Shown in pieces: positions 1-64,000 of a DNA stretch of 64,000 nucleotides. The notes under the pieces are model-generated. The model ran no database searches. It had not been told where the DNA came from and saw only the letters and a program-made list of their open reading frames with translations. The position numbers were made by a program, and so were the translations under genes. Every line of letters starts with the position of its first letter. Position 1 is the first letter of the stretch. This stretch comes from an uncultured delta proteobacterium (lineage in GTDB: Bacteria; Desulfobacterota; Desulfovibrionia; Desulfovibrionales; Desulfovibrionaceae): NCBI GenBank assembly GCA_903835685.1, contig CAILNX010000017.1:1-64000 (forward strand), read 5' to 3'.

Positions 1-91
1 ACACCCGATCCCATTCCGAACTCGGTAGTTAAGACCTCCATCGCCGATGATACTGCGGTCTAAATCGTGGGAAAGTAGGTCGTCGCCAGGA
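1..91 (+). rRNA. rrf: 5S ribosomal RNA, 3' part
   Basis: The window opens inside a 5S rRNA gene. The sequence has the conserved 5S core (CCGAACTCGG, then GTTAAG, then the GGGAAAGTAGGTCGTCGCCAGG 3' region, quoted only in part as GAAAGTAGGTCG). The 5' strand of the closing helix lies outside the window, so the gene is partial. It is followed by a strong hairpin terminator, consistent with the end of an rRNA operon. The exact 3' end is uncertain by a few bases. Confidence 0.93.
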
Positions 92-121
92 CTTTTTCTT
101 TCAAAAGCCATAAGGCAAAAC

Positions 122-149
122 AAAGCCCCCTGTGAATGCAGGGGGCTTT
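122..149 (+). terminator. rRNA operon terminator
   Basis: An 11-bp hairpin (AAAGCCCCCTG paired with CAGGGGGCTTT) lies about 30 bases after the 5S rRNA. It is the likely intrinsic terminator of the rRNA operon. Confidence 0.75.
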
Positions 150-203
150 GTCGTTTGTAGTGCCCGGGGCGAGGAGCGTGGAGCCGGACCTCTCCATGAG
201 ACG

Positions 204-231
204 AAAAAAGCCCCCGGGAGCCGGGGGCTTT
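204..231 (-). terminator. sodB terminator
   Basis: A stem of AAAGCCCCCGG pairs with CCGGGGGCTTT. Read on the minus strand it runs into six T residues. It lies 23 bases past the sodB stop codon and fits an intrinsic terminator for that gene. Confidence 0.75.
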
Positions 232-254
232 GGAGCGCGATGCCGCCGTTGGGT

Positions 255-968
255 TCAGCCCAGGTTCTTGGCCACGAAATCCCAGTTGACCAGCTTGTCC
301 AGGAAGGCCGTCACATAGTCGGCCCGGCGGTTCTGATAATCCAGGTAGTAGGCATGCTCCCAGACGTCCACGGTGAGCAGGGCCACCTGGTTGGAGGTCA
401 TGGGCGTGGCCGCGTTGGCGGTTTTCACCACCTTGAGCTTGCCCTCCTCCTTGACCAGCCAGGCCCAGCCACTGCCGAACTGGCCCACGGCCGTGTCGGT
501 GAACTCCTTCTTGAAAGCCTCGAATCCTCCGAAGGCCCCGTTTATGGCCTCCAGGACCTTGCCCGTGGGCGCGCCGCCGCCACCGGGCTTGATGCCGTTC
601 CAATAGAAGGTGTGGTTCCAGGCCTGGGCCGCGTTGTTGAACAGGGCCATGGCCGAGGGGTCCTTGGCCGCTTCCAGGACGATCTTGTCCAGGGGCATGG
701 CGGCCAGGGGCTTTCCAGCCACCATCTTGGCCGTGTTGGCATAGTAGAGGGCCGTGTGTTTGCCGAAGTGGAAGCCGATGGTCTTGGCCGAGATGACCGG
801 CTCCAGGGCCGCTTCGGGGAAGGGCAGGGCCGGGGCCATCGGGCCTTCCTCGGCCCAGGCCAGACCGCCAAGTCCCAGGCCGTTGGCCGCAACCAGACCG
901 CAGACCCCTGCGGCCGAAGCCAGAAACATCCTGCGGGTCATACCGGAGTCAGTGATTTGGTTTTTCAT
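255..968 (-). CDS. sodB: Tat-exported iron superoxide dismutase
   Basis: Converts superoxide to oxygen and hydrogen peroxide. The 237-residue product matches the Fe-type SodB family: metal-ligand contexts GFHFGKH, WNHTFYWN and DVWEHAYY are all present, and NNAAQ and FGSGWAWL are typical of the iron form. The N-terminus carries a twin-arginine signal (TRRMFLASA, followed by a hydrophobic stretch ending ...AWA), so the enzyme should act in the periplasm, as known for Desulfovibrio FeSOD. The start was set at the ATG of MKNQITDS because GGAGGG sits five bases upstream and a near-consensus promoter lies just before it; an upstream in-frame ATG would fall at the predicted transcription start. It stands alone, with its own promoter and terminator. 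Confidence 0.95.
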   Translation of the reverse strand: MKNQITDSGMTRRMFLASAAGVCGLVAANGLGLGGLAWAEEGPMAPALPFPEAALEPVISAKTIGFHFGKHTALYYANTAKMVAGKPLAAMPLDKIVLEAAKDPSAMALFNNAAQAWNHTFYWNGIKPGGGGAPTGKVLEAINGAFGGFEAFKKEFTDTAVGQFGSGWAWLVKEEGKLKVVKTANAATPMTSNQVALLTVDVWEHAYYLDYQNRRADYVTAFLDKLVNWDFVAKNLG

Positions 969-1004
969 TATCCCTCCAACAGTTAGAGGTTCAATCATGG
1001 CCTG

Positions 1005-1032
1005 ATTGTATCCGAGAAAGCGGTCATGTCAA
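1005..1032 (-). promoter_or_regulatory. sigma-70-type promoter of sodB
   Basis: On the minus strand TTGACA (1027-1032) and TACAAT (1005-1010) are separated by 16 bases. Transcription would begin near 998, giving a leader of about 30 bases with a strong ribosome binding site. The -35 element is perfect and the -10 has one mismatch. Confidence 0.7.
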
Positions 1033-1134
1033 GGGAAGCAGAGATCGTTTATTGGCCGTGCCCCGCTTCAGGGGACGGGTTCATGGCCTCCCGGTCACCC
1101 GGTTCAGTTGAAATCGGTGCGCAAAAAGCAAAGT

Positions 1135-1170
1135 GGCCCAGCCGGGCCGATGGGTCAGCCCGGCTGGGCC
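1135..1170 (-). terminator. serS terminator hairpin
   Basis: A perfect 13-bp stem (GGCCCAGCCGGGC with its complement) lies 26 bases after the serS stop codon. The T-rich stretch on the minus strand starts only after a few bases (ACTTTGCTTTTT), so termination is likely but not textbook. Confidence 0.6.
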
Positions 1171-1195
1171 GGAAGGAACTCAAGGAGGATTTTTT

Positions 1196-2476
1196 CTAGA
1201 CCGGCAGGATGACGTGCTCCTCGCCGTGCAGGTAGGGCCGCAGGACCTCGGGAATGACCAGGGAGCCGTCGGCCTGCTGATAATTCTCCAGCACGGCCAC
1301 CAGGGTCCGGCCCACGGCCAGGCCCGAGCCGTTCAAGGTGTGCACCAGGGCGCTCTTCTTGGACTGCTTGGACTTGAAGCGGATGCCCGCCCGCCGGGCC
1401 TGGAAGTCCTCGAAATTGGTGCAGGAGGAGATTTCCCGAAACTTCTGCTGGCCGGGCAGCCAGACCTCGATGTCGTAGGTCTTGGCCGAGCCGAAGCCCA
1501 TGTCCCCGGTGCACAGGGTGATGACCCGGTAGGGCAGGCCCAGGCGCTGGAGGATGACCTCGGCATGCCGGGTGAGCAGATCCAGGGCTTCCCAGGACCG
1601 TTCGGGGTGCTCGAAGCGGACCAGCTCCACCTTGTGGAACTGGTGCTGGCGGATGAGGCCCTTGGTGTCCTTGCCGTAGGACCCGGCCTCGGAGCGGAAG
1701 CAGGGGGTGAGCGCGCAGTAGGTGATGGGCAGATCGTCCTCGGTCAGGGTCTCGTCCCGGTGCATGTTGGTCAGGGGTACCTCGGCCGTGGGGATGAGAT
1801 AGTAGTCGGTCCCGGCCAGCTTGAACAGGTCGTCGGCGAATTTGGGGAGCTGGCTGGTGCCCGTGAGGCTGGCGCTGTTCACGATGTACGGGGGCAGGAC
1901 CTCGACATACCCGTGCTCCCGGGTCTGCACGTCGAGCATGAAGGAGGCCAGGGCCCGCTCCAGGCGCGCGGCCCAGCCCAGGGACACGGCAAAGCGCGAG
2001 CCGGTGATCTTGGCCGCCCGCTCGAAATCCAGGCCGCCCAGGGCCGCGCCCAGCTCCCAGTGCTCCTTGGGCTCGAAATTAAAGGCCGGGATATCTCCCC
2101 AGGTGCGCAGCACGGGATTGTCGTGCTCGCTCTGGCCCAGGGGCACGGACTGGTGCGGGATGTTGGGCACGGACATGAGCCAGGCCGTCTCAGCCTCTTC
2201 GATGGTGGAGAGTTCGGCCTCCAGGACCTTGATCCGATCCGAGACCGTGGCCATGCGGGCCAGAAGCTCGGTGGCCTCTCCGCCCTCGCGCTTGGCCTTG
2301 GCGATATCTCCCGAGGCCTTGTTCCGTTCGGCCTTCAAGGCCTCGGACTCCTGGAGCAGTTCCCGGCGGCGGTCGTCCAGGGCCGTGAATTCGGCGATAT
2401 CCAGGGAACTTGCGCGTCGGGCCAGGGCTTCGCGCACCAGTTCGGGATGTTTTTGCACCAGTTTCAAATCCAGCAT
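1196..2476 (-). CDS. serS: Serine--tRNA ligase
   Basis: Charges tRNA-Ser with serine in the cytoplasm. The 426-residue product has the family's N-terminal coiled-coil arm (roughly residues 30-110, rich in Glu, Arg and Lys) that binds the long variable arm of tRNA-Ser, followed by a class II catalytic core. Visible core motifs are [16 protein letters not shown] (motif 2) and [17 protein letters not shown] (motif 3). Length equals the usual 420-430. The start was placed at the second of two close ATGs (MLDLKLV): AGGAG lies eight bases before it but only two bases before the first, and the family begins with MLD. It is divergent from pncC across a 226-bp gap. Confidence 0.97.
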
Positions 2477-2702
2477 GGTCATATCTCCTTCATCGCGTGG
2501 TGCTTTCGCATACGGTTTTTCGGGGAAAAAACCAAGCCCGGGAATGGGACGGCCGGGCCGGAGGGAAGTGTCGAACAACGGATATTTATGCGGGCAACCA
2601 CTCTCGAAATAAGGGTTGGCGAAACTCGGAAAACGTGGCATGCGGGCTGCAAGCATTGTCAGGAGCATCGGTTGCCCGGGTGATCCCGGACGAGGAGGGC
2701 GC

Positions 2703-3188
2703 ATGGCCGGGAGAGAAACCCTGAAGAACGTGACCAGATTGGGTGAGATCCTGGTGGCCCGGGGGCTGTTCATGGCCGTGGCCGAGTCCTGCACGGGCGG
2801 GCTTTTGGCCGACACCCTGACCAATGTGTCCGGCAGTTCGGACTGGTTTTTGGGCGGGCTGGTGGCCTACGCCAATTCCATCAAGACCGGTCTCTTGGGC
2901 GTGCCTTCGGAAGAGCTGATCCGATACGGGTCCGTGAGCGAACCCGTGGTCCGGCACATGGCCGAGGGTGTGCGGCGGCTCATGGGCTGCCCGGTGGGCG
3001 TGGGCCTCTCGGGCGTGGCCGGTCCCACGGGAGGCTCCCCGGACAAGCCCGTGGGCACGGTCTGGATGGCCTGGACCTTTGGGGTGGAGACCCGGGCCGA
3101 GCGCTTTTTCTTCCAGGGCAGCCGTCTGGAGATCAAGGCCCAGAGCGTGAACGCGGCCATCTCCGGGCTGTTGGCCAACCTGGGCTGA
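2703..3188 (+). CDS. pncC: Nicotinamide-nucleotide amidohydrolase (CinA C-terminal type)
   Basis: Likely deamidates nicotinamide mononucleotide to nicotinate mononucleotide in pyridine nucleotide salvage. The 161-residue product is a stand-alone CinA C-terminal domain with the diagnostic AESCTGG near residue 25, GLVAYAN, and [11 protein letters not shown] followed by KPVGTVW. The N-terminal MoaB-like domain of full CinA is absent, as in E. coli PncC. The ATG was chosen because GAGGAGGG precedes it by a few bases; a longer frame upstream has no family similarity. Confidence 0.9.
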
Positions 3189-3323
3189 GTGGAGCCGCGT
3201 CCGGGGCTTCCAGCCTGAGAAACACGGTTTGGCCAGGATGAAGAATAAGAAAAATTATTCTTTTATTCCGTGTTCTTGTACAGGCCAAGGCCGATCATCA
3301 AGCCCTGCCATCGGGGGGCACCC

Positions 3324-3953
3324 GTGATCCGCTGTTTCGTGGGCCTGCCCCTGCCCCCAAGTTATCACGACCACCTGTCCGCTCTTCTGTCCCGGCTTCG
3401 GCCCCTGGTGCGGGCGCGTTTGTCCTGGACCAGGCCGGAGAACTGGCATCTGACCCTCAAATTCCTGGGCGAAACCGAACCCGACCGGGTGGCGGCAGCC
3501 ACGGCCGCCCTGGCCGGGGTGCGTTTCCCGGGCTTTACCCTCCAGGCCGGGGGCGGGGGATTTTTCCCGGACGGGCGCAGGCCTCGGGTGCTCTGGGTGG
3601 GGCTCATCCAGGGCGGCCCGGAAAGCGCGGCCCTGGCCCAGGCCGTGGACCAGGCCCTGACTCCTCCGGGGTTCGCGCCCGAGGAGCGGCCCTTCACGGC
3701 CCACCTGACCCTGGGCCGGGTCAAGGACGATCCGGGCCAGGACTGGTCCCGGGTCCTGAATCTGCTTGGAAGTACGGCCTGGCCCGTGGCGGCCATGGAG
3801 CGCCTGGTGTTCTGGGAGAGCCGCCTGGGTCCCCGGGGACCGGCCTATGCGCCCCTGGCTGAATATCCTCTTTCAGCCGTTTCAGGGGACCGCATCCAGC
3901 CCTCGGGCGAAAACACGAAGCGGAATGAGGCCGGGGAAAAGTCAGAGGCCTGA
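3324..3953 (+). CDS. thpR: RNA 2',3'-cyclic phosphodiesterase (2H superfamily)
   Basis: A LigT/ThpR-type 2H phosphoesterase that hydrolyses 2',3'-cyclic phosphate RNA ends. Both catalytic H-x-T-x signatures are visible: HLTLKFLGE near residue 45 and HLTLGRV near residue 130. The start is a GTG (VIRCFVGLP) preceded five bases upstream by GGGGGG; another GTG at 3270 would add 18 residues unlike the family. The last 30 residues are a polar extension. Its stop overlaps, tail to tail by 12 bp, the end of the sensor kinase gene on the other strand. Confidence 0.88.
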   Translation: MIRCFVGLPLPPSYHDHLSALLSRLRPLVRARLSWTRPENWHLTLKFLGETEPDRVAAATAALAGVRFPGFTLQAGGGGFFPDGRRPRVLWVGLIQGGPESAALAQAVDQALTPPGFAPEERPFTAHLTLGRVKDDPGQDWSRVLNLLGSTAWPVAAMERLVFWESRLGPRGPAYAPLAEYPLSAVSGDRIQPSGENTKRNEAGEKSEA

Positions 3954-6239
3954 AGTCTTTTCCTTGGAGGCCAACACCCGTTCCATCACCGTGTTCAATT
4001 CAGTGAGGTCCACGGGTTTGGACACATAGCCATCCATCCCGGCCTCCAGGAAGCGCTCCTTGTCCCCGCGCATGGCGTGGGCGGTCAGGGCGATGATGGG
4101 GATGCTGGACCTGGGGCCGAAACGATCCGGGTTGCGTATCTCCCGGGTGGCCTCCACCCCGCCCATGACCGGCATCTGGATGTCCATGAGGATGAGGTTG
4201 AAGGGCCGGGACGACAACAGGTCCAGGCAGGCCTTCCCCTCTTTGGCAATGACCGCGACATGGCCTGCTTTCTCCAGCAAACGCTTGATGGCCATGGCGC
4301 TCGTCTCGTCGTCTTCGACCACCAGGATGCGCCTGGACAGGTTCGCGAATGGACGCTCCATCACGGGCGTCGTGTCCGGGGAGTCCGATTCGGCGACAGG
4401 CAGACCGCACTCGACGGAGCAACGAAAGGTCGTGCCCTGCCCGACCGTACTGGTCACGGTGATGTCCCCGTGCATGAGTTCAACCAGGCGCTGCACGATG
4501 GACAGCCCAAGTCCGGCCCCTTGGCGGGTCCGGGTGATGGAGCCGTCAATTTGTTTGAATGATTCAAAAATGGTGGCGATCTTGTCCTCGGGGATGCCCT
4601 GGCCGGTATCGCTGACCGTGAGCACCAGACGGCATCTGGAGGGGGTCTGCCCGGGAAAGACGGCCAAGCCAAGGGTGACTTCCCCCTGGTCCGTGTGCTT
4701 GAAGGCGTTGCCCAGGAGATTGGTCAGGATTTGGGTGAGGCGCAGTTCATCCCCGATCAGGGTCTCGGGCGTGGCGGAATCGAGGGCCGCGCGCAGGGGC
4801 ATGTTCTTTTCCATGCTCACGGCCAGGAAGACATCCACCATGCCCCGCAAGAGCGCAAGCGGTGAGAATTCACTCTCCACGATTTCGATCTTTCCGGCCT
4901 CGATGCGCGACAGGTCCAGGATGTCGGTCAGAAGCCGCGTCAGGCGTTGGCCCGATTGCATGGCCGCGGAGACGCACTCGGCCTGTTCCGGGGTGGGGCT
5001 GCTCATGGCGATCACTTGGAGCATGCCCAGGATACCATTCAAGGGGGTGCGGATCTCATGGCTCATGTTGGCCAGGAATTCGGACTTGGCGCAGGTGGAG
5101 GCCTCGGCCTGCTCCTTGGCCTGGCGAAGCGCCTCCTCGACCCGCTTGCTCTCGGTGACGTCGGGGATGACCGCCAGAAAACGCTCGTCCAGGGAGGCCC
5201 CGGAAATCTCCACGATGCGGGCCTGGCCCGTTCGGTCGGTTATGGCGCAGGCCATGGGCGCGCCAGGGGGCAGCCTCCCGGCGGACTGTCCGACGGCCTG
5301 GTCCCAGGCGGCCATCATCCGCTGCCGGGAGTCCGGGTCCGGGCAGGCCATGGCCCCCCATTGCTGCAGATTCGCTATGTCTTCAGGAGCTTGGCCGAAC
5401 ATCTGCCGGAAGCGGTCGTTGCAATCCAGGATCGCGCCCGCACTGTTCACCAGACACAGGGAAACCGGGGCCGCGTTGAAGAGCTGGTGGAATTTCAGGG
5501 CGCTCTCCCGGAGGCTCTCATCCGCTTCCAGCCGGGACAGGGCCATGGCCACGCTTTCAGCCATGAATTCCAGGAAGGCGATGAGCTCCGGGGTGAAGCG
5601 GCCTTCCCGGTGGTCGTTGAACTGCAACAGCCCGTAGGTCTTCTCCCCGGAGCGAAGCGGGACCAGGGCCACGGATTCGTATCCCACGCCATTGCAGCGG
5701 TTGCGGGTGGAGGACTGCCGATCCGCCTCCGTGCTTCCGGCCAGAAGCGCGGTGGTCCCGTTGGACCAGAAGCTGCCCCGGCCGGAGAAAAAGGGCAGGT
5801 CCGGGTTGGTGCGCCCCTGGATGACGTTGCCGCACATGCATTCGAGCCGGGGGTTGCCGTTTTTGTCCAGAACCGGTCGGCCGTCGCTGCCGGTTATGCA
5901 CAGGCGGTTCTCCATTTGGACGAATTCCTCGGAGAACCCCCTGGTCTCGAAATAGGGATAGTCCAGCCCCTCCCGGAAGCGGATGCCCACGGAGTCGCAA
6001 CCGGACCAGTCGCGCATCTGGTTGATCAGGCGGCGCAGGATGTCCTGGGCCTTTCCCTGGGTGCTCAAGGTGCGGATGAGTTCAGTGGTTTGGGCGAAAA
6101 CGTCCGTGGAAGGGCGGGAAGCGCCGGTCCTTGTTCCAGGCCCGGCCTGATCCGGTCCTTCCAGTTCCGTGACCCGCCCGCGCAGCGAGACCAGTTCGGC
6201 CAGGAGTTCGCTACGGGATTTTTCGGCATCCGGTTTCAT
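3942..6239 (-). CDS. GAF-PAS hybrid sensor histidine kinase with C-terminal receiver
   Basis: A 765-residue soluble hybrid kinase with no membrane segment. Order: short coiled coil (5-35), GAF-like domain (about 50-235, containing several Cys residues around CMCGNV), PAS domain (about 245-370), HisKA with phospho-acceptor His394 in SHEIRTPLNG, HATPase with N, G1 (DTGQGIPED) and G2 (GAGLGLSI) boxes, and a receiver with Asp686 in LILMDIQMPVMGG and the conserved Lys in YVSKPVD. The Cys-containing GAF region could sense a ligand or redox state, but the signal is not known. No partner regulator is adjacent. GAGGG lies just before the ATG. Confidence 0.9.
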   Translation of the reverse strand: MKPDAEKSRSELLAELVSLRGRVTELEGPDQAGPGTRTGASRPSTDVFAQTTELIRTLSTQGKAQDILRRLINQMRDWSGCDSVGIRFREGLDYPYFETRGFSEEFVQMENRLCITGSDGRPVLDKNGNPRLECMCGNVIQGRTNPDLPFFSGRGSFWSNGTTALLAGSTEADRQSSTRNRCNGVGYESVALVPLRSGEKTYGLLQFNDHREGRFTPELIAFLEFMAESVAMALSRLEADESLRESALKFHQLFNAAPVSLCLVNSAGAILDCNDRFRQMFGQAPEDIANLQQWGAMACPDPDSRQRMMAAWDQAVGQSAGRLPPGAPMACAITDRTGQARIVEISGASLDERFLAVIPDVTESKRVEEALRQAKEQAEASTCAKSEFLANMSHEIRTPLNGILGMLQVIAMSSPTPEQAECVSAAMQSGQRLTRLLTDILDLSRIEAGKIEIVESEFSPLALLRGMVDVFLAVSMEKNMPLRAALDSATPETLIGDELRLTQILTNLLGNAFKHTDQGEVTLGLAVFPGQTPSRCRLVLTVSDTGQGIPEDKIATIFESFKQIDGSITRTRQGAGLGLSIVQRLVELMHGDITVTSTVGQGTTFRCSVECGLPVAESDSPDTTPVMERPFANLSRRILVVEDDETSAMAIKRLLEKAGHVAVIAKEGKACLDLLSSRPFNLILMDIQMPVMGGVEATREIRNPDRFGPRSSIPIIALTAHAMRGDKERFLEAGMDGYVSKPVDLTELNTVMERVLASKEKTSGL

Positions 6240-6359
6240 GTTTCCCTCAGCCCATGACGGGGCCTTTCCTACATGATTCTGGACGTACGGAGTTCCCGGC
6301 CTTCCCCCAAATTAGCGCACTCGATGGCCTGAACACAAGCCTTTTGTGTCTGCCTCGGA

Positions 6360-7907
6360 TCATAAATCCTTGAACACTGCCTCCATGGCCTCCAGAAACA
6401 CCCCGTTCTGCTCCGGCAGGCCCACGCTCACCCGCAAGGCCTGGGGAAACCCGTAGCCGTTCATGGTGCGCACCAGCACGCCCTTTTTGGCCAGCCCCTC
6501 GGCCACGTCCTGGGCCGGACGGGGCGGGATGAAGAACACGAAATTGCCCTGGCCCGGGACCGGGTCGCAGCCCAGGGCCGTGAGCCCCTTGGCCAGCCGG
6601 TCGCGCTCGGTGATGGCCATGCTCAGGGACTCCATGGCGTGGTCGGTGTCGGCCAGCACGGCCAGGCCCGCGGACTCGGCCAGGCTGTTCACGGAAAAAG
6701 GCAGGCGCACCCGCCTGAGCACGTCGGCCAGGGATTCGTGCATGAGGCCGTAGCCCAGCCTGAGCCCGGCCAGGCCGAACCCCCGGCAGAAGGACCGGAT
6801 CACCACCAGGTTGGGGAAGCGGTCCAGAAGCGGCAGGATGGAGTACTCCTCGTCGGGCCAGGCGAAATCAATGAGGGTCTCGTCCACGATGACCAGGGTG
6901 GTCTCGGGCATCAGGGCGGTCATGACCGTGAGTTCCTCGGTGGTGGCCGCGTGTCCGGTGGCCTCGTCGGGATTGGACAAAAGCACGGCGGCCGTGTTCG
7001 GCCCGGCGGCCTGGACCAGGGCCTCCAGGGGCAGGGAGAAGTCCGGCTCCCGCGGGGTGCGGCGCAACTCCACCCGGCAGAGGTCCGCGATGATCTGGAA
7101 GCGGGGCGGGCAGGCCGCGCCGGTGAGCACGTGGTCCTGGCCCGGCCTGGCCTTGACCCGCAGGATCAGGTCAATGAGTTCGTTGAGCCCGTTGCCTACC
7201 AGGATGCGGTTTTCGGGCTGGCGCAGATGCCGGGCCAGGGCGGCCACCAGGTCCGGGGACCCATTCTGGGGGTAGTGGTGAATCTGGGGGGCGCGGGCCA
7301 GGGCCGCGTTCAGGGCCAGGGCCGGGATGCCCATGGGATTGGTGTCCTGGTCCAGGCGCAGGGTCGGTTCCAGGAGCCCGGCAGGCGCGGGGCAGGCCGG
7401 GCCAGCCTGGGGCGAGGGCAGGGCGGCCTCTTCCGAGGCCGGGACGCAAGGGCGGGGTCCGGGCTTGCGGCCCAGGCGCGGCTTTGCGGCCGGGGACTTG
7501 GGCGCGGCAGGCCTGGCCGGGGCCAGGCCGCGCAGGGCCTCCAGGATGGCCGAGGTGTCCCGGGCGCTCCCGTCGTCGGCCTTGCGCACCAGGTCTTCCA
7601 GGATGTTCAGGCTGTCCAGAAGGATGTTCACGGCCTGGGCCACGGCGGCTGGGGTTGTCTCGGATCGGGCCAGGGGGGGCAGGGCCTGCTCCATGGCCAG
7701 GGAAAGATCATGAATGCCCGCGAAATCCATGAGCCCGGCCCGCTCGGCCAGGGAGTCCAGGCTCCGGGCCAGGTCCCCGGCCTGCTGCGGGGTGGGGCGG
7801 GCCTGGGAGCGGTCCAGGGCCATGAGCGCATCGCCGATCTCGGCCACCTGGTCCAGGGACTGGTCGAGGAAATTCTGGATCAGGTCGTCAGGATCGAGGT
7901 CGGGCAT
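6360..7907 (-). CDS. Degenerate Hpt-like domain fused to a HisC-like aminotransferase pseudoenzyme
   Basis: A 515-residue fusion. Residues 1-125 form a helical domain resembling a CheA/Hpt histidine phosphotransfer domain, but where Hpt proteins have AHSxKGxA this one reads SLDSLAERAGLMDF; a gapless alignment puts Asp51 at the phospho-acceptor position. A Pro/Ala-rich linker (about 125-190) joins it to a fold-type I aminotransferase most like histidinol-phosphate aminotransferase (HisC). The PLP-lysine motif SFSKxFGLAG is SFCRGFGLAG, so the Schiff-base Lys is Arg375 (codon 6783-6785). The cofactor-contacting Asn of NPNNPTG is Glu315, and the Tyr three residues after Asp342 is Leu345. Asp342 and Arg383 remain. 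Spacing between these positions matches HisC, so the alignment is firm. Seen: the substitutions. Inferred: no transaminase activity, possibly a binding or regulatory role. Automatic annotation as hisC would be misleading. Confidence 0.82.
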   Translation of the reverse strand: MPDLDPDDLIQNFLDQSLDQVAEIGDALMALDRSQARPTPQQAGDLARSLDSLAERAGLMDFAGIHDLSLAMEQALPPLARSETTPAAVAQAVNILLDSLNILEDLVRKADDGSARDTSAILEALRGLAPARPAAPKSPAAKPRLGRKPGPRPCVPASEEAALPSPQAGPACPAPAGLLEPTLRLDQDTNPMGIPALALNAALARAPQIHHYPQNGSPDLVAALARHLRQPENRILVGNGLNELIDLILRVKARPGQDHVLTGAACPPRFQIIADLCRVELRRTPREPDFSLPLEALVQAAGPNTAAVLLSNPDEATGHAATTEELTVMTALMPETTLVIVDETLIDFAWPDEEYSILPLLDRFPNLVVIRSFCRGFGLAGLRLGYGLMHESLADVLRRVRLPFSVNSLAESAGLAVLADTDHAMESLSMAITERDRLAKGLTALGCDPVPGQGNFVFFIPPRPAQDVAEGLAKKGVLVRTMNGYGFPQALRVSVGLPEQNGVFLEAMEAVFKDL

Positions 7908-8013
7908 GCACGGGGCTCCTTGGGACTGTCGGCCCGGGTCAGGGCCGCAACGGCAGAGTGGCCCATGCCCGCCGAACCTGTCAAGCGGCCAGCCGCCCTG
8001 ATGGGTGCCGGGG

Positions 8014-9249
8014 TCAGTCCAGGATGCGGGAGATGATGGCGCTTGAAACCAGCATGCCGTTCTTGGTCAGGCGCAGGCGGCCCTGGTTCACCCGGGCCAG
8101 GCCGTTTTGGCGCAGGGCCTGGATCAGGGCCTTCTTGTCCGCCAGCAGGGCCTTGCCCGTGAGGGCCAAGTAGTCGCTGAGGAGCGCGCCCCGGGTGGTG
8201 CGCAGGCCGAGCATGAGCCGTTCGCGCAGGAGCGTGGCCGGGTCCAGGGCTTCGAAGTCCCGGCCCGTGGTCTCCTGGCGCACGGCTGCGTCGTAGTCCT
8301 CCATGGCCCGGGCATTGGCAAAGCGCCGGGTCCCCAGGGTGGACACGGCCGACGGCCCCAGGCCCAGATAGTCCCGGCCCTCCCAGTATCCGCTGTTGTG
8401 GCGGCTGGCGAATCCCAGGCGGGCGAAATTGGAGATTTCGTAGTGCAAAAGCCCCTCGCTCTCCAGGTATTCCGCGCCGAGCACGTACATGCGGGCCTGC
8501 TCGTCCTCCGGGGGCAGGGTCAGCTCCCCGGCCTGGATGCGGCGGGTGAAGGGCGTGCCCTCCTCCTGGGTCAGGCCGTAGCAGGACAGGTGCTGGGGGG
8601 CCAGTTCCTTGACCACTGTCCTTAACTGGCCGAGCCAGTCCTGGAGCCTCTGCCCGGGCAGGCCCCAGATCAGGTCCAGGCCCACGTTGGCCAGCCCGGC
8701 CCGGCGGGCCAGGGCCAGGGCGGACGTGGCCTGGGCCGCACTGTGCGGACGTCCCAGCCGGGCCAGGTGTTCGTCGGACAGGCTCTGCACGCCCAGGCTC
8801 AGGCGGTTCACGCCCAGGGAGGCCAGGGAGGCGAACCAGCCCGCGTCGCCCACGGAATCCGGATTGGCCTCCATGGTGATCTCCGCGTCCCGGTCCAGGT
8901 CAAAGGACTGGCGCGCGGCGCTCACGATCCGGTTCAGGTCGGCCAGGGACAGGAGGCTGGGCGTGCCCCCGCCCAGATACAGGGTCTCGGCCTTGGGCCG
9001 GTTCAGCCTGCGACCCCAGAGCCCGATCTCGGCGACCAGGGTCTTCACGTACCAGGCCGCCGTGACCTGGTTGTACACCTGGGAGTGGAAGGCGCAGTAG
9101 GCGCACTTCTGGCGGCAGAAGGGCACGTGCACGTAGAGCAGGAGCTTCTTTTCCCCTGGCCCGGTCTTGAGGGCCAGGCTGTCCAGAGGGTTTGGGGCCG
9201 GGGCCTTGGGCCGGGTCAGGGCCTCCACCTCGCCGAAGAATCTGGGCAT
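8014..9249 (-). CDS. hemW: HemW-type radical SAM heme chaperone
   Basis: A 411-residue radical SAM protein. The cluster motif CRQKCAYCAF has the CxxxCxxC cysteines but lacks the extra CxC cysteine of true coproporphyrinogen III oxidase HemN, which places it with HemW, a heme-binding protein. GGGTPSLL, the glycine-rich SAM-contact segment, and the HemN C-terminal domain are present. It ends the minus-strand run rng-queH-hemW, 18 bp after queH. GGGGAG precedes the ATG. Older annotations may call it an oxygen-independent coproporphyrinogen oxidase. Confidence 0.88.
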   Translation of the reverse strand: MPRFFGEVEALTRPKAPAPNPLDSLALKTGPGEKKLLLYVHVPFCRQKCAYCAFHSQVYNQVTAAWYVKTLVAEIGLWGRRLNRPKAETLYLGGGTPSLLSLADLNRIVSAARQSFDLDRDAEITMEANPDSVGDAGWFASLASLGVNRLSLGVQSLSDEHLARLGRPHSAAQATSALALARRAGLANVGLDLIWGLPGQRLQDWLGQLRTVVKELAPQHLSCYGLTQEEGTPFTRRIQAGELTLPPEDEQARMYVLGAEYLESEGLLHYEISNFARLGFASRHNSGYWEGRDYLGLGPSAVSTLGTRRFANARAMEDYDAAVRQETTGRDFEALDPATLLRERLMLGLRTTRGALLSDYLALTGKALLADKKALIQALRQNGLARVNQGRLRLTKNGMLVSSAIISRILD

Positions 9250-9267
9250 GGGCTTCTCCCCTCGGGT

Positions 9268-9846
9268 TCAGGACGGCGCCAGGCCCGTTTCAGCGGCCAC
9301 GGCGCGCGCAAGCTCCCGGGCGTAGCGCTCGGCCTCGCTGTACAGGCACCCGCAATACTGCTGGCGATAGAGCCCCCACTCCTTGGACCGGGTCACTCCC
9401 TCTTTCCAGCCCTCCCGGAAATCCTGGTACAGGAAATCCAGGCCCTGGGCCTGGGCCGCCGCGAGTCCGGCCTGCCGGATGGCCTCGTGCTTCTGGTACT
9501 TGCTGTACAGCAGGGAGGTGGTGAAGGCCGTAAACCCCATCTCCCGGGCCGCCCGGGCCGTGGGCTCCAGGCGCAGGGCGTAGCAGGGGGGGCAGCGCTC
9601 CTCCTCCCGGCCGGTCACGGCCTGGAAAAAGACCCGGGGCTGGTACTCCGCGTCCGGGAAGAGCACCGGGATGTCCAAAAGGCGCGCCGCCTGGAGCAGG
9701 GTCTCCCGGCGGCGCAGATATTCGGTCAGGGGATGGATGTTGGGATTAGAGAAGTACCCGGTCACCTCGAATCCCTGGGCCTTTAAGGCCGACACCGGCA
9801 CGATGGCGCAGGGGCCGCAGCACAGGTGCACGAGGACGCGGGCCAT
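9268..9846 (-). CDS. queH: Epoxyqueuosine reductase QueH
   Basis: Catalyses the last step of queuosine tRNA modification, reduction of epoxyqueuosine, as the non-cobalamin alternative to QueG. The 192-residue product has the family's cysteine pattern: LCCGPCA at residues 9-14, CPPCYALR near 80 and QQYCGCLYSE near 155, which hold an iron-sulfur cluster and a metal. The gene lies 3 bp after rng and 18 bp before hemW, so it is translated within one operon. Confidence 0.92.
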   Translation of the reverse strand: MARVLVHLCCGPCAIVPVSALKAQGFEVTGYFSNPNIHPLTEYLRRRETLLQAARLLDIPVLFPDAEYQPRVFFQAVTGREEERCPPCYALRLEPTARAAREMGFTAFTTSLLYSKYQKHEAIRQAGLAAAQAQGLDFLYQDFREGWKEGVTRSKEWGLYRQQYCGCLYSEAERYARELARAVAAETGLAPS

Positions 9847-9849
9847 GGC

Positions 9850-11313
9850 TCACTTGGCCTGGATGTTGATCTTGCGCTCGAAGCGGCGCTCCAGCTCCTG
9901 CAGGGTCTCCCGCTTGTGGTTGAGCAGGTGCATGGCCGTCTCCATGGCGGTCTCGTAGACCAGGGCCGTGTCCGTCCCGTGCTTGCCGCGCAGGAGCCGG
10001 TGGATGTCTTTTAAGGCCTGGACCGACTGCCATTCCATGTTCCGGCGGATGCCCGTGCCCTGGCAGCAGGGGCAGGGCTCGGTGGAAAGCGATATGGCCG
10101 AGGAGCCCAGGCGCTGGCGGATGACCTCCAGGAGGCCAAAGGGCGAGATGCGGCCGCAGTCCGTGCGCGCCCGGTCGTTTTTCAGCGCGGTCTTTAAGGT
10201 CTTTTCCACTTCCCGGCAGTGCTTGGGGTCCTTCATCTCGATGAAGTCCACCACGATCTGGCCGCCGATGTCCCGGAGCATGAGCTGGTGGGCGATCTCC
10301 TCGGCCGCTTCCTGGTTGGTTTTCAGGGCCATGGCCTTGAAATTCTTCTCGCCCCCGATCTTGCCGGAGTTGATGTCCACGGCCATGAGGGCTTCGGTCT
10401 GATCAAAGACCAGGCGGCCCCCCGAGGGCAGGGTCACTTCCCGGCCGCAGACCTGCTCGATCTGCTTGACCAGGTTGAAGCGCTCCCAGAGGTTCTTGTC
10501 CGTGTCCGCATGCACCTTGACCAGGCCCGCGCGGCGGGGGAAGGCCACGGCCGCGAATTCCGTGACCTGCTCGGCGGTCTCGGCGTCGTCCAGCCAGATT
10601 TCGGTCACTTCCGGGGACAGGTAGTCGCGCACGGCCCGGGCGGCCAGGTTCAGCTCCTTGTATACTTGGCAGGGGGCCTTATCGATCTGGGCTTTTTTGC
10701 GGATGTCCGTCCACACCCGGCTCAAGTACTTGAAGTCCTGGGAGATGCGCTGCTTGCTTAAGCCCGTGGACACCGTGCGCACGATGACCCCGATGCCCGG
10801 GTCCGGGGTGATGTGCTCGAACATGGATTTGAGCCGGGCGCGCTCGGTCTCGTCCTCCACCTTGCGCGAAACCCCGAGTTGCTCCCGGCCCGGGGTGAGC
10901 ACCAGGTAGCGGCCGGGCAGGGAGATGTAGGAGGTCAGGAAGGCCCCCTTCTTGCCCGTGGGCTCCTTGACCACCTGGACCAGGATTTCCTGGCCGGGCT
11001 TGAGCACCTTTTGCAGGGGCGGATACTTGGCCCCTTTGCGCAGGGGATAGGAGCCCGTGTAGTATTCGGGATGGATTTCATCCACCTGGAGGAAGCCGTT
11101 GCGTTCGGCCCCGTAGTTGATGAAGGCGGCTTGCAGGGCCGGGTCGATGTTGTGGATGTACCCCTTGTAGATGTTGCCCCGGGTCTTTTCCTGGTGCAGC
11201 ATTTCCACGTAGTATTCCAGGACCCGTCCTTCCTCGGCGATGAGCACTTCCACCTGTTCGCCGGGCAGGACACTGATGAACATTTTTTGACGTTTTTTTA
11301 CGATGGCGGTCAT
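9850..11313 (-). CDS. rng: Ribonuclease E/G
   Basis: A single-strand endoribonuclease for rRNA maturation and mRNA turnover. The 487-residue product has the S1 RNA-binding domain (about 40-125, with GNIYKGYIHNIDPALQAAFI), the DNase I-like catalytic core with metal-binding DQTEALMAVDINSGK, and the zinc-link CPCCQGTG near residue 420. The length is that of RNase G; the large C-terminal scaffold of RNase E is absent. It is the first gene of the rng-queH-hemW run. Confidence 0.93.
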   Translation of the reverse strand: MTAIVKKRQKMFISVLPGEQVEVLIAEEGRVLEYYVEMLHQEKTRGNIYKGYIHNIDPALQAAFINYGAERNGFLQVDEIHPEYYTGSYPLRKGAKYPPLQKVLKPGQEILVQVVKEPTGKKGAFLTSYISLPGRYLVLTPGREQLGVSRKVEDETERARLKSMFEHITPDPGIGVIVRTVSTGLSKQRISQDFKYLSRVWTDIRKKAQIDKAPCQVYKELNLAARAVRDYLSPEVTEIWLDDAETAEQVTEFAAVAFPRRAGLVKVHADTDKNLWERFNLVKQIEQVCGREVTLPSGGRLVFDQTEALMAVDINSGKIGGEKNFKAMALKTNQEAAEEIAHQLMLRDIGGQIVVDFIEMKDPKHCREVEKTLKTALKNDRARTDCGRISPFGLLEVIRQRLGSSAISLSTEPCPCCQGTGIRRNMEWQSVQALKDIHRLLRGKHGTDTALVYETAMETAMHLLNHKRETLQELERRFERKINIQAK

Positions 11314-11366
11314 TGGTTCCTCATGAGCGAAAATTTTTGAAATGTATGCAAACGCACAGGCGTTCG

Positions 11367-12335
11367 TCAGCGTTGGATCGGGCCGTAAAAGCCCCGTGAA
11401 TCAGGGTCGCCTGCCCCCCTATCCGCGATGCGGCCCGCCTCGAGCAGTTCGGCCAGGGCCGAGGCCACCAGGCGGGGGGGCGCTCCCAGGCCCAGGGCCA
11501 ACTGCGTCGCGGTCTGGGGCCGCCGGGCCAGGGAGGAGGCAATCATATCCTGGAGTTCGGCAAATCTCAAATCGCCCCGTTCGCCCTGATCCGAGGCCGG
11601 AGTCGGGGCTGGGGCCGCGCCCTGGCCCAGGGCCTTGCGCCAGGCGGCCAGGGTGTCCTGGTCCACGGCCCGGGCCGTGGGCAGGGTGCCGGGCCGGGTC
11701 AAGGTGACCACGTCCACCCGGTCCGGGCCAAGCTCCGGGATGAAGGCCGCCAGGGCCTCCAGGTTGGCCGCAGTGTCGTTTACTCCATGCACCAGCAGGA
11801 TTTCCAGGTACAGCCGCCCGGCAAAACCGGCCCGGAAATCCAGGAGCCCCTGGCGCAGGCCGTCTAGGGTCAGGTCCGCATGGGGGCGGCTTACGGCCGC
11901 GAACTCTGCGGGAACCAGGGTGTCCAGGGAGGGCAGGACCACCTCGGCCTGGGCCAGGTCCTGGCGCACGGCCGGGTCGGACAGGAGCGTGGAATTGGTC
12001 AGCACGGCCGTGGGCACGTCCGGAAACAGGGCCTTGGCTCCGGCCAGGATGGCCGAAAGCTCCAGATTCAAGCAGGGCTCGCCGCTCCCGCCCAGGGTGA
12101 TGTGGTCCAGGGGCGGCCCATTCTGATTCTTGAACTGGTCCTTGAACTGGGCCAGTTCCTTAAGCAGGACCTGGGCCGGGACGTACGGCCCGCGCGAGAG
12201 CGTCAGGACCCGGGTGGCCCCGACCTCGCAGTAGACGCAGTCCAGGGAGCAGATCTTGGCCCCCAGAAGGTCCAGGCCCAGGGAGCGTCCCAGGCGGCCG
12301 GACAGGACCGGCCCGAAAATGTGCGTATAGGCCAT
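11367..12335 (-). CDS. Radical SAM protein of the wyosine-synthase-like type
   Basis: A 322-residue radical SAM protein. The cluster motif is CSLDCVYCEVG (CxxxCxxC), followed by the SAM-binding GGSGEP. It resembles the COG0731 group of archaeal wyosine enzymes, which in bacteria is of unknown function. Residues 245 to the end form an extra region with a winged-helix-like segment (TATQLALGLGAPPRLVASALAEL, here quoted only in part as TATQLALGLGAPP). The start at MAYTHIFGP is supported by the family N-terminus; the upstream open frame is antisense to trmI. It is divergent from trmI with about 60 bp between the two starts. Confidence 0.82.
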   Translation of the reverse strand: MAYTHIFGPVLSGRLGRSLGLDLLGAKICSLDCVYCEVGATRVLTLSRGPYVPAQVLLKELAQFKDQFKNQNGPPLDHITLGGSGEPCLNLELSAILAGAKALFPDVPTAVLTNSTLLSDPAVRQDLAQAEVVLPSLDTLVPAEFAAVSRPHADLTLDGLRQGLLDFRAGFAGRLYLEILLVHGVNDTAANLEALAAFIPELGPDRVDVVTLTRPGTLPTARAVDQDTLAAWRKALGQGAAPAPTPASDQGERGDLRFAELQDMIASSLARRPQTATQLALGLGAPPRLVASALAELLEAGRIADRGAGDPDSRGFYGPIQR

Positions 12336-12395
12336 GCTTGACTTCCCCTGTCGCCCGCCGTAGGGCTGGGGTCCTTTTTCCTTGGGAGGTGACGG

Positions 12396-13271
12396 ATGAC
12401 GGTTGAACCCGGACAAGTGGTACTGTTCCTGGGGCCTACAGGCAAGCGATATTTGCGCATGCTGGAGGCTGGAGCCCAGTTGCACACCCATCACGGTTTT
12501 CTGGAGATGGACGCAGCGGCCGAGGCCGGGTTCGGGGCCACCATCCCGACCCACAAGGGAACCCCCTACACCATGATCAAGCCCACCATCTATGATTTGA
12601 TCAAGGGCGTGAAGCGGGCCACCCAGATCATGTACCCCAAGGAGATCGCCTACACCCTGGTCAAGATGGGCATCGGCCCGGGCACCAAGGTCATCGAGGC
12701 GGGCAGCGGCTCGGGCGGGTTCACCGTGGCCCTGGCCTACTACGTGGGTGACACGGGCAAGGTCTACACCCACGAGCGCCGGGACGATTTCTTCAAGCTC
12801 ACCGGCCAGAACCTGGCCCGCTACGGCCTGTCCCACCGGGTGGAGCAGTTCCAGCAGGACATCGAGGAGGGCTTTGCGGTCACGGGCGCGGACTGCCTGT
12901 TCCTGGACGTGCGCACGCCCTGGGACTACCTTGCGCACATCCCCAAGGCCGTGATCCCCGGGGCCATGCTCGGCTTTCTTTTGCCCACCACCAACCAGGT
13001 CCAGGACCTTTTGCTCGGGCTGGAGCAGGGGCCGTTCTCGGACGTGGAGGTGCTGGAGATCCTCATCCGGCGCTACAAGACCGTGCCCCAGCGCCTGCGG
13101 CCCGACGACCGCATGGTGGCCCACACGGGATTCCTGATTTTCGCCCGCTGTCTGGCCGAAGTGAAGGCCCCCGGGGTGAAGTTCAAGTCTAAGGACGACG
13201 AGGAGACGGCGGACGAGGGCCAGACCGAAAGCCAGCCCACGGAACAGGACAGGGACGAAAGCGGGGAATAG
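12396..13271 (+). CDS. trmI: tRNA (adenine-N1)-methyltransferase
   Basis: Methylates A58 in the T loop of tRNAs. The 291-residue product has the TrmI N-terminal barrel and a Rossmann methyltransferase core with SAM-binding IEAGSGSGGFT near residue 108, and the pre-core segment TYPKEI-type motif (here MYPKEIAY). The last 40 residues are acidic and low in complexity. GGGAGGTGA lies just before the ATG. It is followed by a hairpin shared with the converging FKBP gene. Confidence 0.92.
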   Translation: MTVEPGQVVLFLGPTGKRYLRMLEAGAQLHTHHGFLEMDAAAEAGFGATIPTHKGTPYTMIKPTIYDLIKGVKRATQIMYPKEIAYTLVKMGIGPGTKVIEAGSGSGGFTVALAYYVGDTGKVYTHERRDDFFKLTGQNLARYGLSHRVEQFQQDIEEGFAVTGADCLFLDVRTPWDYLAHIPKAVIPGAMLGFLLPTTNQVQDLLLGLEQGPFSDVEVLEILIRRYKTVPQRLRPDDRMVAHTGFLIFARCLAEVKAPGVKFKSKDDEETADEGQTESQPTEQDRDESGE

Positions 13272-13293
13272 CCCGACCTTGACCATTGCACGA

Positions 13294-13329
13294 AAAAAGG
13301 GCTCCCACCGCCAGGTGGAAGCCCTTTTT
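13294..13329. terminator. Bidirectional terminator between trmI and the FKBP gene
   Basis: A long stem (AAAAAGGGCT/CCACC side pairing with GGTGGAAGCCCTTTTT) around a GCCA loop, flanked by A residues on one side and T residues on the other. It lies between two converging stop codons and can terminate both transcripts. Confidence 0.8.
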
Positions 13330-13348
13330 GTTTCCGCCGCGTCAGCGG

Positions 13349-14170
13349 TTATTTCTTCTTCTCGGCCTTGGCTTCAGCCTTGGCCGCGTCCTTCTTAACT
13401 TCGGGCTTGGCCGCAGGCTTGACCGCAGGCTCGGCCGCCAGGGACGGCTCCTTCTCGCCGGTGATCTCGGTGAGCTCCAGGTCGAAGACCAGCACGGAAT
13501 TGGGGGCGATGTTCGGACCGGCCTGCTTGTCCCCGTAGGCCAGCTCCGAGGGGATGACCACCTGGAACTTGGAGCCCACTTCCATGAGCTGCAGGGCCTC
13601 GGCGAATCCGGGGATCACGCCGCCCACCGGGAACTTGGCGGGCTGGTTGCGGGCGTAGCTGGAGTCGAACTCCGTGCCGTTGATGAGCGCCCCGCGGTAG
13701 TGGACCATGACCACGTCCTCGGGCTTGGGCTTGGGACCCGAGCCCTTGGTGATGACCTTGTACTGCAGGCCGCTCTTGGTGGTGACCACCCCTTCCTTCT
13801 TCTTGTTCTCTTCCAGGAACTTGGCCCCGTCGGCCTTGTTCTGTTCGCCGACTGTCTTCATCTTCTCGTTCTCCATGGCCTGCTTGGCCATCATCTCGGT
13901 CTGCATGGACTGCATGGCCTCCTGGAGGTCCTTGTCAGCCACCAGGGGCTTGGCCCCGGACAGGGAGTCCTTGATGCCCTGGGCCACCAGGTCCGGGTTC
14001 AGCTTGAAGGGAAAGGACTGGAGGTTGCCCGCGATGTCCATGCCGATGCCGTAGCTGATCTTGTCTTCACGGGTTTTCACGTCCAGGGTCGGGGCGGCCT
14101 CTTTGCTCGAACCGCAGGCCGGAAGGCCCAGGATCAAGGCGGCCAGGGCCGCCATGCACAATTTCTTCAT
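13349..14170 (-). CDS. FKBP-type peptidyl-prolyl isomerase lipoprotein
   Basis: Catalyses proline cis-trans isomerisation on secreted proteins. The 273-residue product has a lipoprotein signal (MKKLCMAALAAL... ending LPACGSS, Cys22 the likely lipidated residue), an FkpA/Mip-type helical N-terminal dimerisation domain (about 35-130), the FKBP domain (about 140-235, with VMVHYRGALINGTEFDSS and GVIPGFAEAL) and a 35-residue Lys/Ala/Glu-rich tail. The start was chosen at the signal peptide, with GGAGA upstream; a longer frame adds residues with no signal character. Confidence 0.92.
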   Translation of the reverse strand: MKKLCMAALAALILGLPACGSSKEAAPTLDVKTREDKISYGIGMDIAGNLQSFPFKLNPDLVAQGIKDSLSGAKPLVADKDLQEAMQSMQTEMMAKQAMENEKMKTVGEQNKADGAKFLEENKKKEGVVTTKSGLQYKVITKGSGPKPKPEDVVMVHYRGALINGTEFDSSYARNQPAKFPVGGVIPGFAEALQLMEVGSKFQVVIPSELAYGDKQAGPNIAPNSVLVFDLELTEITGEKEPSLAAEPAVKPAAKPEVKKDAAKAEAKAEKKK

Positions 14171-14359
14171 CAGATTCTCCTTGATGTTTCTCTTTATGGC
14201 CGAGCGTCTCGTGTCCGCATGAGAGCACAATCCGCCGAGTCTGCACCGCGCCTGTGTAGTCCAGGACAGCCCCAGGAGCAAGAAATTTCTGTCCGGGTCC
14301 GGGCCAGGCAAGGGGCCAAAGGCCGGTTTTCGGTCTGAAATCCTGGCGGCTTCCCCGGT

Positions 14360-15784
14360 TCAGTAGAAAATCAGGGTGATCAGCCCGAAAAGCGGGAGGA
14401 GGATGGCTCCGGACCAGGCCAGGTACCCGAAGAAGCTGGGCATGGGCACGCCCTGGCCCTCGGCCATGGACCGGACCATGAAATTCGGGGCGTTGCCGAT
14501 GTAGGAGTTGGCCCCCATGAACACCGCGCCGCTGGAGATGGCCGCCAGGGTGGCCGGGGCCTCGCGCATGAGCTGCTGCGCGTCCCCCCCGGCCGTGTGG
14601 AAGAAGACCAGGTAGGTGGGGGCGTTGTCCAGGAAGCTGGAGAGCAGGCCGGTGAGCCAGAAATACAGGGCGTTCACCGGCTGGCCCCCATGCGTCACCA
14701 GGCCGACCACCCCGGCCAGAGTCCCCGAGGTTCCGGCCTGGAGCATGGCCATGGCCGGGATCATGCTCGCGAAGATGCCGAAGAAGAGCGTGCCCACCTC
14801 GATCATGGGCTCCCAGGAGAAGTCGTTGTCCCGGCGGACCCGGGCCGGAGTCAGGCGCAGGGAGAGCCAGCAGAAGGCCAGGAGCAGGGCGTCCCGGACC
14901 AGGCCCTGGGCCGGAAGGCGGACAGAGAAGAGGGTCAGGCCCGCGTCCGGGGTCCACAGGCCGCTTCCAAGCACCGCAGCCACCACCCCGAGCAAAAGGA
15001 TCAGGTTGATCCCGCCTTCAAGGCCCAGCCTTTCCGCGGGCTGATCCGCGCCAGGCCCTTGCGGCCGACCCTCCCGGGCGAAAAGCCAGGTATCCAGGCC
15101 GAAGTACAGGGCCAGCAGCGTTCCGGCCAGGAACAGGGTTTGGGTCAGGAGGTGGGTGAAGGGCCAGAAAAAGGACACGCCCTGGAGAAACCCCAGGAAC
15201 AGGGGTGGATCGCCCAAGGGGGTCAGGGCCCCCCCGATGTTGGCCACCAGGAAGATGAAGAAGACCACGCTGTGCGCCCGGTAGCGGCGAAGGGCGTTGG
15301 CCTGGAGCAGGGGCCGGATCAGGAGCATGGCCGCGCCCGTGGTCCCCATCCACCCGGCCAGAACCGTGCCCACCAAAAGGATGAGCGTGTTCACCCGGGG
15401 CGTGCCCGAAAGCGTCCCGGTCAGGCGCACCCCTCCGGCCACGGTGAACAGGGTGAGCAGCAGGATGAGGAAGGGGAGGTATTCCAGGAGCATGGTGTGC
15501 AGAAAGGCGAACAGGGCCAGGGCCATCCCCTGGGTCACGGCCAGGGGAAAAAGGGCGGCCAGGGCCCAGAACACGGCCACCTTGCCCGAGTGGCGGCGCC
15601 ACAGGCCGGGCCAGACCAGGGGCAGGACGGCGATGGACAGGAGCATGCCCGCAAAGGGCCAGGCCCAGGCCAGGCCGAGGACTGCGCCGTCCAGGTGCGG
15701 GGCGTCCCCGGAAGCCAGGGCTGGCCCGGCGATGAAAAGGGCCAGGGTGGCCAGGAGCGCGAACAGGCGGGGGGCTCGAAACAC
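14360..15784 (-). CDS. Sodium:proton antiporter-like ion transporter
   Basis: A 474-residue inner-membrane protein with about 12 hydrophobic segments, of the ion transporter superfamily that includes NhaD and the citrate/arsenite carriers. Recognisable features are the AGWMGTTGAAMLLIRPLL segment and GGALTPLGDPPLFLGF, which form the paired substrate hairpins in this family. The substrate cannot be read from sequence; Na+/H+ exchange is the usual assignment. GTG start with GGAG six bases upstream. It lies 28 bp after the universal stress protein gene and is probably cotranscribed with it. Confidence 0.75.
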   Translation of the reverse strand: MFRAPRLFALLATLALFIAGPALASGDAPHLDGAVLGLAWAWPFAGMLLSIAVLPLVWPGLWRRHSGKVAVFWALAALFPLAVTQGMALALFAFLHTMLLEYLPFLILLLTLFTVAGGVRLTGTLSGTPRVNTLILLVGTVLAGWMGTTGAAMLLIRPLLQANALRRYRAHSVVFFIFLVANIGGALTPLGDPPLFLGFLQGVSFFWPFTHLLTQTLFLAGTLLALYFGLDTWLFAREGRPQGPGADQPAERLGLEGGINLILLLGVVAAVLGSGLWTPDAGLTLFSVRLPAQGLVRDALLLAFCWLSLRLTPARVRRDNDFSWEPMIEVGTLFFGIFASMIPAMAMLQAGTSGTLAGVVGLVTHGGQPVNALYFWLTGLLSSFLDNAPTYLVFFHTAGGDAQQLMREAPATLAAISSGAVFMGANSYIGNAPNFMVRSMAEGQGVPMPSFFGYLAWSGAILLPLFGLITLIFY

Positions 15785-15812
15785 GGGATGCTCCGGAATG
15801 CGGGGGCTGCGG

Positions 15813-16235
15813 TCAGCGGATCAGGAGTACCGGGCAGTGCGCCCCGTGCTGGACCCCGTGGGACACGCTGCCCAGAAGCAGCCCGGCCAGGTCCGAGCGG
15901 CCCCGGGTCCCGAGCAGGATGAGGTCGCAGCCCTCCTCCTCGGCCACGGCCAGGATGGCCTGGACCGGGTGGCCTTCCTCCAGCCGTTCGCGGAAATTCA
16001 TGCTCGCGGCGCGGAACATGGTGCGGAAGGGGAGCATGACCGCGTCCTCCTCCACGGAAATTTCCTGGTCCACCTGGTCCCGGGCCTGGCCCCCGATCAA
16101 GAGGGGCACGGGATCGTAGACGTTCAGAAGAACATAGGAGGCCTGGTCCTCGCCAGCATGGGCCAGGGCGAATTCCGCAGCCTTGAGGGAGGCGGCCGAG
16201 CCATTCACGGGCAGGAGAATGTTGCGAAAACGCAT
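15813..16235 (-). CDS. Universal stress protein, UspA family
   Basis: A 140-residue single-domain Usp. The ATP-binding signature G-x2-G-x9-G-S is intact (GTRGRSDLAGLLLGSVSHG), so it probably belongs to the nucleotide-binding Usp class. The start at MRFRNILLPVNGS is preceded by GGAGG. It heads a two-gene run with the downstream transporter and is divergent from the nuo operon. Confidence 0.9.
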   Translation of the reverse strand: MRFRNILLPVNGSAASLKAAEFALAHAGEDQASYVLLNVYDPVPLLIGGQARDQVDQEISVEEDAVMLPFRTMFRAASMNFRERLEEGHPVQAILAVAEEEGCDLILLGTRGRSDLAGLLLGSVSHGVQHGAHCPVLLIR

Positions 16236-16399
16236 GGGCCTCCACCTTGGTTGGGAACGATGGGCAAGTCGCCGGGACCATAAGGGCAAAAAGGGAAATA
16301 CGCCAGGAGGCCGGAACGGGCAACTCCCGCGACCTCTGTATATGGTTATGCGCCACCTTCCAGGCCCTTGGAAGCACCGGGTTTTTTTTCAAAAAGGGG

Positions 16400-16428
16400 T
16401 TGACGGGAAACTGGCACTCAGGTTAAGG
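16400..16428 (+). promoter_or_regulatory. Candidate promoter of the nuo operon
   Basis: TTGACG (16400-16405) and TTAAGG (16423-16428) are separated by 17 bases and lie about 75 bases before the nuoA start. The -35 is good, the -10 weak. The same stretch contains TGGCAC, but a sigma-54 -12 element is not convincing. Confidence 0.4.
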
Positions 16429-16502
16429 GCTGATGAAACTTCGTCATAGGCCCCCTGTCTCTTCTCATTTGAGCCCCCAACCGATGTGGAGGTGGGCATA
16501 TT

Positions 16503-16880
16503 ATGGTCTTCACCTGGCTCCATTTGGCGATTCTTGTGTTCTTTCTGGTGGGCATCGTTTTCGCCGGGGTCCCGCTTCTGGGCTCCCTGCTGGTGGCCCC
16601 TCGGTTCACGGGCGGGGACATCGGCATGCCGTACGAGTGCGGCATGCGCCCCTACGGCGATTCCTGGATGCGCTTTGGCATCAACTACTACATCTACGCC
16701 CTGCTGTTTCTGGCCTTTGACGTGGATGTGCTCTACCTCTTCCCGGCTGCGGCCTGGTACGTGAAAGCCCCGGGGTTCATGCCCTTTGTGAAGCTTTTCG
16801 TGTTCATGTTTTTTCTGGTCATGGCCGTGATCTATTTCTGGGCAAAAGGAGTGTTCACGTGGCCCAAGAAACTCTCATAA
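16503..16880 (+). CDS. nuoA: Complex I subunit A
   Basis: Membrane subunit next to the quinone site. The 125-residue product has three hydrophobic helices and the family motif [20 protein letters not shown] between helices 1 and 2, with the acidic [10 protein letters not shown] in helix 2. GGAGGTG lies eight bases before the ATG. It opens the 13-gene nuo operon and overlaps nuoB by 22 bp. Confidence 0.96.
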
Positions 16881-17389
16881 GGCCTGCGGTTCTCGATATC
16901 GAGCGTCCCAAGCTCGATGTCCCCGCGGTCAACACCGTCCTGGACCTGTGCCGGTCCATGTCCCTGTGGCCCATGACCTTTGGTCTGGCCTGCTGCGCCA
17001 TTGAAATGATGGCCGTGGGCATGGCCCGGTTCGACATCGCCCGGTTCGGGGCCGAGGTCTTTCGGCCTTCGGCCCGGCAGTCGGACCTGATGATCGTGGC
17101 TGGGACCGTGACCAAGAAGATGGCCCCGGCCGTGGTCCGGCTCTACGAACAGATGCCCGCGCCCAAATGGGTGCTCTGTCTGGGCAACTGCGCCATTTCC
17201 GGCGGCCCGTTCAAGTTCAAGGGCCAGTATGGCATCGTGGAGGGCGTGGACCAGCTCATCCCGGTGGACGTGTACGTGCCCGGCTGTCCGCCCCGGCCCG
17301 AGGCGCTCCTGGAAGGGCTTTTTGAGATCCAGAAAAAGATCACCGGCAAGAGATGGTGGCCCGTGCCGGCGGGGAGCGAGGAAGCATGA
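16859..17389 (+). CDS. nuoB: Complex I subunit B (N2 cluster)
   Basis: Carries the terminal iron-sulfur cluster N2 that passes electrons to quinone. The 176-residue product has the ligand cysteines in [20 protein letters not shown] and [11 protein letters not shown]. The start is GTG, set by AAAGGAG eight bases upstream within the nuoA 3' end. The stop overlaps the nuoC start as ATGA, indicating coupled translation. Confidence 0.97.
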
Positions 17390-17952
17390 GCGAGCAGCTG
17401 GCGCGCCGGTTCACGACCTTGTGTCTGGCCAAGGGCGAGTACAAGAAGTCCGGCCAGGCCTGGGTGGCTACCTTAAGCCCCCGGGACCTCCCGGCCGCGG
17501 CCCAGGAGCTTCTGGACGCCGAGTTCCACATCGAGGACGTCTGCGGCCTGGATATTTCCGAAGGGCTCATGGCCGTGTATCATTTTGACCATTTCACCCG
17601 GCCCGGCCGGGTCACCCTGCGGGTTCTGGCGGATCGGGACAAGCCCGAGATTCCGACCATCTCCCACATCTTCCAGGGCGCCAACTGGCACGAGCGGGAA
17701 ACCAACGACTTCTACGGCATCATCTTCACCGGACATCCCAATCTCATCCCTCTGCTGTTGCCCGAGGACGCGGACTTCCACCCCCTGCTCAAGGAGGAGG
17801 CCGCCCGGAAGAACGCGGCCGCCCTTCTGGAAAAGGGCGAGATTCTGGACCAGGCGGCAGGATTCACCCTCTTTGACGCCCCGGTCGCTGACGCTCCCAT
17901 CGAGAGCGGAGCGAGTGGCGAGGGCGAGGCGGCTGGCGAGGGCGGGAAATAG
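17386..17952 (+). CDS. nuoC: Complex I subunit C
   Basis: Peripheral-arm subunit that packs against NuoD. The 188-residue product contains the signature [20 protein letters not shown] near residue 105 and a separate gene for NuoD follows, so C and D are not fused. The last 25 residues are a Gly/Ala/Glu-rich tail. The ATG overlaps the nuoB stop (ATGA). Confidence 0.93.
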
Positions 17953-17984
17953 CCTTTTGACCTTTACAGGGACGTGACACGGCC

Positions 17985-19151
17985 ATGACGCGCACCATCA
18001 ATCCGGATTATATTCGCGGCGACCTGTACACCCAGCGCTTCGAGCAGGGGAAAAGGGAAAACACCCTGATCCTGAACATGGGTCCCCAGCACCCTTCGAC
18101 CCACGGCGTGCTCCGGGTGGTGCTGGAAATGGACGGCGAGTACATCGTGCGGGCCGAGCCGGTGCTGGGGTATTTGCACCGCATGCACGAGAAGATGGCC
18201 GAGGTGAAATCCTATGTGGGCTTCATGCCCAACATGGGCCGGGTGGACTACCTGCACCCCCTGGCCTGGAACTGGTCCTATGCCGGGGCCGTGGAGCGTC
18301 TGGCCGGGATCGAAGTTCCCCGCCGGGCCGAGTTCCTCCGGGTCATCGCCACGGAACTGAACCGAATTTCCTCCCACCTGCTCTGGTGGGGGGCCTATCT
18401 CCTGGACCTGGGGGCGTTCACACCCATCATGTACGCCTTCGAGGACCGGGAAATTCTCATGGACATCCTCCAGCGGCCCACGGGCGCGCGCCTGACCTAC
18501 AGCTACTTCCGCCTCGGCGGGGTGGGCGCGGACATGGACGAGCGGTGCCTGAGGCAGATTTTGGACTTCGTGCCCTATCTGCGCAAAAAACTCCCGGTGT
18601 ACAAGGACCTGGTCACGGACAACGTGATCCTGCGCAAGCGCCTGGAAGGAGTGGGGGACATGGACGTGGACATGTGCCGCCGCTACGGGGCCACCGGTCC
18701 CATTCTGCGCGGTGCGGGCCTGGCCTCGGACACCCGCCTGAACGAGACCTACTCGGTGTACAACGAGATCGACTTCGACATTCCCAGCTTTCCCGAGACC
18801 GACGCCATGGCCCGGTACATGGTGCGCATCCGCGAGATCGAGGAGAGCTTAAAAATCGTGGAGCAGGCCGTGGCCATGATCCCCGAGGGCGAGATACTCA
18901 TCAAGGGCGCGCCCAAGCCCAACTGGAAGGCCCCGGCTGGCGAGGCCTATTTCGCCACCGAAGGCGCGCGTGGCAAGGTCGGGGTCTGGGTGGTCAGCGA
19001 CGGAGGCAAGAGCCCGTACCGCATCAAGCTGCGCGCCCCGGGCTTCTCCAATTTGAGCCTGTTCGCCGAGGCTTCCCAGGGCACGCTCCTGGCCGACGCC
19101 GTGGCCATCATGGGCAGCATCGACATGGTCATTCCGGAAATCGACCGATAG
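17985..19151 (+). CDS. nuoD: Complex I subunit D
   Basis: Forms the quinone-binding site with NuoB. The 388-residue product begins with the conserved LNMGPQHPSTHGVLRV and ends SIDMVIPEIDR. The [NiFe] ligand motifs CxxC of hydrogenase large subunits are absent, so it belongs to complex I and not to a hydrogenase, in contrast to the EchE gene at the right edge of the window. Confidence 0.96.
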   Translation: MTRTINPDYIRGDLYTQRFEQGKRENTLILNMGPQHPSTHGVLRVVLEMDGEYIVRAEPVLGYLHRMHEKMAEVKSYVGFMPNMGRVDYLHPLAWNWSYAGAVERLAGIEVPRRAEFLRVIATELNRISSHLLWWGAYLLDLGAFTPIMYAFEDREILMDILQRPTGARLTYSYFRLGGVGADMDERCLRQILDFVPYLRKKLPVYKDLVTDNVILRKRLEGVGDMDVDMCRRYGATGPILRGAGLASDTRLNETYSVYNEIDFDIPSFPETDAMARYMVRIREIEESLKIVEQAVAMIPEGEILIKGAPKPNWKAPAGEAYFATEGARGKVGVWVVSDGGKSPYRIKLRAPGFSNLSLFAEASQGTLLADAVAIMGSIDMVIPEIDR

Positions 19152-19160
19152 GAAGGGGCT

Positions 19161-20129
19161 ATGAACGCGATCCCCATTGAACTGATCCACATCGTCATCG
19201 CCATCGCCCTGGTGGCCGGATTCGTGGGCTTAAACGGCCTGGTCCTGGTCTGGGTGGAGCGCAAGGTGGCCGGGCATGTGCAGCGGCGGCCCGGTCCCTA
19301 TGAAGTGGGACCCAACGGACTGCTCCAGCCCCTGGCCGACGCGGCCAAGCTGGTGGGCAAGCAGCTCTTCACCCCGGACGGATCGGACAAGCTGGTCTTC
19401 TGGCTGGCCCCCATCGTCTCCTTTCTGCCGGTCATGCCCATGTTCCTGCCCATGCCGTTTAGCCCGTTCTTGACGGCCATGGAGGTCAACGTGGGCCTGG
19501 TGCTCATCCTGGCCTTCGCGGGGTTGAACATCCTGGCCCTGTGCCTGGCCGGATGGGGCTCCAACAACAAATACGGTCTTTTGGGCGCAGGCCGGGCCGT
19601 GGCCCAGGGCGTGGCCTACGAGATTCCCCTGCTCCTGTCCGTGCTGGCCGTGTGCTTCATGACCGGGAGCCTGAGCTTGACCGAGATCGTGGCCGCCCAG
19701 GGCAACTGGCCCTGGCAGTGGAACTGGATCTATCAGCCCATCGCCTTCATCCTCTATTTCACCTGCGGCGTGGCTGAGACCAACCGCGCCCCCTTTGACC
19801 TGCCCGAGGCCGAGAGCGAACTGGTGGCCGGGTTCCACACCGAGTATTCGGGCATGGGATTCGGTCTCTTCTTCCTGGCCGAGTACGCCGAGATGATCGT
19901 GGTCTGCGGCGTGGCCACGGCCCTGTTTTTGGGCGGCTGGAAGGGTCCGGGCGCGGCCGGGGCCTGGTGGTTTCTGCTGAAACTCTACGTGCTCCTGGTC
20001 ATCATGATCTGGTTCCGCTGGACCTACCCGCGCACGCGGTTTGACCAGTTGCTCAACCTGTGCTGGAAGTGGCTTTTGCCCCTGTCCATCCTCAACCTGC
20101 TCGTGACCGCCCTGGTCATCAAGCTGTAA
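19161..20129 (+). CDS. nuoH: Complex I subunit H
   Basis: Membrane subunit that joins the quinone site to the pumping arm. The 322-residue product has about eight transmembrane helices and the motifs VERKVAGHVQRRPGP, LLQPLADAAKL and TNRAPFDLPEAESELVAG. Separated from nuoD by 9 bp, with GGAAGGGG before the ATG. Confidence 0.96.
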   Translation: MNAIPIELIHIVIAIALVAGFVGLNGLVLVWVERKVAGHVQRRPGPYEVGPNGLLQPLADAAKLVGKQLFTPDGSDKLVFWLAPIVSFLPVMPMFLPMPFSPFLTAMEVNVGLVLILAFAGLNILALCLAGWGSNNKYGLLGAGRAVAQGVAYEIPLLLSVLAVCFMTGSLSLTEIVAAQGNWPWQWNWIYQPIAFILYFTCGVAETNRAPFDLPEAESELVAGFHTEYSGMGFGLFFLAEYAEMIVVCGVATALFLGGWKGPGAAGAWWFLLKLYVLLVIMIWFRWTYPRTRFDQLLNLCWKWLLPLSILNLLVTALVIKL

Positions 20130-20150
20130 GGGCCAAGAGGAAGGGATGTG

Positions 20151-20744
20151 ATGAACGCGCTCAAATCCTTCTGGAAGAACATAGCCTCCCTGTGGAGCCT
20201 GATCGTGGGCCTGCAGGTCACGGGCAAGGCCTTCTGCGGTCCCCAGGTGACCGTGCACTATCCCCGTCAGACCGTGGGCCCCGAGGGCCTGGAGGGCTTT
20301 CGGGGGCACATGGAGCTGGTGCCGAGCGTCAAGGACCCGGCCATCCCCAAATGCATTTCGTGCATGATGTGCGCCACCTCCTGCCCGAGCAAATGCCTGA
20401 CCGTGGTCAAGCAGAAAGAGCCCAAGCCCACCGAGGAGCAGCTCAAGGCCATGGCCGAGGCCGAGGCCCGGGGCGAGAAGGTGAAGAAGCTTTCGGCCCC
20501 CAAGAACCCGGCCCAGTTCATCTATGATTTCTCCCTGTGCAGCTTCTGCAACACCTGCGTGGAAAACTGCCCGGTGGGCTCCATCCGGTTCACCACCAAT
20601 GTCTATTTCGCGACCACGAACAAGGCCGACCTGCAGATGAACCTTGTGGAGCGGCTGGCCAAGCAGGCCGCGTCAGGTAAGACCGTGCCCGGGGAAAAGC
20701 CCAAAAAGGCAGCAAAGACCGAAACCGCCCAAAGCGAGGCGTAA
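20151..20744 (+). CDS. nuoI: Complex I subunit I (2[4Fe-4S])
   Basis: Iron-sulfur subunit carrying clusters N6a and N6b. Two motifs are visible: CISCMMCATSCPSKC and CSFCNTCVENCPVGS. They are separated by an unusually long, charged insert (about residues 85-115, rich in Glu and Lys), and the C-terminus has a Lys/Ala-rich tail of about 25 residues. With NuoE, F and G absent, the first cluster would be the electron entry point. The ATG was preferred to the immediately upstream GTG because AGGAAGG has better spacing to it. Confidence 0.93.
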   Translation: MNALKSFWKNIASLWSLIVGLQVTGKAFCGPQVTVHYPRQTVGPEGLEGFRGHMELVPSVKDPAIPKCISCMMCATSCPSKCLTVVKQKEPKPTEEQLKAMAEAEARGEKVKKLSAPKNPAQFIYDFSLCSFCNTCVENCPVGSIRFTTNVYFATTNKADLQMNLVERLAKQAASGKTVPGEKPKKAAKTETAQSEA

Positions 20745-20748
20745 CGTC

Positions 20749-21258
20749 ATGGCGATACTCGCAAAAGTCGCGTTCTTTTTCTACACCCTGATCATCCTGG
20801 CCGGGGCCTGGTGGGCGGTCACGGCCCAGAGCCTGGTGCGCGCCCTGGTGGGGCTCATCGCCACGCTGTTCGCCGTGGCCGGGATGTACCTGCTGCTGGC
20901 CGCGCCCCTGGTGGCCTTCATGCAACTGCTCATCTACGTAGGGGCGGTGAGCGTGCTCATCCTCCTGGCCATCATGCTGGCCCGCGCGCCAGCAGGCGGC
21001 GAGGAGCAGGACCCCCGGCAGCCCCGGCAGTACGTCAACGCCCTGCTGGTGCTCTGCGCCCCGGCCTTTGCCCTGTCCTGGGTGATCATCAAGCATCCCC
21101 CGGTCTCCCGGCTGACCCCTTCGGAGCTTCCGGCCGAGGCCCTGGGCAAGGCGCTCATGGGTCCCTATTCCCTGGCCTTTGAGTTGATCTCGGTGGCCCT
21201 GCTCGTGGCCATGGCCGGAGCGGTCCTGTTGGCCTTTGAAAAGCGAGGCAAAAAGTGA
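20749..21258 (+). CDS. nuoJ: Complex I subunit J
   Basis: Membrane subunit of 169 residues with five predicted helices and the conserved FMQLLIYVGAVSVLILLAIML segment (helix 3, pi-bulge region of the family; quoted in part as QLLIYVGAVSVL). It follows nuoI by 4 bp and its stop overlaps the nuoK GTG start (GTGA), so the two are translationally coupled. Confidence 0.95.
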   Translation: MAILAKVAFFFYTLIILAGAWWAVTAQSLVRALVGLIATLFAVAGMYLLLAAPLVAFMQLLIYVGAVSVLILLAIMLARAPAGGEEQDPRQPRQYVNALLVLCAPAFALSWVIIKHPPVSRLTPSELPAEALGKALMGPYSLAFELISVALLVAMAGAVLLAFEKRGKK

Positions 21259-21563
21259 GTCCCCTGACCCTGTTTCAACTGGCGGCCCTGATTCTCCTGG
21301 CCATCGGCATGTATGGCCTGGTCTGGCGCAAAAGCCTGGTGGGCATGCTTATCAGCGTGGAGCTCATGCTCAACGGCGCGGGCTTGTCCATCGTGGCCGC
21401 AGCCCAGCTCTCGGGCAAGGAACCGGCCCTGGGCCAACTCGGGACCCTCTTGGTCATGGGTCTGGCGGCGGCCGAGGCCACCCTGGTCCTGGCCATCGTG
21501 GTGGTGGTGTCCAAACGCTTCAAGAGTATCGAGACCGACGCGGTTTCGGAACTGAAGGGATAG
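21255..21563 (+). CDS. nuoK: Complex I subunit K
   Basis: Membrane subunit homologous to MrpC, 102 residues, three helices. It carries the buried glutamates of the proton path in GMLISVELMLNGAGL and AAAEATLVLAIVV. GTG start within the nuoJ stop. Confidence 0.96.
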   Translation: MSPLTLFQLAALILLAIGMYGLVWRKSLVGMLISVELMLNGAGLSIVAAAQLSGKEPALGQLGTLLVMGLAAAEATLVLAIVVVVSKRFKSIETDAVSELKG

Positions 21564-21566
21564 CCT

Positions 21567-23102
21567 ATGACCTCCCCGGAAATGATTCACTCGCCCGGCA
21601 TGCTCATCCCCCTGGCCCTGACCCTGGCCGCGCCCTTCGCCATCTGGCTGGCCCGCGAGGATGAGAACAAGCGCGAGGCCATGAGCTTCATCTTCTCCAT
21701 CCTGACCTTTCTCTCGGTGCTGGCGCTCATCCCGGACGTGATGCACGGCAAGATCCTGACCTTCACCCTGTTCGAGCTCATCCCGGGCGTGTCCGTGAAA
21801 TTCGCGGCCGACGGCCTGGCCATGATATTTGCCTTCATCTCCTCTTTTTTGTGGATTCTCACCACCAGCTACAACATCGGCTACATGCGGGGAAACAAGG
21901 AACACGCCCAGACCCGCTACTACATCTGTTTCGCCGTGGCCATTTTTGGGGCCCAGGGGGTGTCGTTTTCGGCCAACATCTTCACCCTCTATCTCTTCTA
22001 TGAAATCATCACCATGTTCACCTACCCTCTGGTGGCCCACCACGAGGACGCGGAAGGGTTCGAGGGCGCGCGCAAGTACATCGTGTACCTCATGGGCACC
22101 TCCAAGCTCTTCCTGCTCCCGGCCATGATCCTGACCTATATCTTGTGCGGCACCCTGGACATGCACCTGGGCGACGCCCTGACCGGCATGTTCCCCAAGG
22201 ATGCGGACCCGGTCCTGGTGTCCATCACCTACGCCCTGTACATCCTGGGCATCGGCAAGGCGGCCCTTTTGCCCTTCCACAACTGGCTGCCCTCGGCCAT
22301 GGTCGCGCCCACGCCGGTCTCGGCCTTGCTGCACGCCGTGGCCGTGGTCAAGGCGGGCGTGTTCTCCGTGTCCCGGATCATGCTCTCGGGCTTCGGGGTG
22401 GAGACCTTGAACAACCTGGGCCTGGGTCTGCCCACGGCCTTTTTGGCCGCCCTGACCATCCTCGTGGCCTCCCTCATCGCCCTGACCAAGGACGATTTGA
22501 AAGCCCGGCTGGCTTACTCCACCGTGAGCCAGCTCTCCTACGTCATCATCGGCGTGGCCTTGCTCACCCCGCTGGCCGTGAGCGGCGGGCTCATGCACAT
22601 CGCCCACCACGCCTTTTCCAAGATCACCCTGTTCTACACGGCCGGAGCCATCTACACGGCCACGCACATCAAGAAGATCAGCCTCATGCGCGGCCTGGGC
22701 CGCAAGCTGCCCTGGACCTACGGGGCCTTTGCCATCGCCTCCTTGTCCATGATCGGCGTGCCCCCAGTCTGCGGGTTCGTGTCCAAATGGTACATTGTGA
22801 ACGGGGTCATGGACCCGGCCTTTCTGCCCAAATGGTTCTACACCGGCACGGGCGTGACCTGGGCGGGCACGGCGCTTTTGGTGGCCCTTTTGTCCAGCAC
22901 CATCCTGAATGCGGGCTATTTCACCCCGGTGGTGTTCTCGGCCTTTTTCCGCAAGCCCGCGCCGGAAGTGGACATCGAGAAGTATTCCGAGGCCTCGCCA
23001 GCCATGGTGGTTCCGCTCTGCCTCACCGCCATCCTGTCCGTGGTCATCGGCCTGTACCCGGAGTTTTTCCTGGGACTTACCCGCATCTTCGCGAAATTCT
23101 AA
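21567..23102 (+). CDS. MrpD-like antiporter subunit of the complex I operon
   Basis: A 511-residue membrane protein of the NuoL/M/N-MrpD family, about 14 helices. The key charged residues are present: Glu in FYEIITMFTYPL and the TM7 Lys in GIGKAALLPFHNWLP, plus Lys in VVKAGVF. It is shorter than NuoL and lacks the long C-terminal lateral helix, so it looks more like an MrpD antiporter module placed directly after nuoK, where NuoL is expected. It makes a fourth antiporter-like subunit in this operon. Naming it nuoL or nuoM would be arbitrary. Confidence 0.85.
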   Translation: MTSPEMIHSPGMLIPLALTLAAPFAIWLAREDENKREAMSFIFSILTFLSVLALIPDVMHGKILTFTLFELIPGVSVKFAADGLAMIFAFISSFLWILTTSYNIGYMRGNKEHAQTRYYICFAVAIFGAQGVSFSANIFTLYLFYEIITMFTYPLVAHHEDAEGFEGARKYIVYLMGTSKLFLLPAMILTYILCGTLDMHLGDALTGMFPKDADPVLVSITYALYILGIGKAALLPFHNWLPSAMVAPTPVSALLHAVAVVKAGVFSVSRIMLSGFGVETLNNLGLGLPTAFLAALTILVASLIALTKDDLKARLAYSTVSQLSYVIIGVALLTPLAVSGGLMHIAHHAFSKITLFYTAGAIYTATHIKKISLMRGLGRKLPWTYGAFAIASLSMIGVPPVCGFVSKWYIVNGVMDPAFLPKWFYTGTGVTWAGTALLVALLSSTILNAGYFTPVVFSAFFRKPAPEVDIEKYSEASPAMVVPLCLTAILSVVIGLYPEFFLGLTRIFAKF

Positions 23103-23117
23103 GACAAGGACGCGAGT

Positions 23118-23369
23118 ATGAGCTTTGGAAATTGGCTGAACACCCAGCGCGAGCACCCCAAGGTCTGGTCGGGGCTGTTTTTTGCCGCCCTGGTCGGGCT
23201 TCTGGCCTGGAACGTCTTTGAGCGGCCCCACGAGGCTGAATTCGTCCTGGACGCCTATCCGGGTTTCTGGGCCATATTCGGATTTTTCGTGTGTTCGGGC
23301 CTGGTCATTTTCGTGAAGAAGATTCTGCAAACCATGATCGTGGGGCCGGAGGACAGCTATGACGAGTAG
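23118..23369 (+). CDS. Small two-helix membrane protein of the nuo operon
   Basis: An 83-residue protein with two hydrophobic helices (about 16-33 and 47-67), a short loop between them and a charged C-terminus ending GPEDSYDE. It is not one of the standard complex I subunits. It sits between the two MrpD/NuoL-like genes, overlaps the next start by 11 bp and has AAGGA before its ATG, so it is a real coding gene. A role as an accessory subunit linking antiporter modules is inferred from position. From memory, similar small proteins with an acidic ED-Y-D ending accompany other MrpD-like pairs. Confidence 0.75.
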   Translation: MSFGNWLNTQREHPKVWSGLFFAALVGLLAWNVFERPHEAEFVLDAYPGFWAIFGFFVCSGLVIFVKKILQTMIVGPEDSYDE

Positions 23370-25143
23370 TGTGTTTCTGCATCCCACGGCCGCCTTCATC
23401 GGCCTGGCTCTGGCCATGCCCTTCCTGCGCGGGGATAAATGGTGGAAGTGGCTCCTGCTCCTGCCGCCCATCATCGCGCTGTACAGCGTGTTCACCGTGA
23501 GCATGGGCGACTACGGGGCCGTGACCTACCTGGGGCACAAGCTCCTTTTGGGCCGGGTGGACCGCCTGTCCCTGGTGTTCGCCAACGTGTTTGCGGTCCA
23601 GGCCCTGATCGGCATGATCTACGCCCTGCATGTGGACGACAAGGCCCAGCACGCGGCCGGGGCCATGTACGTGGCCGGGTCCTTCGGGTGCGTGTTCGCC
23701 GGGGACTACCTGACGCTCTTCATCTTCTGGGAAATGATGTCCGTGGCCTCCACCTTCCTGATCTGGCTGAACCGCAATCCCACCTCCACGGCGGCCGGAT
23801 TCCGGTACTTCCTGTTCCACATCCTGGGCGGGCTCTTCCTTCTGGGCGGGCTGCTCATGCGCTACAAGGCCATCGCCAGCTTCGACTTCGTGTACGTGCC
23901 TTTCGAGCAGATGATGTACTACGACTGGCTCATCCTGATTGGGTTCTGCGTGAACGCGGCCGTGATTCCCCTGCACGCTTGGCTGCCCGACGCCTATCCC
24001 GAGGCCACGCCCACGGGCGCGGTGTTCATGTGCGCCTTCACCACCAAGACCGCCGTGTACGTCCTGGCCCGGGCCTTTGCGGGCAACGAGATCCTGGCCG
24101 TGGCCGGGGTGGTCATGGCGGTCTACGGTGTGATCTACGCTTCCATGGAGAACAACGCCCGGCGCATCCTGTCCTACCACATCGTGTCCCAGGTCGGGTA
24201 CATGGTGGCGGGCATCGGCATCGGCACGGTCATGACCGTGAACGGGGCCGTGGCCCACGCCTACGCCCACATCCTGTACAAGGGCCTGTTGTTCATGGGC
24301 ATGGGCACGGTGCTCTACGCCACCGGGACCGCCCATCTGGACAAGCTGGGCGGGCTGGTCAAGCGCATGCCCTGGGTCATGGTCCTGTACATGGTCGGGG
24401 CCGTGTCCATCTCGGGCCTGCCCTTCTTCAACGGGTTCGTGAGCAAGACCATGACCATCGCGGGCGCGGCCGAGAGCCACCACACCTGGCTGGCCATCGG
24501 CATGGAGATCGCGGCCGTGGGCACCTTCCTGTCCGTGGGCATCAAGCTCCCCTACTTCGCCTTCTGGGCCAAGCCCACCAACGAAGTCATGCCCTTAAAG
24601 CCCATTCCGGCCAACATGTACGTGGCCATGGGCATCTCCGCAGCCCTGTGCCTGGCCCAGGGGCTGTACCCCAACATGCTCTATACGCTTCTGCCCAATC
24701 CCGAGGAAGCCTTTCACTACCATCCGTACTCGGGCTGGCATTTGCTCCAGGCCTGGATGCTTCTGGGATTCACCGGGCTGGGCTTCTACGTGTTGAAGAA
24801 GACCCTGACCCCGCACGCGGGCCGCAACGCCGACTTCGACAAGCTCTACCGGCTGGTCGGCAACGGCGTCCTGGCCTTGGTGTGCAGGCCCCTGGCCTGG
24901 CTGGACGGGATCTGGACCGAGGTCTACCGCACCATCGGCCTGCGCTCATTTTTGGGCCTGGCCGACGGGGCGAGCTGGTTTGACCGGAAGGGGATCGACA
25001 CGGTTGTGGACGGAACGGCCTACACCGTGGGTGGCGTGGGCAGAATCGCGGCCAAGACGCAGACAGGGCGCATCCAGGACTATCTGTCCTGGGGCGTGGC
25101 CCTGGTCCTGGTTGTATTCGCCGCCGTCTGGTACCTGAGCTAA
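23359..25143 (+). CDS. nuoL: NuoL/MrpD-like antiporter subunit
   Basis: A 594-residue membrane protein. The N-terminal two-thirds are an antiporter fold with Glu125 in FWEMMSVAST and Lys230 in TTKTAVYVL. The TM7 lysine that precedes the PLHxWLP motif in related subunits is Asn199 here (CVNAAVIPLHAWLP). After the antiporter core comes a hydrophilic linker (about 500-565) and a final helix starting TGRIQDYL, which resembles the end of NuoL with its lateral helix. It is therefore the best NuoL candidate of the operon, but with an altered proton channel. Confidence 0.82.
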   Translation: MTSSVFLHPTAAFIGLALAMPFLRGDKWWKWLLLLPPIIALYSVFTVSMGDYGAVTYLGHKLLLGRVDRLSLVFANVFAVQALIGMIYALHVDDKAQHAAGAMYVAGSFGCVFAGDYLTLFIFWEMMSVASTFLIWLNRNPTSTAAGFRYFLFHILGGLFLLGGLLMRYKAIASFDFVYVPFEQMMYYDWLILIGFCVNAAVIPLHAWLPDAYPEATPTGAVFMCAFTTKTAVYVLARAFAGNEILAVAGVVMAVYGVIYASMENNARRILSYHIVSQVGYMVAGIGIGTVMTVNGAVAHAYAHILYKGLLFMGMGTVLYATGTAHLDKLGGLVKRMPWVMVLYMVGAVSISGLPFFNGFVSKTMTIAGAAESHHTWLAIGMEIAAVGTFLSVGIKLPYFAFWAKPTNEVMPLKPIPANMYVAMGISAALCLAQGLYPNMLYTLLPNPEEAFHYHPYSGWHLLQAWMLLGFTGLGFYVLKKTLTPHAGRNADFDKLYRLVGNGVLALVCRPLAWLDGIWTEVYRTIGLRSFLGLADGASWFDRKGIDTVVDGTAYTVGGVGRIAAKTQTGRIQDYLSWGVALVLVVFAAVWYLS

Positions 25144-25159
25144 ACGGGAGTCATCCTCC

Positions 25160-26683
25160 ATGCTGGAATCGGGATATCCGGTGGTTACGGCCACCATCGT
25201 CTTTCCGCTGATCTGCGCGGCCATCCTCTTCGGACTCCGCCATCCTGGGGCCGTGCGCCTCTTCACCCTGGCGGCGTCGGTGGTGGAGATCCTCATCGCC
25301 GTGCCTTTGTTCACGAAATTCTCCATGGATACTGGGGATTTTCAGTTCGTGGAAAAGGTGAGCTGGGTGCCGGAGTGGGGGCTTTCCTACCATTTGGGCG
25401 TGGACGGGATCAGCTACCTGATGATCCTCTTGACCCTGCTCATCCTGCCCATCAGCGTGCTCTGCTCCTGGACCTACATCGAAAAGCGGGTCAAGGAGTT
25501 CCACTTCTGTCTGCTGTTCATGACCTCGGCCTGCATCGGGGTCTTTGCCGCCCTGGACCTGGTGCTCTTCTATGTGTTCTGGGAGGCCATGCTGGTGCCC
25601 ATGTACCTGCTCATCGCCGTGTGGGGCGGTGACGAGCGGCGCTACGCCTCGCTGAAATTCTTCCTGTACACCCTGGCCGGGAGCACGCTCCTTCTGGTGG
25701 CCATCATCGCTTTCAAGGTCAGCGGCGGGACCTTCTCCATTCCCGAACTGATGACCAAGACCTTCTCCTTCCGCTTCCAGTGCTGGACCTTCCTGGCCAT
25801 GGCCCTGGCCTTTGCCATCAAGGTGCCCATGTTCCCGTTCCATACCTGGCTTCCGGCCGCGCACGTGCAGGCCCCCACGGCCGGCAGCGTGGTCCTGGCC
25901 TCCATTCTGCTGAAGATGGGCACGTACGGATTCCTGCGCTTCTGTCTGCCGCTGGCCCCGGAGGCCAGCGTGTACTTCGGCCCGGCCATGATCGCCATCT
26001 CCCTGGCCTCCATCCTCTACGGCGGGGCCGTGGCCTTGGGCCAGACCGACATCAAGAAGATCATCGCCTACTCCTCGGTGGGCCACATGGGTTTCGTGAC
26101 CCTGGGCATCTTCCTGTTCAACGTCAAAGGGGTGCAGGGCGCGCTCTTCCAGATGCTCAACCACGGCATCACCACTGGCGCGCTCTTCATGATGGTCGGA
26201 GCCATCTACGAACGCAGCCACAGCCGCCAGATGTCCGCCAACATGGGCCTGGGCAAGATGCTCCCGGCCTACATGGGCTTCTGGGGCTTGTTCGCCTTTT
26301 CCTCCTTCGGATTTCCCGGCACCAACAGCTTCGTGGGCGAACTCCTCGTCCTGGTGGGCTCCTTCCAGTTCAACCTCTGGGTGGGCGCGATCACCATTCC
26401 GGGCGCGCTCTTGGGTGCGGCCTACATGCTCCGCCTGACCCAGAAGATGGCCTGGGGGCGTCCGCGCAGCACCAAGCCCTCCTGGCATGATCTGACCACC
26501 CGGGAATGGGCGGGACTCCTGCCCCTGGCCATTCTGGTCATCTACATCGGGCTTGCGCCCGGTCTGGTATTCAAGCTCATCGACCCCAGCGTGGACAAGC
26601 TGCTCAAGGATTTCAAGGCCCGAACCGTGAACTCGGCCCTGGCCGAGGCCCCGCTCTTTGGACTCGATTTCGTCAAGAAGTGA
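25160..26683 (+). CDS. nuoM: Complex I subunit M
   Basis: Antiporter-like proton-pumping subunit of 507 residues with about 14 helices. Conserved residues are Glu in FYVFWEAMLVPMYLLIAVWG, the TM7 Lys in FAIKVPMFPFHTWLP and the Lys in LLKMGTYGFLR. Length and motifs are those of canonical NuoM. It follows the NuoL-like gene by 16 bp. Confidence 0.95.
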   Translation: MLESGYPVVTATIVFPLICAAILFGLRHPGAVRLFTLAASVVEILIAVPLFTKFSMDTGDFQFVEKVSWVPEWGLSYHLGVDGISYLMILLTLLILPISVLCSWTYIEKRVKEFHFCLLFMTSACIGVFAALDLVLFYVFWEAMLVPMYLLIAVWGGDERRYASLKFFLYTLAGSTLLLVAIIAFKVSGGTFSIPELMTKTFSFRFQCWTFLAMALAFAIKVPMFPFHTWLPAAHVQAPTAGSVVLASILLKMGTYGFLRFCLPLAPEASVYFGPAMIAISLASILYGGAVALGQTDIKKIIAYSSVGHMGFVTLGIFLFNVKGVQGALFQMLNHGITTGALFMMVGAIYERSHSRQMSANMGLGKMLPAYMGFWGLFAFSSFGFPGTNSFVGELLVLVGSFQFNLWVGAITIPGALLGAAYMLRLTQKMAWGRPRSTKPSWHDLTTREWAGLLPLAILVIYIGLAPGLVFKLIDPSVDKLLKDFKARTVNSALAEAPLFGLDFVKK

Positions 26684-26777
26684 CGCTGGAAGTAAAGACA
26701 AGATGCACGGGCCATCCCCTGGTCTTTAAAGCCGGGGAGGTCTGGTTGAAGAACCGCGTAGCCGGAGCGAGAAGCTA

Positions 26778-28202
26778 ATGTTCAGAGTGCATGCGCTCAT
26801 CCCGGAACTGTTCCAGTTCACCGTGATCCTGGTGCTTTTCATCCAGAGCCTGGGCAGCCGGGAATGGAAACCCCTGGTGGAGAAATGGCTGCCCGTGGCT
26901 GCCGGGCTCGGCGTGGCCGTGGCCCTGGCCTCCATGGGCGTGCGCGGGGAGTTCTTCTACGCCGCCTACAAGGTGGACGCCCTGTCCCAGTTCTTCAAGC
27001 TGGCCGTGGCCGGGGGCTTTCTCATCACCGTGCTGAACGCCACCCGCCAGCCCACCCTGGAAGACGACAAGCGCACGGACTATTTCCTGTTCCTGGCCTT
27101 GTCCGCCTGGGGGCTCATGCTCCTGGCCTCCAGCGTGGAGCTCATCACCATCTATCTGGCCCTGGAAGTGTCCTCCTACAGCCTCTACGCCCTGATCCCC
27201 CTGCGGGCCAAGGACCGCCAGGCGGCCGAGGCCGGGGTCAAGTACATCCTCTTTGGCGCGGCGGCCACGGCCCTGGCCCTGTACGGCCTGTCCTACGTCC
27301 TGGCCGCGCACCAGACCACCTACCTTGCGGAACTCATGCACAAGTCCTGGGCCTTTGCCGACGCGCCCATGGCCGTGGTGGGCCTCTCCCTGTTCCTGCT
27401 CGGGTTCTTCTTCAAGCTGGCCCTGTTCCCCTTCCATTTCTGGGCCCCGGACGTGTACCAGGGCACGAGCAACGAGACAGCGGCCTATGCGGCCACCCTG
27501 CCCAAGCTGGGCGCGGCCGTGGTGCTCATCCGGCTGTGCGCGTTCTTAAAGCCCGAGCTGGAGATCACCATGATCCTGGCCGTGCTGGGCGCGGCCTCCA
27601 TGACCTTCGCCAACCTGGCCGCCTTGGCCCAGAAGGACGTCAAGCGCATCCTGGGCTATTCCTCGGTGTCCCACGCGGGCTACATCATGGTCGGCCTGGT
27701 GGCCTGCAACGCCAAGGGCTTGGGTGCGGCGGCCTTCTACAGCATGGCTTACGTGTTTATGAATTTGGCCTGCTTCTGGGTGGTCTGCCGGACCTCCACG
27801 GACGGCCGGAACCTGACCCTGGACGATTTGAACGGCCTGCACCGCCGGGCTCCGGCCCTGGCCTTTGTGCTGGCCGTGGGGGCCTTCGCCCTGGTGGGCC
27901 TGCCGCCCATGGCCGGGTTCATGGGCAAGCTCTTCCTGCTCACTGCGGCCTGGAATCAGGGCTACAACTGGCTCATCATCGTGGCTGCGGTGAACACGGC
28001 CATCTCCATCTATTACTATCTGTCCCTGGTCCGCCACGCCTACACGGCCGAGGAGGTGGTGGAGAATCCGGTCGTGCCGGACACCTCCCACTTCAGTTGG
28101 TTCTGGGGCTGCGCCATCGCGGCCGTGGTCCTGCTCATGGGCGTGGTTCCCAGCACCCTGTTCCGGGCGGGCATCGCGGCCGGGGAAAGCCTGCTCAAGT
28201 AG
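26778..28202 (+). CDS. nuoN: Complex I subunit N
   Basis: Third canonical pumping subunit, 474 residues, about 14 helices. Conserved Glu in YLALEVSSYSLYALIP and Lys in FFFKLALFPFHFWAPDVYQG are present. It lies 94 bp after nuoM, a gap in which no gene is seen, and is the last gene before a strong terminator, so the operon ends here without nuoE, nuoF or nuoG. Confidence 0.95.
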   Translation: MFRVHALIPELFQFTVILVLFIQSLGSREWKPLVEKWLPVAAGLGVAVALASMGVRGEFFYAAYKVDALSQFFKLAVAGGFLITVLNATRQPTLEDDKRTDYFLFLALSAWGLMLLASSVELITIYLALEVSSYSLYALIPLRAKDRQAAEAGVKYILFGAAATALALYGLSYVLAAHQTTYLAELMHKSWAFADAPMAVVGLSLFLLGFFFKLALFPFHFWAPDVYQGTSNETAAYAATLPKLGAAVVLIRLCAFLKPELEITMILAVLGAASMTFANLAALAQKDVKRILGYSSVSHAGYIMVGLVACNAKGLGAAAFYSMAYVFMNLACFWVVCRTSTDGRNLTLDDLNGLHRRAPALAFVLAVGAFALVGLPPMAGFMGKLFLLTAAWNQGYNWLIIVAAVNTAISIYYYLSLVRHAYTAEEVVENPVVPDTSHFSWFWGCAIAAVVLLMGVVPSTLFRAGIAAGESLLK

Positions 28203-28225
28203 CTTCGCCCCTTCATTGCCAAGAG

Positions 28226-28260
28226 AAAGGCTCCCGGGCGCTGCTCGGGAGCCTTTTTTT
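28226..28260 (+). terminator. nuo operon terminator
   Basis: A stem of AAAGGCTCCCG with CGGGAGCCTTT around a 9-base loop, followed by seven T residues, begins 24 bases after the nuoN stop. Confidence 0.88.
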
Positions 28261-28321
28261 GCGGGCTGCGTCTTGATGGTAGGGCAGGGAAAGGGGCTTA
28301 AAAGGCGTCGGCCGGGCTGGG

Positions 28322-31014
28322 TCAGGCCGCCGGGTTCATGGCCACCATGCGCTTGAGCGCCGCAGCCATGGCCTGGTGCTCAAAGGGCTGGGGCAGGACC
28401 TCGGTGATCCCGGCCTGCTGGTAGTGGCGCAGCTCCCCCTCGTGGGTCAAGGGCGGGGAAAGGGCCAGGACCGGCAGACCGCTGGCCTCGGGCGCGATCT
28501 GCCCGAGGCGCAGGCGGCGGACCAGATTCAGGGCCAGGTCGTGGTCCGTCTCCACGGACAGAAGCAGGGCCTGGAAGGTTTCGCGGCCCAGCTTGTCCTC
28601 GGCGGCCTGGATGGAGTCCACGGCCACCACGGCCAGCCCCTGATTCTGGAGGACCCAGGCCGTGTAGGCCAGATGGGCCTGGTCGCTGTCCACGTAGAGG
28701 ATGGAGGCCTCGGGCTTGGCCCCGGGGGGCGATCCCTCAACTCGGCCCTCGGCCTGGCCGACAGGCGGCTCATTGAGCGCGGTCAGCCGGATCGTGAAGT
28801 AGAAGATGCTGCCCCGTCCCGGCGTACTCTCCACCCAGATGCTGCCGCCCATTTTCTCCACGAGCTGCTTGCAGATGGCCAGGCCCAGGCCCGTGCCCCC
28901 ATATTTTTTGGTCATCAGGTCTTCAGCCAGGGTGAATCCCTCGAAAATGGCCGCCTGTTTGTCCAAGGGGACCCCGATGCCCGTGTCCTTCACGGCGAAA
29001 AGCAAGGTCACGCCGAGGCTGCCTTCCCCTTCGGCAGGGGTGGGCAAGAACCCGGGGGCCGGGCCTATGGACAGGCGCACCGAGCCCTCGGGGGTGAATT
29101 TCAAGGCGTTTTTGAGGATGTTCACCAAAATCTGCACCAGGCGGCTCTCGTCGCCCAGGACCATGTCCGGCACGGTCTCGTCCATGTGGGCCTGAAAGCT
29201 CAAATTGCGCCAGCGGGCCTGCTCCTCAATGGTCCGGGTCAGGGAGCCAATGAGGCTGCGCAGGCTGAAAGCCGAGAAATGGAGTTGCAACCGCCCGGTT
29301 TCGATGCTGGAAAGATCCAGAAGATCATTGATGATGTTCAGCAGGTTGCGCGAGGACTGGAGGAGAAGCTCAAGGAATTCCTTCTGCTCGGCCGTGACCT
29401 GGCCGTCCAGGAGCAACTGGGCCATGCCGATGATCCCGTTCAAGGGCGTGCGCAGTTCATGGCTCATGTTGTGCAGGAATTTGGTCTTGGCCTGGTTGGC
29501 CTCTTCCGCGATCAGCTTGGCCTGGCGCAGGTCCCGCTCGGCCTGGCGGCGTTCGGTAATGTCCCTAGAAAAACTGGCCAGTTGCACCACCTGGCCCTGG
29601 GCGCCCTTGATGGGGAAGAGGCGCAGCCGGTACAGGCGGCCATCGCGCTCCTCGTCCAGGAAATTGGCGGTTTTCGTATCCACCACGTTGCGGATGTGGC
29701 GCATGCGGTTCTGGCCAGGTCCAGGGGCAAAAGATCGTGCAGGCGCAGGCCCTGGATGGCCTGGGGAGTGGTGTTGCGGCGGATGGCGCAGGGTTCGTTG
29801 GCGGCCATGACCCGACCCTGGGTGTCCAGGAGCATGACCGAATCCGTGGTGGCGTTGAACAGGGCCCGGATGCGTTCCTCGCTCTGCCGGAGCGTTTCGG
29901 TGAATTTCTTCTGTTCGTTTTCTCGGGCCAGCATGGCGTCGACCATGGTGTCGAAGGTCTCGGCCAGTTCGCCGAATTCTCCCCAGGTGTAGTCCAGTCC
30001 GGTGCGCGCGCTCAAATCACCCTGGCGGATGCGCCGGGCCGTGCGCAAAAAGGTGTCCTTGGAGCGAAGGATGAGTCGGTCCCCGAAAAGGCGGGCGGCC
30101 AGAAGGGTGAGGACCGCGATCAGACCCAGGGCGCTGACGTTGCGCATGAATATGAAGCGGGATTCCGAAAGGGCCGTCTCTTCGGGAAACCCCACCCGGA
30201 CAAAGAGCCGGTCGGCCTGGGACCCCAGGCGCAGCCGTTTCAAGGCGTAGAGGCGGGGAACCTGGTCCAGGCCCACGCCCCGGCTCACGCCGTCATCCCG
30301 GCCCGCGGTCAGGCCCTGAAGAACCTCGGTCTGTTCCGCAGGAAGGCTCTTGTCCCAGGCCAGGTCCAGCCTGGGATGGCGGAAGAGGAAGCGGCCCTCC
30401 TGGTCGCAGATGGCGAAACTGGCCTTGTCCGGGAGGTTGGCGCGCATGAAGGCGCGGGCTGCCGCCTCCAGGTCGAACTCCAGGCAGACATGGCCCACCA
30501 GGCCCGTGGCCCCCAGCACGGGATGGGAAAAGATGATCTTGGGAGAGCCCTGGGGCGTTGCGGGTTCGACAAAGAAGAGCGCGAAGTTCGTGGTCTGCAA
30601 CAGGTTCATGGCCCAGGGAGCGGGAAGGCCGTTGTTCTCGGCCAGGGGGACGACCCAGGCCCTGGGTCGGGACTCCTGGTCCAGGAGGATGATGTTGGTG
30701 TAGTCGGGATTGTGGCTCAAGAGCTGGGAAAAAAGGTTCTGACTGGCTGCAAAGTCCCCGGCGACCACCGTGGGAAGCAGGGCCAGGGTCTCCAGGAGCT
30801 GATGGGCCCGGCGGGAGATGTCTTCGTGCACCAGGGCCAGGAGACCGGCGGCCCGCTGGGCGTCCTCGTAGGCGTCCTTCTCGGCCCGGCGTAACTCTTC
30901 CATGCCGCTGAAAAGGGCCAGGCCCAGGCCAGGGACCAGGGCCAGGAGCACCAGCAGGATAAGCAGAAGCCTCAAGTTGTGGAGGCTGAATCGGCCGATT
31001 ACGCTCTTGATCAT
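28322..31014 (-). pseudogene. Frameshifted membrane hybrid sensor kinase (Cache-HAMP-PAS-HisKA-REC)
   Basis: One kinase gene appears split by a single-base loss. The first frame (31014 down to about 29712) encodes a membrane helix (about 13-35), a periplasmic Cache-like sensor region, a second helix near residue 295, HAMP and the first half of a PAS domain. Reading continues in another frame from about 29711 with the rest of PAS, HisKA ([11 protein letters not shown]), HATPase ([12 protein letters not shown]) and a receiver. Adding one G in the GG at 29713-29714 would restore [13 protein letters not shown] across the junction. The receiver is itself degenerate: the Asp position reads LLLSVETD and the conserved Lys is Gln (LPQPF). 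Either a true pseudogene, a programmed event or a sequencing error; both halves are otherwise free of damage, which favours a recent change or error. Confidence 0.8.
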
Positions 31015-31038
31015 GCGTGGCGCCTGAGGAGGGTTGGG

Positions 31039-33126
31039 TTAGGCATCGGGCGCAACCGAGGTAAAATGAGCCCGGACGAGTTCCTCGGCGGCCTCGACCG
31101 TCATGGGTTTGGAGAACAGGAAGCCCTGGCCGTATTCGCAATTGAGGCTGGTCAGGGTTTCGAGCTGGTCCCTGGTCTCGATGCCTTCGGCCACCACGTC
31201 CAGGCCCAGGTTGTGGGCCAGGTTCACGATGGTTTTGACAATGACCAGGTTCTCGTACTTGTCCATGTCCATGACAAAGCCCCGGTCCACCTTCAAGGTG
31301 TTGATGGGGAAGCGCTGGAGGTAACTCAAGGAGGAATATCCGGTGCCGAAGTCGTCGATGCTCACGGTCATTCCGAGCTCCCGCAAGCCCCGCAGCTTGG
31401 TGACCACGGATTCCGGGTTGTCCATGACCATGGTCTCGGTGATTTCGAGTTTCAGCCGCCAGGGGTCCACCCCGGTTTCGGTCAGCAGCCGGGCCATGCG
31501 TTTGATGAAATCAGGCTGGGAGAACTGCTTGGCCGAGAGGTTCACGGCCATGGTCATGGGCGCGCCGCCCACCAGGGTTTTCTGCCAGCGGGCCATGGTC
31601 TGGCAGGATTCGTGGAGCACCCAGTTGCCGATCTGGAGGATGAGCCCGGTCTGCTCGGCAATGGGAATGAATTCCCCGGGCGGGACCAGAAAATTGGAGG
31701 AGCTGCGCCAACGCACCAGGGACTCGAATCCGGCCAGCTTGCTCGTGCGCAGGTCAAAGATGGGCTGGAGGTGGATCTCGAATTCTTTTTTCTGCACGGC
31801 CTGGTGCAAATGGCTGTCCACGTCCCAGGCCCGCCGAATCTTTTTCAGCATGGGCCATTTGAAGACCTTGAACCGGCTCCCGCCCAAACTTTTGGCGTAG
31901 TTCATGGCGATGGTGGCGTTCTGGAGCAGCTCCTCGGAGCGGTCGTAATCCGCCGGGCCGAGCACGATGCCGATGCTGAACGTCAGGAAAATGCGCTGGC
32001 CGTCGATCATCAAGGGGGCCTTGAATCCTTCCAGGATGCGCCGGGACACGTGGATGGCCTCGGCCGGGGCCTTGATCTCCTCCAGCAGGATGGCGAACTC
32101 GTCCCCGCCCATGCGGGCCACGGTGTCCACGCTGCGGGCGTGGCGCTTGAGTTCCACGCTGACCATCTGCAGGAGCTTGTCCCCGGCCAGATGGCCCAGG
32201 CTGTCGTTGACCATCTTGAAGCGGTCGATGTCCAAAAACAGCACGGCGTAGAGGTAGTTGGTGCGGCGCTTGGCCCGCTCCAGGGCCTGGAGGATGCGGT
32301 CCAGGCACAGGGCCCGGTTGGGCAGGGTGGTCAGGGCGTCGTGAAAGGTGCGGTGCTGGAGGGTCTCCTCGGTCTTTTTCTGCTGGGTGACATCCTCGAA
32401 AACCGCTGCCACCTGGCCCTTGCGCGGGCTGTAGGCGGCCACGTGGAAGAATTTCTTCAAGTCCCCGGAGTAGTTCTCGAAGCGCACGGATTTCTGGGTC
32501 TGGGCCACCTCGCCGAAGATGTCCACCCAGAAGGGTTCGAGGTTGGGCAGACACTCCTTGACCCGTTTGCCCACCAGTTCCTGGCGGCTTTTTCCGGTCA
32601 TCTTTTCAAAGGCGGGGTTCACTTGCAGAAAAAGATAGTCGCAGGGCTGGCCGGACTCGTCCAGGATGATCTCGTGCAGGGCGAAGCCGTTGAGCATTTC
32701 GTCAAAGAGCTGCCGGAACTGGCGTTCGCTGTTGCGCAAGGTCCGCTCGGCCTTGTGCTTGTACAGGGCCATCTCGATGGTGGTGTACAGCGGGCGCTCG
32801 TCCACGGGCTTTAAGATGTAGCCGAAGGGCGAGGACTCCTTGGCCCGTTCCAGCACGGCGTTGTCCGTGTTGCCGGTCAGGTAGACCACGGGGATGTCGA
32901 AATTGGCCTGGATGATGCTCGCGGTCTCGATGCCGTCGCGTACCCCGGCCAGCATGATGTCCATGAGCACCAGATCCGGGGCTTCGGCCTCCACCAGGGC
33001 CAGGGCCGTGGTGGCGTTGGTGGCCAGGCGCAGATCCGCATAGCCCAGCCCCTGCAGGACGCGTCGCAAGTCCATGCTGACCAGGGGCTCGTCCTCGACG
33101 ATGAGAATACGGGTCGCGGGCGGCAT
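31039..33126 (-). CDS. REC-PAS-GGDEF-EAL cyclic di-GMP protein
   Basis: A 695-residue soluble response regulator. Order: receiver (1-125; acidic pair EDE, Asp in LVLMDIMLAGVRDG, Lys in ILKPVD), PAS (about 135-255), GGDEF (about 265-425, intact RMGGDEFAIL) and EAL (about 440-690). The EAL signature reads FESLVRW, keeping the catalytic Glu and the Leu-x-Arg; NLSAKQF, EITET, DDFGTGYSSL, KVDRGFV and EGIET are all present. Both diguanylate cyclase and phosphodiesterase activity are possible. It lies 24 bp upstream of the frameshifted kinase on the same strand, so that kinase may be its partner. Confidence 0.93.
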   Translation of the reverse strand: MPPATRILIVEDEPLVSMDLRRVLQGLGYADLRLATNATTALALVEAEAPDLVLMDIMLAGVRDGIETASIIQANFDIPVVYLTGNTDNAVLERAKESSPFGYILKPVDERPLYTTIEMALYKHKAERTLRNSERQFRQLFDEMLNGFALHEIILDESGQPCDYLFLQVNPAFEKMTGKSRQELVGKRVKECLPNLEPFWVDIFGEVAQTQKSVRFENYSGDLKKFFHVAAYSPRKGQVAAVFEDVTQQKKTEETLQHRTFHDALTTLPNRALCLDRILQALERAKRRTNYLYAVLFLDIDRFKMVNDSLGHLAGDKLLQMVSVELKRHARSVDTVARMGGDEFAILLEEIKAPAEAIHVSRRILEGFKAPLMIDGQRIFLTFSIGIVLGPADYDRSEELLQNATIAMNYAKSLGGSRFKVFKWPMLKKIRRAWDVDSHLHQAVQKKEFEIHLQPIFDLRTSKLAGFESLVRWRSSSNFLVPPGEFIPIAEQTGLILQIGNWVLHESCQTMARWQKTLVGGAPMTMAVNLSAKQFSQPDFIKRMARLLTETGVDPWRLKLEITETMVMDNPESVVTKLRGLRELGMTVSIDDFGTGYSSLSYLQRFPINTLKVDRGFVMDMDKYENLVIVKTIVNLAHNLGLDVVAEGIETRDQLETLTSLNCEYGQGFLFSKPMTVEAAEELVRAHFTSVAPDA

Positions 33127-33184
33127 CAGCGGTCTATTTCCCGGGTAGGGGTCAGGGGCCGGTCAGAGGGCGTCGAGGGCCTGG

Positions 33185-35047
33185 TCATGCCTGGGGGTCC
33201 ATCGCATCGATTCCGTCCGGTTCCAGGGCGGCTCCGGGCAGGGCTCTCATCCCGCCACGGTTCGGAGCCGAGCGCCCCATCTTGAAGAAGGACATGATCC
33301 GGATCAGCTCCGCGGATTGGGAGGTCAGCTCCTGGGTGGTGGCGGCCAGTTCTTCCGAGGCCGAGGCGTTTTCCTGGATGGTCTTGTCCAACTGCTGCAC
33401 GGCCTTGTTGATCTGTTCCGCGCCCACGTTCTGTTCGTTGCACGAGGCGGAGATTTCCTGGACCAGGTCAGCGGTCTTTTTGATGTCCGGCACCAGCTTT
33501 AAGAGCATGGCCCCGGCCCGCTCGGCCACGGCCACGCTGCGGCTGGAAAGCGCCCCGATCTCCCCGGCCGCGGTCCCGCTGCGTTCGGCCAGCTTGCGCA
33601 CCTCGGCGGCCACCACGGCAAAGCCCTTGCCGTGCTCTCCGGCCCGGGCGGCCTCGATGGCCGCGTTCAAGGCCAAGAGATTGGTCTGGCGGGCGATTTC
33701 CTCCACGATGCCGATCTTGCTGGCGATCTCGCGCATGACCTGCACGGTCTCGGTCACGGCCTCTCCGCTGGCGGCAGCCTCCTGGGCCGCGGCCAGGGCG
33801 ATCTTCTCGGTCTCCTGGGCGTTGTGGGCGTTGTGGCGGATGTTGCCGGACATCTCCTCCACCGAGGAAGAGACCTGGGACACGGACGCGGCCTGGGCGC
33901 TGTTGCCGCTGGACAGGGAATCAGCGGCCTGGGAGATGGTGGCCGCCTCGTGGGCCACGGTGTCCGCGCCAATGCGTACGCTTAAGACCACTTCCCGCAG
34001 GCGTTCGGCCATGCGCTGCATGGCCTGGGCCATGCGGCCCATTTCGTCGTTGCCCTCCAGGCGGAAATCGTCGTCCAGACGCCCCTCGGCCACGCGCTGG
34101 GAAAAGATCATGCCGGCCCGCACCGGCCCGACAATGGCCCGGGTGATGGACCAGGCGATGAAGAGCCCCAGGAGCAGGCCAAGCCCGGTGCTGGCCAGCA
34201 TCCAGGCGCGCACCGAGGTCTTCTGGTCGGCCATCTTCTGCCTTTGGTCCGAGGTGAGCTGGTCGCACACGGCATGCACGGCCCGGGCTCCGGCCACCAT
34301 TTCCTTGTCCGCATTGATCTGGGCCTGGGCCAGGGACCAGATGGCCTTGGCGTTGTCCCCGGCCACGGAGAAAAAGGTCTTGAGCCCGGCCGCCGCGGTC
34401 TTGCCCTGGGCCGAGAGGGATTCCAACCGCCCGAGGCTGGCCGTGACCGGGCCGCCCGCCGCTTGCCAGGCCTCCCAGGCCTTTTCGTCCTTGTCCTGGC
34501 CGAGGCGGGCCAAGGCCCCGCGCATCTTCAGGTATCCGGGCAGGATTTCCCGGCGGAAGAGGGCCGATTCAGCTTCGGCGGCCTGGCCCAGGTCTTCGGC
34601 CATGGCCGTGTTCAGGCGGGAGAATTCAGTGTCCAGGCCGAGAGTTACGGCCAGGCGCTGCTTGAACTGACCTTCCAGCTCCACAAAGCCCAAAAAGGCC
34701 TGGTGGTATTTTTCCAGGCCCTTGACCAGTTCGTCCATCTGCTTGCGGTTGGCCGGGTCAATGAACTGGCCTTTCAAGTTCGCGGCGCGCTGGGCGGATT
34801 CCTTGACGATGGCCGTGACCTTGTCCACGTAGCTGGCTTCGCCCCGGATGATGAAATTCTTCTCGTGCCGACGGGCTTCCAGCATGTCCTTTTCCAGGGC
34901 GGCCACGGCCTGGAGTTTCTCCGTGCGTTCTCCCAGCCGGGAGAGCCCCTCGACGCCGAGTCCAGCGGCCACCATGGACAGAAGAAGGACCAGGCCGAAG
35001 CCCATCCCCAGCTTGACGCCGAGTCCTGCATTCTTCCAGACAGTCAT
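33185..35047 (-). CDS. Methyl-accepting chemotaxis protein
   Basis: A 620-residue chemoreceptor. An N-terminal helix (about 12-32) and a second helix (about 300-325) bracket a periplasmic all-helical sensor region of about 265 residues, similar in size to a double four-helix (HBM-type) domain; HEKNFIIRG near residue 60 is typical of that class. HAMP follows, then the signalling domain with the conserved hairpin tip [20 protein letters not shown]. The start at MTVWKNAGL was chosen because the longer frame has no matching N-terminus; its ribosome site is weak. The ligand is unknown. Confidence 0.92.
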
Positions 35048-35209
35048 GGCCGGATCACCATCCCAACAACCACGGGGTTGGACAATAATTGATCTCCAAC
35101 GCGTACAGAATTTCGTCCTGTTCCACAAGAGAGCGATTGCTCACTCAGGCCAGATAAGGTCATATTTTTCGCCGGGTCCAGGGCGGCGGCCCGGAGAACG
35201 GCAGATCGG

Positions 35210-35809
35210 TCAGCGGATTTTCGCCAGCACCTTGCGCACATATTCCCTGGTTTCGGCAAAAGGCGGAATTCCGTTGTACCTGGTCACGTTTTCCGGCCCG
35301 GAATTGTAAGCGGCCAGGGCCAGCTCCACGTTGCCGAAACGGTCCAACTGTTCCCGCAAATAGCGCACCCCAGCCTCGATGTTCGACCCGGGATCAAAAG
35401 GCTGGGAAAGGCCCAGGTCGCGCTGGGTCCCGGGCATGATCTGCATGAGGCCCTGGGCTCCGGCCGGGGACACGGCATTGGGGTTGAAGTCCGACTCCAC
35501 CTCGATGACCGCGCGCACCAGTTTTTCCTCCAGGCCGTGCTTGGCGCTGTACTGGCTGATGAGCTGCTGGACCGCCGGGGTCTGGAGCTGCTGCCGGGTG
35601 ATGCCCCGAAAGAAGATGAAGCGCTGCCTGGGCTGATAGGCCCCGGCCTGTTTCAGGACCAGGGAGGGGGCCTCGGACTCGCCGTACAGCCAGATGGGGT
35701 CGTCGTGGCGGGGTCTGGGCTCGGCGGCCTGCCCGAATCCTGGAAACAGGAGCAGGGGCAGCAGGGCGAGGATCGCCGCAGCAGGTCTTGACCAGGCCAT
35801 GGAAAACAT
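35210..35809 (-). CDS. Secreted lytic transglycosylase, SLT domain
   Basis: A peptidoglycan lytic transglycosylase of 199 residues. A signal peptide covers residues 1-28 (ending GFGQAAE). The SLT domain (about 80-195) has catalytic Glu105 in VIEVESDFNPNAVSP, GAQGLMQIMPGT and ALAAYNSGPENV. It is a minimal Slt/MltC-type enzyme with no accessory domain. Start at MFSMAWS; an internal ATG three codons later is possible. Confidence 0.9.
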   Translation of the reverse strand: MFSMAWSRPAAAILALLPLLLFPGFGQAAEPRPRHDDPIWLYGESEAPSLVLKQAGAYQPRQRFIFFRGITRQQLQTPAVQQLISQYSAKHGLEEKLVRAVIEVESDFNPNAVSPAGAQGLMQIMPGTQRDLGLSQPFDPGSNIEAGVRYLREQLDRFGNVELALAAYNSGPENVTRYNGIPPFAETREYVRKVLAKIR

Positions 35810-35977
35810 GCGGACGCCTTGTTGGTATGGACGAATATGATGCACGACTGTCTGCCGAGTACCCAACTCGTCAAGAAAAATCCACGAATTTATGCCCCTG
35901 AGCGGCCAAATTTCCGCTCAGGGCTTGCTTTTCCTTCCTCGCTGTGGTCCCAGGCTAAAAAAACACAGGGAGAACCC

Positions 35978-36493
35978 ATGTTCAAGCTCGATCTGAACAC
36001 CTTCACCCGGGAGCAACTCCTGGACTATGTCCAGTCCGTTTTGTGGCAGTTCCGCCTGACCGACGCCTTCTGGTTCATCAAGACCGAGGGCCGTTTCGGG
36101 ATCGGGGCGGCCGAGGCCGTGAACGAAGAGGTCTGGACCAAGATCGGCGAACTGGGCGCCCGGGACATCCTGGCCCGGTTCGGGCCTTTCGAGCCCGGGG
36201 TCCGGGGGGTCTGGCGGGCCTATGCCCATTTCCCCTGGAGCCTCATGGTGGACTACGAGGTCGAGGAGGAGGCCGACGGCTCCCTTCTGGTCCAGGTCCG
36301 CTCCTGCCCGCCCCAGGAGGGACGCAAACGCCACGGCCAGGGCGAGTATGTCTGCAAGCACATGCACGGCGAGGAATTCCGCGCCTTTGCCCGGGTCATT
36401 GACCCCCGGGTGCGGGTGGACTGCCTGTTCGCCCCGCCGGACGAGCACCCGGCCGACTGCTTCTGCCGCTGGCGTTTCCACCTGGCGGAATGA
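35978..36493 (+). CDS. Uncharacterised protein with C-terminal cysteine pair
   Basis: A 171-residue soluble protein of unknown function. It begins MFKLDLNTFTREQLLDY and has an AFWFIKTEGRFG segment and several Cys residues: SCPPQEG, YVCKHMHGEEF and a terminal DCFCRWRF, which could bind a metal. It resembles, from memory, small Desulfovibrio proteins of the DUF6125 type, which I cannot confirm. GGGAG precedes the ATG; a longer frame upstream lacks such a site. It is single, followed after 122 bp by the MASE3 kinase. Confidence 0.7.
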   Translation: MFKLDLNTFTREQLLDYVQSVLWQFRLTDAFWFIKTEGRFGIGAAEAVNEEVWTKIGELGARDILARFGPFEPGVRGVWRAYAHFPWSLMVDYEVEEEADGSLLVQVRSCPPQEGRKRHGQGEYVCKHMHGEEFRAFARVIDPRVRVDCLFAPPDEHPADCFCRWRFHLAE

Positions 36494-36615
36494 GGGGTCC
36501 GAACCGGGGGCGCGAGTGACTTATCGCTTTTATATCCTTGAGTTGACAGAGGCCCTGGGGTATCAGAGGGGAGCCGTGAGTCGCTGGCGTGGGCTGCCTT
36601 CAGATGGGGTGAACG

Positions 36616-40087
<3,472 letters not shown>

Positions 40088-40091
<4 letters not shown>

Positions 40092-41311
40092 TCCCGGTCC
40101 TCCGAGCGCGTGCCCAGGCGTTTGGCCGGCCACAGGCCCCGGGGCCGGAAGATCATCATGAGGCACATGACCCCGCCAAAGACCAGCATGCGGTACAGCT
40201 CGAATCCCCGGAACACCTCGGGCAGGGCGATGAGGGCCAGCGCCCCCAGGATGACCCCGGGGATGGAGCCCATGCCGCCCAGGACCACCATGGCCAGGAC
40301 CATGGCCGACTCGATGAAGGTGAAGGATTCCGGGCTCACGAAGCGCATGCGGGCCGCGAAAAAGGTCCCGGCCACGCCGCCGAAGACCGCGCCCATGGCG
40401 TAGGCCAGGAGCTTGAGCAGAAAGGTGTTCACGCCCATGAGCTCGGCCGCGGTCTCGTCCTCGCGGATGGCCTCCAAGGCCCGGCCGATGCGGGAGTTGT
40501 TGATCCGGTACACGGCCACGATGGTGGCCAGGGCCAGAAGCAGGATGATGAAATAGAGGTAGATGAGCTTTTTCAGCCAGATGTGCTCGAAGGAGAACCC
40601 GCTCTCAAAACTCGGCCAGAAGATGTCCGGGGGCGGCACGCTCAAGATGCCGTTGGGGCCGTTGGTCAGGCTCATCCAGTTGTTCAGGATGATGCGCACG
40701 ATCTCGCCAAATCCCAGGGTCACGATGGCCAGATAGTCCCCGCGCATGCGCAGGGTGGGATAGCCGATGATGCACCCGGCCACGGCCGCAAGCGAGGCCG
40801 CAATGGGCAGGCAGAGCCAGAAGGACAGGTGGAAGTGCACGGCCAGGAGGGCGTAGGTGTAGGCCCCCACGCCGTAGAAGGCGATGTAGCCCAGGTCCAG
40901 CAGACCGGCCAGGCCCACCACCACGTTCAGGCCCAGGCCCAGGCAGACGTACACCAGGACATTGATGGCCACGTCCTGGGCATAGCGCTCGGTGCAGAAG
41001 GGGAAGACCAGGGCCAGGGCCAGGCCGATGGCGGCCAAAAGCGGCCGGGGCAGGGCGGAGATGAGGCCGGACAGGGAGGACCCAAGACGTTGACCGGTGC
41101 GCCGGACAGCCAGGAGCGCGGGTTTGTCCCGCAGCAGGTAGACCAGGAAGCAGAGCACGACGGGCAGGGCCACCCGCCACCAGACCGCAAAGGCGTCGGC
41201 GAAAAAGAGGCCCTCGGCCTTGATGCCCAAAAGCGGCCAGAGCAGAAGGTAGAAAAGGCCCAAGGCCAGCCCGAGGCCGAGGAGGCCCTTTCTAGACTCG
41301 GGTGTCGTCAA
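40088..41311 (-). CDS. livM: Branched-chain amino acid ABC transporter permease LivM
   Basis: Permease subunit of 407 residues, about 11 hydrophobic segments, with the family stretch GLNVVVGLAGLLDLGYIAFYGVG (quoted in part: LAGLLDLGYIAFYG). The start is TTG, preceded by GGGAGAG; it lies within the 3' end of livH (20-bp overlap). The N-terminal 110 residues extend beyond the core permease, as in E. coli LivM. Confidence 0.93.
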
Positions 41312-42194
41312 CGTTCTCTCCCATGATGCCCGTGGGCATGAAATAGAGCACCAGGATCAGGATGATGAAGGCGAACACGTCCTTGTATTCGCTGCTGATG
41401 TAGCCAGCGGCGAATATCTCCACCATGCCGATGATGAACCCGCCGAGCATGGCCCCGGTGATGTTCCCGATCCCGCCCAGGACAGCGGCGCTAAAGGCCT
41501 TGATCCCGGGCACAAATCCCATGCTGTAGTTGATGGACCCGTAGTAGAAACCGACCATGATCCCGGCGGCGGCGGCCAGGCCCGCGCCGATGGCAAAGGT
41601 CAGGCTGATGATGTGGCTTGCGTTGATGCCCACCAGGGCGGACATGGTCTTGTCCTGGGCCGTGGCCCGCATGGCCTTGCCGATGCGGGTGCGAAAGACC
41701 AGGGCGTTCAGGCCAAGGAGCAGGATCGCGGTGATGGCCACGATGAAAATCTGCATGTAGGACACCAGGATGCCGCCGACCTCGAACCCGCCCGAGGTCA
41801 TGGCCGTGGGATAGGCCCGGTCGTACACGCCCTGGGTGAGCATGAGCCCGTTCTGGAGAAAGATGGACATGCCCAGGGCCGAGAGGAGCACGGACAGGCG
41901 CGGGGACTGGCGCAGGGGCTTGTAGGCCACCTTTTCCACGCACATGGCCAGGACCGCGCAGTAGATCATGGCCAAAACCAGGGCCAGGGCGATGCAGATC
42001 ACCGGAGGCAGCCCCTGGGCCGCCAGCCAGGTGAGAAGGATCACGCCCAGGTATCCGCCAGCGGCAAAGAACTCGCCATGGGCGAAGTTGATGAGCTGGA
42101 TGATCCCGTAGACCATGGTGTAGCCCAGGGCGATCAGGGCGTACACCCCGCCCAGGGTGATCCCGTTGATGAACTGCTGGAGAAAGAATTGCAT
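41292..42194 (-). CDS. livH: Branched-chain amino acid ABC transporter permease LivH
   Basis: Permease subunit of 300 residues, eight hydrophobic segments, with the typical N-terminus FLQQFINGITLGGVYALIAL and the GGIGNITGAMLGGFIIG segment that contacts the ATPase. It pairs with LivM as a heterodimeric pore. Confidence 0.95.
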   Translation of the reverse strand: MQFFLQQFINGITLGGVYALIALGYTMVYGIIQLINFAHGEFFAAGGYLGVILLTWLAAQGLPPVICIALALVLAMIYCAVLAMCVEKVAYKPLRQSPRLSVLLSALGMSIFLQNGLMLTQGVYDRAYPTAMTSGGFEVGGILVSYMQIFIVAITAILLLGLNALVFRTRIGKAMRATAQDKTMSALVGINASHIISLTFAIGAGLAAAAGIMVGFYYGSINYSMGFVPGIKAFSAAVLGGIGNITGAMLGGFIIGMVEIFAAGYISSEYKDVFAFIILILVLYFMPTGIMGENVDDTRV

Positions 42195-42217
42195 TTTATC
42201 CGTGTGGTCCGTTGATT

Positions 42218-42245
42218 GGGCGCGGGGCCTCGAGACCCCGCGCCC
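42218..42245 (-). other. Intercistronic hairpin between livJ and livH
   Basis: A perfect 10-bp stem (GGGCGCGGGG with CCCCGCGCCC) around an 8-base loop, 18 bases after the livJ stop. No T tract follows, so it is not a simple terminator. Such hairpins commonly protect the upstream message from 3' exonucleases and keep the binding protein in excess over the permeases; that role is inferred here. Confidence 0.55.
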
Positions 42246-42262
42246 TGAAGTGGCGTCGTTTT

Positions 42263-43384
42263 CTAGTACAGCTTGCCCGTTTCCGGATTCCAGAAGTTGA
42301 TGAACTTGTCGCCCGCCACCTTCTGGATGATGTAGTTGGAGCCCGAGTCGCCGTTCTCCTTGTACTTCATGTGCTTGGAAGCGCCGTCGAAATCCAGCTT
42401 GAGCATGGCCGCCCGGACCTTGTCCGGATCAGCGGAGCCAGCGGCCTTGACGGCCATCAGATAGGCCATGGCCGAGTCGTAGGCGTAGGCCGAGTAGGCC
42501 CCGGGCTTGCCGTACTTGGCCGAGTAGGCGGCCAGGAACTTCTTGTAGGCCGGGGCGTTCTCGTCGGTGTAGCCAAAGGTCAGGTACATGCCCTCGGCGT
42601 CGGCCTTGGCGATCTCCATGAGCTGGGGATGGTACACGGCGTCCTGGCCCATGAGCGCGGCCTTGATGCCCATGCGCTTGGCCTGGATGACCATGAGCGC
42701 GCCCGTGGCCGAGTTCTGCAGGCTGATGTAGAACACTTCCGGGTTGGCTTCCTTGACCTTGGTCAGCACGGCCGAATAGTCCTTGTCGCCCTGGTTCACG
42801 TGCTCATGCCCCAGGACCTTGATCCCGGCGGCGGTTGCGCCTGCTTCCACGTTGTCGGCCAGGCCCTGGGAGTAGGAGGTCTTGTCGTCCACCACGTACA
42901 CGTTCTTGGCCTTGAGGAAGTCCTTCATGAAGGCCACGGCCGCCTTGCTCTGGTCGTCGTCGCGGCCGCAGGTGCGGTACATGTACTTGAATCCGCGCTC
43001 GGTGACCTTCTCGTTGGTGGAGGCCGGGGTGATCATGAGGATTTTGGCCTCGTCCAGGACTTCCGAGGCCGGGATGGTGGAGCTGGAGCAGTAGGAGCCG
43101 ACCACGGCCGAAACCTTCTCGTTCACCAGCTTGTTGGCCGCAGCCACGGCCTGGCGGGGATCGCAGGCGTCGTCCTGGGGCGAAAGAATAATGTCGTCAA
43201 AGCCCTTGATGCCGCCCTCGGCCTTGACCACCTCGACGGCCGTGCGCGCGCCATTGGCGATGTCATTGCCGTCGGCCGCGTACTGGCCGGTCAGGGGGCT
43301 CTGGCTGCCCAGCTTCAAGGCCCCGGCATAAGCCGCGCCGCTGAAAAGTGCGACAACCAGCGTCGCGAGAACAATACGTTTCAT
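42263..43384 (-). CDS. livJ: Branched-chain amino acid ABC transporter binding protein
   Basis: Periplasmic type I solute-binding protein of 373 residues. Signal peptide 1-20 (MKRIVLATLVV..., cleaved after AAYA), then the receptor fold with PLTGQYAADGNDIANGA and the family's disulfide-type cysteines (DACDPRQA, GSYCSSST). Within the liv operon, so likely Leu/Ile/Val or a related amino acid; exact ligand unknown. Confidence 0.93.
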   Translation of the reverse strand: MKRIVLATLVVALFSGAAYAGALKLGSQSPLTGQYAADGNDIANGARTAVEVVKAEGGIKGFDDIILSPQDDACDPRQAVAAANKLVNEKVSAVVGSYCSSSTIPASEVLDEAKILMITPASTNEKVTERGFKYMYRTCGRDDDQSKAAVAFMKDFLKAKNVYVVDDKTSYSQGLADNVEAGATAAGIKVLGHEHVNQGDKDYSAVLTKVKEANPEVFYISLQNSATGALMVIQAKRMGIKAALMGQDAVYHPQLMEIAKADAEGMYLTFGYTDENAPAYKKFLAAYSAKYGKPGAYSAYAYDSAMAYLMAVKAAGSADPDKVRAAMLKLDFDGASKHMKYKENGDSGSNYIIQKVAGDKFINFWNPETGKLY

Positions 43385-43407
43385 GCCTTGTCTCCTCCTT
43401 GGTCAAG

Positions 43408-44169
43408 TCAGTTGGCGTTTCCGAGATATGCTTCGATCACCTGGGGATGGCGCTGGATCTGCTCCGGGCTCCCTTCGGCGATCTTCACTCCATGATCCAG
43501 GACCACGATGCGCTGGCAGATGCCCATGACCACCTTCATGTCGTGTTCGACCATGAGCACGTTGACGCCCGCAGCCGCGATGCGCCGGATGGTGGCCATG
43601 AGCTCCAGGCTTTCGGAGGGGTTTAAGCCTGCGGCTGGTTCGTCCAGGAGGATGGTCTGGGGCTCCGAGGCCAGGGCCCGGGCGATCTCCAGGCGGCGCT
43701 GCAACCCGTAGGGCAGGTTGGCCGCGATTTCCTGGGCGAAGCCGCCCAAGCCCGCAAAGGTGAGGGCCTCCAGGGACTTCTCCCGGATGCGGGCCTCCTC
43801 CTGGCGCTGGCCCCGGGTGCGTAGCACGGCCCCGAACACCCCGGCCTTGGACCGGCAATGCTGGGCCACCATGACGTTCTCCAGGGCGGTCATGTTCTGG
43901 AAGAGGCGGATGTTCTGGAAGGTCCGGGCTATCCCCAGGGCCAGGATCTGGTGGGGCCGAAGCCCCAGGATGCTCCGCCCGTTGTAGGAGGCCTGGCCGT
44001 CGCTGGTGCGATAGACCCCGGTGATGACGTTGAACACCGTGGTCTTGCCCGCGCCGTTGGGTCCGATAAGCCCGACGATCTCCCCGTGGTCCATGGCGAA
44101 ACTGACCTCGGAGAGGGCCTGCAAACCGCCGAAACGGACGCTGATATCGGTGAGAGTGAGCCCTTCCAT
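43408..44169 (-). CDS. livG: Branched-chain amino acid ABC transporter ATPase LivG
   Basis: First ATPase of the importer, 253 residues: Walker A GPNGAGKTT, the family insert around RTFQNIRLFQNMTALENV, signature LPYGLQRRLEIARA, Walker B ILLDEPAAGLNPSE. It is the promoter-proximal gene here (order livG-J-H-M-F), unlike the E. coli order. The ATG has no clear ribosome site, but a promoter-like TATGAT lies nine bases upstream. Confidence 0.93.
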   Translation of the reverse strand: MEGLTLTDISVRFGGLQALSEVSFAMDHGEIVGLIGPNGAGKTTVFNVITGVYRTSDGQASYNGRSILGLRPHQILALGIARTFQNIRLFQNMTALENVMVAQHCRSKAGVFGAVLRTRGQRQEEARIREKSLEALTFAGLGGFAQEIAANLPYGLQRRLEIARALASEPQTILLDEPAAGLNPSESLELMATIRRIAAAGVNVLMVEHDMKVVMGICQRIVVLDHGVKIAEGSPEQIQRHPQVIEAYLGNAN

Positions 44170-44178
44170 GACCGGCCA

Positions 44179-44208
44179 ATCATACTGGAAAGGGAGGGTG
44201 AAAAGCAA
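44179..44208 (-). promoter_or_regulatory. Candidate promoter of the liv operon
   Basis: On the minus strand TTGCTT (44203-44208) and TATGAT (44179-44184) are separated by 18 bases. Transcription would start at or within a base or two of the livG ATG, giving a leaderless or nearly leaderless message. This fits the absence of a ribosome binding site, but is only a sequence match. Confidence 0.35.
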
Positions 44209-44356
44209 GGGGGAATCGGGGTTTTGGGCCTTCCATCCCCTGGTTTGGATTGCCAAAATTGTGAAGAAATGGGCCGGGCTGGGGATTCTGAACAACGGCC
44301 CGAATGAGCGGGTGCGGACAGAATATTGTTCGGTTCAGTAGGCCTGGCCGAGGGCC

Positions 44357-44391
44357 AAAAAAAGCAGCCCCGGGACAGGCCCGGGGCTGCT
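44357..44391 (-). terminator. Terminator of the apr-qmo locus
   Basis: A 12-bp stem (AGCAGCCCCGGG with CCCGGGGCTGCT) around a 5-base loop, followed on the minus strand by seven T residues. It begins 26 bases after the qmoD stop. Confidence 0.88.
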
Positions 44392-44416
44392 GAGTGAGCG
44401 TCAGGTCTTTGAAGGT

Positions 44417-45085
44417 CTACCAGCCGGAGTCGGCAAAGGGGTCGGACGCGCCGCCTGAGAACCCGAAGTCGGTGCCCGCAGCCTCTTCGGCCGGAGCGCC
44501 GCCCGAACCGGCATCGCCAGCCGCGGCCGCGCCCGGGGCCGCGCCAGCCACGCCAGCCACGACCACGCCTTCCTTCTTGACCTTGTCGATCTGGGCCAGA
44601 AGCTCGTCGAGCTTCTTCATGTACCCGTCCATCTTGGTGCTGGACACTTCCAGCTTCTGATCGCCCTGGGCGGCCTGGGCCTCGAAGGTCTTGAGCTTGG
44701 CCTTGGCTGCGGCCAGGTCATCGGAGAGCTTCTTGGTCTCGGCCTCCAGCTCCGTGATCTTGGCCTCCTGCGCGGCCACGGTCTTCTTGTACTCGACCAT
44801 CTTGGTCATGACTTCCTGGGCCTGGGCCAGGTCGTCGTCGCCCATGGCCTGGATGGACACTTTCTGTCCCAGGCTGGCGATCTCGCCCTTGCTGAACTTG
44901 GTCAGCTCGGGGTTCTGCTCGTAGATGTAGGCCTTGGACAGCGAGGACGCGAAGGGAATCACGTCCGCGTCCACCTGGGCTTGGGTCAGAAAGCTCAACA
45001 GCTCCACGACACCGGCGTCGGACGCATCGCCCCCTCTTAAGCAGGACACGAAAGTGGTCATGGGGAATACTTTGGCTTCAGCCAT
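44417..45085 (-). CDS. qmoD: Qmo-associated protein QmoD
   Basis: A 222-residue cytoplasmic protein at the end of the qmo cluster, in the position of D. vulgaris DVU0851 (QmoD), whose loss together with qmoABC affects sulfate growth. Residues 1-90 form a small globular region (MTTFVSCLRGGDASDAG), 90-165 a coiled coil (heptads of Glu, Lys and Leu), and the tail is Ala/Gly-rich, ending GASDPFADSGW. No cofactor motif is seen. Assignment rests on gene order and size. Confidence 0.82.
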   Translation of the reverse strand: MAEAKVFPMTTFVSCLRGGDASDAGVVELLSFLTQAQVDADVIPFASSLSKAYIYEQNPELTKFSKGEIASLGQKVSIQAMGDDDLAQAQEVMTKMVEYKKTVAAQEAKITELEAETKKLSDDLAAAKAKLKTFEAQAAQGDQKLEVSSTKMDGYMKKLDELLAQIDKVKKEGVVVAGVAGAAPGAAAAGDAGSGGAPAEEAAGTDFGFSGGASDPFADSGW

Positions 45086-45147
45086 TGGGCGCCTCCTTAT
45101 GGATTCACGCTACTTTGTTTCGTTTCATTCAGCCAGTTACGCCAGGG

Positions 45148-46392
45148 TCAGATCATGGGAATACGGCCGATCTTGCGGGCGTAGGCCAGGGCCGCCGTCC
45201 GGTAGACCAGGTGCCCGAGCTTGGACCAGGGCAGGTATCCGATGAGCATGAACACGGCCACCAAATGGAAGAAGTACATCGGGTAGGCCATTCCGGGCCA
45301 GCACACCAGGCGCAGAAGCTCGCTCATGACCCCAGTCAGGGCCACGGTCCAGATCATGCCCAGGAGGTACCAGTCGTAGAACGACGAGCCCTGCTTGGCG
45401 TTGTCCAGGCCCATGCGGCGTTTGGTCAAGAGGGTGAGCCCGATGAGCAGCGCCACCGCACCGGCGTTGGCCAGAAGCTTCACCGGGTTGAACAGGGACA
45501 GCGGGGTGTCCCCAAAGGCGTGCAGGATGGTCAGGAACACGCCGTCGAGGCCCATCTTGTGCAGCACAAAGCCGCCCCAGTGAGCCCCGGCCACGGTTCC
45601 GGTGACCACCATGAGGGCCAGGAAGGCGTAGAACACCAGCAGATGGCCCTTGACCCGGCTCTGGGTCTCTTCTTCCTGTCCGCATTCCTTGAAACGGCTG
45701 TGCACGGCCACTTCGTTCTTGATGGTGTCCACCACGCACTTGCAGAAGCAGGGCTCCTTGGTGCGGCCGACCACAAAGGTCTTGGGCAGGGACTTGAAGG
45801 ACTGCATGAGGCTTGCGCAGCCCTTGTAGAAGGTGAAGACCACGAAGAGGAAGAGCAGGCTGAATATCGGGTCGATGGTGAAGTCGCCCGGGAAGAGCCC
45901 GCCGTACCACACGCGTCCGCCGGTGGCCACCACCTTGCCTGCTGCGTCGAACAGCGGGAAGGCCGTGCCCAGGGTGGCCGCGCGCGCGACCCAGATGAGC
46001 AGGTAGATGGCCGCCGGGATGGCGATGAGGATGGGCAGGAACTTGGACGAGCTCATCCAGGTGCCGATGATGGAAGGCTGGGCCAGCTTGCGGTAGGCCA
46101 TGTTGCGCAGGGCGGCCAGAAGGTCGCCGGGCTTGGCCCCGCGCGGACATAAGTCCGAGCAGGTTCCGCAGTTGTGGCAGAGCCAGATGTCTATGTCGTT
46201 GACCAGGCGGTCTTTCAAGCCCCATTGAGCCCAGACCATCTCCTTGCGGGGATAGGGGTCGTCGGCCGGAGACAGGGGGCAGACCACGCTGCAGGTCGCG
46301 CACTGGTAGCATTTTTTCAGGGATTCGCCCCCGACCTCCTGCAGCTCCTTGACGAACTTCAGGTCCGGTTGAACCCTTACAGCATTCGACAT
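45148..46392 (-). CDS. qmoC: Quinone-interacting membrane oxidoreductase subunit C
   Basis: Fusion of an HdrC-like iron-sulfur domain and a membrane cytochrome b-like domain, 414 residues. Two [4Fe-4S] motifs are in the first 95 residues (CYQCATCSVVCP and CHNCGTCSDLCP). Six hydrophobic helices follow, with His residues in helices (for example TILHAFGD and MYFFHLVAVFM) that can bind heme b. This subunit contacts menaquinone and hands electrons to QmoA/B. It lies 13 bp after qmoB. Confidence 0.95.
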   Translation of the reverse strand: MSNAVRVQPDLKFVKELQEVGGESLKKCYQCATCSVVCPLSPADDPYPRKEMVWAQWGLKDRLVNDIDIWLCHNCGTCSDLCPRGAKPGDLLAALRNMAYRKLAQPSIIGTWMSSSKFLPILIAIPAAIYLLIWVARAATLGTAFPLFDAAGKVVATGGRVWYGGLFPGDFTIDPIFSLLFLFVVFTFYKGCASLMQSFKSLPKTFVVGRTKEPCFCKCVVDTIKNEVAVHSRFKECGQEEETQSRVKGHLLVFYAFLALMVVTGTVAGAHWGGFVLHKMGLDGVFLTILHAFGDTPLSLFNPVKLLANAGAVALLIGLTLLTKRRMGLDNAKQGSSFYDWYLLGMIWTVALTGVMSELLRLVCWPGMAYPMYFFHLVAVFMLIGYLPWSKLGHLVYRTAALAYARKIGRIPMI

Positions 46393-46405
46393 GGTGGGTA
46401 ACCTC

Positions 46406-48691
46406 CTAATAGCCCTTGAAGGGGTTCGGTCCGAACTTCTTGATCACGTTCTCCATGAACGACTCGATCAAGGCGGGAATCTTGTCGTACTCGTCGATGG
46501 AGACTTCGTACTGCTCCACACGCTCGGCTTCCACGCCCAGGCGCTGAAGCGACTCGGCGATGTTGATCTTGCGGCGGTTGCAGAGCTCCGAACCCTTCAC
46601 GAAGTGGCACTGGTAGTCGTCACCGTACTTGCAGCCCAGGAGCATGACCCCGTCAATGCCCTTGGACATGGCGTCAGCCACCCAGATGGCGTTGACCGAA
46701 CCCAGGCAGCGCACCGGGAGGAAGCGGACGTAAGGATTCCACTTCTTGCCCCGGAAGGCGGCCATGTCCAGGGCCGGGTAGGCGTCGTTTTCGCAGACCA
46801 GGACCACGACCCGGGGGCCGCCCAGGGCGAAGGTGTCCGGGACCTGGACTTCCTTGATGGCCGAACCCATCTGGTCGATGTTGTAGTTCTCAAAGGAGAT
46901 GACCCGCTCGGGGCAGGCGCCCATGCAGGTGCCGCAGCGGCGGCAGCGGGTCGGATTGGGCTTGGGCGTTCCCTTCTCGTCGTCGTCCAGGGCCCCGAAG
47001 GGACATTCCTCGGTGCAGCGTTTGCACTGGGTGCAGCGCTGGAAGTTGAACACCGGGGCGGACAGGTCGCCGGAACGGGGATGCACGGCCACGCCACGGT
47101 TGGCCGAGTTGATGCACTGGATGGCCTTCATGGTCGCGCCAGCCGCATCGTCGTAGGCCGTGGCCAGGGTCATGGGCTGGCGCACGCAGCCAGCCGCGTA
47201 CACGCCCGTGCGGCGGGTCTCGTAGGGGAAGCAGATGTAGTTGGAGTCCGCGAACCCGTCGAACAGCTCCAGGTCCGGGAAGGCCGGACCCTGGCGGTAT
47301 TGCAGGTTGATGGTGGGCTCCAGGGCCGTGACCGGGACCATGCCCGTGGGCAGGACCACCAGGTCGGCTTTCAACTCGATGTTTTCGCCCAGCAGGGTGT
47401 TCTTGGCCGTGACCAGGATACCGCCGTCGCCGTCCTGGGCGATCTCGGTGATATCGGCCTTGGACAGCATCACCCCCGGGTTGTCCTGGGCCGCGCGGTA
47501 GTAGCGCTCGTTGATGCCCGGGACCATCATGTGGTCGTAGAGGATGTAGGCCGAGGCGTCGGCGTTCTTTTCCCTCACGTATCCGGCCTGCTTGAGGGCC
47601 ACCAGGCTGTTCAGCTCGGAGCTGTAGGCCAGGTGCTTGGCGGACTCCATGTTCTTGTACACAAAGGCCGTCTCGCAGGCGTCGCCCGTCTTGGGGGCTT
47701 CGGCCGGAGCGGCTGCGGCGGCAGCCTGGGCCGCGGCCAGGGCAGCCTCGGCGGCCTTGACCGCCATGGACACGTCCAGGAGGAAGGCCACGGTGGCCGG
47801 GGCCTTGCCGTCAGAGGGCCGGGTGATGGCCCCCTTCTTGGCCATGGCCTCGAACTCGGCCGTGGTCACCACGTTCTTGAACTTGCCGTAGCCCATGGGC
47901 GCGAGGAAGCTGCCCTCGATGGGCTTCCAGCCCGTGGCCAGGACCACCGCGCCGATGGGGAGCTGCTCTTCGCCAGCGCCGGAAGTCACCGTGGCCGTGT
48001 ACAGGCCCGGCGCGCCTTCCAGCTTGGCCAGGGCGGCCGAGGTGTACACCTTGATCTTGGAGTTGGCGGTGACGTCGGCGATGAGCTTGTCCACGCCGGT
48101 GTCCTGGGCCTGGGTGAAGGGGTAGGTCATGGGGAAGGTTTTCAGCATCCCGGCCGCCTTGCCGCCGAGAGCCGCGTCCTTTTCCACCAGGATCACGTTG
48201 TGCCCCATCTTGGCCGCGTTCAGCGCGGCGTTCAAACCCGTGAATCCGCCGCCCAGGACCAGGATGTCCTTGTTGGTCACAGGGATTTCCGGGTTGGGGT
48301 TCTTGCTTTTGAGGCATTTGATGATCCCCATCCGGGAGTAGTCCTTGGCCATGGTCTGGAGCAGGTCCGGGAAGGTCGGGTCGGCCTGAAAGGACCACAC
48401 GCACTGTTCCCGTAAGTTGACCCGCTCGACCTGGGTGGCGCCGAACTTGAAGACGTCCCATTTGGACCGGGGGGAGCAGGCGCAGAGCACCACTCCGTCC
48501 AGGCCCTCGGCAGCGATGTCCGCGGCCACCATGTCCACGCCCTCCGGGGCGCAGAGCACGGCCGAGGTCTTCACCACTGCGCACTGGGACGAGTATTTGC
48601 CGTTTGTGAGGTGCTCGGCCAAGGCCTGGGTATCCAGGCTTTTGGCCAGCTCGCATCCTTCGCAGATATATACGCCAAGCTTTTCAGCCAT
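46406..48691 (-). CDS. qmoB: Quinone-interacting membrane oxidoreductase subunit B
   Basis: A 761-residue HdrA-like flavoprotein. FAD-binding GGGFTGLNAALNAA near residue 148, two [4Fe-4S] motifs (CTQCKRCTEECPFG and CRRCGTCMGACPE) near 560-600 and a C-terminal MvhD-like domain (FLPVRCLGSVNAIWV, LLGCKYGDDYQCHF). Between the flavin halves, around residues 315-340, an Ala-rich stretch (AALAAAQAAAAAAP) replaces the cysteine segment seen in QmoA. It is 3 bp after qmoA. Confidence 0.95.
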   Translation of the reverse strand: MAEKLGVYICEGCELAKSLDTQALAEHLTNGKYSSQCAVVKTSAVLCAPEGVDMVAADIAAEGLDGVVLCACSPRSKWDVFKFGATQVERVNLREQCVWSFQADPTFPDLLQTMAKDYSRMGIIKCLKSKNPNPEIPVTNKDILVLGGGFTGLNAALNAAKMGHNVILVEKDAALGGKAAGMLKTFPMTYPFTQAQDTGVDKLIADVTANSKIKVYTSAALAKLEGAPGLYTATVTSGAGEEQLPIGAVVLATGWKPIEGSFLAPMGYGKFKNVVTTAEFEAMAKKGAITRPSDGKAPATVAFLLDVSMAVKAAEAALAAAQAAAAAAPAEAPKTGDACETAFVYKNMESAKHLAYSSELNSLVALKQAGYVREKNADASAYILYDHMMVPGINERYYRAAQDNPGVMLSKADITEIAQDGDGGILVTAKNTLLGENIELKADLVVLPTGMVPVTALEPTINLQYRQGPAFPDLELFDGFADSNYICFPYETRRTGVYAAGCVRQPMTLATAYDDAAGATMKAIQCINSANRGVAVHPRSGDLSAPVFNFQRCTQCKRCTEECPFGALDDDEKGTPKPNPTRCRRCGTCMGACPERVISFENYNIDQMGSAIKEVQVPDTFALGGPRVVVLVCENDAYPALDMAAFRGKKWNPYVRFLPVRCLGSVNAIWVADAMSKGIDGVMLLGCKYGDDYQCHFVKGSELCNRRKINIAESLQRLGVEAERVEQYEVSIDEYDKIPALIESFMENVIKKFGPNPFKGY

Positions 48692-48694
48692 CGC

Positions 48695-49945
48695 TTACCT
48701 CCCTGACACGCTTTGAATGGCGCGAAGCGCCGCTCCGGTTCCGGTCTGGGCGGACTTCATGACATCCAGCGGCATTTTGGCGCAACCAGAGGGGATGAAG
48801 CCGGATTCTTCGCCGCCGATGATGAAGCCCTGCTCGTCCTGGGGGACTTTGAGCCCGAGCTTCTGGCCCGCCACGCTGGGCTGCATGCCCGTGGCCAGAA
48901 CCACCAGGTCGAAATGCTCCCTGGACTTGATTCCGGTCACCGCGTCCTCCACGGTCACCACCACGTCGCGGTTGTGGTGGTCCTCGACGATCTCGGCCAC
49001 CTTGCCCTTGACCAGTTTCAGCTTGGAATCAGCCAGGATGCGGTTCTTGAAGTTCTCGTAGCGGCCGGGGGTGCGCAGGTCGATGTAGTAGATGACCACT
49101 TCGGCCTCGGCGTCCCGGGCGCGGATGTAGGCCGCATGCTTGAGGGAAGCCATGCAGCAGATGTAGGAACAGTAGTTCAAGTGGTTCTCGTCGCGGGAAC
49201 CGGCGCACTGCACAAAGGCGATCTTCTTGGGGGCCTTCTTGTCCGAGGGGCGGAGGATTTTGCCCTCGGTGGGACCGGCCGGAGCGGCCAGGCGCTCCAA
49301 CTGCATGTTGGTGATCACGTTCTTGATGTGACCGCCGCCCAGATTGGTCAGCTTCTTCACATCATAGGGCTTCCATCCCGTGGCCATGACCACGGAGCCC
49401 ACCGGGATCTCGATGATCTTTTCCTGGTCGTCCAGGTCGATGGCGTCGTAGGGGCAGGCCGCCTTGATCTTGGCCAGTTCGGCCTTGTCGCACCTTACGG
49501 CGTCGAGCACGTAGCGCATGGGGAAGGCGTGCACATGGGGCTTGTACACGGCCTTGCGGCTGCACAGCCCGAACTCGAACTCGTTCTCCATGGTCGTGCT
49601 GGCGGCTTTCTCGCACTCGCCGCAGGCCGTGCACTTCTCATTCACGTAGCGGGGGACGATCTTCACCGTGGCGATATAGTTGCCCGGGGTTCCGCTGATG
49701 GAGACCAGTTCGGCCATGGTGCGGACCTTGACCAGGGGGTTGTTGCGGATGCGCTGGAACTGAATCTCCAGGCCGCAGGTCGGCGGGCACAGCTTGGGGA
49801 AATATTGGTTGAGCTGTGCGACCCGACCCCCGAGGTAGGGGTTTTTCTCAATAATGAAGACCTCGTGCCCGACTTCAGCGGCCTCCAAGGCGGCGGTGAT
49901 CCCTGCGAATCCCCCGCCTACGACGAGTATGCTGTTATTTGACAT
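48695..49945 (-). CDS. qmoA: Quinone-interacting membrane oxidoreductase subunit A
   Basis: A 416-residue HdrA-like flavoprotein. FAD motif VVGGGFAGITAALEA at residues 7-20, a CTACGECEKAA segment near 130 and a cysteine cluster CSYICCMASLKHAA near 260. It starts at MSNNSILV with GGGAGG-like purines upstream; the longer frame reaches into the intergenic hairpin region. First gene of the qmo set, 150 bp after aprA. Confidence 0.95.
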   Translation of the reverse strand: MSNNSILVVGGGFAGITAALEAAEVGHEVFIIEKNPYLGGRVAQLNQYFPKLCPPTCGLEIQFQRIRNNPLVKVRTMAELVSISGTPGNYIATVKIVPRYVNEKCTACGECEKAASTTMENEFEFGLCSRKAVYKPHVHAFPMRYVLDAVRCDKAELAKIKAACPYDAIDLDDQEKIIEIPVGSVVMATGWKPYDVKKLTNLGGGHIKNVITNMQLERLAAPAGPTEGKILRPSDKKAPKKIAFVQCAGSRDENHLNYCSYICCMASLKHAAYIRARDAEAEVVIYYIDLRTPGRYENFKNRILADSKLKLVKGKVAEIVEDHHNRDVVVTVEDAVTGIKSREHFDLVVLATGMQPSVAGQKLGLKVPQDEQGFIIGGEESGFIPSGCAKMPLDVMKSAQTGTGAALRAIQSVSGR

Positions 49946-50050
49946 TCCCAATCCTCCCAAAAATGGTTGTGAGGCCCAGCCAAGAAAATGGCCCAAAACC
50001 AGAGCGCGACCGCATCTGGGCGCGCCCCGGATTCAGACCATTTTCTTGTA

Positions 50051-50085
50051 AAAACGGCCGCAGGCTTGAAGCCTGCGGCCGTTTT
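50051..50085 (-). terminator. Hairpin terminator between aprA and qmoA
   Basis: A perfect 15-bp stem (AAAACGGCCGCAGGC and its complement) around TTGAA, followed on the minus strand by TTTTT. It lies 12 bases after the aprA stop. It would end most aprBA transcripts and let a fraction read into qmo, or qmo may have its own promoter in the remaining 105 bp. Confidence 0.85.
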
Positions 50086-50096
50086 GAATGCAAACC

Positions 50097-52091
50097 CTAC
50101 ACAGGAATGATCTGGTAGTAGGGCTTCTTGAAGAAGGTGGTCTTCTTGGTGTCGGGATCGTACTTCGAGTTGCCGAAGCACTTCCACTTGGCGTCGTCCA
50201 GGCCCATGAAGTCGCCGCGATAGTAGAAGCCCGGGTAGCGGGACTCTTCGCGGAAGGAGATGTGCTGCATGTGCAGACGCACCGTCCACAGGCGGTGATA
50301 CTGCTCCCAGGCGCGCATGAGCTCGTGCAGGTCACGGGCGCACAGCTTCTCGGAGTCCTCTTCCAGCATGCCCATCAGCCAGAAGCCGGTGTCCAGCAGA
50401 GCCTTGGAGGTGGTGTAGTACACGCCAACGCCCCCGCCGTATTCATCGGTGCACTTGATCAGGCGCATCATGAAGTTCTTGGGGGAGATGTAGTTGGGGT
50501 TGATGTCCGGAGCGGTGGAGGCGTTCTTGCCAGCCTCGAAGGTGTAGTAGGGCTTGTAGAGTTCCTTGGCCAGGTCGGCGGCCTTTTCCTTCAGAGCGGG
50601 CTTGAAGTCCTTGTGATCCATGACCCAGCGGACCATCTGCTTGCCGCAGATGCGGCCTTCAGCGTGGGAGCCGGAGGAGAACTTGTGGCCGGAAGCGCCG
50701 ACGCCGTCAGCGCAGGTCCACAGGCCTTCGACCGAGGTCATGCGGTTGTACACCTTGCCATTGGTGGCGCGGATTTTGTAGTCCTCGGGCACCCAGGGCT
50801 CGTCCGGACCAGACACCCAGATGCCGCAGCAGCCGGAGTGGGAGCCCAGCAGGTAAGGCTCGGTGGGCATGATTTCGGAGCCGCGATCCTCGGGAGCGCA
50901 GTTGGTGCAGGCCCACAGGTTGGCCATGCCCACGCACATGTCCAGGAAGTCTTCCCAAGCCTCGGACTCCAGGTGCTTCCACTCGGGTCCGTTCAAGTTG
51001 CCGTTGACCGTGTTCAGCAGGGCGGTCTTGGTGTCCATGTAGATGGGGCCGCGGCCTTCGCGCATTTCGCGAAGCATCATGTGGTTGCGCAGGCAGGTCG
51101 GAATGACGTGGCCCTTGGCGTAACCGCGATCTTCGTAAGGCTTCAGCATGGCGCGGTTGGTCTCGCAGTAGTCCTCGCCCTTGCTGTTGGTGGCCTTGGC
51201 CTTGAACAGCAGGAACCAGGCGCCGACCGGTCCGTAACCGTCCTTGAAGCGGGCGGGGACGAAGCGGTTTTCCATCATGGTCATCTCAGCGCCGACCTGA
51301 GCGCACATGGTGTAGGTGGAGCCAGCGTTCCACACCGGGTACCAGGCGCGGCCCATGCCTTCACCAGTGGACCGGGGGCGGTACACGTTGACCGCGCCGC
51401 CGCAAGCCACCAGAGCGGCGTTGCAGGTGTAGACGTACACTTTGTTTTCGCGGGTGGAGAAGCCCACGGCGCCGGCAATGCGGTTCTTCACATTGGCGTC
51501 CAGGAGCATCTTCACGATGAACACGCGCTCGATGTAGCGGTCGTCGCCCAGGGCCTTCTTGGCCGCTTCGGCCACGATGACCTTGTAGGACTCACCGTTG
51601 ATCATGATCTGCCAACGGCCGGAACGGACCGGGTCAGCGCCCTTGCGCACGGACAGGCCAGCGGCCTTGGCCTGAGCGCCGTCCAGGTTCTTGCCGTCCT
51701 TCTTGACCCAAATGGGCAGGCCCCACTCTTCGAACAGGTGCACGGAATCGTCCACGTGACGGCCCAGGTCGAAGATCAGGTCTTCGCGCACGAGGCCCAT
51801 CAGGTCCGTGCGGACCATGCGGACGTAGTCGTCGGCTTCGTTGTTGCCCAGGTAGGTGTTGATCGCGGACAGGCCCTGGGCCACGGCGCCGGAGCGCTCG
51901 AGGGAGGCCTTGTCGATCAGCAGCATGGAGATTCCGCCGCCGACCTTCTCGATCCAACGGGCGGCTTCGTACGCGGCGCCACAGTTGCCCATGCCGCCGC
52001 CGACCATGAGGATGTCGACGTGTTGTTCAACAATCTGAGGCTCGGCGAGAGCCAGACCCTTGGCCGCTTCTTTGCTGGGAAGCAGAGGCAT
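50097..52091 (-). CDS. aprA: Adenylylsulfate reductase subunit alpha
   Basis: Flavoprotein subunit that reduces APS to sulfite and AMP in the cytoplasm during sulfate respiration. The 664-residue product has the FAD motif MVGGGMGNCGAAYEAA at about residue 30, the DKASLERSGAVAQGLSA segment and RNHMMLREMREGRGP around the substrate site. Length is that of Desulfovibrio AprA. It is 67 bp downstream of aprB, in the usual order aprB-aprA. Confidence 0.98.
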   Translation of the reverse strand: MPLLPSKEAAKGLALAEPQIVEQHVDILMVGGGMGNCGAAYEAARWIEKVGGGISMLLIDKASLERSGAVAQGLSAINTYLGNNEADDYVRMVRTDLMGLVREDLIFDLGRHVDDSVHLFEEWGLPIWVKKDGKNLDGAQAKAAGLSVRKGADPVRSGRWQIMINGESYKVIVAEAAKKALGDDRYIERVFIVKMLLDANVKNRIAGAVGFSTRENKVYVYTCNAALVACGGAVNVYRPRSTGEGMGRAWYPVWNAGSTYTMCAQVGAEMTMMENRFVPARFKDGYGPVGAWFLLFKAKATNSKGEDYCETNRAMLKPYEDRGYAKGHVIPTCLRNHMMLREMREGRGPIYMDTKTALLNTVNGNLNGPEWKHLESEAWEDFLDMCVGMANLWACTNCAPEDRGSEIMPTEPYLLGSHSGCCGIWVSGPDEPWVPEDYKIRATNGKVYNRMTSVEGLWTCADGVGASGHKFSSGSHAEGRICGKQMVRWVMDHKDFKPALKEKAADLAKELYKPYYTFEAGKNASTAPDINPNYISPKNFMMRLIKCTDEYGGGVGVYYTTSKALLDTGFWLMGMLEEDSEKLCARDLHELMRAWEQYHRLWTVRLHMQHISFREESRYPGFYYRGDFMGLDDAKWKCFGNSKYDPDTKKTTFFKKPYYQIIPV

Positions 52092-52158
52092 ATTTGAGTC
52101 CTCCTTGGAGTTGTTGTCTTAAAACCGCTGTAACAAACGGGACGAAGACCTGAAGTCT

Positions 52159-52632
52159 TTAGATGACCAGGGTCTTGTCGGCTTCAGCAATCTCAATCTT
52201 CTTGCCAAGGGCTTCCTTGGGGACAATCAGAGCGGTCTCGGTGAAGAGCAGCTCGTCGTCCAGGTTGCCGGGCTCGGGCTTGCCGCCGAAGCAGTTGATG
52301 GAGCCTTCAGGGGTGGTGCGGATGGGGAACTTGAAGCGCTTGATGTTGCCATTGCGGAACTTGACGGTCCACATGATGTCTTCAGCCGAACGCATGGGGA
52401 TGCAGGTGCCGCCCATGGGGGCAAAGTCAGCATAGGGACGGGCTTCGATGGCGCCTTGGGGGCAGATTTTCACGCAAGAATAACACTCCCAGCAGGCCTC
52501 AGGCTCCTGGTTGTAAGCCTTCATGGCTTCCGGATCCAGGATCATCAGGTCATTCGGGCAGATGTACATGCAAGCGGTCTTCTCGCCACCCTTGCAGCCA
52601 TCACATTTTTCCGGATTGACAAAGGTAGGCAT
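52159..52632 (-). CDS. aprB: Adenylylsulfate reductase subunit beta
   Basis: Iron-sulfur subunit of APS reductase, 157 residues. The two [4Fe-4S] motifs are KCDGCKGGEKTACMYICP and CWECYSCVKICPQGAIE, followed by the C-terminal tail (about 100-157) that wraps AprA. It passes electrons from Qmo to the AprA flavin. The ATG is preceded by GGAGG-type purines. Confidence 0.98.
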   Translation of the reverse strand: MPTFVNPEKCDGCKGGEKTACMYICPNDLMILDPEAMKAYNQEPEACWECYSCVKICPQGAIEARPYADFAPMGGTCIPMRSAEDIMWTVKFRNGNIKRFKFPIRTTPEGSINCFGGKPEPGNLDDELLFTETALIVPKEALGKKIEIAEADKTLVI

Positions 52633-52771
52633 AACGAATTTCCTCCCTTACAACAAGTTTAATGGTTTTGTATTCCTTGACGCATAACCTTCCTTGAGGA
52701 AGGAAAAAGCCTTGAGAGTCCGAAGACCATCAGGGCTTTATTACCTGTCGGAACCGACTTGCTTGTGAAGG

Positions 52772-52799
52772 AATTAACAAGCTCGGCCGCAAGTGTCAA
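52772..52799 (-). promoter_or_regulatory. sigma-70-type promoter of aprBA
   Basis: On the minus strand TTGACA (52794-52799) and TTAATT (52772-52777) are 16 bases apart (or TAATTC with 17). The -35 is perfect. Transcription would start near 52764. Confidence 0.6.
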
Positions 52800-53025
52800 C
52801 CCATCTCCCGGGCGTTTTGACTTCTCCACCGCCCAGGGCCTTGGGAGGCGTGTACGTCCTGACCTTCCCAAAGTGAGGTTGCTCTTAATGCATTCGCAAG
52901 CCTTGTTGCAAGCTTTTTTTTTCTCCCCACGGGGCTCTTTTGTGAATATTATAACATGTTGTCGAAACACATGTTTTTTTTCGAGAAAAGCGGCAAATTT
53001 CTCTAGAAATATTCCAGATTTGTCG

Positions 53026-53049
53026 AAAAAAAAGCCCTGGGTCCAGGGC
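53026..53049 (-). terminator. Terminator of the receiver/exported-protein pair
   Basis: A 7-bp GC stem (GCCCTGG with CCAGGGC) and a 2-base loop as drawn (probably 4 in practice), followed on the minus strand by eight T residues. It lies about 90 bases after the stop at 53137. Confidence 0.65.
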
Positions 53050-53136
53050 CTGGGGAAGGCATGAATTTTTGGGGTGTTATCAGTGGTCAGAAGCGGCTTC
53101 CCGGGGCCGCCCGCGGGCCTGGGGGCTAGGCCTGGC

Positions 53137-53778
53137 TCAAAAGTAGATTCTCTTGACGTTTCCGGACTTGAAGGTCGGGTTATCTTTGAGCTTCTCGTAG
53201 TCGGCCATGGCCTTGTCCAGCATCTCCAGCACCCGGCGGACCAGGTCCTTTCGGGGGATGCGCACTCGGTTGGGCCAGATCTTGACCCCCTCCATGGTCT
53301 CCAGGGTCAGTCCGACCACCAGGATGCTCTGCGGGGTGATGACCGCTTGAACCTTGGACGGGGGCTTGGACAGGGGCGGGATGTCCTCCAACCGTTGCAG
53401 GAGCACGGTGATGTCCTTGAGCGTGTCGTCGTAATTTTTGAACCGGGAAGTCATTTGGGCGGTCTCCTCCGGGCTCAGCCGCAGGTCCTCGGGCTTGACC
53501 GTCCCGCCGTAGTGCAAGGCGGTATGGGGTTTGCCATCCGGGGAGGGGGCAGGCTCGGCCGCCTTGCCGTGGCCTTCGGCCTGGGCTGTGGCGGACAGCA
53601 GGCAGAGGGACACCGTGATCGACAGGCAGACGACCAGAGGGGCGGCCAGACAGACGACCAGACAGGCGGCCCGGCCCAGGGCCAGGGCGGCCCGGCCCAG
53701 GGCCAGGGCGGCCCGGCCCAGGGCCAGGGCGGCCCGAAGGCCAGGGGCGGGGACAAGCGCGCAGGGCGTCCCGGTCAC
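53137..53778 (-). CDS. Exported protein of unknown function with N-terminal repeats
   Basis: A 213-residue product if it starts at the GTG that overlaps the stop of the upstream regulator (GTGA at 53775-53778). I do not recognise the family. Residues 20-40 carry three copies of a 7-residue repeat (GRAALAL), then a hydrophobic signal-like segment ending SATAQA near residue 68, then a soluble domain of about 145 residues with VQAVITPQSILVVGLTLETM and ending GNVKRIYF. The signal and soluble part look like a genuine periplasmic protein; the repeat-coded N-terminus is unusually long for a signal peptide. No ATG is available nearby, so the start is uncertain. Confidence 0.6.
   Translation of the reverse strand: MTGTPCALVPAPGLRAALALGRAALALGRAALALGRAACLVVCLAAPLVVCLSITVSLCLLSATAQAEGHGKAAEPAPSPDGKPHTALHYGGTVKPEDLRLSPEETAQMTSRFKNYDDTLKDITVLLQRLEDIPPLSKPPSKVQAVITPQSILVVGLTLETMEGVKIWPNRVRIPRKDLVRRVLEMLDKAMADYEKLKDNPTFKSGNVKRIYF
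53666..53728 (-). repeat. Three tandem 21-bp repeats
   Basis: Three perfect copies of a 21-base unit (GCGGCCCGGCCCAGGGCCAG plus G) in a row, with a partial fourth copy to 53736. The unit length keeps the reading frame, so the coded protein gains or loses 7 residues per copy. Confidence 0.9.
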
Positions 53779-55031
53779 AGGAACAGGGTCCGGCCAGGGG
53801 CGGCCGGGGCGTTCAAGGTCTGGGCCAGGCAGGCCAGGGACCCTTCCAGGGTGGGCTCCAGGCTGCGGCAGGCGGCCAGGCTCAAGCTCAACCCCAGGGT
53901 GTGCTCCTGGAAGGGGACCTTGACCAGGCCAGCGGCCTTTTGCACATCCCGGAGCCGGGCCAGGGCCTCGGCCGGGGGCAGGGTGCTCAGCAAAAAGAAG
54001 ACCCGTCCCTCCCGGGCCAGGGCGGCCCAGGGGCCGTACTGCTCGATGAGGGTGGCCGCGTGCCGGGTCAGGACCTCGCCTGCCTCGAAGCCGTGGGCGG
54101 CCACGGTCTCCCACACCCCGTCCAGGCCCACGGCGGCCAGGGTCAGGGGGTTGCCCAGGCCACGGGCCTCGGCAGCCAGGGGGCGGCAGACTTTAAGGAA
54201 ATGGCCCAGGTTGGACAACCCGGTCAGGTCGTCCCGGGTGCGGGTGTGCTTGAGTTCGTCCAGGCGCTCGATCTCAGCCAGGTTCTTGTGCACCCGGCAG
54301 ATGAATTCCTCGATCTCAAAGGGCTTTTTCAGGAAATCATTGGCCCCGTGCTTCAGGAACCGGGCCGTGAGCGCCCCGGAATCCAGGGCCGAGACCCCGA
54401 TGATGGACAGCCTGTCCCTGGGGCGCAGGGCTCGGGCCTGGGTGATGAGCGTGAGCCCGTCCATGACCGGCATCTCGTAGTCGGTGATCAGGAGCCGGAT
54501 TTCAGGATGGGCGGTGAGCAGGTCCAGGGCCGCGCGGCCGTCGGCCGCCTCCAGCACGGTGAGGTTCTGGATGGCCAGGAATCTGCGCATGACGGCGCGC
54601 ATGGTGGGGCTGTCGTCAGCCAGGAGCACGGTGGTCTCCCGGTTGTGGTCGAAGCGCTCCACCAGGTCGATGAGGGCGTCCAGCCCGTCCGGATCGGCCT
54701 TGTCCAGGAAGTCCAGGACGTGCTTTTCCAGGAAGCGGTTGCGCATGGCCTCGTCAAAGGTGGTGGTCAGGATCACCGAAGGGATGTTCCGGGCCAGGAC
54801 AAAATCCACGGCCTCTCCGTCGGGTGCGTCCTTCAAGCTCAAATTGAGCACGGCCATGAACAGGCCCGGGCCCTTGGTTTCCATGATCTCCCGCACCTCG
54901 GCCAGGGTGGAGCAGAACAGGGTGGCGAAGCGGGTGCGGGATTCGATCTGCTGGCAGATGATCTTGGCCTGGGTGGGGCTGTTCTCCACCACCAAAATGC
55001 AATGCGCGTCAGCAGCAGGGGCGCTGGTCAT
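53775..55031 (-). CDS. Two-receiver regulator with degenerate GGDEF domain
   Basis: A 418-residue soluble protein. The first receiver (about 8-125) has Asn in place of the phosphorylated Asp (MAVLNLSLKD). The second (about 130-250) is intact: LADDSP, Asp in LLITDYEMPVMDG, Lys in FLKKPFE. The C-terminal part begins like a diguanylate cyclase (RDDLTGLSNLGHFL) but the active site reads REGRVFFLL instead of GGDEF, so catalysis is unlikely. It probably works by phosphorylation-dependent binding, possibly as a c-di-GMP or protein sensor. The last codons overlap the next gene (GTGA). Confidence 0.87.
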   Translation of the reverse strand: MTSAPAADAHCILVVENSPTQAKIICQQIESRTRFATLFCSTLAEVREIMETKGPGLFMAVLNLSLKDAPDGEAVDFVLARNIPSVILTTTFDEAMRNRFLEKHVLDFLDKADPDGLDALIDLVERFDHNRETTVLLADDSPTMRAVMRRFLAIQNLTVLEAADGRAALDLLTAHPEIRLLITDYEMPVMDGLTLITQARALRPRDRLSIIGVSALDSGALTARFLKHGANDFLKKPFEIEEFICRVHKNLAEIERLDELKHTRTRDDLTGLSNLGHFLKVCRPLAAEARGLGNPLTLAAVGLDGVWETVAAHGFEAGEVLTRHAATLIEQYGPWAALAREGRVFFLLSTLPPAEALARLRDVQKAAGLVKVPFQEHTLGLSLSLAACRSLEPTLEGSLACLAQTLNAPAAPGRTLFL

Positions 55032-55182
55032 GAAGACCTCCTCCTCGCCTGGGAATTTTCCCCCTCCTTATCTTCACCGCCCCAGGATGGCAACTCGCCG
55101 GGTCCTGTAAGAACGGAGACGCACGGGGTTGTCTTTCCGGCCGGAAGAGGGCATATCCGGCCCACGTCCGAGGAATGAAAAG

Positions 55183-55902
55183 ATGAACGCCCCCATACCC
55201 GATCCCCCGATTCCCGTGCCCGAGCGCTTTTTGCGCGCCTTTACGGCCGAGGACTTGAACGCCCTGCCCCTGGGGGGCTTTGGCGGTCCCATCCGCCTGA
55301 TCCAGGACCTGGAGGCCGTTCCCCTGGCCGTGGCCCGGCTGCGGGGCCAGAAGGTGCTCGGGTTCGACACCGAGACCCGGCCCTCGTTCCGCAAGGGCGT
55401 GTCCTATCCCCCGGCGCTTTTGCAACTGGCCTCGGATCGGGAGGTCTATCTCTTCCAACTGAGCCGCATCCCCCTGACCCAGGACCTGGTGGACCTTTTG
55501 GCCGACCCGGCCGTGGTCAAGGCCGGGGTGTCCGTGCGCGACGACGTGCGGGCCTTGCAGGGCCTGTCCCCCTTTGAGGACGCCGGATTCGTGGACCTGG
55601 GCCTCATCGCCACCAAGCTCGGGCTGCACACCCGGGGGCTGCGCAACCTGGCTGCCAATTTTCTGGGGTTCCGCATTTCCAAGGCCGCCCAGCGCAGCAA
55701 CTGGGGCCAGTCCGTGCTGTCGCGCAAGCAGATCGACTACGCGGCCACGGACGCCTGGGTCAGCCGGGAGGTCTGCCTGCGCATGGAGGAGCTGGACCTG
55801 CTCATCAAATGCGAGCCCGATCCGCCCAAAAAGACCACCAAGCATCCCCGGCGGCGCTCCCGCTCCCGTTCCCGCTCCCGGTCCCACGCCAAGGAACTGT
55901 AA
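55183..55902 (+). CDS. RNase D-like 3'-5' exonuclease with Arg-Ser tail
   Basis: A 239-residue DEDDy exonuclease domain: Asp/Glu in GFDTETRPSF, Asp in GVSVRDDVRAL and Tyr/Asp in DYAATDAWVSREV. No HRDC domain follows, unlike RNase D itself. The last 25 residues are Lys/Arg-rich and contain five Arg-Ser pairs in a row (RRRSRSRSRSRSH), an unusual low-complexity tail that may bind RNA. The ATG of MNAPIPDP was chosen because GAGGA lies eight bases upstream. The transglycosylase gene begins 5 bases after its stop. Confidence 0.85.
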   Translation: MNAPIPDPPIPVPERFLRAFTAEDLNALPLGGFGGPIRLIQDLEAVPLAVARLRGQKVLGFDTETRPSFRKGVSYPPALLQLASDREVYLFQLSRIPLTQDLVDLLADPAVVKAGVSVRDDVRALQGLSPFEDAGFVDLGLIATKLGLHTRGLRNLAANFLGFRISKAAQRSNWGQSVLSRKQIDYAATDAWVSREVCLRMEELDLLIKCEPDPPKKTTKHPRRRSRSRSRSRSHAKEL

Positions 55903-55906
55903 GCCC

Positions 55907-56977
55907 ATGCGGCCCCTGGGCTGGATATCGGGCCTGAAGGCTGGGGGCCTGAAGGCAGCGGGCCTGCTCGCTCTTTTGGTCCTGTGGGGTCTGTGCTCCC
56001 TGGCGCAGGTCCCGGCCAGCCTGGCCCAAGGCCTGGACCAGGGTCTGGACGGGGGCCAAGGCGAGGCGGCGGCCGAATCGGCCGAAGAGGGCGCGTCCCC
56101 CGGGACCTCCGCCCCGGCCGCCCCGCCCGCGCAGTCCGTGCAGCCCGACGGGACCATGAATCCGGCCTGGACCGGGCTCCTGGAGCGCCTGGCCCTGGAA
56201 GGCGAGAACCGCACGGCCCTGATCCCGCTTTTCGCCAACTCAAGCCTGGTCCCGGACGCCTCCATCATGGGCCGCAAGCTCCGCGCCCTGTACAAATCCC
56301 GCTTCCTGCCCAAGCCCGAGCCCAAGGCCCCGACCGGCAAGCCCCTGACCATCTACGACACCTGGCTCACGCCCGAGTGGGCGGAGAAGATCGCGGCCTT
56401 CAAGAAGGCCAACGCCCTGGTCCTTGAGGAGGCCGCCCGGCGCTACGGGACCTCGCCTTCCCTGCTCACGGCCATCTTCCTGGTGGAGACCCACCTGGGG
56501 ACTTTTCTGGGGCAACGGCCGGTGCTGGCCGCCCTGGCCAACCTGGCCGCCAGCACGGACCCAGGGGCCATGCTGCCCTTTGTGGCTGAGTACCAGCCCA
56601 CGCCCGAGCAGCTCGATTGGCTGGCCGGGCGTCAGGCCGAGAAGTCAGCCTGGGCTTTGCGCCAGATCCGTTTCTTCCTGGAGTACTGCCGCCTGAATGG
56701 ATTCGCGCCACTCTCCCTGCCCGGGTCCCTGTACGGGGCCTTCGGCCTGTGCCAGTTCACGCCGCTCAACGCCCTGCGCCTGGGCGTGGACGGGGACGGG
56801 GACGGCCGGGTGGACCTCTTTGGTGTGGCCGACGCGGCCCACAGCATGGGCCGGTTCCTGAAGTCCCGGGGCTGGCGCGAGGACCTCTCCTACCAGGCCA
56901 AGCTCAAGATCATCCGCCAGTACAACAACGACCTGTTGTACGCCCAGACCGTGCTGGCCGTGGCCAAGCGTATCTGA
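55907..56977 (+). CDS. MltB-like lytic murein transglycosylase
   Basis: A periplasmic peptidoglycan lyase of 356 residues. Signal sequence about 1-35 (LLALLVLWGLCSLAQ), a Gly/Ala/Glu-rich linker to residue 75, then the SLT_2 domain with catalytic Glu194 in FLVETHLGTFLG and YGAFGLCQFTPLNAL and GDGDGRVDLF typical of MltB, which binds Ca2+. No lipobox is seen, so it is probably soluble. It starts 5 bases after the exonuclease gene. Confidence 0.88.
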   Translation: MRPLGWISGLKAGGLKAAGLLALLVLWGLCSLAQVPASLAQGLDQGLDGGQGEAAAESAEEGASPGTSAPAAPPAQSVQPDGTMNPAWTGLLERLALEGENRTALIPLFANSSLVPDASIMGRKLRALYKSRFLPKPEPKAPTGKPLTIYDTWLTPEWAEKIAAFKKANALVLEEAARRYGTSPSLLTAIFLVETHLGTFLGQRPVLAALANLAASTDPGAMLPFVAEYQPTPEQLDWLAGRQAEKSAWALRQIRFFLEYCRLNGFAPLSLPGSLYGAFGLCQFTPLNALRLGVDGDGDGRVDLFGVADAAHSMGRFLKSRGWREDLSYQAKLKIIRQYNNDLLYAQTVLAVAKRI

Positions 56978-57049
56978 CCCGCTAGCGAGCCTCGGGGCCT
57001 TGTCAATTCCGCGCCGAGCAGGCAGGGTGGGGCCAAAAAGGGTCTGACC

Positions 57050-58579
57050 ATGAGCAACACGCCCAATCTGCTGGACGAGTTCTGCGTTCTGGAGGCCACG
57101 GATCGGGAGTTCCAGGTGGGCATCCTGGGCACTGGCCCGGGGTTCTTGTCCCTGCTGGATATCGTGTCCGGGGTCGGCTACCGCAATTTCCTCCCGCCCA
57201 TGCGCCTAGCGGCTCTGGCCGAACCCGGCCCGAGGGCCTCCCGGCTGGACAAGGTCAAAAGCCTGGGCGTGCCGGTCTACGACACCTGCGCCGGGATGCT
57301 TGCCGCGCACCCGGAGATCGACCTGCTCATCGAACTCAAGGGCGAGCGCTACCGGGTGCGCGACCTGCGCCAGAGCCTGCCCGAGAGCGTGTCCCTCATC
57401 GACCATGTGGGCTCGGTGTTTTTGTGCGGGCTGCACTCCCTGGCCCAGTTCGGGGCCCACTGCCGCCTGAACCTGGACCGCCAGCGCGAACTTCTGGAGG
57501 CCATCATCGACGAGGTGCAGGAGGACATCCTGCTCCTGGACAAGGAAGGCCGGGTGGTGGACTTAAACCGCAACGTGAGGGTGGGCGCGGGCAAGGACAA
57601 GAAGGATCTGGTGGGCCTGCGCTGCTGGGAGGTGGAGTACCTGGACGGGAGCCGACCGTTCTGCCCGGGCGGCCCGGACCCGAATTGTCCCCTGCACACG
57701 GTCCTGGACAGCGGGCAGAAGGCCGAATCCCTGTTCACCCGGGTCAACGCCCAGGGCCAACTCATGTATTTCAGGATTTACGCCTACCCCATTTCCGGGC
57801 CGGGCGGGGGTCTGACCCACATCCTCATCATGCGCCGGGACATCAGCGCCCGCACCCGCAAGGAAAAGCTCCGCCAGCAGGCCGACCGGTTGGCCGTGGT
57901 GGGCGAAATGTCCACCTACCTGGCCCACGAGATCAGGAACCCGCTCTTCGCCATCGCCGGGTTCACCAATTCCCTGCTGCGCATGGACAGCGTGGACGCG
58001 AAGGAGCGGGAGAAGCTCCTGGTCATTGCCGAGGAGACCAAGCGGCTGGATCGGATGCTGGCCGACCTGCTCCGTTTCGTGCGCCCGGCCTCGGCCCTGC
58101 CCGGAATCACGGACCTGGACCGGGTGGCTTCCGAGGCCGTGACCCTCATGACCATGAGTCACGGCCAGGCGGGCTACCGGTTCCTGGTGGTCCCTGGCCA
58201 GGACCTGCCGCGCGTAAACGGCGAGCCCGAGCAGATCAAGCAATGCCTGCTGAACCTGCTCATGAACGCGGCCGAGGCCATGCCCGGCGGGGGCCAGGTG
58301 GTCATCAGCACCACCCTGGAAGGGGACATGGTGGTGGTCAAGGTGGAGGACACCGGCCGGGGCATGAGCGGGGAGCAGTTGGACCAGGCCTTCAGCCCCT
58401 TTTTCAGCACCAAGGACCAGGGCTACGGCCTGGGCCTGGCCATGACCAAGAAGATCGTGGAGGATTTGGGGGGGCGGGTGGACCTCTCCAGCCGCCTGGG
58501 CCAGGGGACCGTGGTCACCCTGTACCTGCGGCCCGCGCTCCCGGAGCCCGTCAGCTCGGAGGACCGCATCAGGATTTAG
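57050..58579 (+). CDS. PAS sensor histidine kinase with Rossmann-like N-terminal domain
   Basis: A 509-residue soluble kinase. Residues 20-130 look like a nucleotide-binding Rossmann domain: VGILGTGPGFLSLLDIV matches a GxGxG turn, followed by a strand LAALAEPGPRA, LGVPVYDT and EIDLLIELKG, in the order seen in NAD(P)-dependent dehydrogenase N-terminal domains. A PAS domain follows (about 145-270, containing CxxG-type cysteines around RPFCPGGPDPNCPL), then HisKA (HEIRNPLFAIAGF) and HATPase (NAAEAMPGGG, DTGRGMS, GYGLGLAMTKKI). No receiver. A redox or pyridine-nucleotide signal is suggested but unproven. 72 bp after the transglycosylase gene. Confidence 0.85.
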   Translation: MSNTPNLLDEFCVLEATDREFQVGILGTGPGFLSLLDIVSGVGYRNFLPPMRLAALAEPGPRASRLDKVKSLGVPVYDTCAGMLAAHPEIDLLIELKGERYRVRDLRQSLPESVSLIDHVGSVFLCGLHSLAQFGAHCRLNLDRQRELLEAIIDEVQEDILLLDKEGRVVDLNRNVRVGAGKDKKDLVGLRCWEVEYLDGSRPFCPGGPDPNCPLHTVLDSGQKAESLFTRVNAQGQLMYFRIYAYPISGPGGGLTHILIMRRDISARTRKEKLRQQADRLAVVGEMSTYLAHEIRNPLFAIAGFTNSLLRMDSVDAKEREKLLVIAEETKRLDRMLADLLRFVRPASALPGITDLDRVASEAVTLMTMSHGQAGYRFLVVPGQDLPRVNGEPEQIKQCLLNLLMNAAEAMPGGGQVVISTTLEGDMVVVKVEDTGRGMSGEQLDQAFSPFFSTKDQGYGLGLAMTKKIVEDLGGRVDLSSRLGQGTVVTLYLRPALPEPVSSEDRIRI

Positions 58580-58663
58580 GACCGCATCCGGAAACCCATA
58601 ACAGCACAAGCAACTGGAATATAAATATTCTTATTCTTCGTTCGGGCTGGGTGTGGCCTGAGA

Positions 58664-59551
58664 CTACTGGCAGACCCAGAGCACCGCGCCTTCCAGCTTG
58701 CGGAACAGGGTCTCGCTGACCGACCCGAAGAAGAATTTGCGTAAGGAGGCCTGGCCCGCCCCGGTCTGACCCACGGCCACCGCGGCGTAGCGGCCATTTT
58801 CCGCCTCCTCCAGCAGGGCCTCGGCCACGTTGTCCCCGTACAGGACCTTGGTGGTGATGCGCTCGGGCGGAAAGAGGTTTTCCCGAAGGGCCGTGCCTGC
58901 GGTCTCCATGTTCCGTTCCACCTGGGGGTCGGGCTGGTCCCCGGGCTTGGCCACCTGGCAGAGCACCACCTGATGGCGCTCCTCGTGGGCCAGCATGAAG
59001 CCCACGTGGTCCGCGATTTTCAAGGCCGGGGCCGAGCCGTCCACGCAGACCAGGACGTCCCGACGGCCCACGCCGGGCCTGCGGCAGACCCAGATGGGGA
59101 AATGGTAGGTCTCGCCCATCATCTGCTTGGTCAGGGATTCGTCCATGAATTCCGAGAGCTTGGTCAGGCCCCGGCGGCCCAGGACCACGGCGTCGTAGAG
59201 CCCGTCCTCGCCCTCGGCCAGGATGTCCTTGATCCGGGTGGCCCCCCGAATGACCAGCTTCTTGTGCACCATGTCCCCGGCAAAACCCTCGCGTCGGCAC
59301 AGCTCCCGGGCCTCTTCCAAGTGCTCGCGGCCCTCGGCCTCGATGCGCGCGGATTCCTGCTCGGTGCGCCGCACGGTCTCGTGGGTCATTTCATGGGGCC
59401 AGACCCGGGGCGGGCTGGGCGCGGTATAGAACAGGGTCAGGCGGGTCTCGGCCTTGGCCCGGGTGGAAAAGAAGGAGCCCAGGAAGCGCACGCCGTAGAA
59501 GGCCGAGGGGTCTTCGCCGATGGTCACCAAAAGATGCTTTTCCAGACGCAT
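58664..59551 (-). CDS. Tandem universal stress protein
   Basis: A 295-residue protein with two Usp domains (about 1-155 and 160-295). The second domain has the ATP motif G-x2-G-x9-G-S (GQTGAGQASLRKFFFGS). The first is weaker (LGRRGLTKLSEF). It converges on the sensor kinase gene and is divergent from the ech operon. Confidence 0.85.
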   Translation of the reverse strand: MRLEKHLLVTIGEDPSAFYGVRFLGSFFSTRAKAETRLTLFYTAPSPPRVWPHEMTHETVRRTEQESARIEAEGREHLEEARELCRREGFAGDMVHKKLVIRGATRIKDILAEGEDGLYDAVVLGRRGLTKLSEFMDESLTKQMMGETYHFPIWVCRRPGVGRRDVLVCVDGSAPALKIADHVGFMLAHEERHQVVLCQVAKPGDQPDPQVERNMETAGTALRENLFPPERITTKVLYGDNVAEALLEEAENGRYAAVAVGQTGAGQASLRKFFFGSVSETLFRKLEGAVLWVCQ

Positions 59552-59807
59552 GGTGGAATTGTCCTTGGTCCGGCGGTTGCTGCCTGTTCGTCTCGGAAAA
59601 TGAAGTATGGCACAAATTTAGGACAGGGGAAAATGTTTTTCAACCAGAATTTGCAGGGGCCGGGTCCGGGGCTCCGGAATCCCGGGCCGAGGTCCCCTGG
59701 GCCAGAGACGCAAGTGGCTGTTCGGCCATGCAAAACTGACGCAGATCGGGTGTGAAACCCGGCCAGGGGGGTTGACTCTGAAAGTATGGTTTGCTACTGG
59801 CGAAGTC

Positions 59808-61676
59808 ATGCCAGACACGCTTCTATTTCTTCTCATTGTTGTGCCGTTCTTGGCCGCGCTCGGGTGTCTTCTGCTCCGGCAGGAACAGTTGCGCTCCCTG
59901 ATCATCATTGGTACGGGAGGGCTTCTCACTCTGTGCGCCCTGATGCTTATGGCTTCAACACCCTTCAGCGCCGCGCCGAAATCCATCCTGGGAATAAGCG
60001 TATCAATGCTTATCCAGGCGGCAGATTTTTTCCTCCTCGGCGTCATAGGGTATTATGGCTACAAGCATCGGAATCTGTTAATTCAGGGACTGGCCGTATT
60101 ACAGTTCGTGCTCCTGGCCTGCTTCGAGACCTTCATGGTCGCACCAGGAAAAGAGTACGCAACTTTCTACGGTGACACCCTCTCTCTGGTCATGGTTCTG
60201 GTCATTTGCATCGTCGGTTCGCTCATCTGCATTCATGCCATTCCGTACATGAAGGAACATGAGCACCACTTGCAGTTGGAAGGAAGCAAACAGCCCCGAT
60301 TCTTTGCCATCATGGTCCTCTTCCTGGGGGCCATGAACGGACTGGTGCTGACCAATGACTTGAGTTTCTTCTACTTTTTCTTCGAGCTGACCACCATCTG
60401 CTCCTTCCTGCTCATCGGGCACGATCAGACCGAGATCGCCGAGACCAACGCCGTACGGGCCTTGTGGATGAACGCCCTGGGCGGCGCGGCCCTCCTGGTC
60501 GGTATCATGTGGATCTATTCCAAGACCGGGACCATGGACATGCAGGCCATCATCTCGGCCGGACCCAAGGCCGCCCTGCTCCTGCCCCTGGCGCTGTTGT
60601 GCTTCGCGGGCTTCACCAAGGCCGCCCAGGCCCCGTTCCAGAGCTGGCTTCTGGGGGCCATGGTGGCCCCGACCCCGACCTCGGCCCTGTTGCATTCCAG
60701 CACCATGGTCAAGGCCGGAGTCTACCTGGTCATCCGGTTCGCCCCGGCCTTTGCCGGGACTTTCCTGAGCCTGGGCGTGGCCCTGGCCGGGGCCTTCACC
60801 TTCCTGGCCATGGCCGTGCTGGCCATGGGACAGAGCAACGGCAAGAAGATCCTGGCCTACTCCACGGTGAGCAACCTGGGCCTGATCATGGCCTGCGCCG
60901 GGATCAACACCAAGGCGGCCATCACGGCGGCCATTCTCTTGATCATCTTCCACGCCCTGACCAAGGCCCTGCTGTTCCTCTGCGTGGGCACCATCGAGCA
61001 GCGCATCGGCAGCCGGGACATCGAGGACATGCGCGGCCTCCTGACGGCCATGCCCTGGACCGCGGTGATCCTGGTGGCTGGAATCCTGACCATGATCCTG
61101 CCCCCCTTCGGCATGCTGCTGGGCAAGTGGGTGGCCATCGAGTCCTCGTCCCAGCAGCTTTTTGTCATCGTCATGCTGGCCCTGGGCAGCGCGGTCACCG
61201 TGGCCTACTGGGCGCGCTGGGCCGGGCAGATCATGTCCGTGTCCTCTTTGGGGGCGCGGGAGCCCGAGCTCCAGCCCATGCTCACCCGGGGTCCCCTGGC
61301 AGCGCTTTTGGGCGGGGCCGTGCTCCTCTCGGCGCTCTGGCCCTGGGTCTACAACCGCGTGGCCGGGCCTGGACCCGGTCTGGCCAATCCGGCCTCGGCC
61401 GCGGTCATGGGCTTCATGATCGTGGTCATCGGGTCCGGGTTCCTCTGGGCGGTGAACGCCATGCGCCAGGCCCGTACGGCCCGCATGACCCGGCCCTACC
61501 TCTGCGGCGCTCCGGAGAATGTCGAGGGCACCTACGTCGGACCCATCAACCAGGACATGCCGGTCATACTCGGCAATGCGTACTTCACCTCGCTCGTGAC
61601 CGAGGACCGCCTGACCTGCTGGGTCAACATGGGCGCGGGCCTCATGCTCGTGCTCATGATTGGGGGGGCGCTGTGA
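59808..61676 (+). CDS. echA: Ech hydrogenase subunit A (NuoL-like)
   Basis: Large membrane subunit of an energy-converting [NiFe] hydrogenase, 622 residues, about 14-16 helices. Conserved antiporter residues: Glu in FFFELTTICSFLLIG and Lys in GFTKAAQAPFQSWL plus MVKAGVYLVIR. It probably moves ions in step with hydrogen chemistry. The start was set at MPDTLLFL; a TTG at 59772 would add 12 residues. The stop overlaps the echB start by one base (TGATG). Length fits Ech, not the much longer CooM. Confidence 0.9.
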   Translation: MPDTLLFLLIVVPFLAALGCLLLRQEQLRSLIIIGTGGLLTLCALMLMASTPFSAAPKSILGISVSMLIQAADFFLLGVIGYYGYKHRNLLIQGLAVLQFVLLACFETFMVAPGKEYATFYGDTLSLVMVLVICIVGSLICIHAIPYMKEHEHHLQLEGSKQPRFFAIMVLFLGAMNGLVLTNDLSFFYFFFELTTICSFLLIGHDQTEIAETNAVRALWMNALGGAALLVGIMWIYSKTGTMDMQAIISAGPKAALLLPLALLCFAGFTKAAQAPFQSWLLGAMVAPTPTSALLHSSTMVKAGVYLVIRFAPAFAGTFLSLGVALAGAFTFLAMAVLAMGQSNGKKILAYSTVSNLGLIMACAGINTKAAITAAILLIIFHALTKALLFLCVGTIEQRIGSRDIEDMRGLLTAMPWTAVILVAGILTMILPPFGMLLGKWVAIESSSQQLFVIVMLALGSAVTVAYWARWAGQIMSVSSLGAREPELQPMLTRGPLAALLGGAVLLSALWPWVYNRVAGPGPGLANPASAAVMGFMIVVIGSGFLWAVNAMRQARTARMTRPYLCGAPENVEGTYVGPINQDMPVILGNAYFTSLVTEDRLTCWVNMGAGLMLVLMIGGAL

Positions 61677-62524
61677 TGAAATCATTGTTTCTCGCCCTCA
61701 TCGGCATGGCTGTCGCGCCGGTTGTCGGCGGCCTGGTCAGCGGTCTGGATCGCATCCTGACCGCCCGTTGCCAGTCGCGCAAGGGGCCGCCGCTCATCCA
61801 GCCCTTCTACGACGCGGCCAAGCTCTGGGGCAAGGAAGTGACCGCCACCAACCCGTGGCAGGCCTTTTGCGCGGTCATGTACCTGGTGGCTGCCGCCGCC
61901 TCGGTGGGCCTTTTGTGCGCCGGGTCGGACCTCCTGCTCATCTTCTTCGTCCAGGCCGTGGGCGCGGTTTTTCTGGTCATGGGCGCGTACGCCGTGCCTT
62001 CGCCCTACAGCCAGATCGGGGCCCAGCGCGAACTCCTTCAGATGGTGGCCTACGAGCCGCTGATCATCCTGACCATCGTGGGTATCCGGCTGATGACCGG
62101 CAGCTTCCGCGTGGACGCTGTCTTTGCCCTGGACCAGCCCCTTTTGTTCAAACTGCCGCTCCTGTTCCTGGTGCTGGGCTATGCGCTGACGATCAAGCTG
62201 CGCAAGTCCCCCTTTGACATCTCGGCCTGCCATCACGCGCACCAGGAAATCGTGCGCGGGGTGTACACCGAGTTTTCCGGACCCTACCTGGCCCTGATCG
62301 AGATCGCCCACTGGTACGAGGTGATCCTGGTCCTGGGTCTGGTGTCCCTGTTCTGGGCCACCAGCATCGCGGGCATGATCCTCCTGGTGGCTGCGACCTA
62401 CGCGGCGGAAATCCTGGTGGACAACGTGTCCTCGCGCATGACCTGGCGCTGGATGCTCGGCTCGGTGTGGCTCTCGGGGCTGGTCCTGTCCGGCATCAAT
62501 CTGGTCTGGCTGTACGCGAGGTAA
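61676..62524 (+). CDS. echB: Ech hydrogenase subunit B (NuoH-like)
   Basis: Membrane subunit of 282 residues, about eight helices, homologous to NuoH/HycD. Visible motifs are SRKGPPLIQPFYDAAKLWGK and SPFDISACHHAHQEIVRG, the charged loop facing the catalytic subunits. Overlaps its neighbours by single bases on both sides, so the operon is tightly coupled. Confidence 0.94.
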   Translation: MKSLFLALIGMAVAPVVGGLVSGLDRILTARCQSRKGPPLIQPFYDAAKLWGKEVTATNPWQAFCAVMYLVAAAASVGLLCAGSDLLLIFFVQAVGAVFLVMGAYAVPSPYSQIGAQRELLQMVAYEPLIILTIVGIRLMTGSFRVDAVFALDQPLLFKLPLLFLVLGYALTIKLRKSPFDISACHHAHQEIVRGVYTEFSGPYLALIEIAHWYEVILVLGLVSLFWATSIAGMILLVAATYAAEILVDNVSSRMTWRWMLGSVWLSGLVLSGINLVWLYAR

Positions 62525-62994
62525 TGCCTGTGTCCGTGATCAAGGATTTCATCGAAAAGTCGCGGCTGAAATCACCCTGGCTGGTGCACTTCGACTGCGG
62601 AAGCTGCAACGGGTGTGATATCGAGGTGTTGGCCTGCCTCACCCCGCTCTACGACGTGGAGCGGTTCGGCATCTTAAACATCGGCAATCCCAAGCACGCG
62701 GACATGCTGCTGGTGACCGGCACGGTCAACCATCGCAATAAGAAGGTGCTGAAAAACCTCTATGACCAGATGCCCCATCCCAAGGTCGTTCTGGCCCTGG
62801 GCGCTTGCGGCACCTCCGGCGGGGTGTTCCGGGAGGCCTACAACGTGGTCGGGGGCGTGGACAAGGTCATTCCGGTGGACGTGTACGTCCCGGGATGCGC
62901 GGTCAAGCCCGAGGCCATCATCGACGGTGTGGTCACGGCCCTGGGCCGCCTGGCTGAAAAGCGCGCCGAGGCCTCGGCCTCTGCCAAGGAATAA
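62524..62994 (+). CDS. echC: Ech hydrogenase subunit C (small subunit, NuoB-like)
   Basis: Small electron-transfer subunit of 156 residues. The cysteines for the proximal [4Fe-4S] cluster are in CGSCNGCDIEVLACL, GACGTSGG and VPGCAVKPEAI. It pairs with the large subunit EchE. The start overlaps the echB stop (TAATG). Confidence 0.95.
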   Translation: MPVSVIKDFIEKSRLKSPWLVHFDCGSCNGCDIEVLACLTPLYDVERFGILNIGNPKHADMLLVTGTVNHRNKKVLKNLYDQMPHPKVVLALGACGTSGGVFREAYNVVGGVDKVIPVDVYVPGCAVKPEAIIDGVVTALGRLAEKRAEASASAKE

Positions 62995-63008
62995 GGGTGG
63001 CAAGCACC

Positions 63009-63380
63009 ATGAGCATAGAAACCATACCGGCCGCCCTGGACACCATCGTGGGCGAGGTCGTGAAGATGAAGGCCCAGGAGGCGCGTTTTCTGACCATGAC
63101 CGCCGTGTCCCTGGATGAGAAGACCACGGAGCTCCTGTACACCTTCGATCAGGACCTGGTCATGACTCATTACCGTCTGACCGTGCCCAAGGACACCCAC
63201 GTCCCCAGCATCAGCCCGGTGTACTTCGCCGCCTTCCTGGTCGAGAACGAGATTTGCGACCAGTTCGGCGTGGTTTTCGACGGCCTGGTGCTCGACTTCG
63301 GCGGCAAGCTCTATCTTGACGAGGAAGCGCAACGGACGCCCTTCTGCAAATTCGCGGTGACCCGCAAGGAAAAGGCCTAG
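63009..63380 (+). CDS. echD: Ech hydrogenase subunit D (NuoC-like)
   Basis: A 123-residue subunit related to NuoC, with TVPKDTHVPSISPVYFAAFLVE near its middle (quoted in part: KDTHVPSISPVYFA) and EICDQFGVVFDGL. A GTG at 62997, with AAGGA six bases before it, would add four residues and is an equally reasonable start. Confidence 0.88.
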   Translation: MSIETIPAALDTIVGEVVKMKAQEARFLTMTAVSLDEKTTELLYTFDQDLVMTHYRLTVPKDTHVPSISPVYFAAFLVENEICDQFGVVFDGLVLDFGGKLYLDEEAQRTPFCKFAVTRKEKA

Positions 63381-63410
63381 CGCCTCCCGGCGTCCGGGCA
63401 AGGAAAGAAT

Positions 63411-64000
63411 ATGGCCAAGATGACCCTTCCCTTTGGGCCTCAGCACCCCGTGCTGCCGGAACCCATCCATCTGTCATTGACCGTTGAGGACGAAATCGTC
63501 ACCCAGGCCATCCCGGCGCTCGGCTACGTGCACCGGGGCCTGGAAAAACTCGTGGACATCCGCGACTTCAACCAGATGGTCCAGATCGTGGAACGCGTCT
63601 GCGGCATCTGCTCCAAGATCCACGCCATGTGCTACGTGCAGGGCCTGGAGGAGCTGATGAAGGTGGACGTGCCGCCCCGGGCCAAATACCTCCGGGTCAT
63701 GTGGAGCGAGCTGCACCGCATCCACTCCCACCTGCTCTGGCTCGGCCTTTTCGCGGACGCCTTCGGGATGGAGAGCCTGTTCATGCAGTGCTGGCGAATC
63801 CGCGAGAAGATCATGGACATCAACGAAGCCACCACCGGAGCGCGGGTCATCGTATCCGTGAACGTGGTCGGCGGCCTGCGCTGCGACGTGGACGACACCC
63901 AGACCCGCTGGATTCTCTCGGAGCTGGACGAGGTGGAGCGCGAGGTGCGCCGCCTGGAGTCCACCTTCGTGAACGACTACACCATCAAGAAGCGCACCTG
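63411..64000 (+). CDS. echE: Ech hydrogenase large subunit E, N-terminal part
   Basis: The [NiFe] catalytic subunit, cut by the window edge after 196 residues. Begins MAKMTLPFGPQHPVLPEPIH with AGGAAAG upstream of the ATG. The first nickel-ligand motif is intact: ERVCGICSKIH near residue 65. This motif is missing from the NuoD gene in this window and identifies a hydrogenase. The C-terminal CxxC and echF should lie to the right. Confidence 0.95.
   Translation, partial: MAKMTLPFGPQHPVLPEPIHLSLTVEDEIVTQAIPALGYVHRGLEKLVDIRDFNQMVQIVERVCGICSKIHAMCYVQGLEELMKVDVPPRAKYLRVMWSELHRIHSHLLWLGLFADAFGMESLFMQCWRIREKIMDINEATTGARVIVSVNVVGGLRCDVDDTQTRWILSELDEVEREVRRLESTFVNDYTIKKRT

Follow-up and report, generated by a model that had tools for sequence, protein, structure and literature searches.

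In plants, the AHP6 protein has an Hpt fold without the histidine and presumably acts by keeping its relay partners occupied, and the MocR/GabR regulators combine an aminotransferase fold with a DNA-binding domain, GabR having kept PLP. The gene analysed here, from a window of 64,000 nucleotides of an uncultured member of the Desulfovibrionaceae, encodes a protein that joins an Hpt-type bundle to a HisC-type domain. Its closest relatives by domain are the HisC aminotransferases (TIGR01141, PF00155) and the P1 domain of CheA (PF01627; structure 1i5n). With HisC it has in common the whole predicted fold, the DE pair at residues 342-343, the GLAGLRLGY stretch after the lysine site and the residues at 56 of 86 columns with a HisC conservation of 95% or more, but it differs in having other residues where the PLP site needs Lys, Asn and Tyr, in being fused to an Hpt bundle and in scoring under the curated family cut-off. 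With CheA P1 it shares a predicted P1-type helical bundle over 122 residues, but it has no phospho-His, carries Glu and not Gly or Ala four residues after that site (H+4), and continues into a HisC fold where CheA has its P2-P5 domains. Like AHP6, the window protein has an Hpt fold without the His; unlike AHP6, it comes from a bacterium and is joined to a dead metabolic enzyme, and any inhibition is putative here. GabR gives a weak match to the window protein, and the MocR/GabR family is alike in reusing the aminotransferase fold in a regulator, but the window protein has lost the PLP residues and its partner domain is an Hpt bundle. An earlier, sequence-only reading of this locus had considered the protein undescribed, in agreement with the literature that we searched (most subscription journals lay beyond reach), where none of the papers listed describes such an Hpt–HisC fusion; the parts of PMC11784015 that were available list an Hpt domain protein and show no sign of an Hpt–HisC fusion.

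The gene lies where the sequence-only reading had placed it, on the minus strand of the window, and its parts and flanking genes are as follows.

6360-7907, minus strand: whole gene, an open reading frame of 515 amino acids (pseudo-Hpt, linker and pseudo-HisC).
7518-7907, minus strand: residues 1-130, predicted CheA-P1-like Hpt helical bundle without phospho-His (AF2 with fold and sequence matches).
7755-7757, minus strand: codon 51, Asp at the phosphorylatable-His site (alignment to CheA P1 and eight ordinary Hpts).
7743-7745, minus strand: codon 55, Glu at H+4 (alignment; identical in all members).
7368-7517, minus strand: residues 131-180, Ala/Pro-rich linker (pLDDT about 30; the looser part in genus g8, described below).
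6363-7367, minus strand: residues 181-515, pseudo-aminotransferase of predicted HisC fold (TIGR01141, Pfam, AF2).
6963-6965, minus strand: codon 315, Glu (GAG) at the PLP Asn (alignment to HisC).
6873-6875, minus strand: codon 345, Leu (CTC) at the PLP Tyr (alignment to HisC).
6783-6785, minus strand: codon 375, Arg (CGG) at the PLP Schiff-base Lys (alignment to HisC).
8014-9249, minus strand: HemW/HemN-type radical SAM gene flanking the fusion gene on the same strand.
3942-6239, minus strand: hybrid histidine kinase with GAF, PAS, HisKA, HATPase and REC domains and without an Hpt of its own (Pfam).

The plus strand of 6360-7907 meets a stop already at codon 2. That the gene is a decaying copy in this genome is a highly improbable reading, for which one could cite the long branches of the window protein (1.51 in the aminotransferase tree and 2.61 in the N-domain tree) and its want of a close relative on which to measure selection. 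Against it are the intact frame of 515 amino acids, the SD-like AAGGAG at 7921-7916, 5' of the ATG at 7907, and a GC3 of 0.907, inside the 0.83-0.92 of the four neighbouring genes.

We found the same two-domain layout in all 17 genomes examined of g8, a second genus in the family. In a sample of the order, matches at E 1e-125 came from at least 18 of 297 genomes and at least 2 of 55 genera, that is, from the genome carrying the window and 17 genomes of g8, and in a sample of the phylum (395 genomes) the window's own genome stood alone among the matches listed. Across 199 genomes of the family, the full-length matches among those listed belonged to g8 and the own genome only (the match in G007 is partial here and full length in the order sample), while the other matches listed begin in the linker or the aminotransferase part, as HisC does. 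These genome searches scored the first candidates per genome, and divergent members may be missed. A scan of genome contigs gave three loci: two fusions whose proteins also came from other loci (L057, with the protein of L068, and L056, with that of L089) and L058, a remote aminotransferase. The g8 alignment has 18 rows and 17 distinct proteins, L057 repeating L068 and L056 being G313's protein. Overall identity between the window protein and those of g8 is 31-34%.

The aminotransferase assignment of the C-terminal half made by the sequence-only reading holds, with residues 182-510 matching the TIGR01141 hisC model at E 8.1e-67 and a Pfam Aminotran_1_2 (PF00155) score of 145.7 bits. Its expectation that the gene would be misannotated as hisC stands only in part: the score of 225.6 bits is under the NCBI cut-off of 276.55, so that a strict pipeline would call a generic aminotransferase and not hisC. 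The residues that it had named are all present in the translation (D51, E315, D342, L345 and R375), within the motifs NPDEATG (E315), DETLIDF (D342, L345) and SFCRGFGLAG (R375), followed by R383, and so are the spacings of 27 (315 to 342), 3 (342 to 345) and 8 residues (375 to 383). Which residues touch PLP we assigned from E. coli HisC, in which we take Asn157 and Tyr187 to hold the PLP ring. Across 42 ordinary HisCs, Lys375, Asn315 and Tyr345 are kept without exception (42/42 each); these HisCs came from fetched loci of the same order (L002-L009, L012-L040 and L076-L088), excluding L076 (the locus of L012) and L004, L005, L006, L007 and L009 (other class I aminotransferases), and with no matching ORF for the comparison in L003 and L008. 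In L003 (G000:C34:69544-70548) a HisC-like stretch lies within an open frame of 1158 amino acids, and similar frames of 850-1000 amino acids occur in many relatives; the L003 frame is possibly a cobalamin-pathway fusion. Among the losses of the window protein relative to HisC are Ser241, Asp242, Asn315, Pro316, Tyr345, Ser374 and Lys375, whereas Tyr212, Asp342, Arg383, Arg480 and Arg492 are retained.

The pocket of the g8 proteins is altered at the same positions and at others. Position 375 is Trp in 18 of 18 g8 rows; position 315 holds Ile, Val or Met and in a single row Glu, the Asn being gone from every row; and position 345 is Ser, Tyr (3/18), Cys or Ala. The g8 proteins have in addition lost Tyr212, Gly238 and Arg492, which indicates that their pocket has drifted further than that of the window protein and makes one ligand common to both genera unlikely. 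The sequence-only reading had allowed that homologues might keep Lys at 375 while this copy carried a sequencing error; same-layout proteins do exist, and none keeps the Lys. Sequencing error is ruled out by three unrelated codons, CGG, GAG and CTC, since each lies at least two base changes from any Lys, Asn or Tyr codon, respectively (CGG to AAG is also two), a distance that single errors do not account for, and by relatives that have lost equivalent residues. These relatives, in a second genus and with the same layout, also rule out that the residues disappeared by chance from a single genome.

An AF2 model of residues 175-515 built from 25 sequences has a pLDDT of 92.2 and a pTM of 0.90; a first AlphaFold run with three sequences gave a pTM of 0.31 for the aminotransferase half, which was refolded after adding aminotransferases from viral contigs. 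We observed HisC relatives encoded on 41 viral contigs (L143-L183). These distant aminotransferases have the Lys motif in 25 of the 25 examined among the 41 loci, and 22 of those examined were used in the alignment. Superposition on HisC, which the sequence-only reading had proposed, gave HisC 4wbt as the best structural match of this half (Z 43.5, rmsd 1.9 A, 337 residues); HisC 1fg3 with L-histidinol scores Z 41.4, and threonine-phosphate decarboxylase 1lc7 is close at Z 40.4. The HisC fold is intact in the model and the active site is altered. A protein that is still an enzyme, with Lys-independent chemistry such as a non-covalent PMP or PLP-free reaction, would be compatible with the intact predicted pocket fold and with the Tyr212, Asp342, Arg383, Arg480 and Arg492 kept in the window protein, and ColD-type sugar dehydratases do use non-covalent PMP. 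We nevertheless regard this as very unlikely, because the Lys has become Arg in the window and Trp in g8, Asn315 and Tyr345 are lost in the window, and Arg492 is lost in g8.

The N-terminal half had been described as a degenerate Hpt-like domain with Asp in place of the phospho-His, an assignment that sequence by itself supports weakly. The Pfam Hpt match (residues 8-98) reaches 19.9 bits with the whole protein and 23.9 bits with the N-terminal piece (gathering threshold 24.6), and two g8 fusion proteins that were scanned gave no Pfam Hpt match at E 0.1. The AF2 model has block-mean pLDDT values of 74-87 over residues 11-110, and its best structural match is CheA P1 (1i5n_C; Z 16.6, rmsd 2.6 A, 122 residues), a Z score to be read knowing that helical models with no clear relative may score as high as Z 14. 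The best PDB sequence match of the domain is also CheA P1 (E 0.0018), and Asp51 aligns under its phospho-His. A fold other than an Hpt bundle, which would have spoken against the sequence-only reading, is thus not what is predicted; the model is a CheA-P1-like bundle. As an observation on a further locus, L051 (G181) holds a CheA-like frame cut at the locus end that, by reading, has more than one Hpt-like stretch in tandem.

For comparison we used eight non-fusion Hpt loci from the N-domain search, all of which have His at the phosphorylation site (8/8) and Gly (4) or Ala (4) at H+4. In g8 the phospho-His column holds Leu, Val, Thr, Ile or Phe, so that no fusion protein has the His, and H+4 is Glu in the window protein and in 18 of 18 g8 rows (17 distinct proteins). 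Two residues, Gln16 and Glu55, are common to all fusion members and absent from the eight ordinary Hpts aligned. In a study of yeast Ypd1, the corresponding H+4 substitution, G68E, left 0.3% phosphorylation while the receiver was bound with a Kd of 0.5 uM against 0.94 uM for the wild type, and a survey of about 10,000 Hpt sequences turned up Glu at H+4 in 6 (PMC6341664). By analogy with Ypd1, a yeast protein whose own His is intact, Glu at H+4 in all members would be as expected of an Hpt retained to bind partners and no longer to transfer phosphate.

Within g8, purifying selection acts on both domains. For pairs of g8 genes, omega was 0.05-0.14 in the Hpt part (five pairs with finite dS; two saturated) and 0.03-0.10 in the aminotransferase part (seven pairs), with one independent pair fewer because L068 and L057 are one protein shared by two pairs; the linker has a higher omega than both domains. 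The loss of both sites and the recurrence of the layout in g8 bear out the view of a pseudo-phosphotransfer domain joined to a pseudo-aminotransferase. As the protein is kept though both active sites are gone, it is most likely a partner-binding regulator and not an enzyme. We therefore favour, with a probability of about 0.47, a two-domain regulator in which both halves are catalytically dead, docking on relay partners, with the pseudo-HisC as a dimeric sensor or scaffold.

The gene neighbours offer candidate partners. In 17 of 17 g8 genomes an MCP gene lies downstream on the same strand, starting about 450-500 bases away, and the MCP of L041 has 4HB, HAMP and MCP signal domains by Pfam. Upstream of the L041 fusion are HslV/HslU-type and FlgE genes (Pfam), as also, by reading, in L056 and L057. 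The L041 locus as a whole (254-13742) presents an unusual protease, flagellar-hook and signalling mix, in which the fusion follows HslV/HslU-type, FlgE and rubrerythrin-like genes and precedes the MCP. The adjacent MCP suggests a chemotaxis role in g8. It could also mean that the protein is a chemotaxis adaptor whose P1-like domain binds the P1-docking site of CheA or the array beside the adjacent MCP and damps the kinase, with no receiver role, a reading to which the CheA P1 fold match, the MCP directly downstream in all 17 genomes and the nearby FlgE (L041 and, by reading, L056 and L057) lend weight. Yet the window copy adjoins no MCP or flagellar gene, its nearest identified MCP being about 25 kb off and non-orthologous, and we consider this adaptor unlikely.

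In the window, the hybrid kinase follows directly downstream of the fusion gene on the same strand after a gap of 120 nt, and it is a possible partner of the window protein. Its sensor region gave PAS-level matches alone and no full-length match in the ten relatives searched, which rules it out as a conserved partner. Conserved synteny around hemW was also ruled out, the order RNase E/G - queH - hemW persisting without the fusion in L135 and L136. Scans for promoters and terminators gave nothing exceeding chance. Neighbours differ, a hybrid kinase in the window versus an MCP in g8, and this speaks against the favoured reading. Elsewhere in the window we noted an MCP with an HBM sensor domain (33185-35128, minus strand), the nearest one identified, about 25 kb from the fusion gene, and a cluster at 39339-44295 (minus strand) resembling the branched-chain amino-acid (LIV-type) transporter genes of g8 (names by reading); at several g8 loci an MCP and a LIV-type transporter cluster come after the fusion gene. 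Identity of the window MCP and LIV-type cluster to their g8 counterparts is about 27-50%. The window MCP is not an orthologue of the g8 MCP (about 30% over 173 residues), and the own genome has no close relative of the g8 MCP, its distant match being at E 1.6e-9. The resemblance of this MCP and transporter cluster to the g8 neighbourhood is probably coincidence.

The second, intact hisC whose presence the sequence-only reading had left to be checked is there: elsewhere in the own genome a HisC carries the intact motif TMSKAYGLAG and shares 46% identity with the window domain, and each of the 17 g8 genomes gave a second HisC-type match, which is partial in one case. Such co-occurrence, together with the entire HisC fold and the 56 highly conserved columns retained, could fit a pseudo-subunit of the cell's own HisC, in which a heterodimer would tether or regulate histidine biosynthesis and the Hpt bundle would serve as a handle; LCB1/SPTLC1, the inactive subunit of serine palmitoyltransferase, is a parallel. 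Co-presence with HisC says little, however, since HisC-type matches are near-universal in the family, and the adjoining genes are signalling genes and not his genes. On balance this arrangement seems improbable.

To place the origin of the fusion we built trees of both domains, leaving out L057 as a duplicate. In the aminotransferase-domain tree (60 rows), the window and g8 proteins are grouped against the 42 HisCs with support of 94/77, on long branches. When the two lineages were placed singly in quick trees, with 5 of the 17 proteins standing for g8, each entered the same HisC subclade (SH-aLRT 81 and 96), which adjoins the HisCs of the own genome, G007 and G023. A WP motif common to both lineages is found in 16 of the 42 HisCs, and the 12 that belong to other families within the order all lack it. 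The common subclade and motif make each HisC half look like an old duplicate of the family hisC.

The N-domain tree (26 rows) separates the 17 g8 proteins from the eight ordinary Hpts and places the window on the ordinary side (100/99), from which it follows that the window and g8 lineages may not be orthologues; a tree constrained to join the window N-domain with g8 is not rejected (p-AU 0.431). Scores against the window N-domain were 41.6 bits for the best ordinary Hpt, that of L047, and 38.6 for the best of g8. The N-domain search was dropped as support for one origin, because ordinary Hpts rank as high in it as the g8 N-domains, some of which it missed (none matched in G007, for example). 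The ordinary Hpts of L047, L048 and L053, from genus g28, are short frames of 148-154 amino acids and resemble the window N-domain no less closely than the g8 fusions do. Frames of this g28 type are a possible kind of source for the window Hpt half.

Two independent fusions and inactivations, in place of one old family, are accordingly quite possible, and function could still be alike. Convergence of this kind would account for the N-domain placement among ordinary Hpts that score as high as g8, for the different gene neighbours, and for the overall identity of only 31-34%, and the 94/77 aminotransferase grouping that opposes it rests on long branches. It has to be set against a single N-domain clade that is not rejected, the identical domain order, and the entry of each HisC half, placed alone, into the same subclade. 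The shared Glu55 and Gln16, present in all members and absent from the eight ordinary Hpts, favour one origin. With possible non-orthology and a single genome of the window's genus, the selection seen in g8 may not apply to the window gene.

Under the favoured reading of a partner-binding regulator, the pseudo-Hpt would still dock on a receiver domain or on the P1-binding site of a kinase without carrying phosphate, so that in a His-Asp relay it would be a decoy or a tether, while the pseudo-HisC would dimerise as HisC does. The setting would be chemotaxis in g8, given the adjacent MCP, and the hybrid kinase would be the candidate partner in the window. The window pseudo-HisC may bind a phosphorylated or amino-acid-like metabolite through Asp342, Arg383, Arg480 and Arg492, and such binding would make docking respond to metabolism. 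In its more specific and rather doubtful form, this would be a metabolite-gated decoy, in which a phosphorylated ligand from the histidine pathway, or a related one, would be sensed by the dead HisC, which would then switch the dead Hpt on or off a receiver or CheA.

The modes of action of inactive relatives of signalling domains and enzymes are poorly known in bacteria, and in the present case one signalling domain and one metabolic enzyme have been inactivated, joined and kept, with selection measurable in g8. By the Ypd1 precedent, what the Glu at H+4 leads one to expect is binding without transfer, and g8, with 17 genomes and an MCP next door in all of them, is where the role is directly testable. 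Metabolic models should not count such proteins as an additional HisC. If the fusion was made independently in the two genera, the same design arose twice; and if the decoy is real, amino-acid state would be coupled to a phosphorelay or to chemotaxis by a protein without catalysis of its own.
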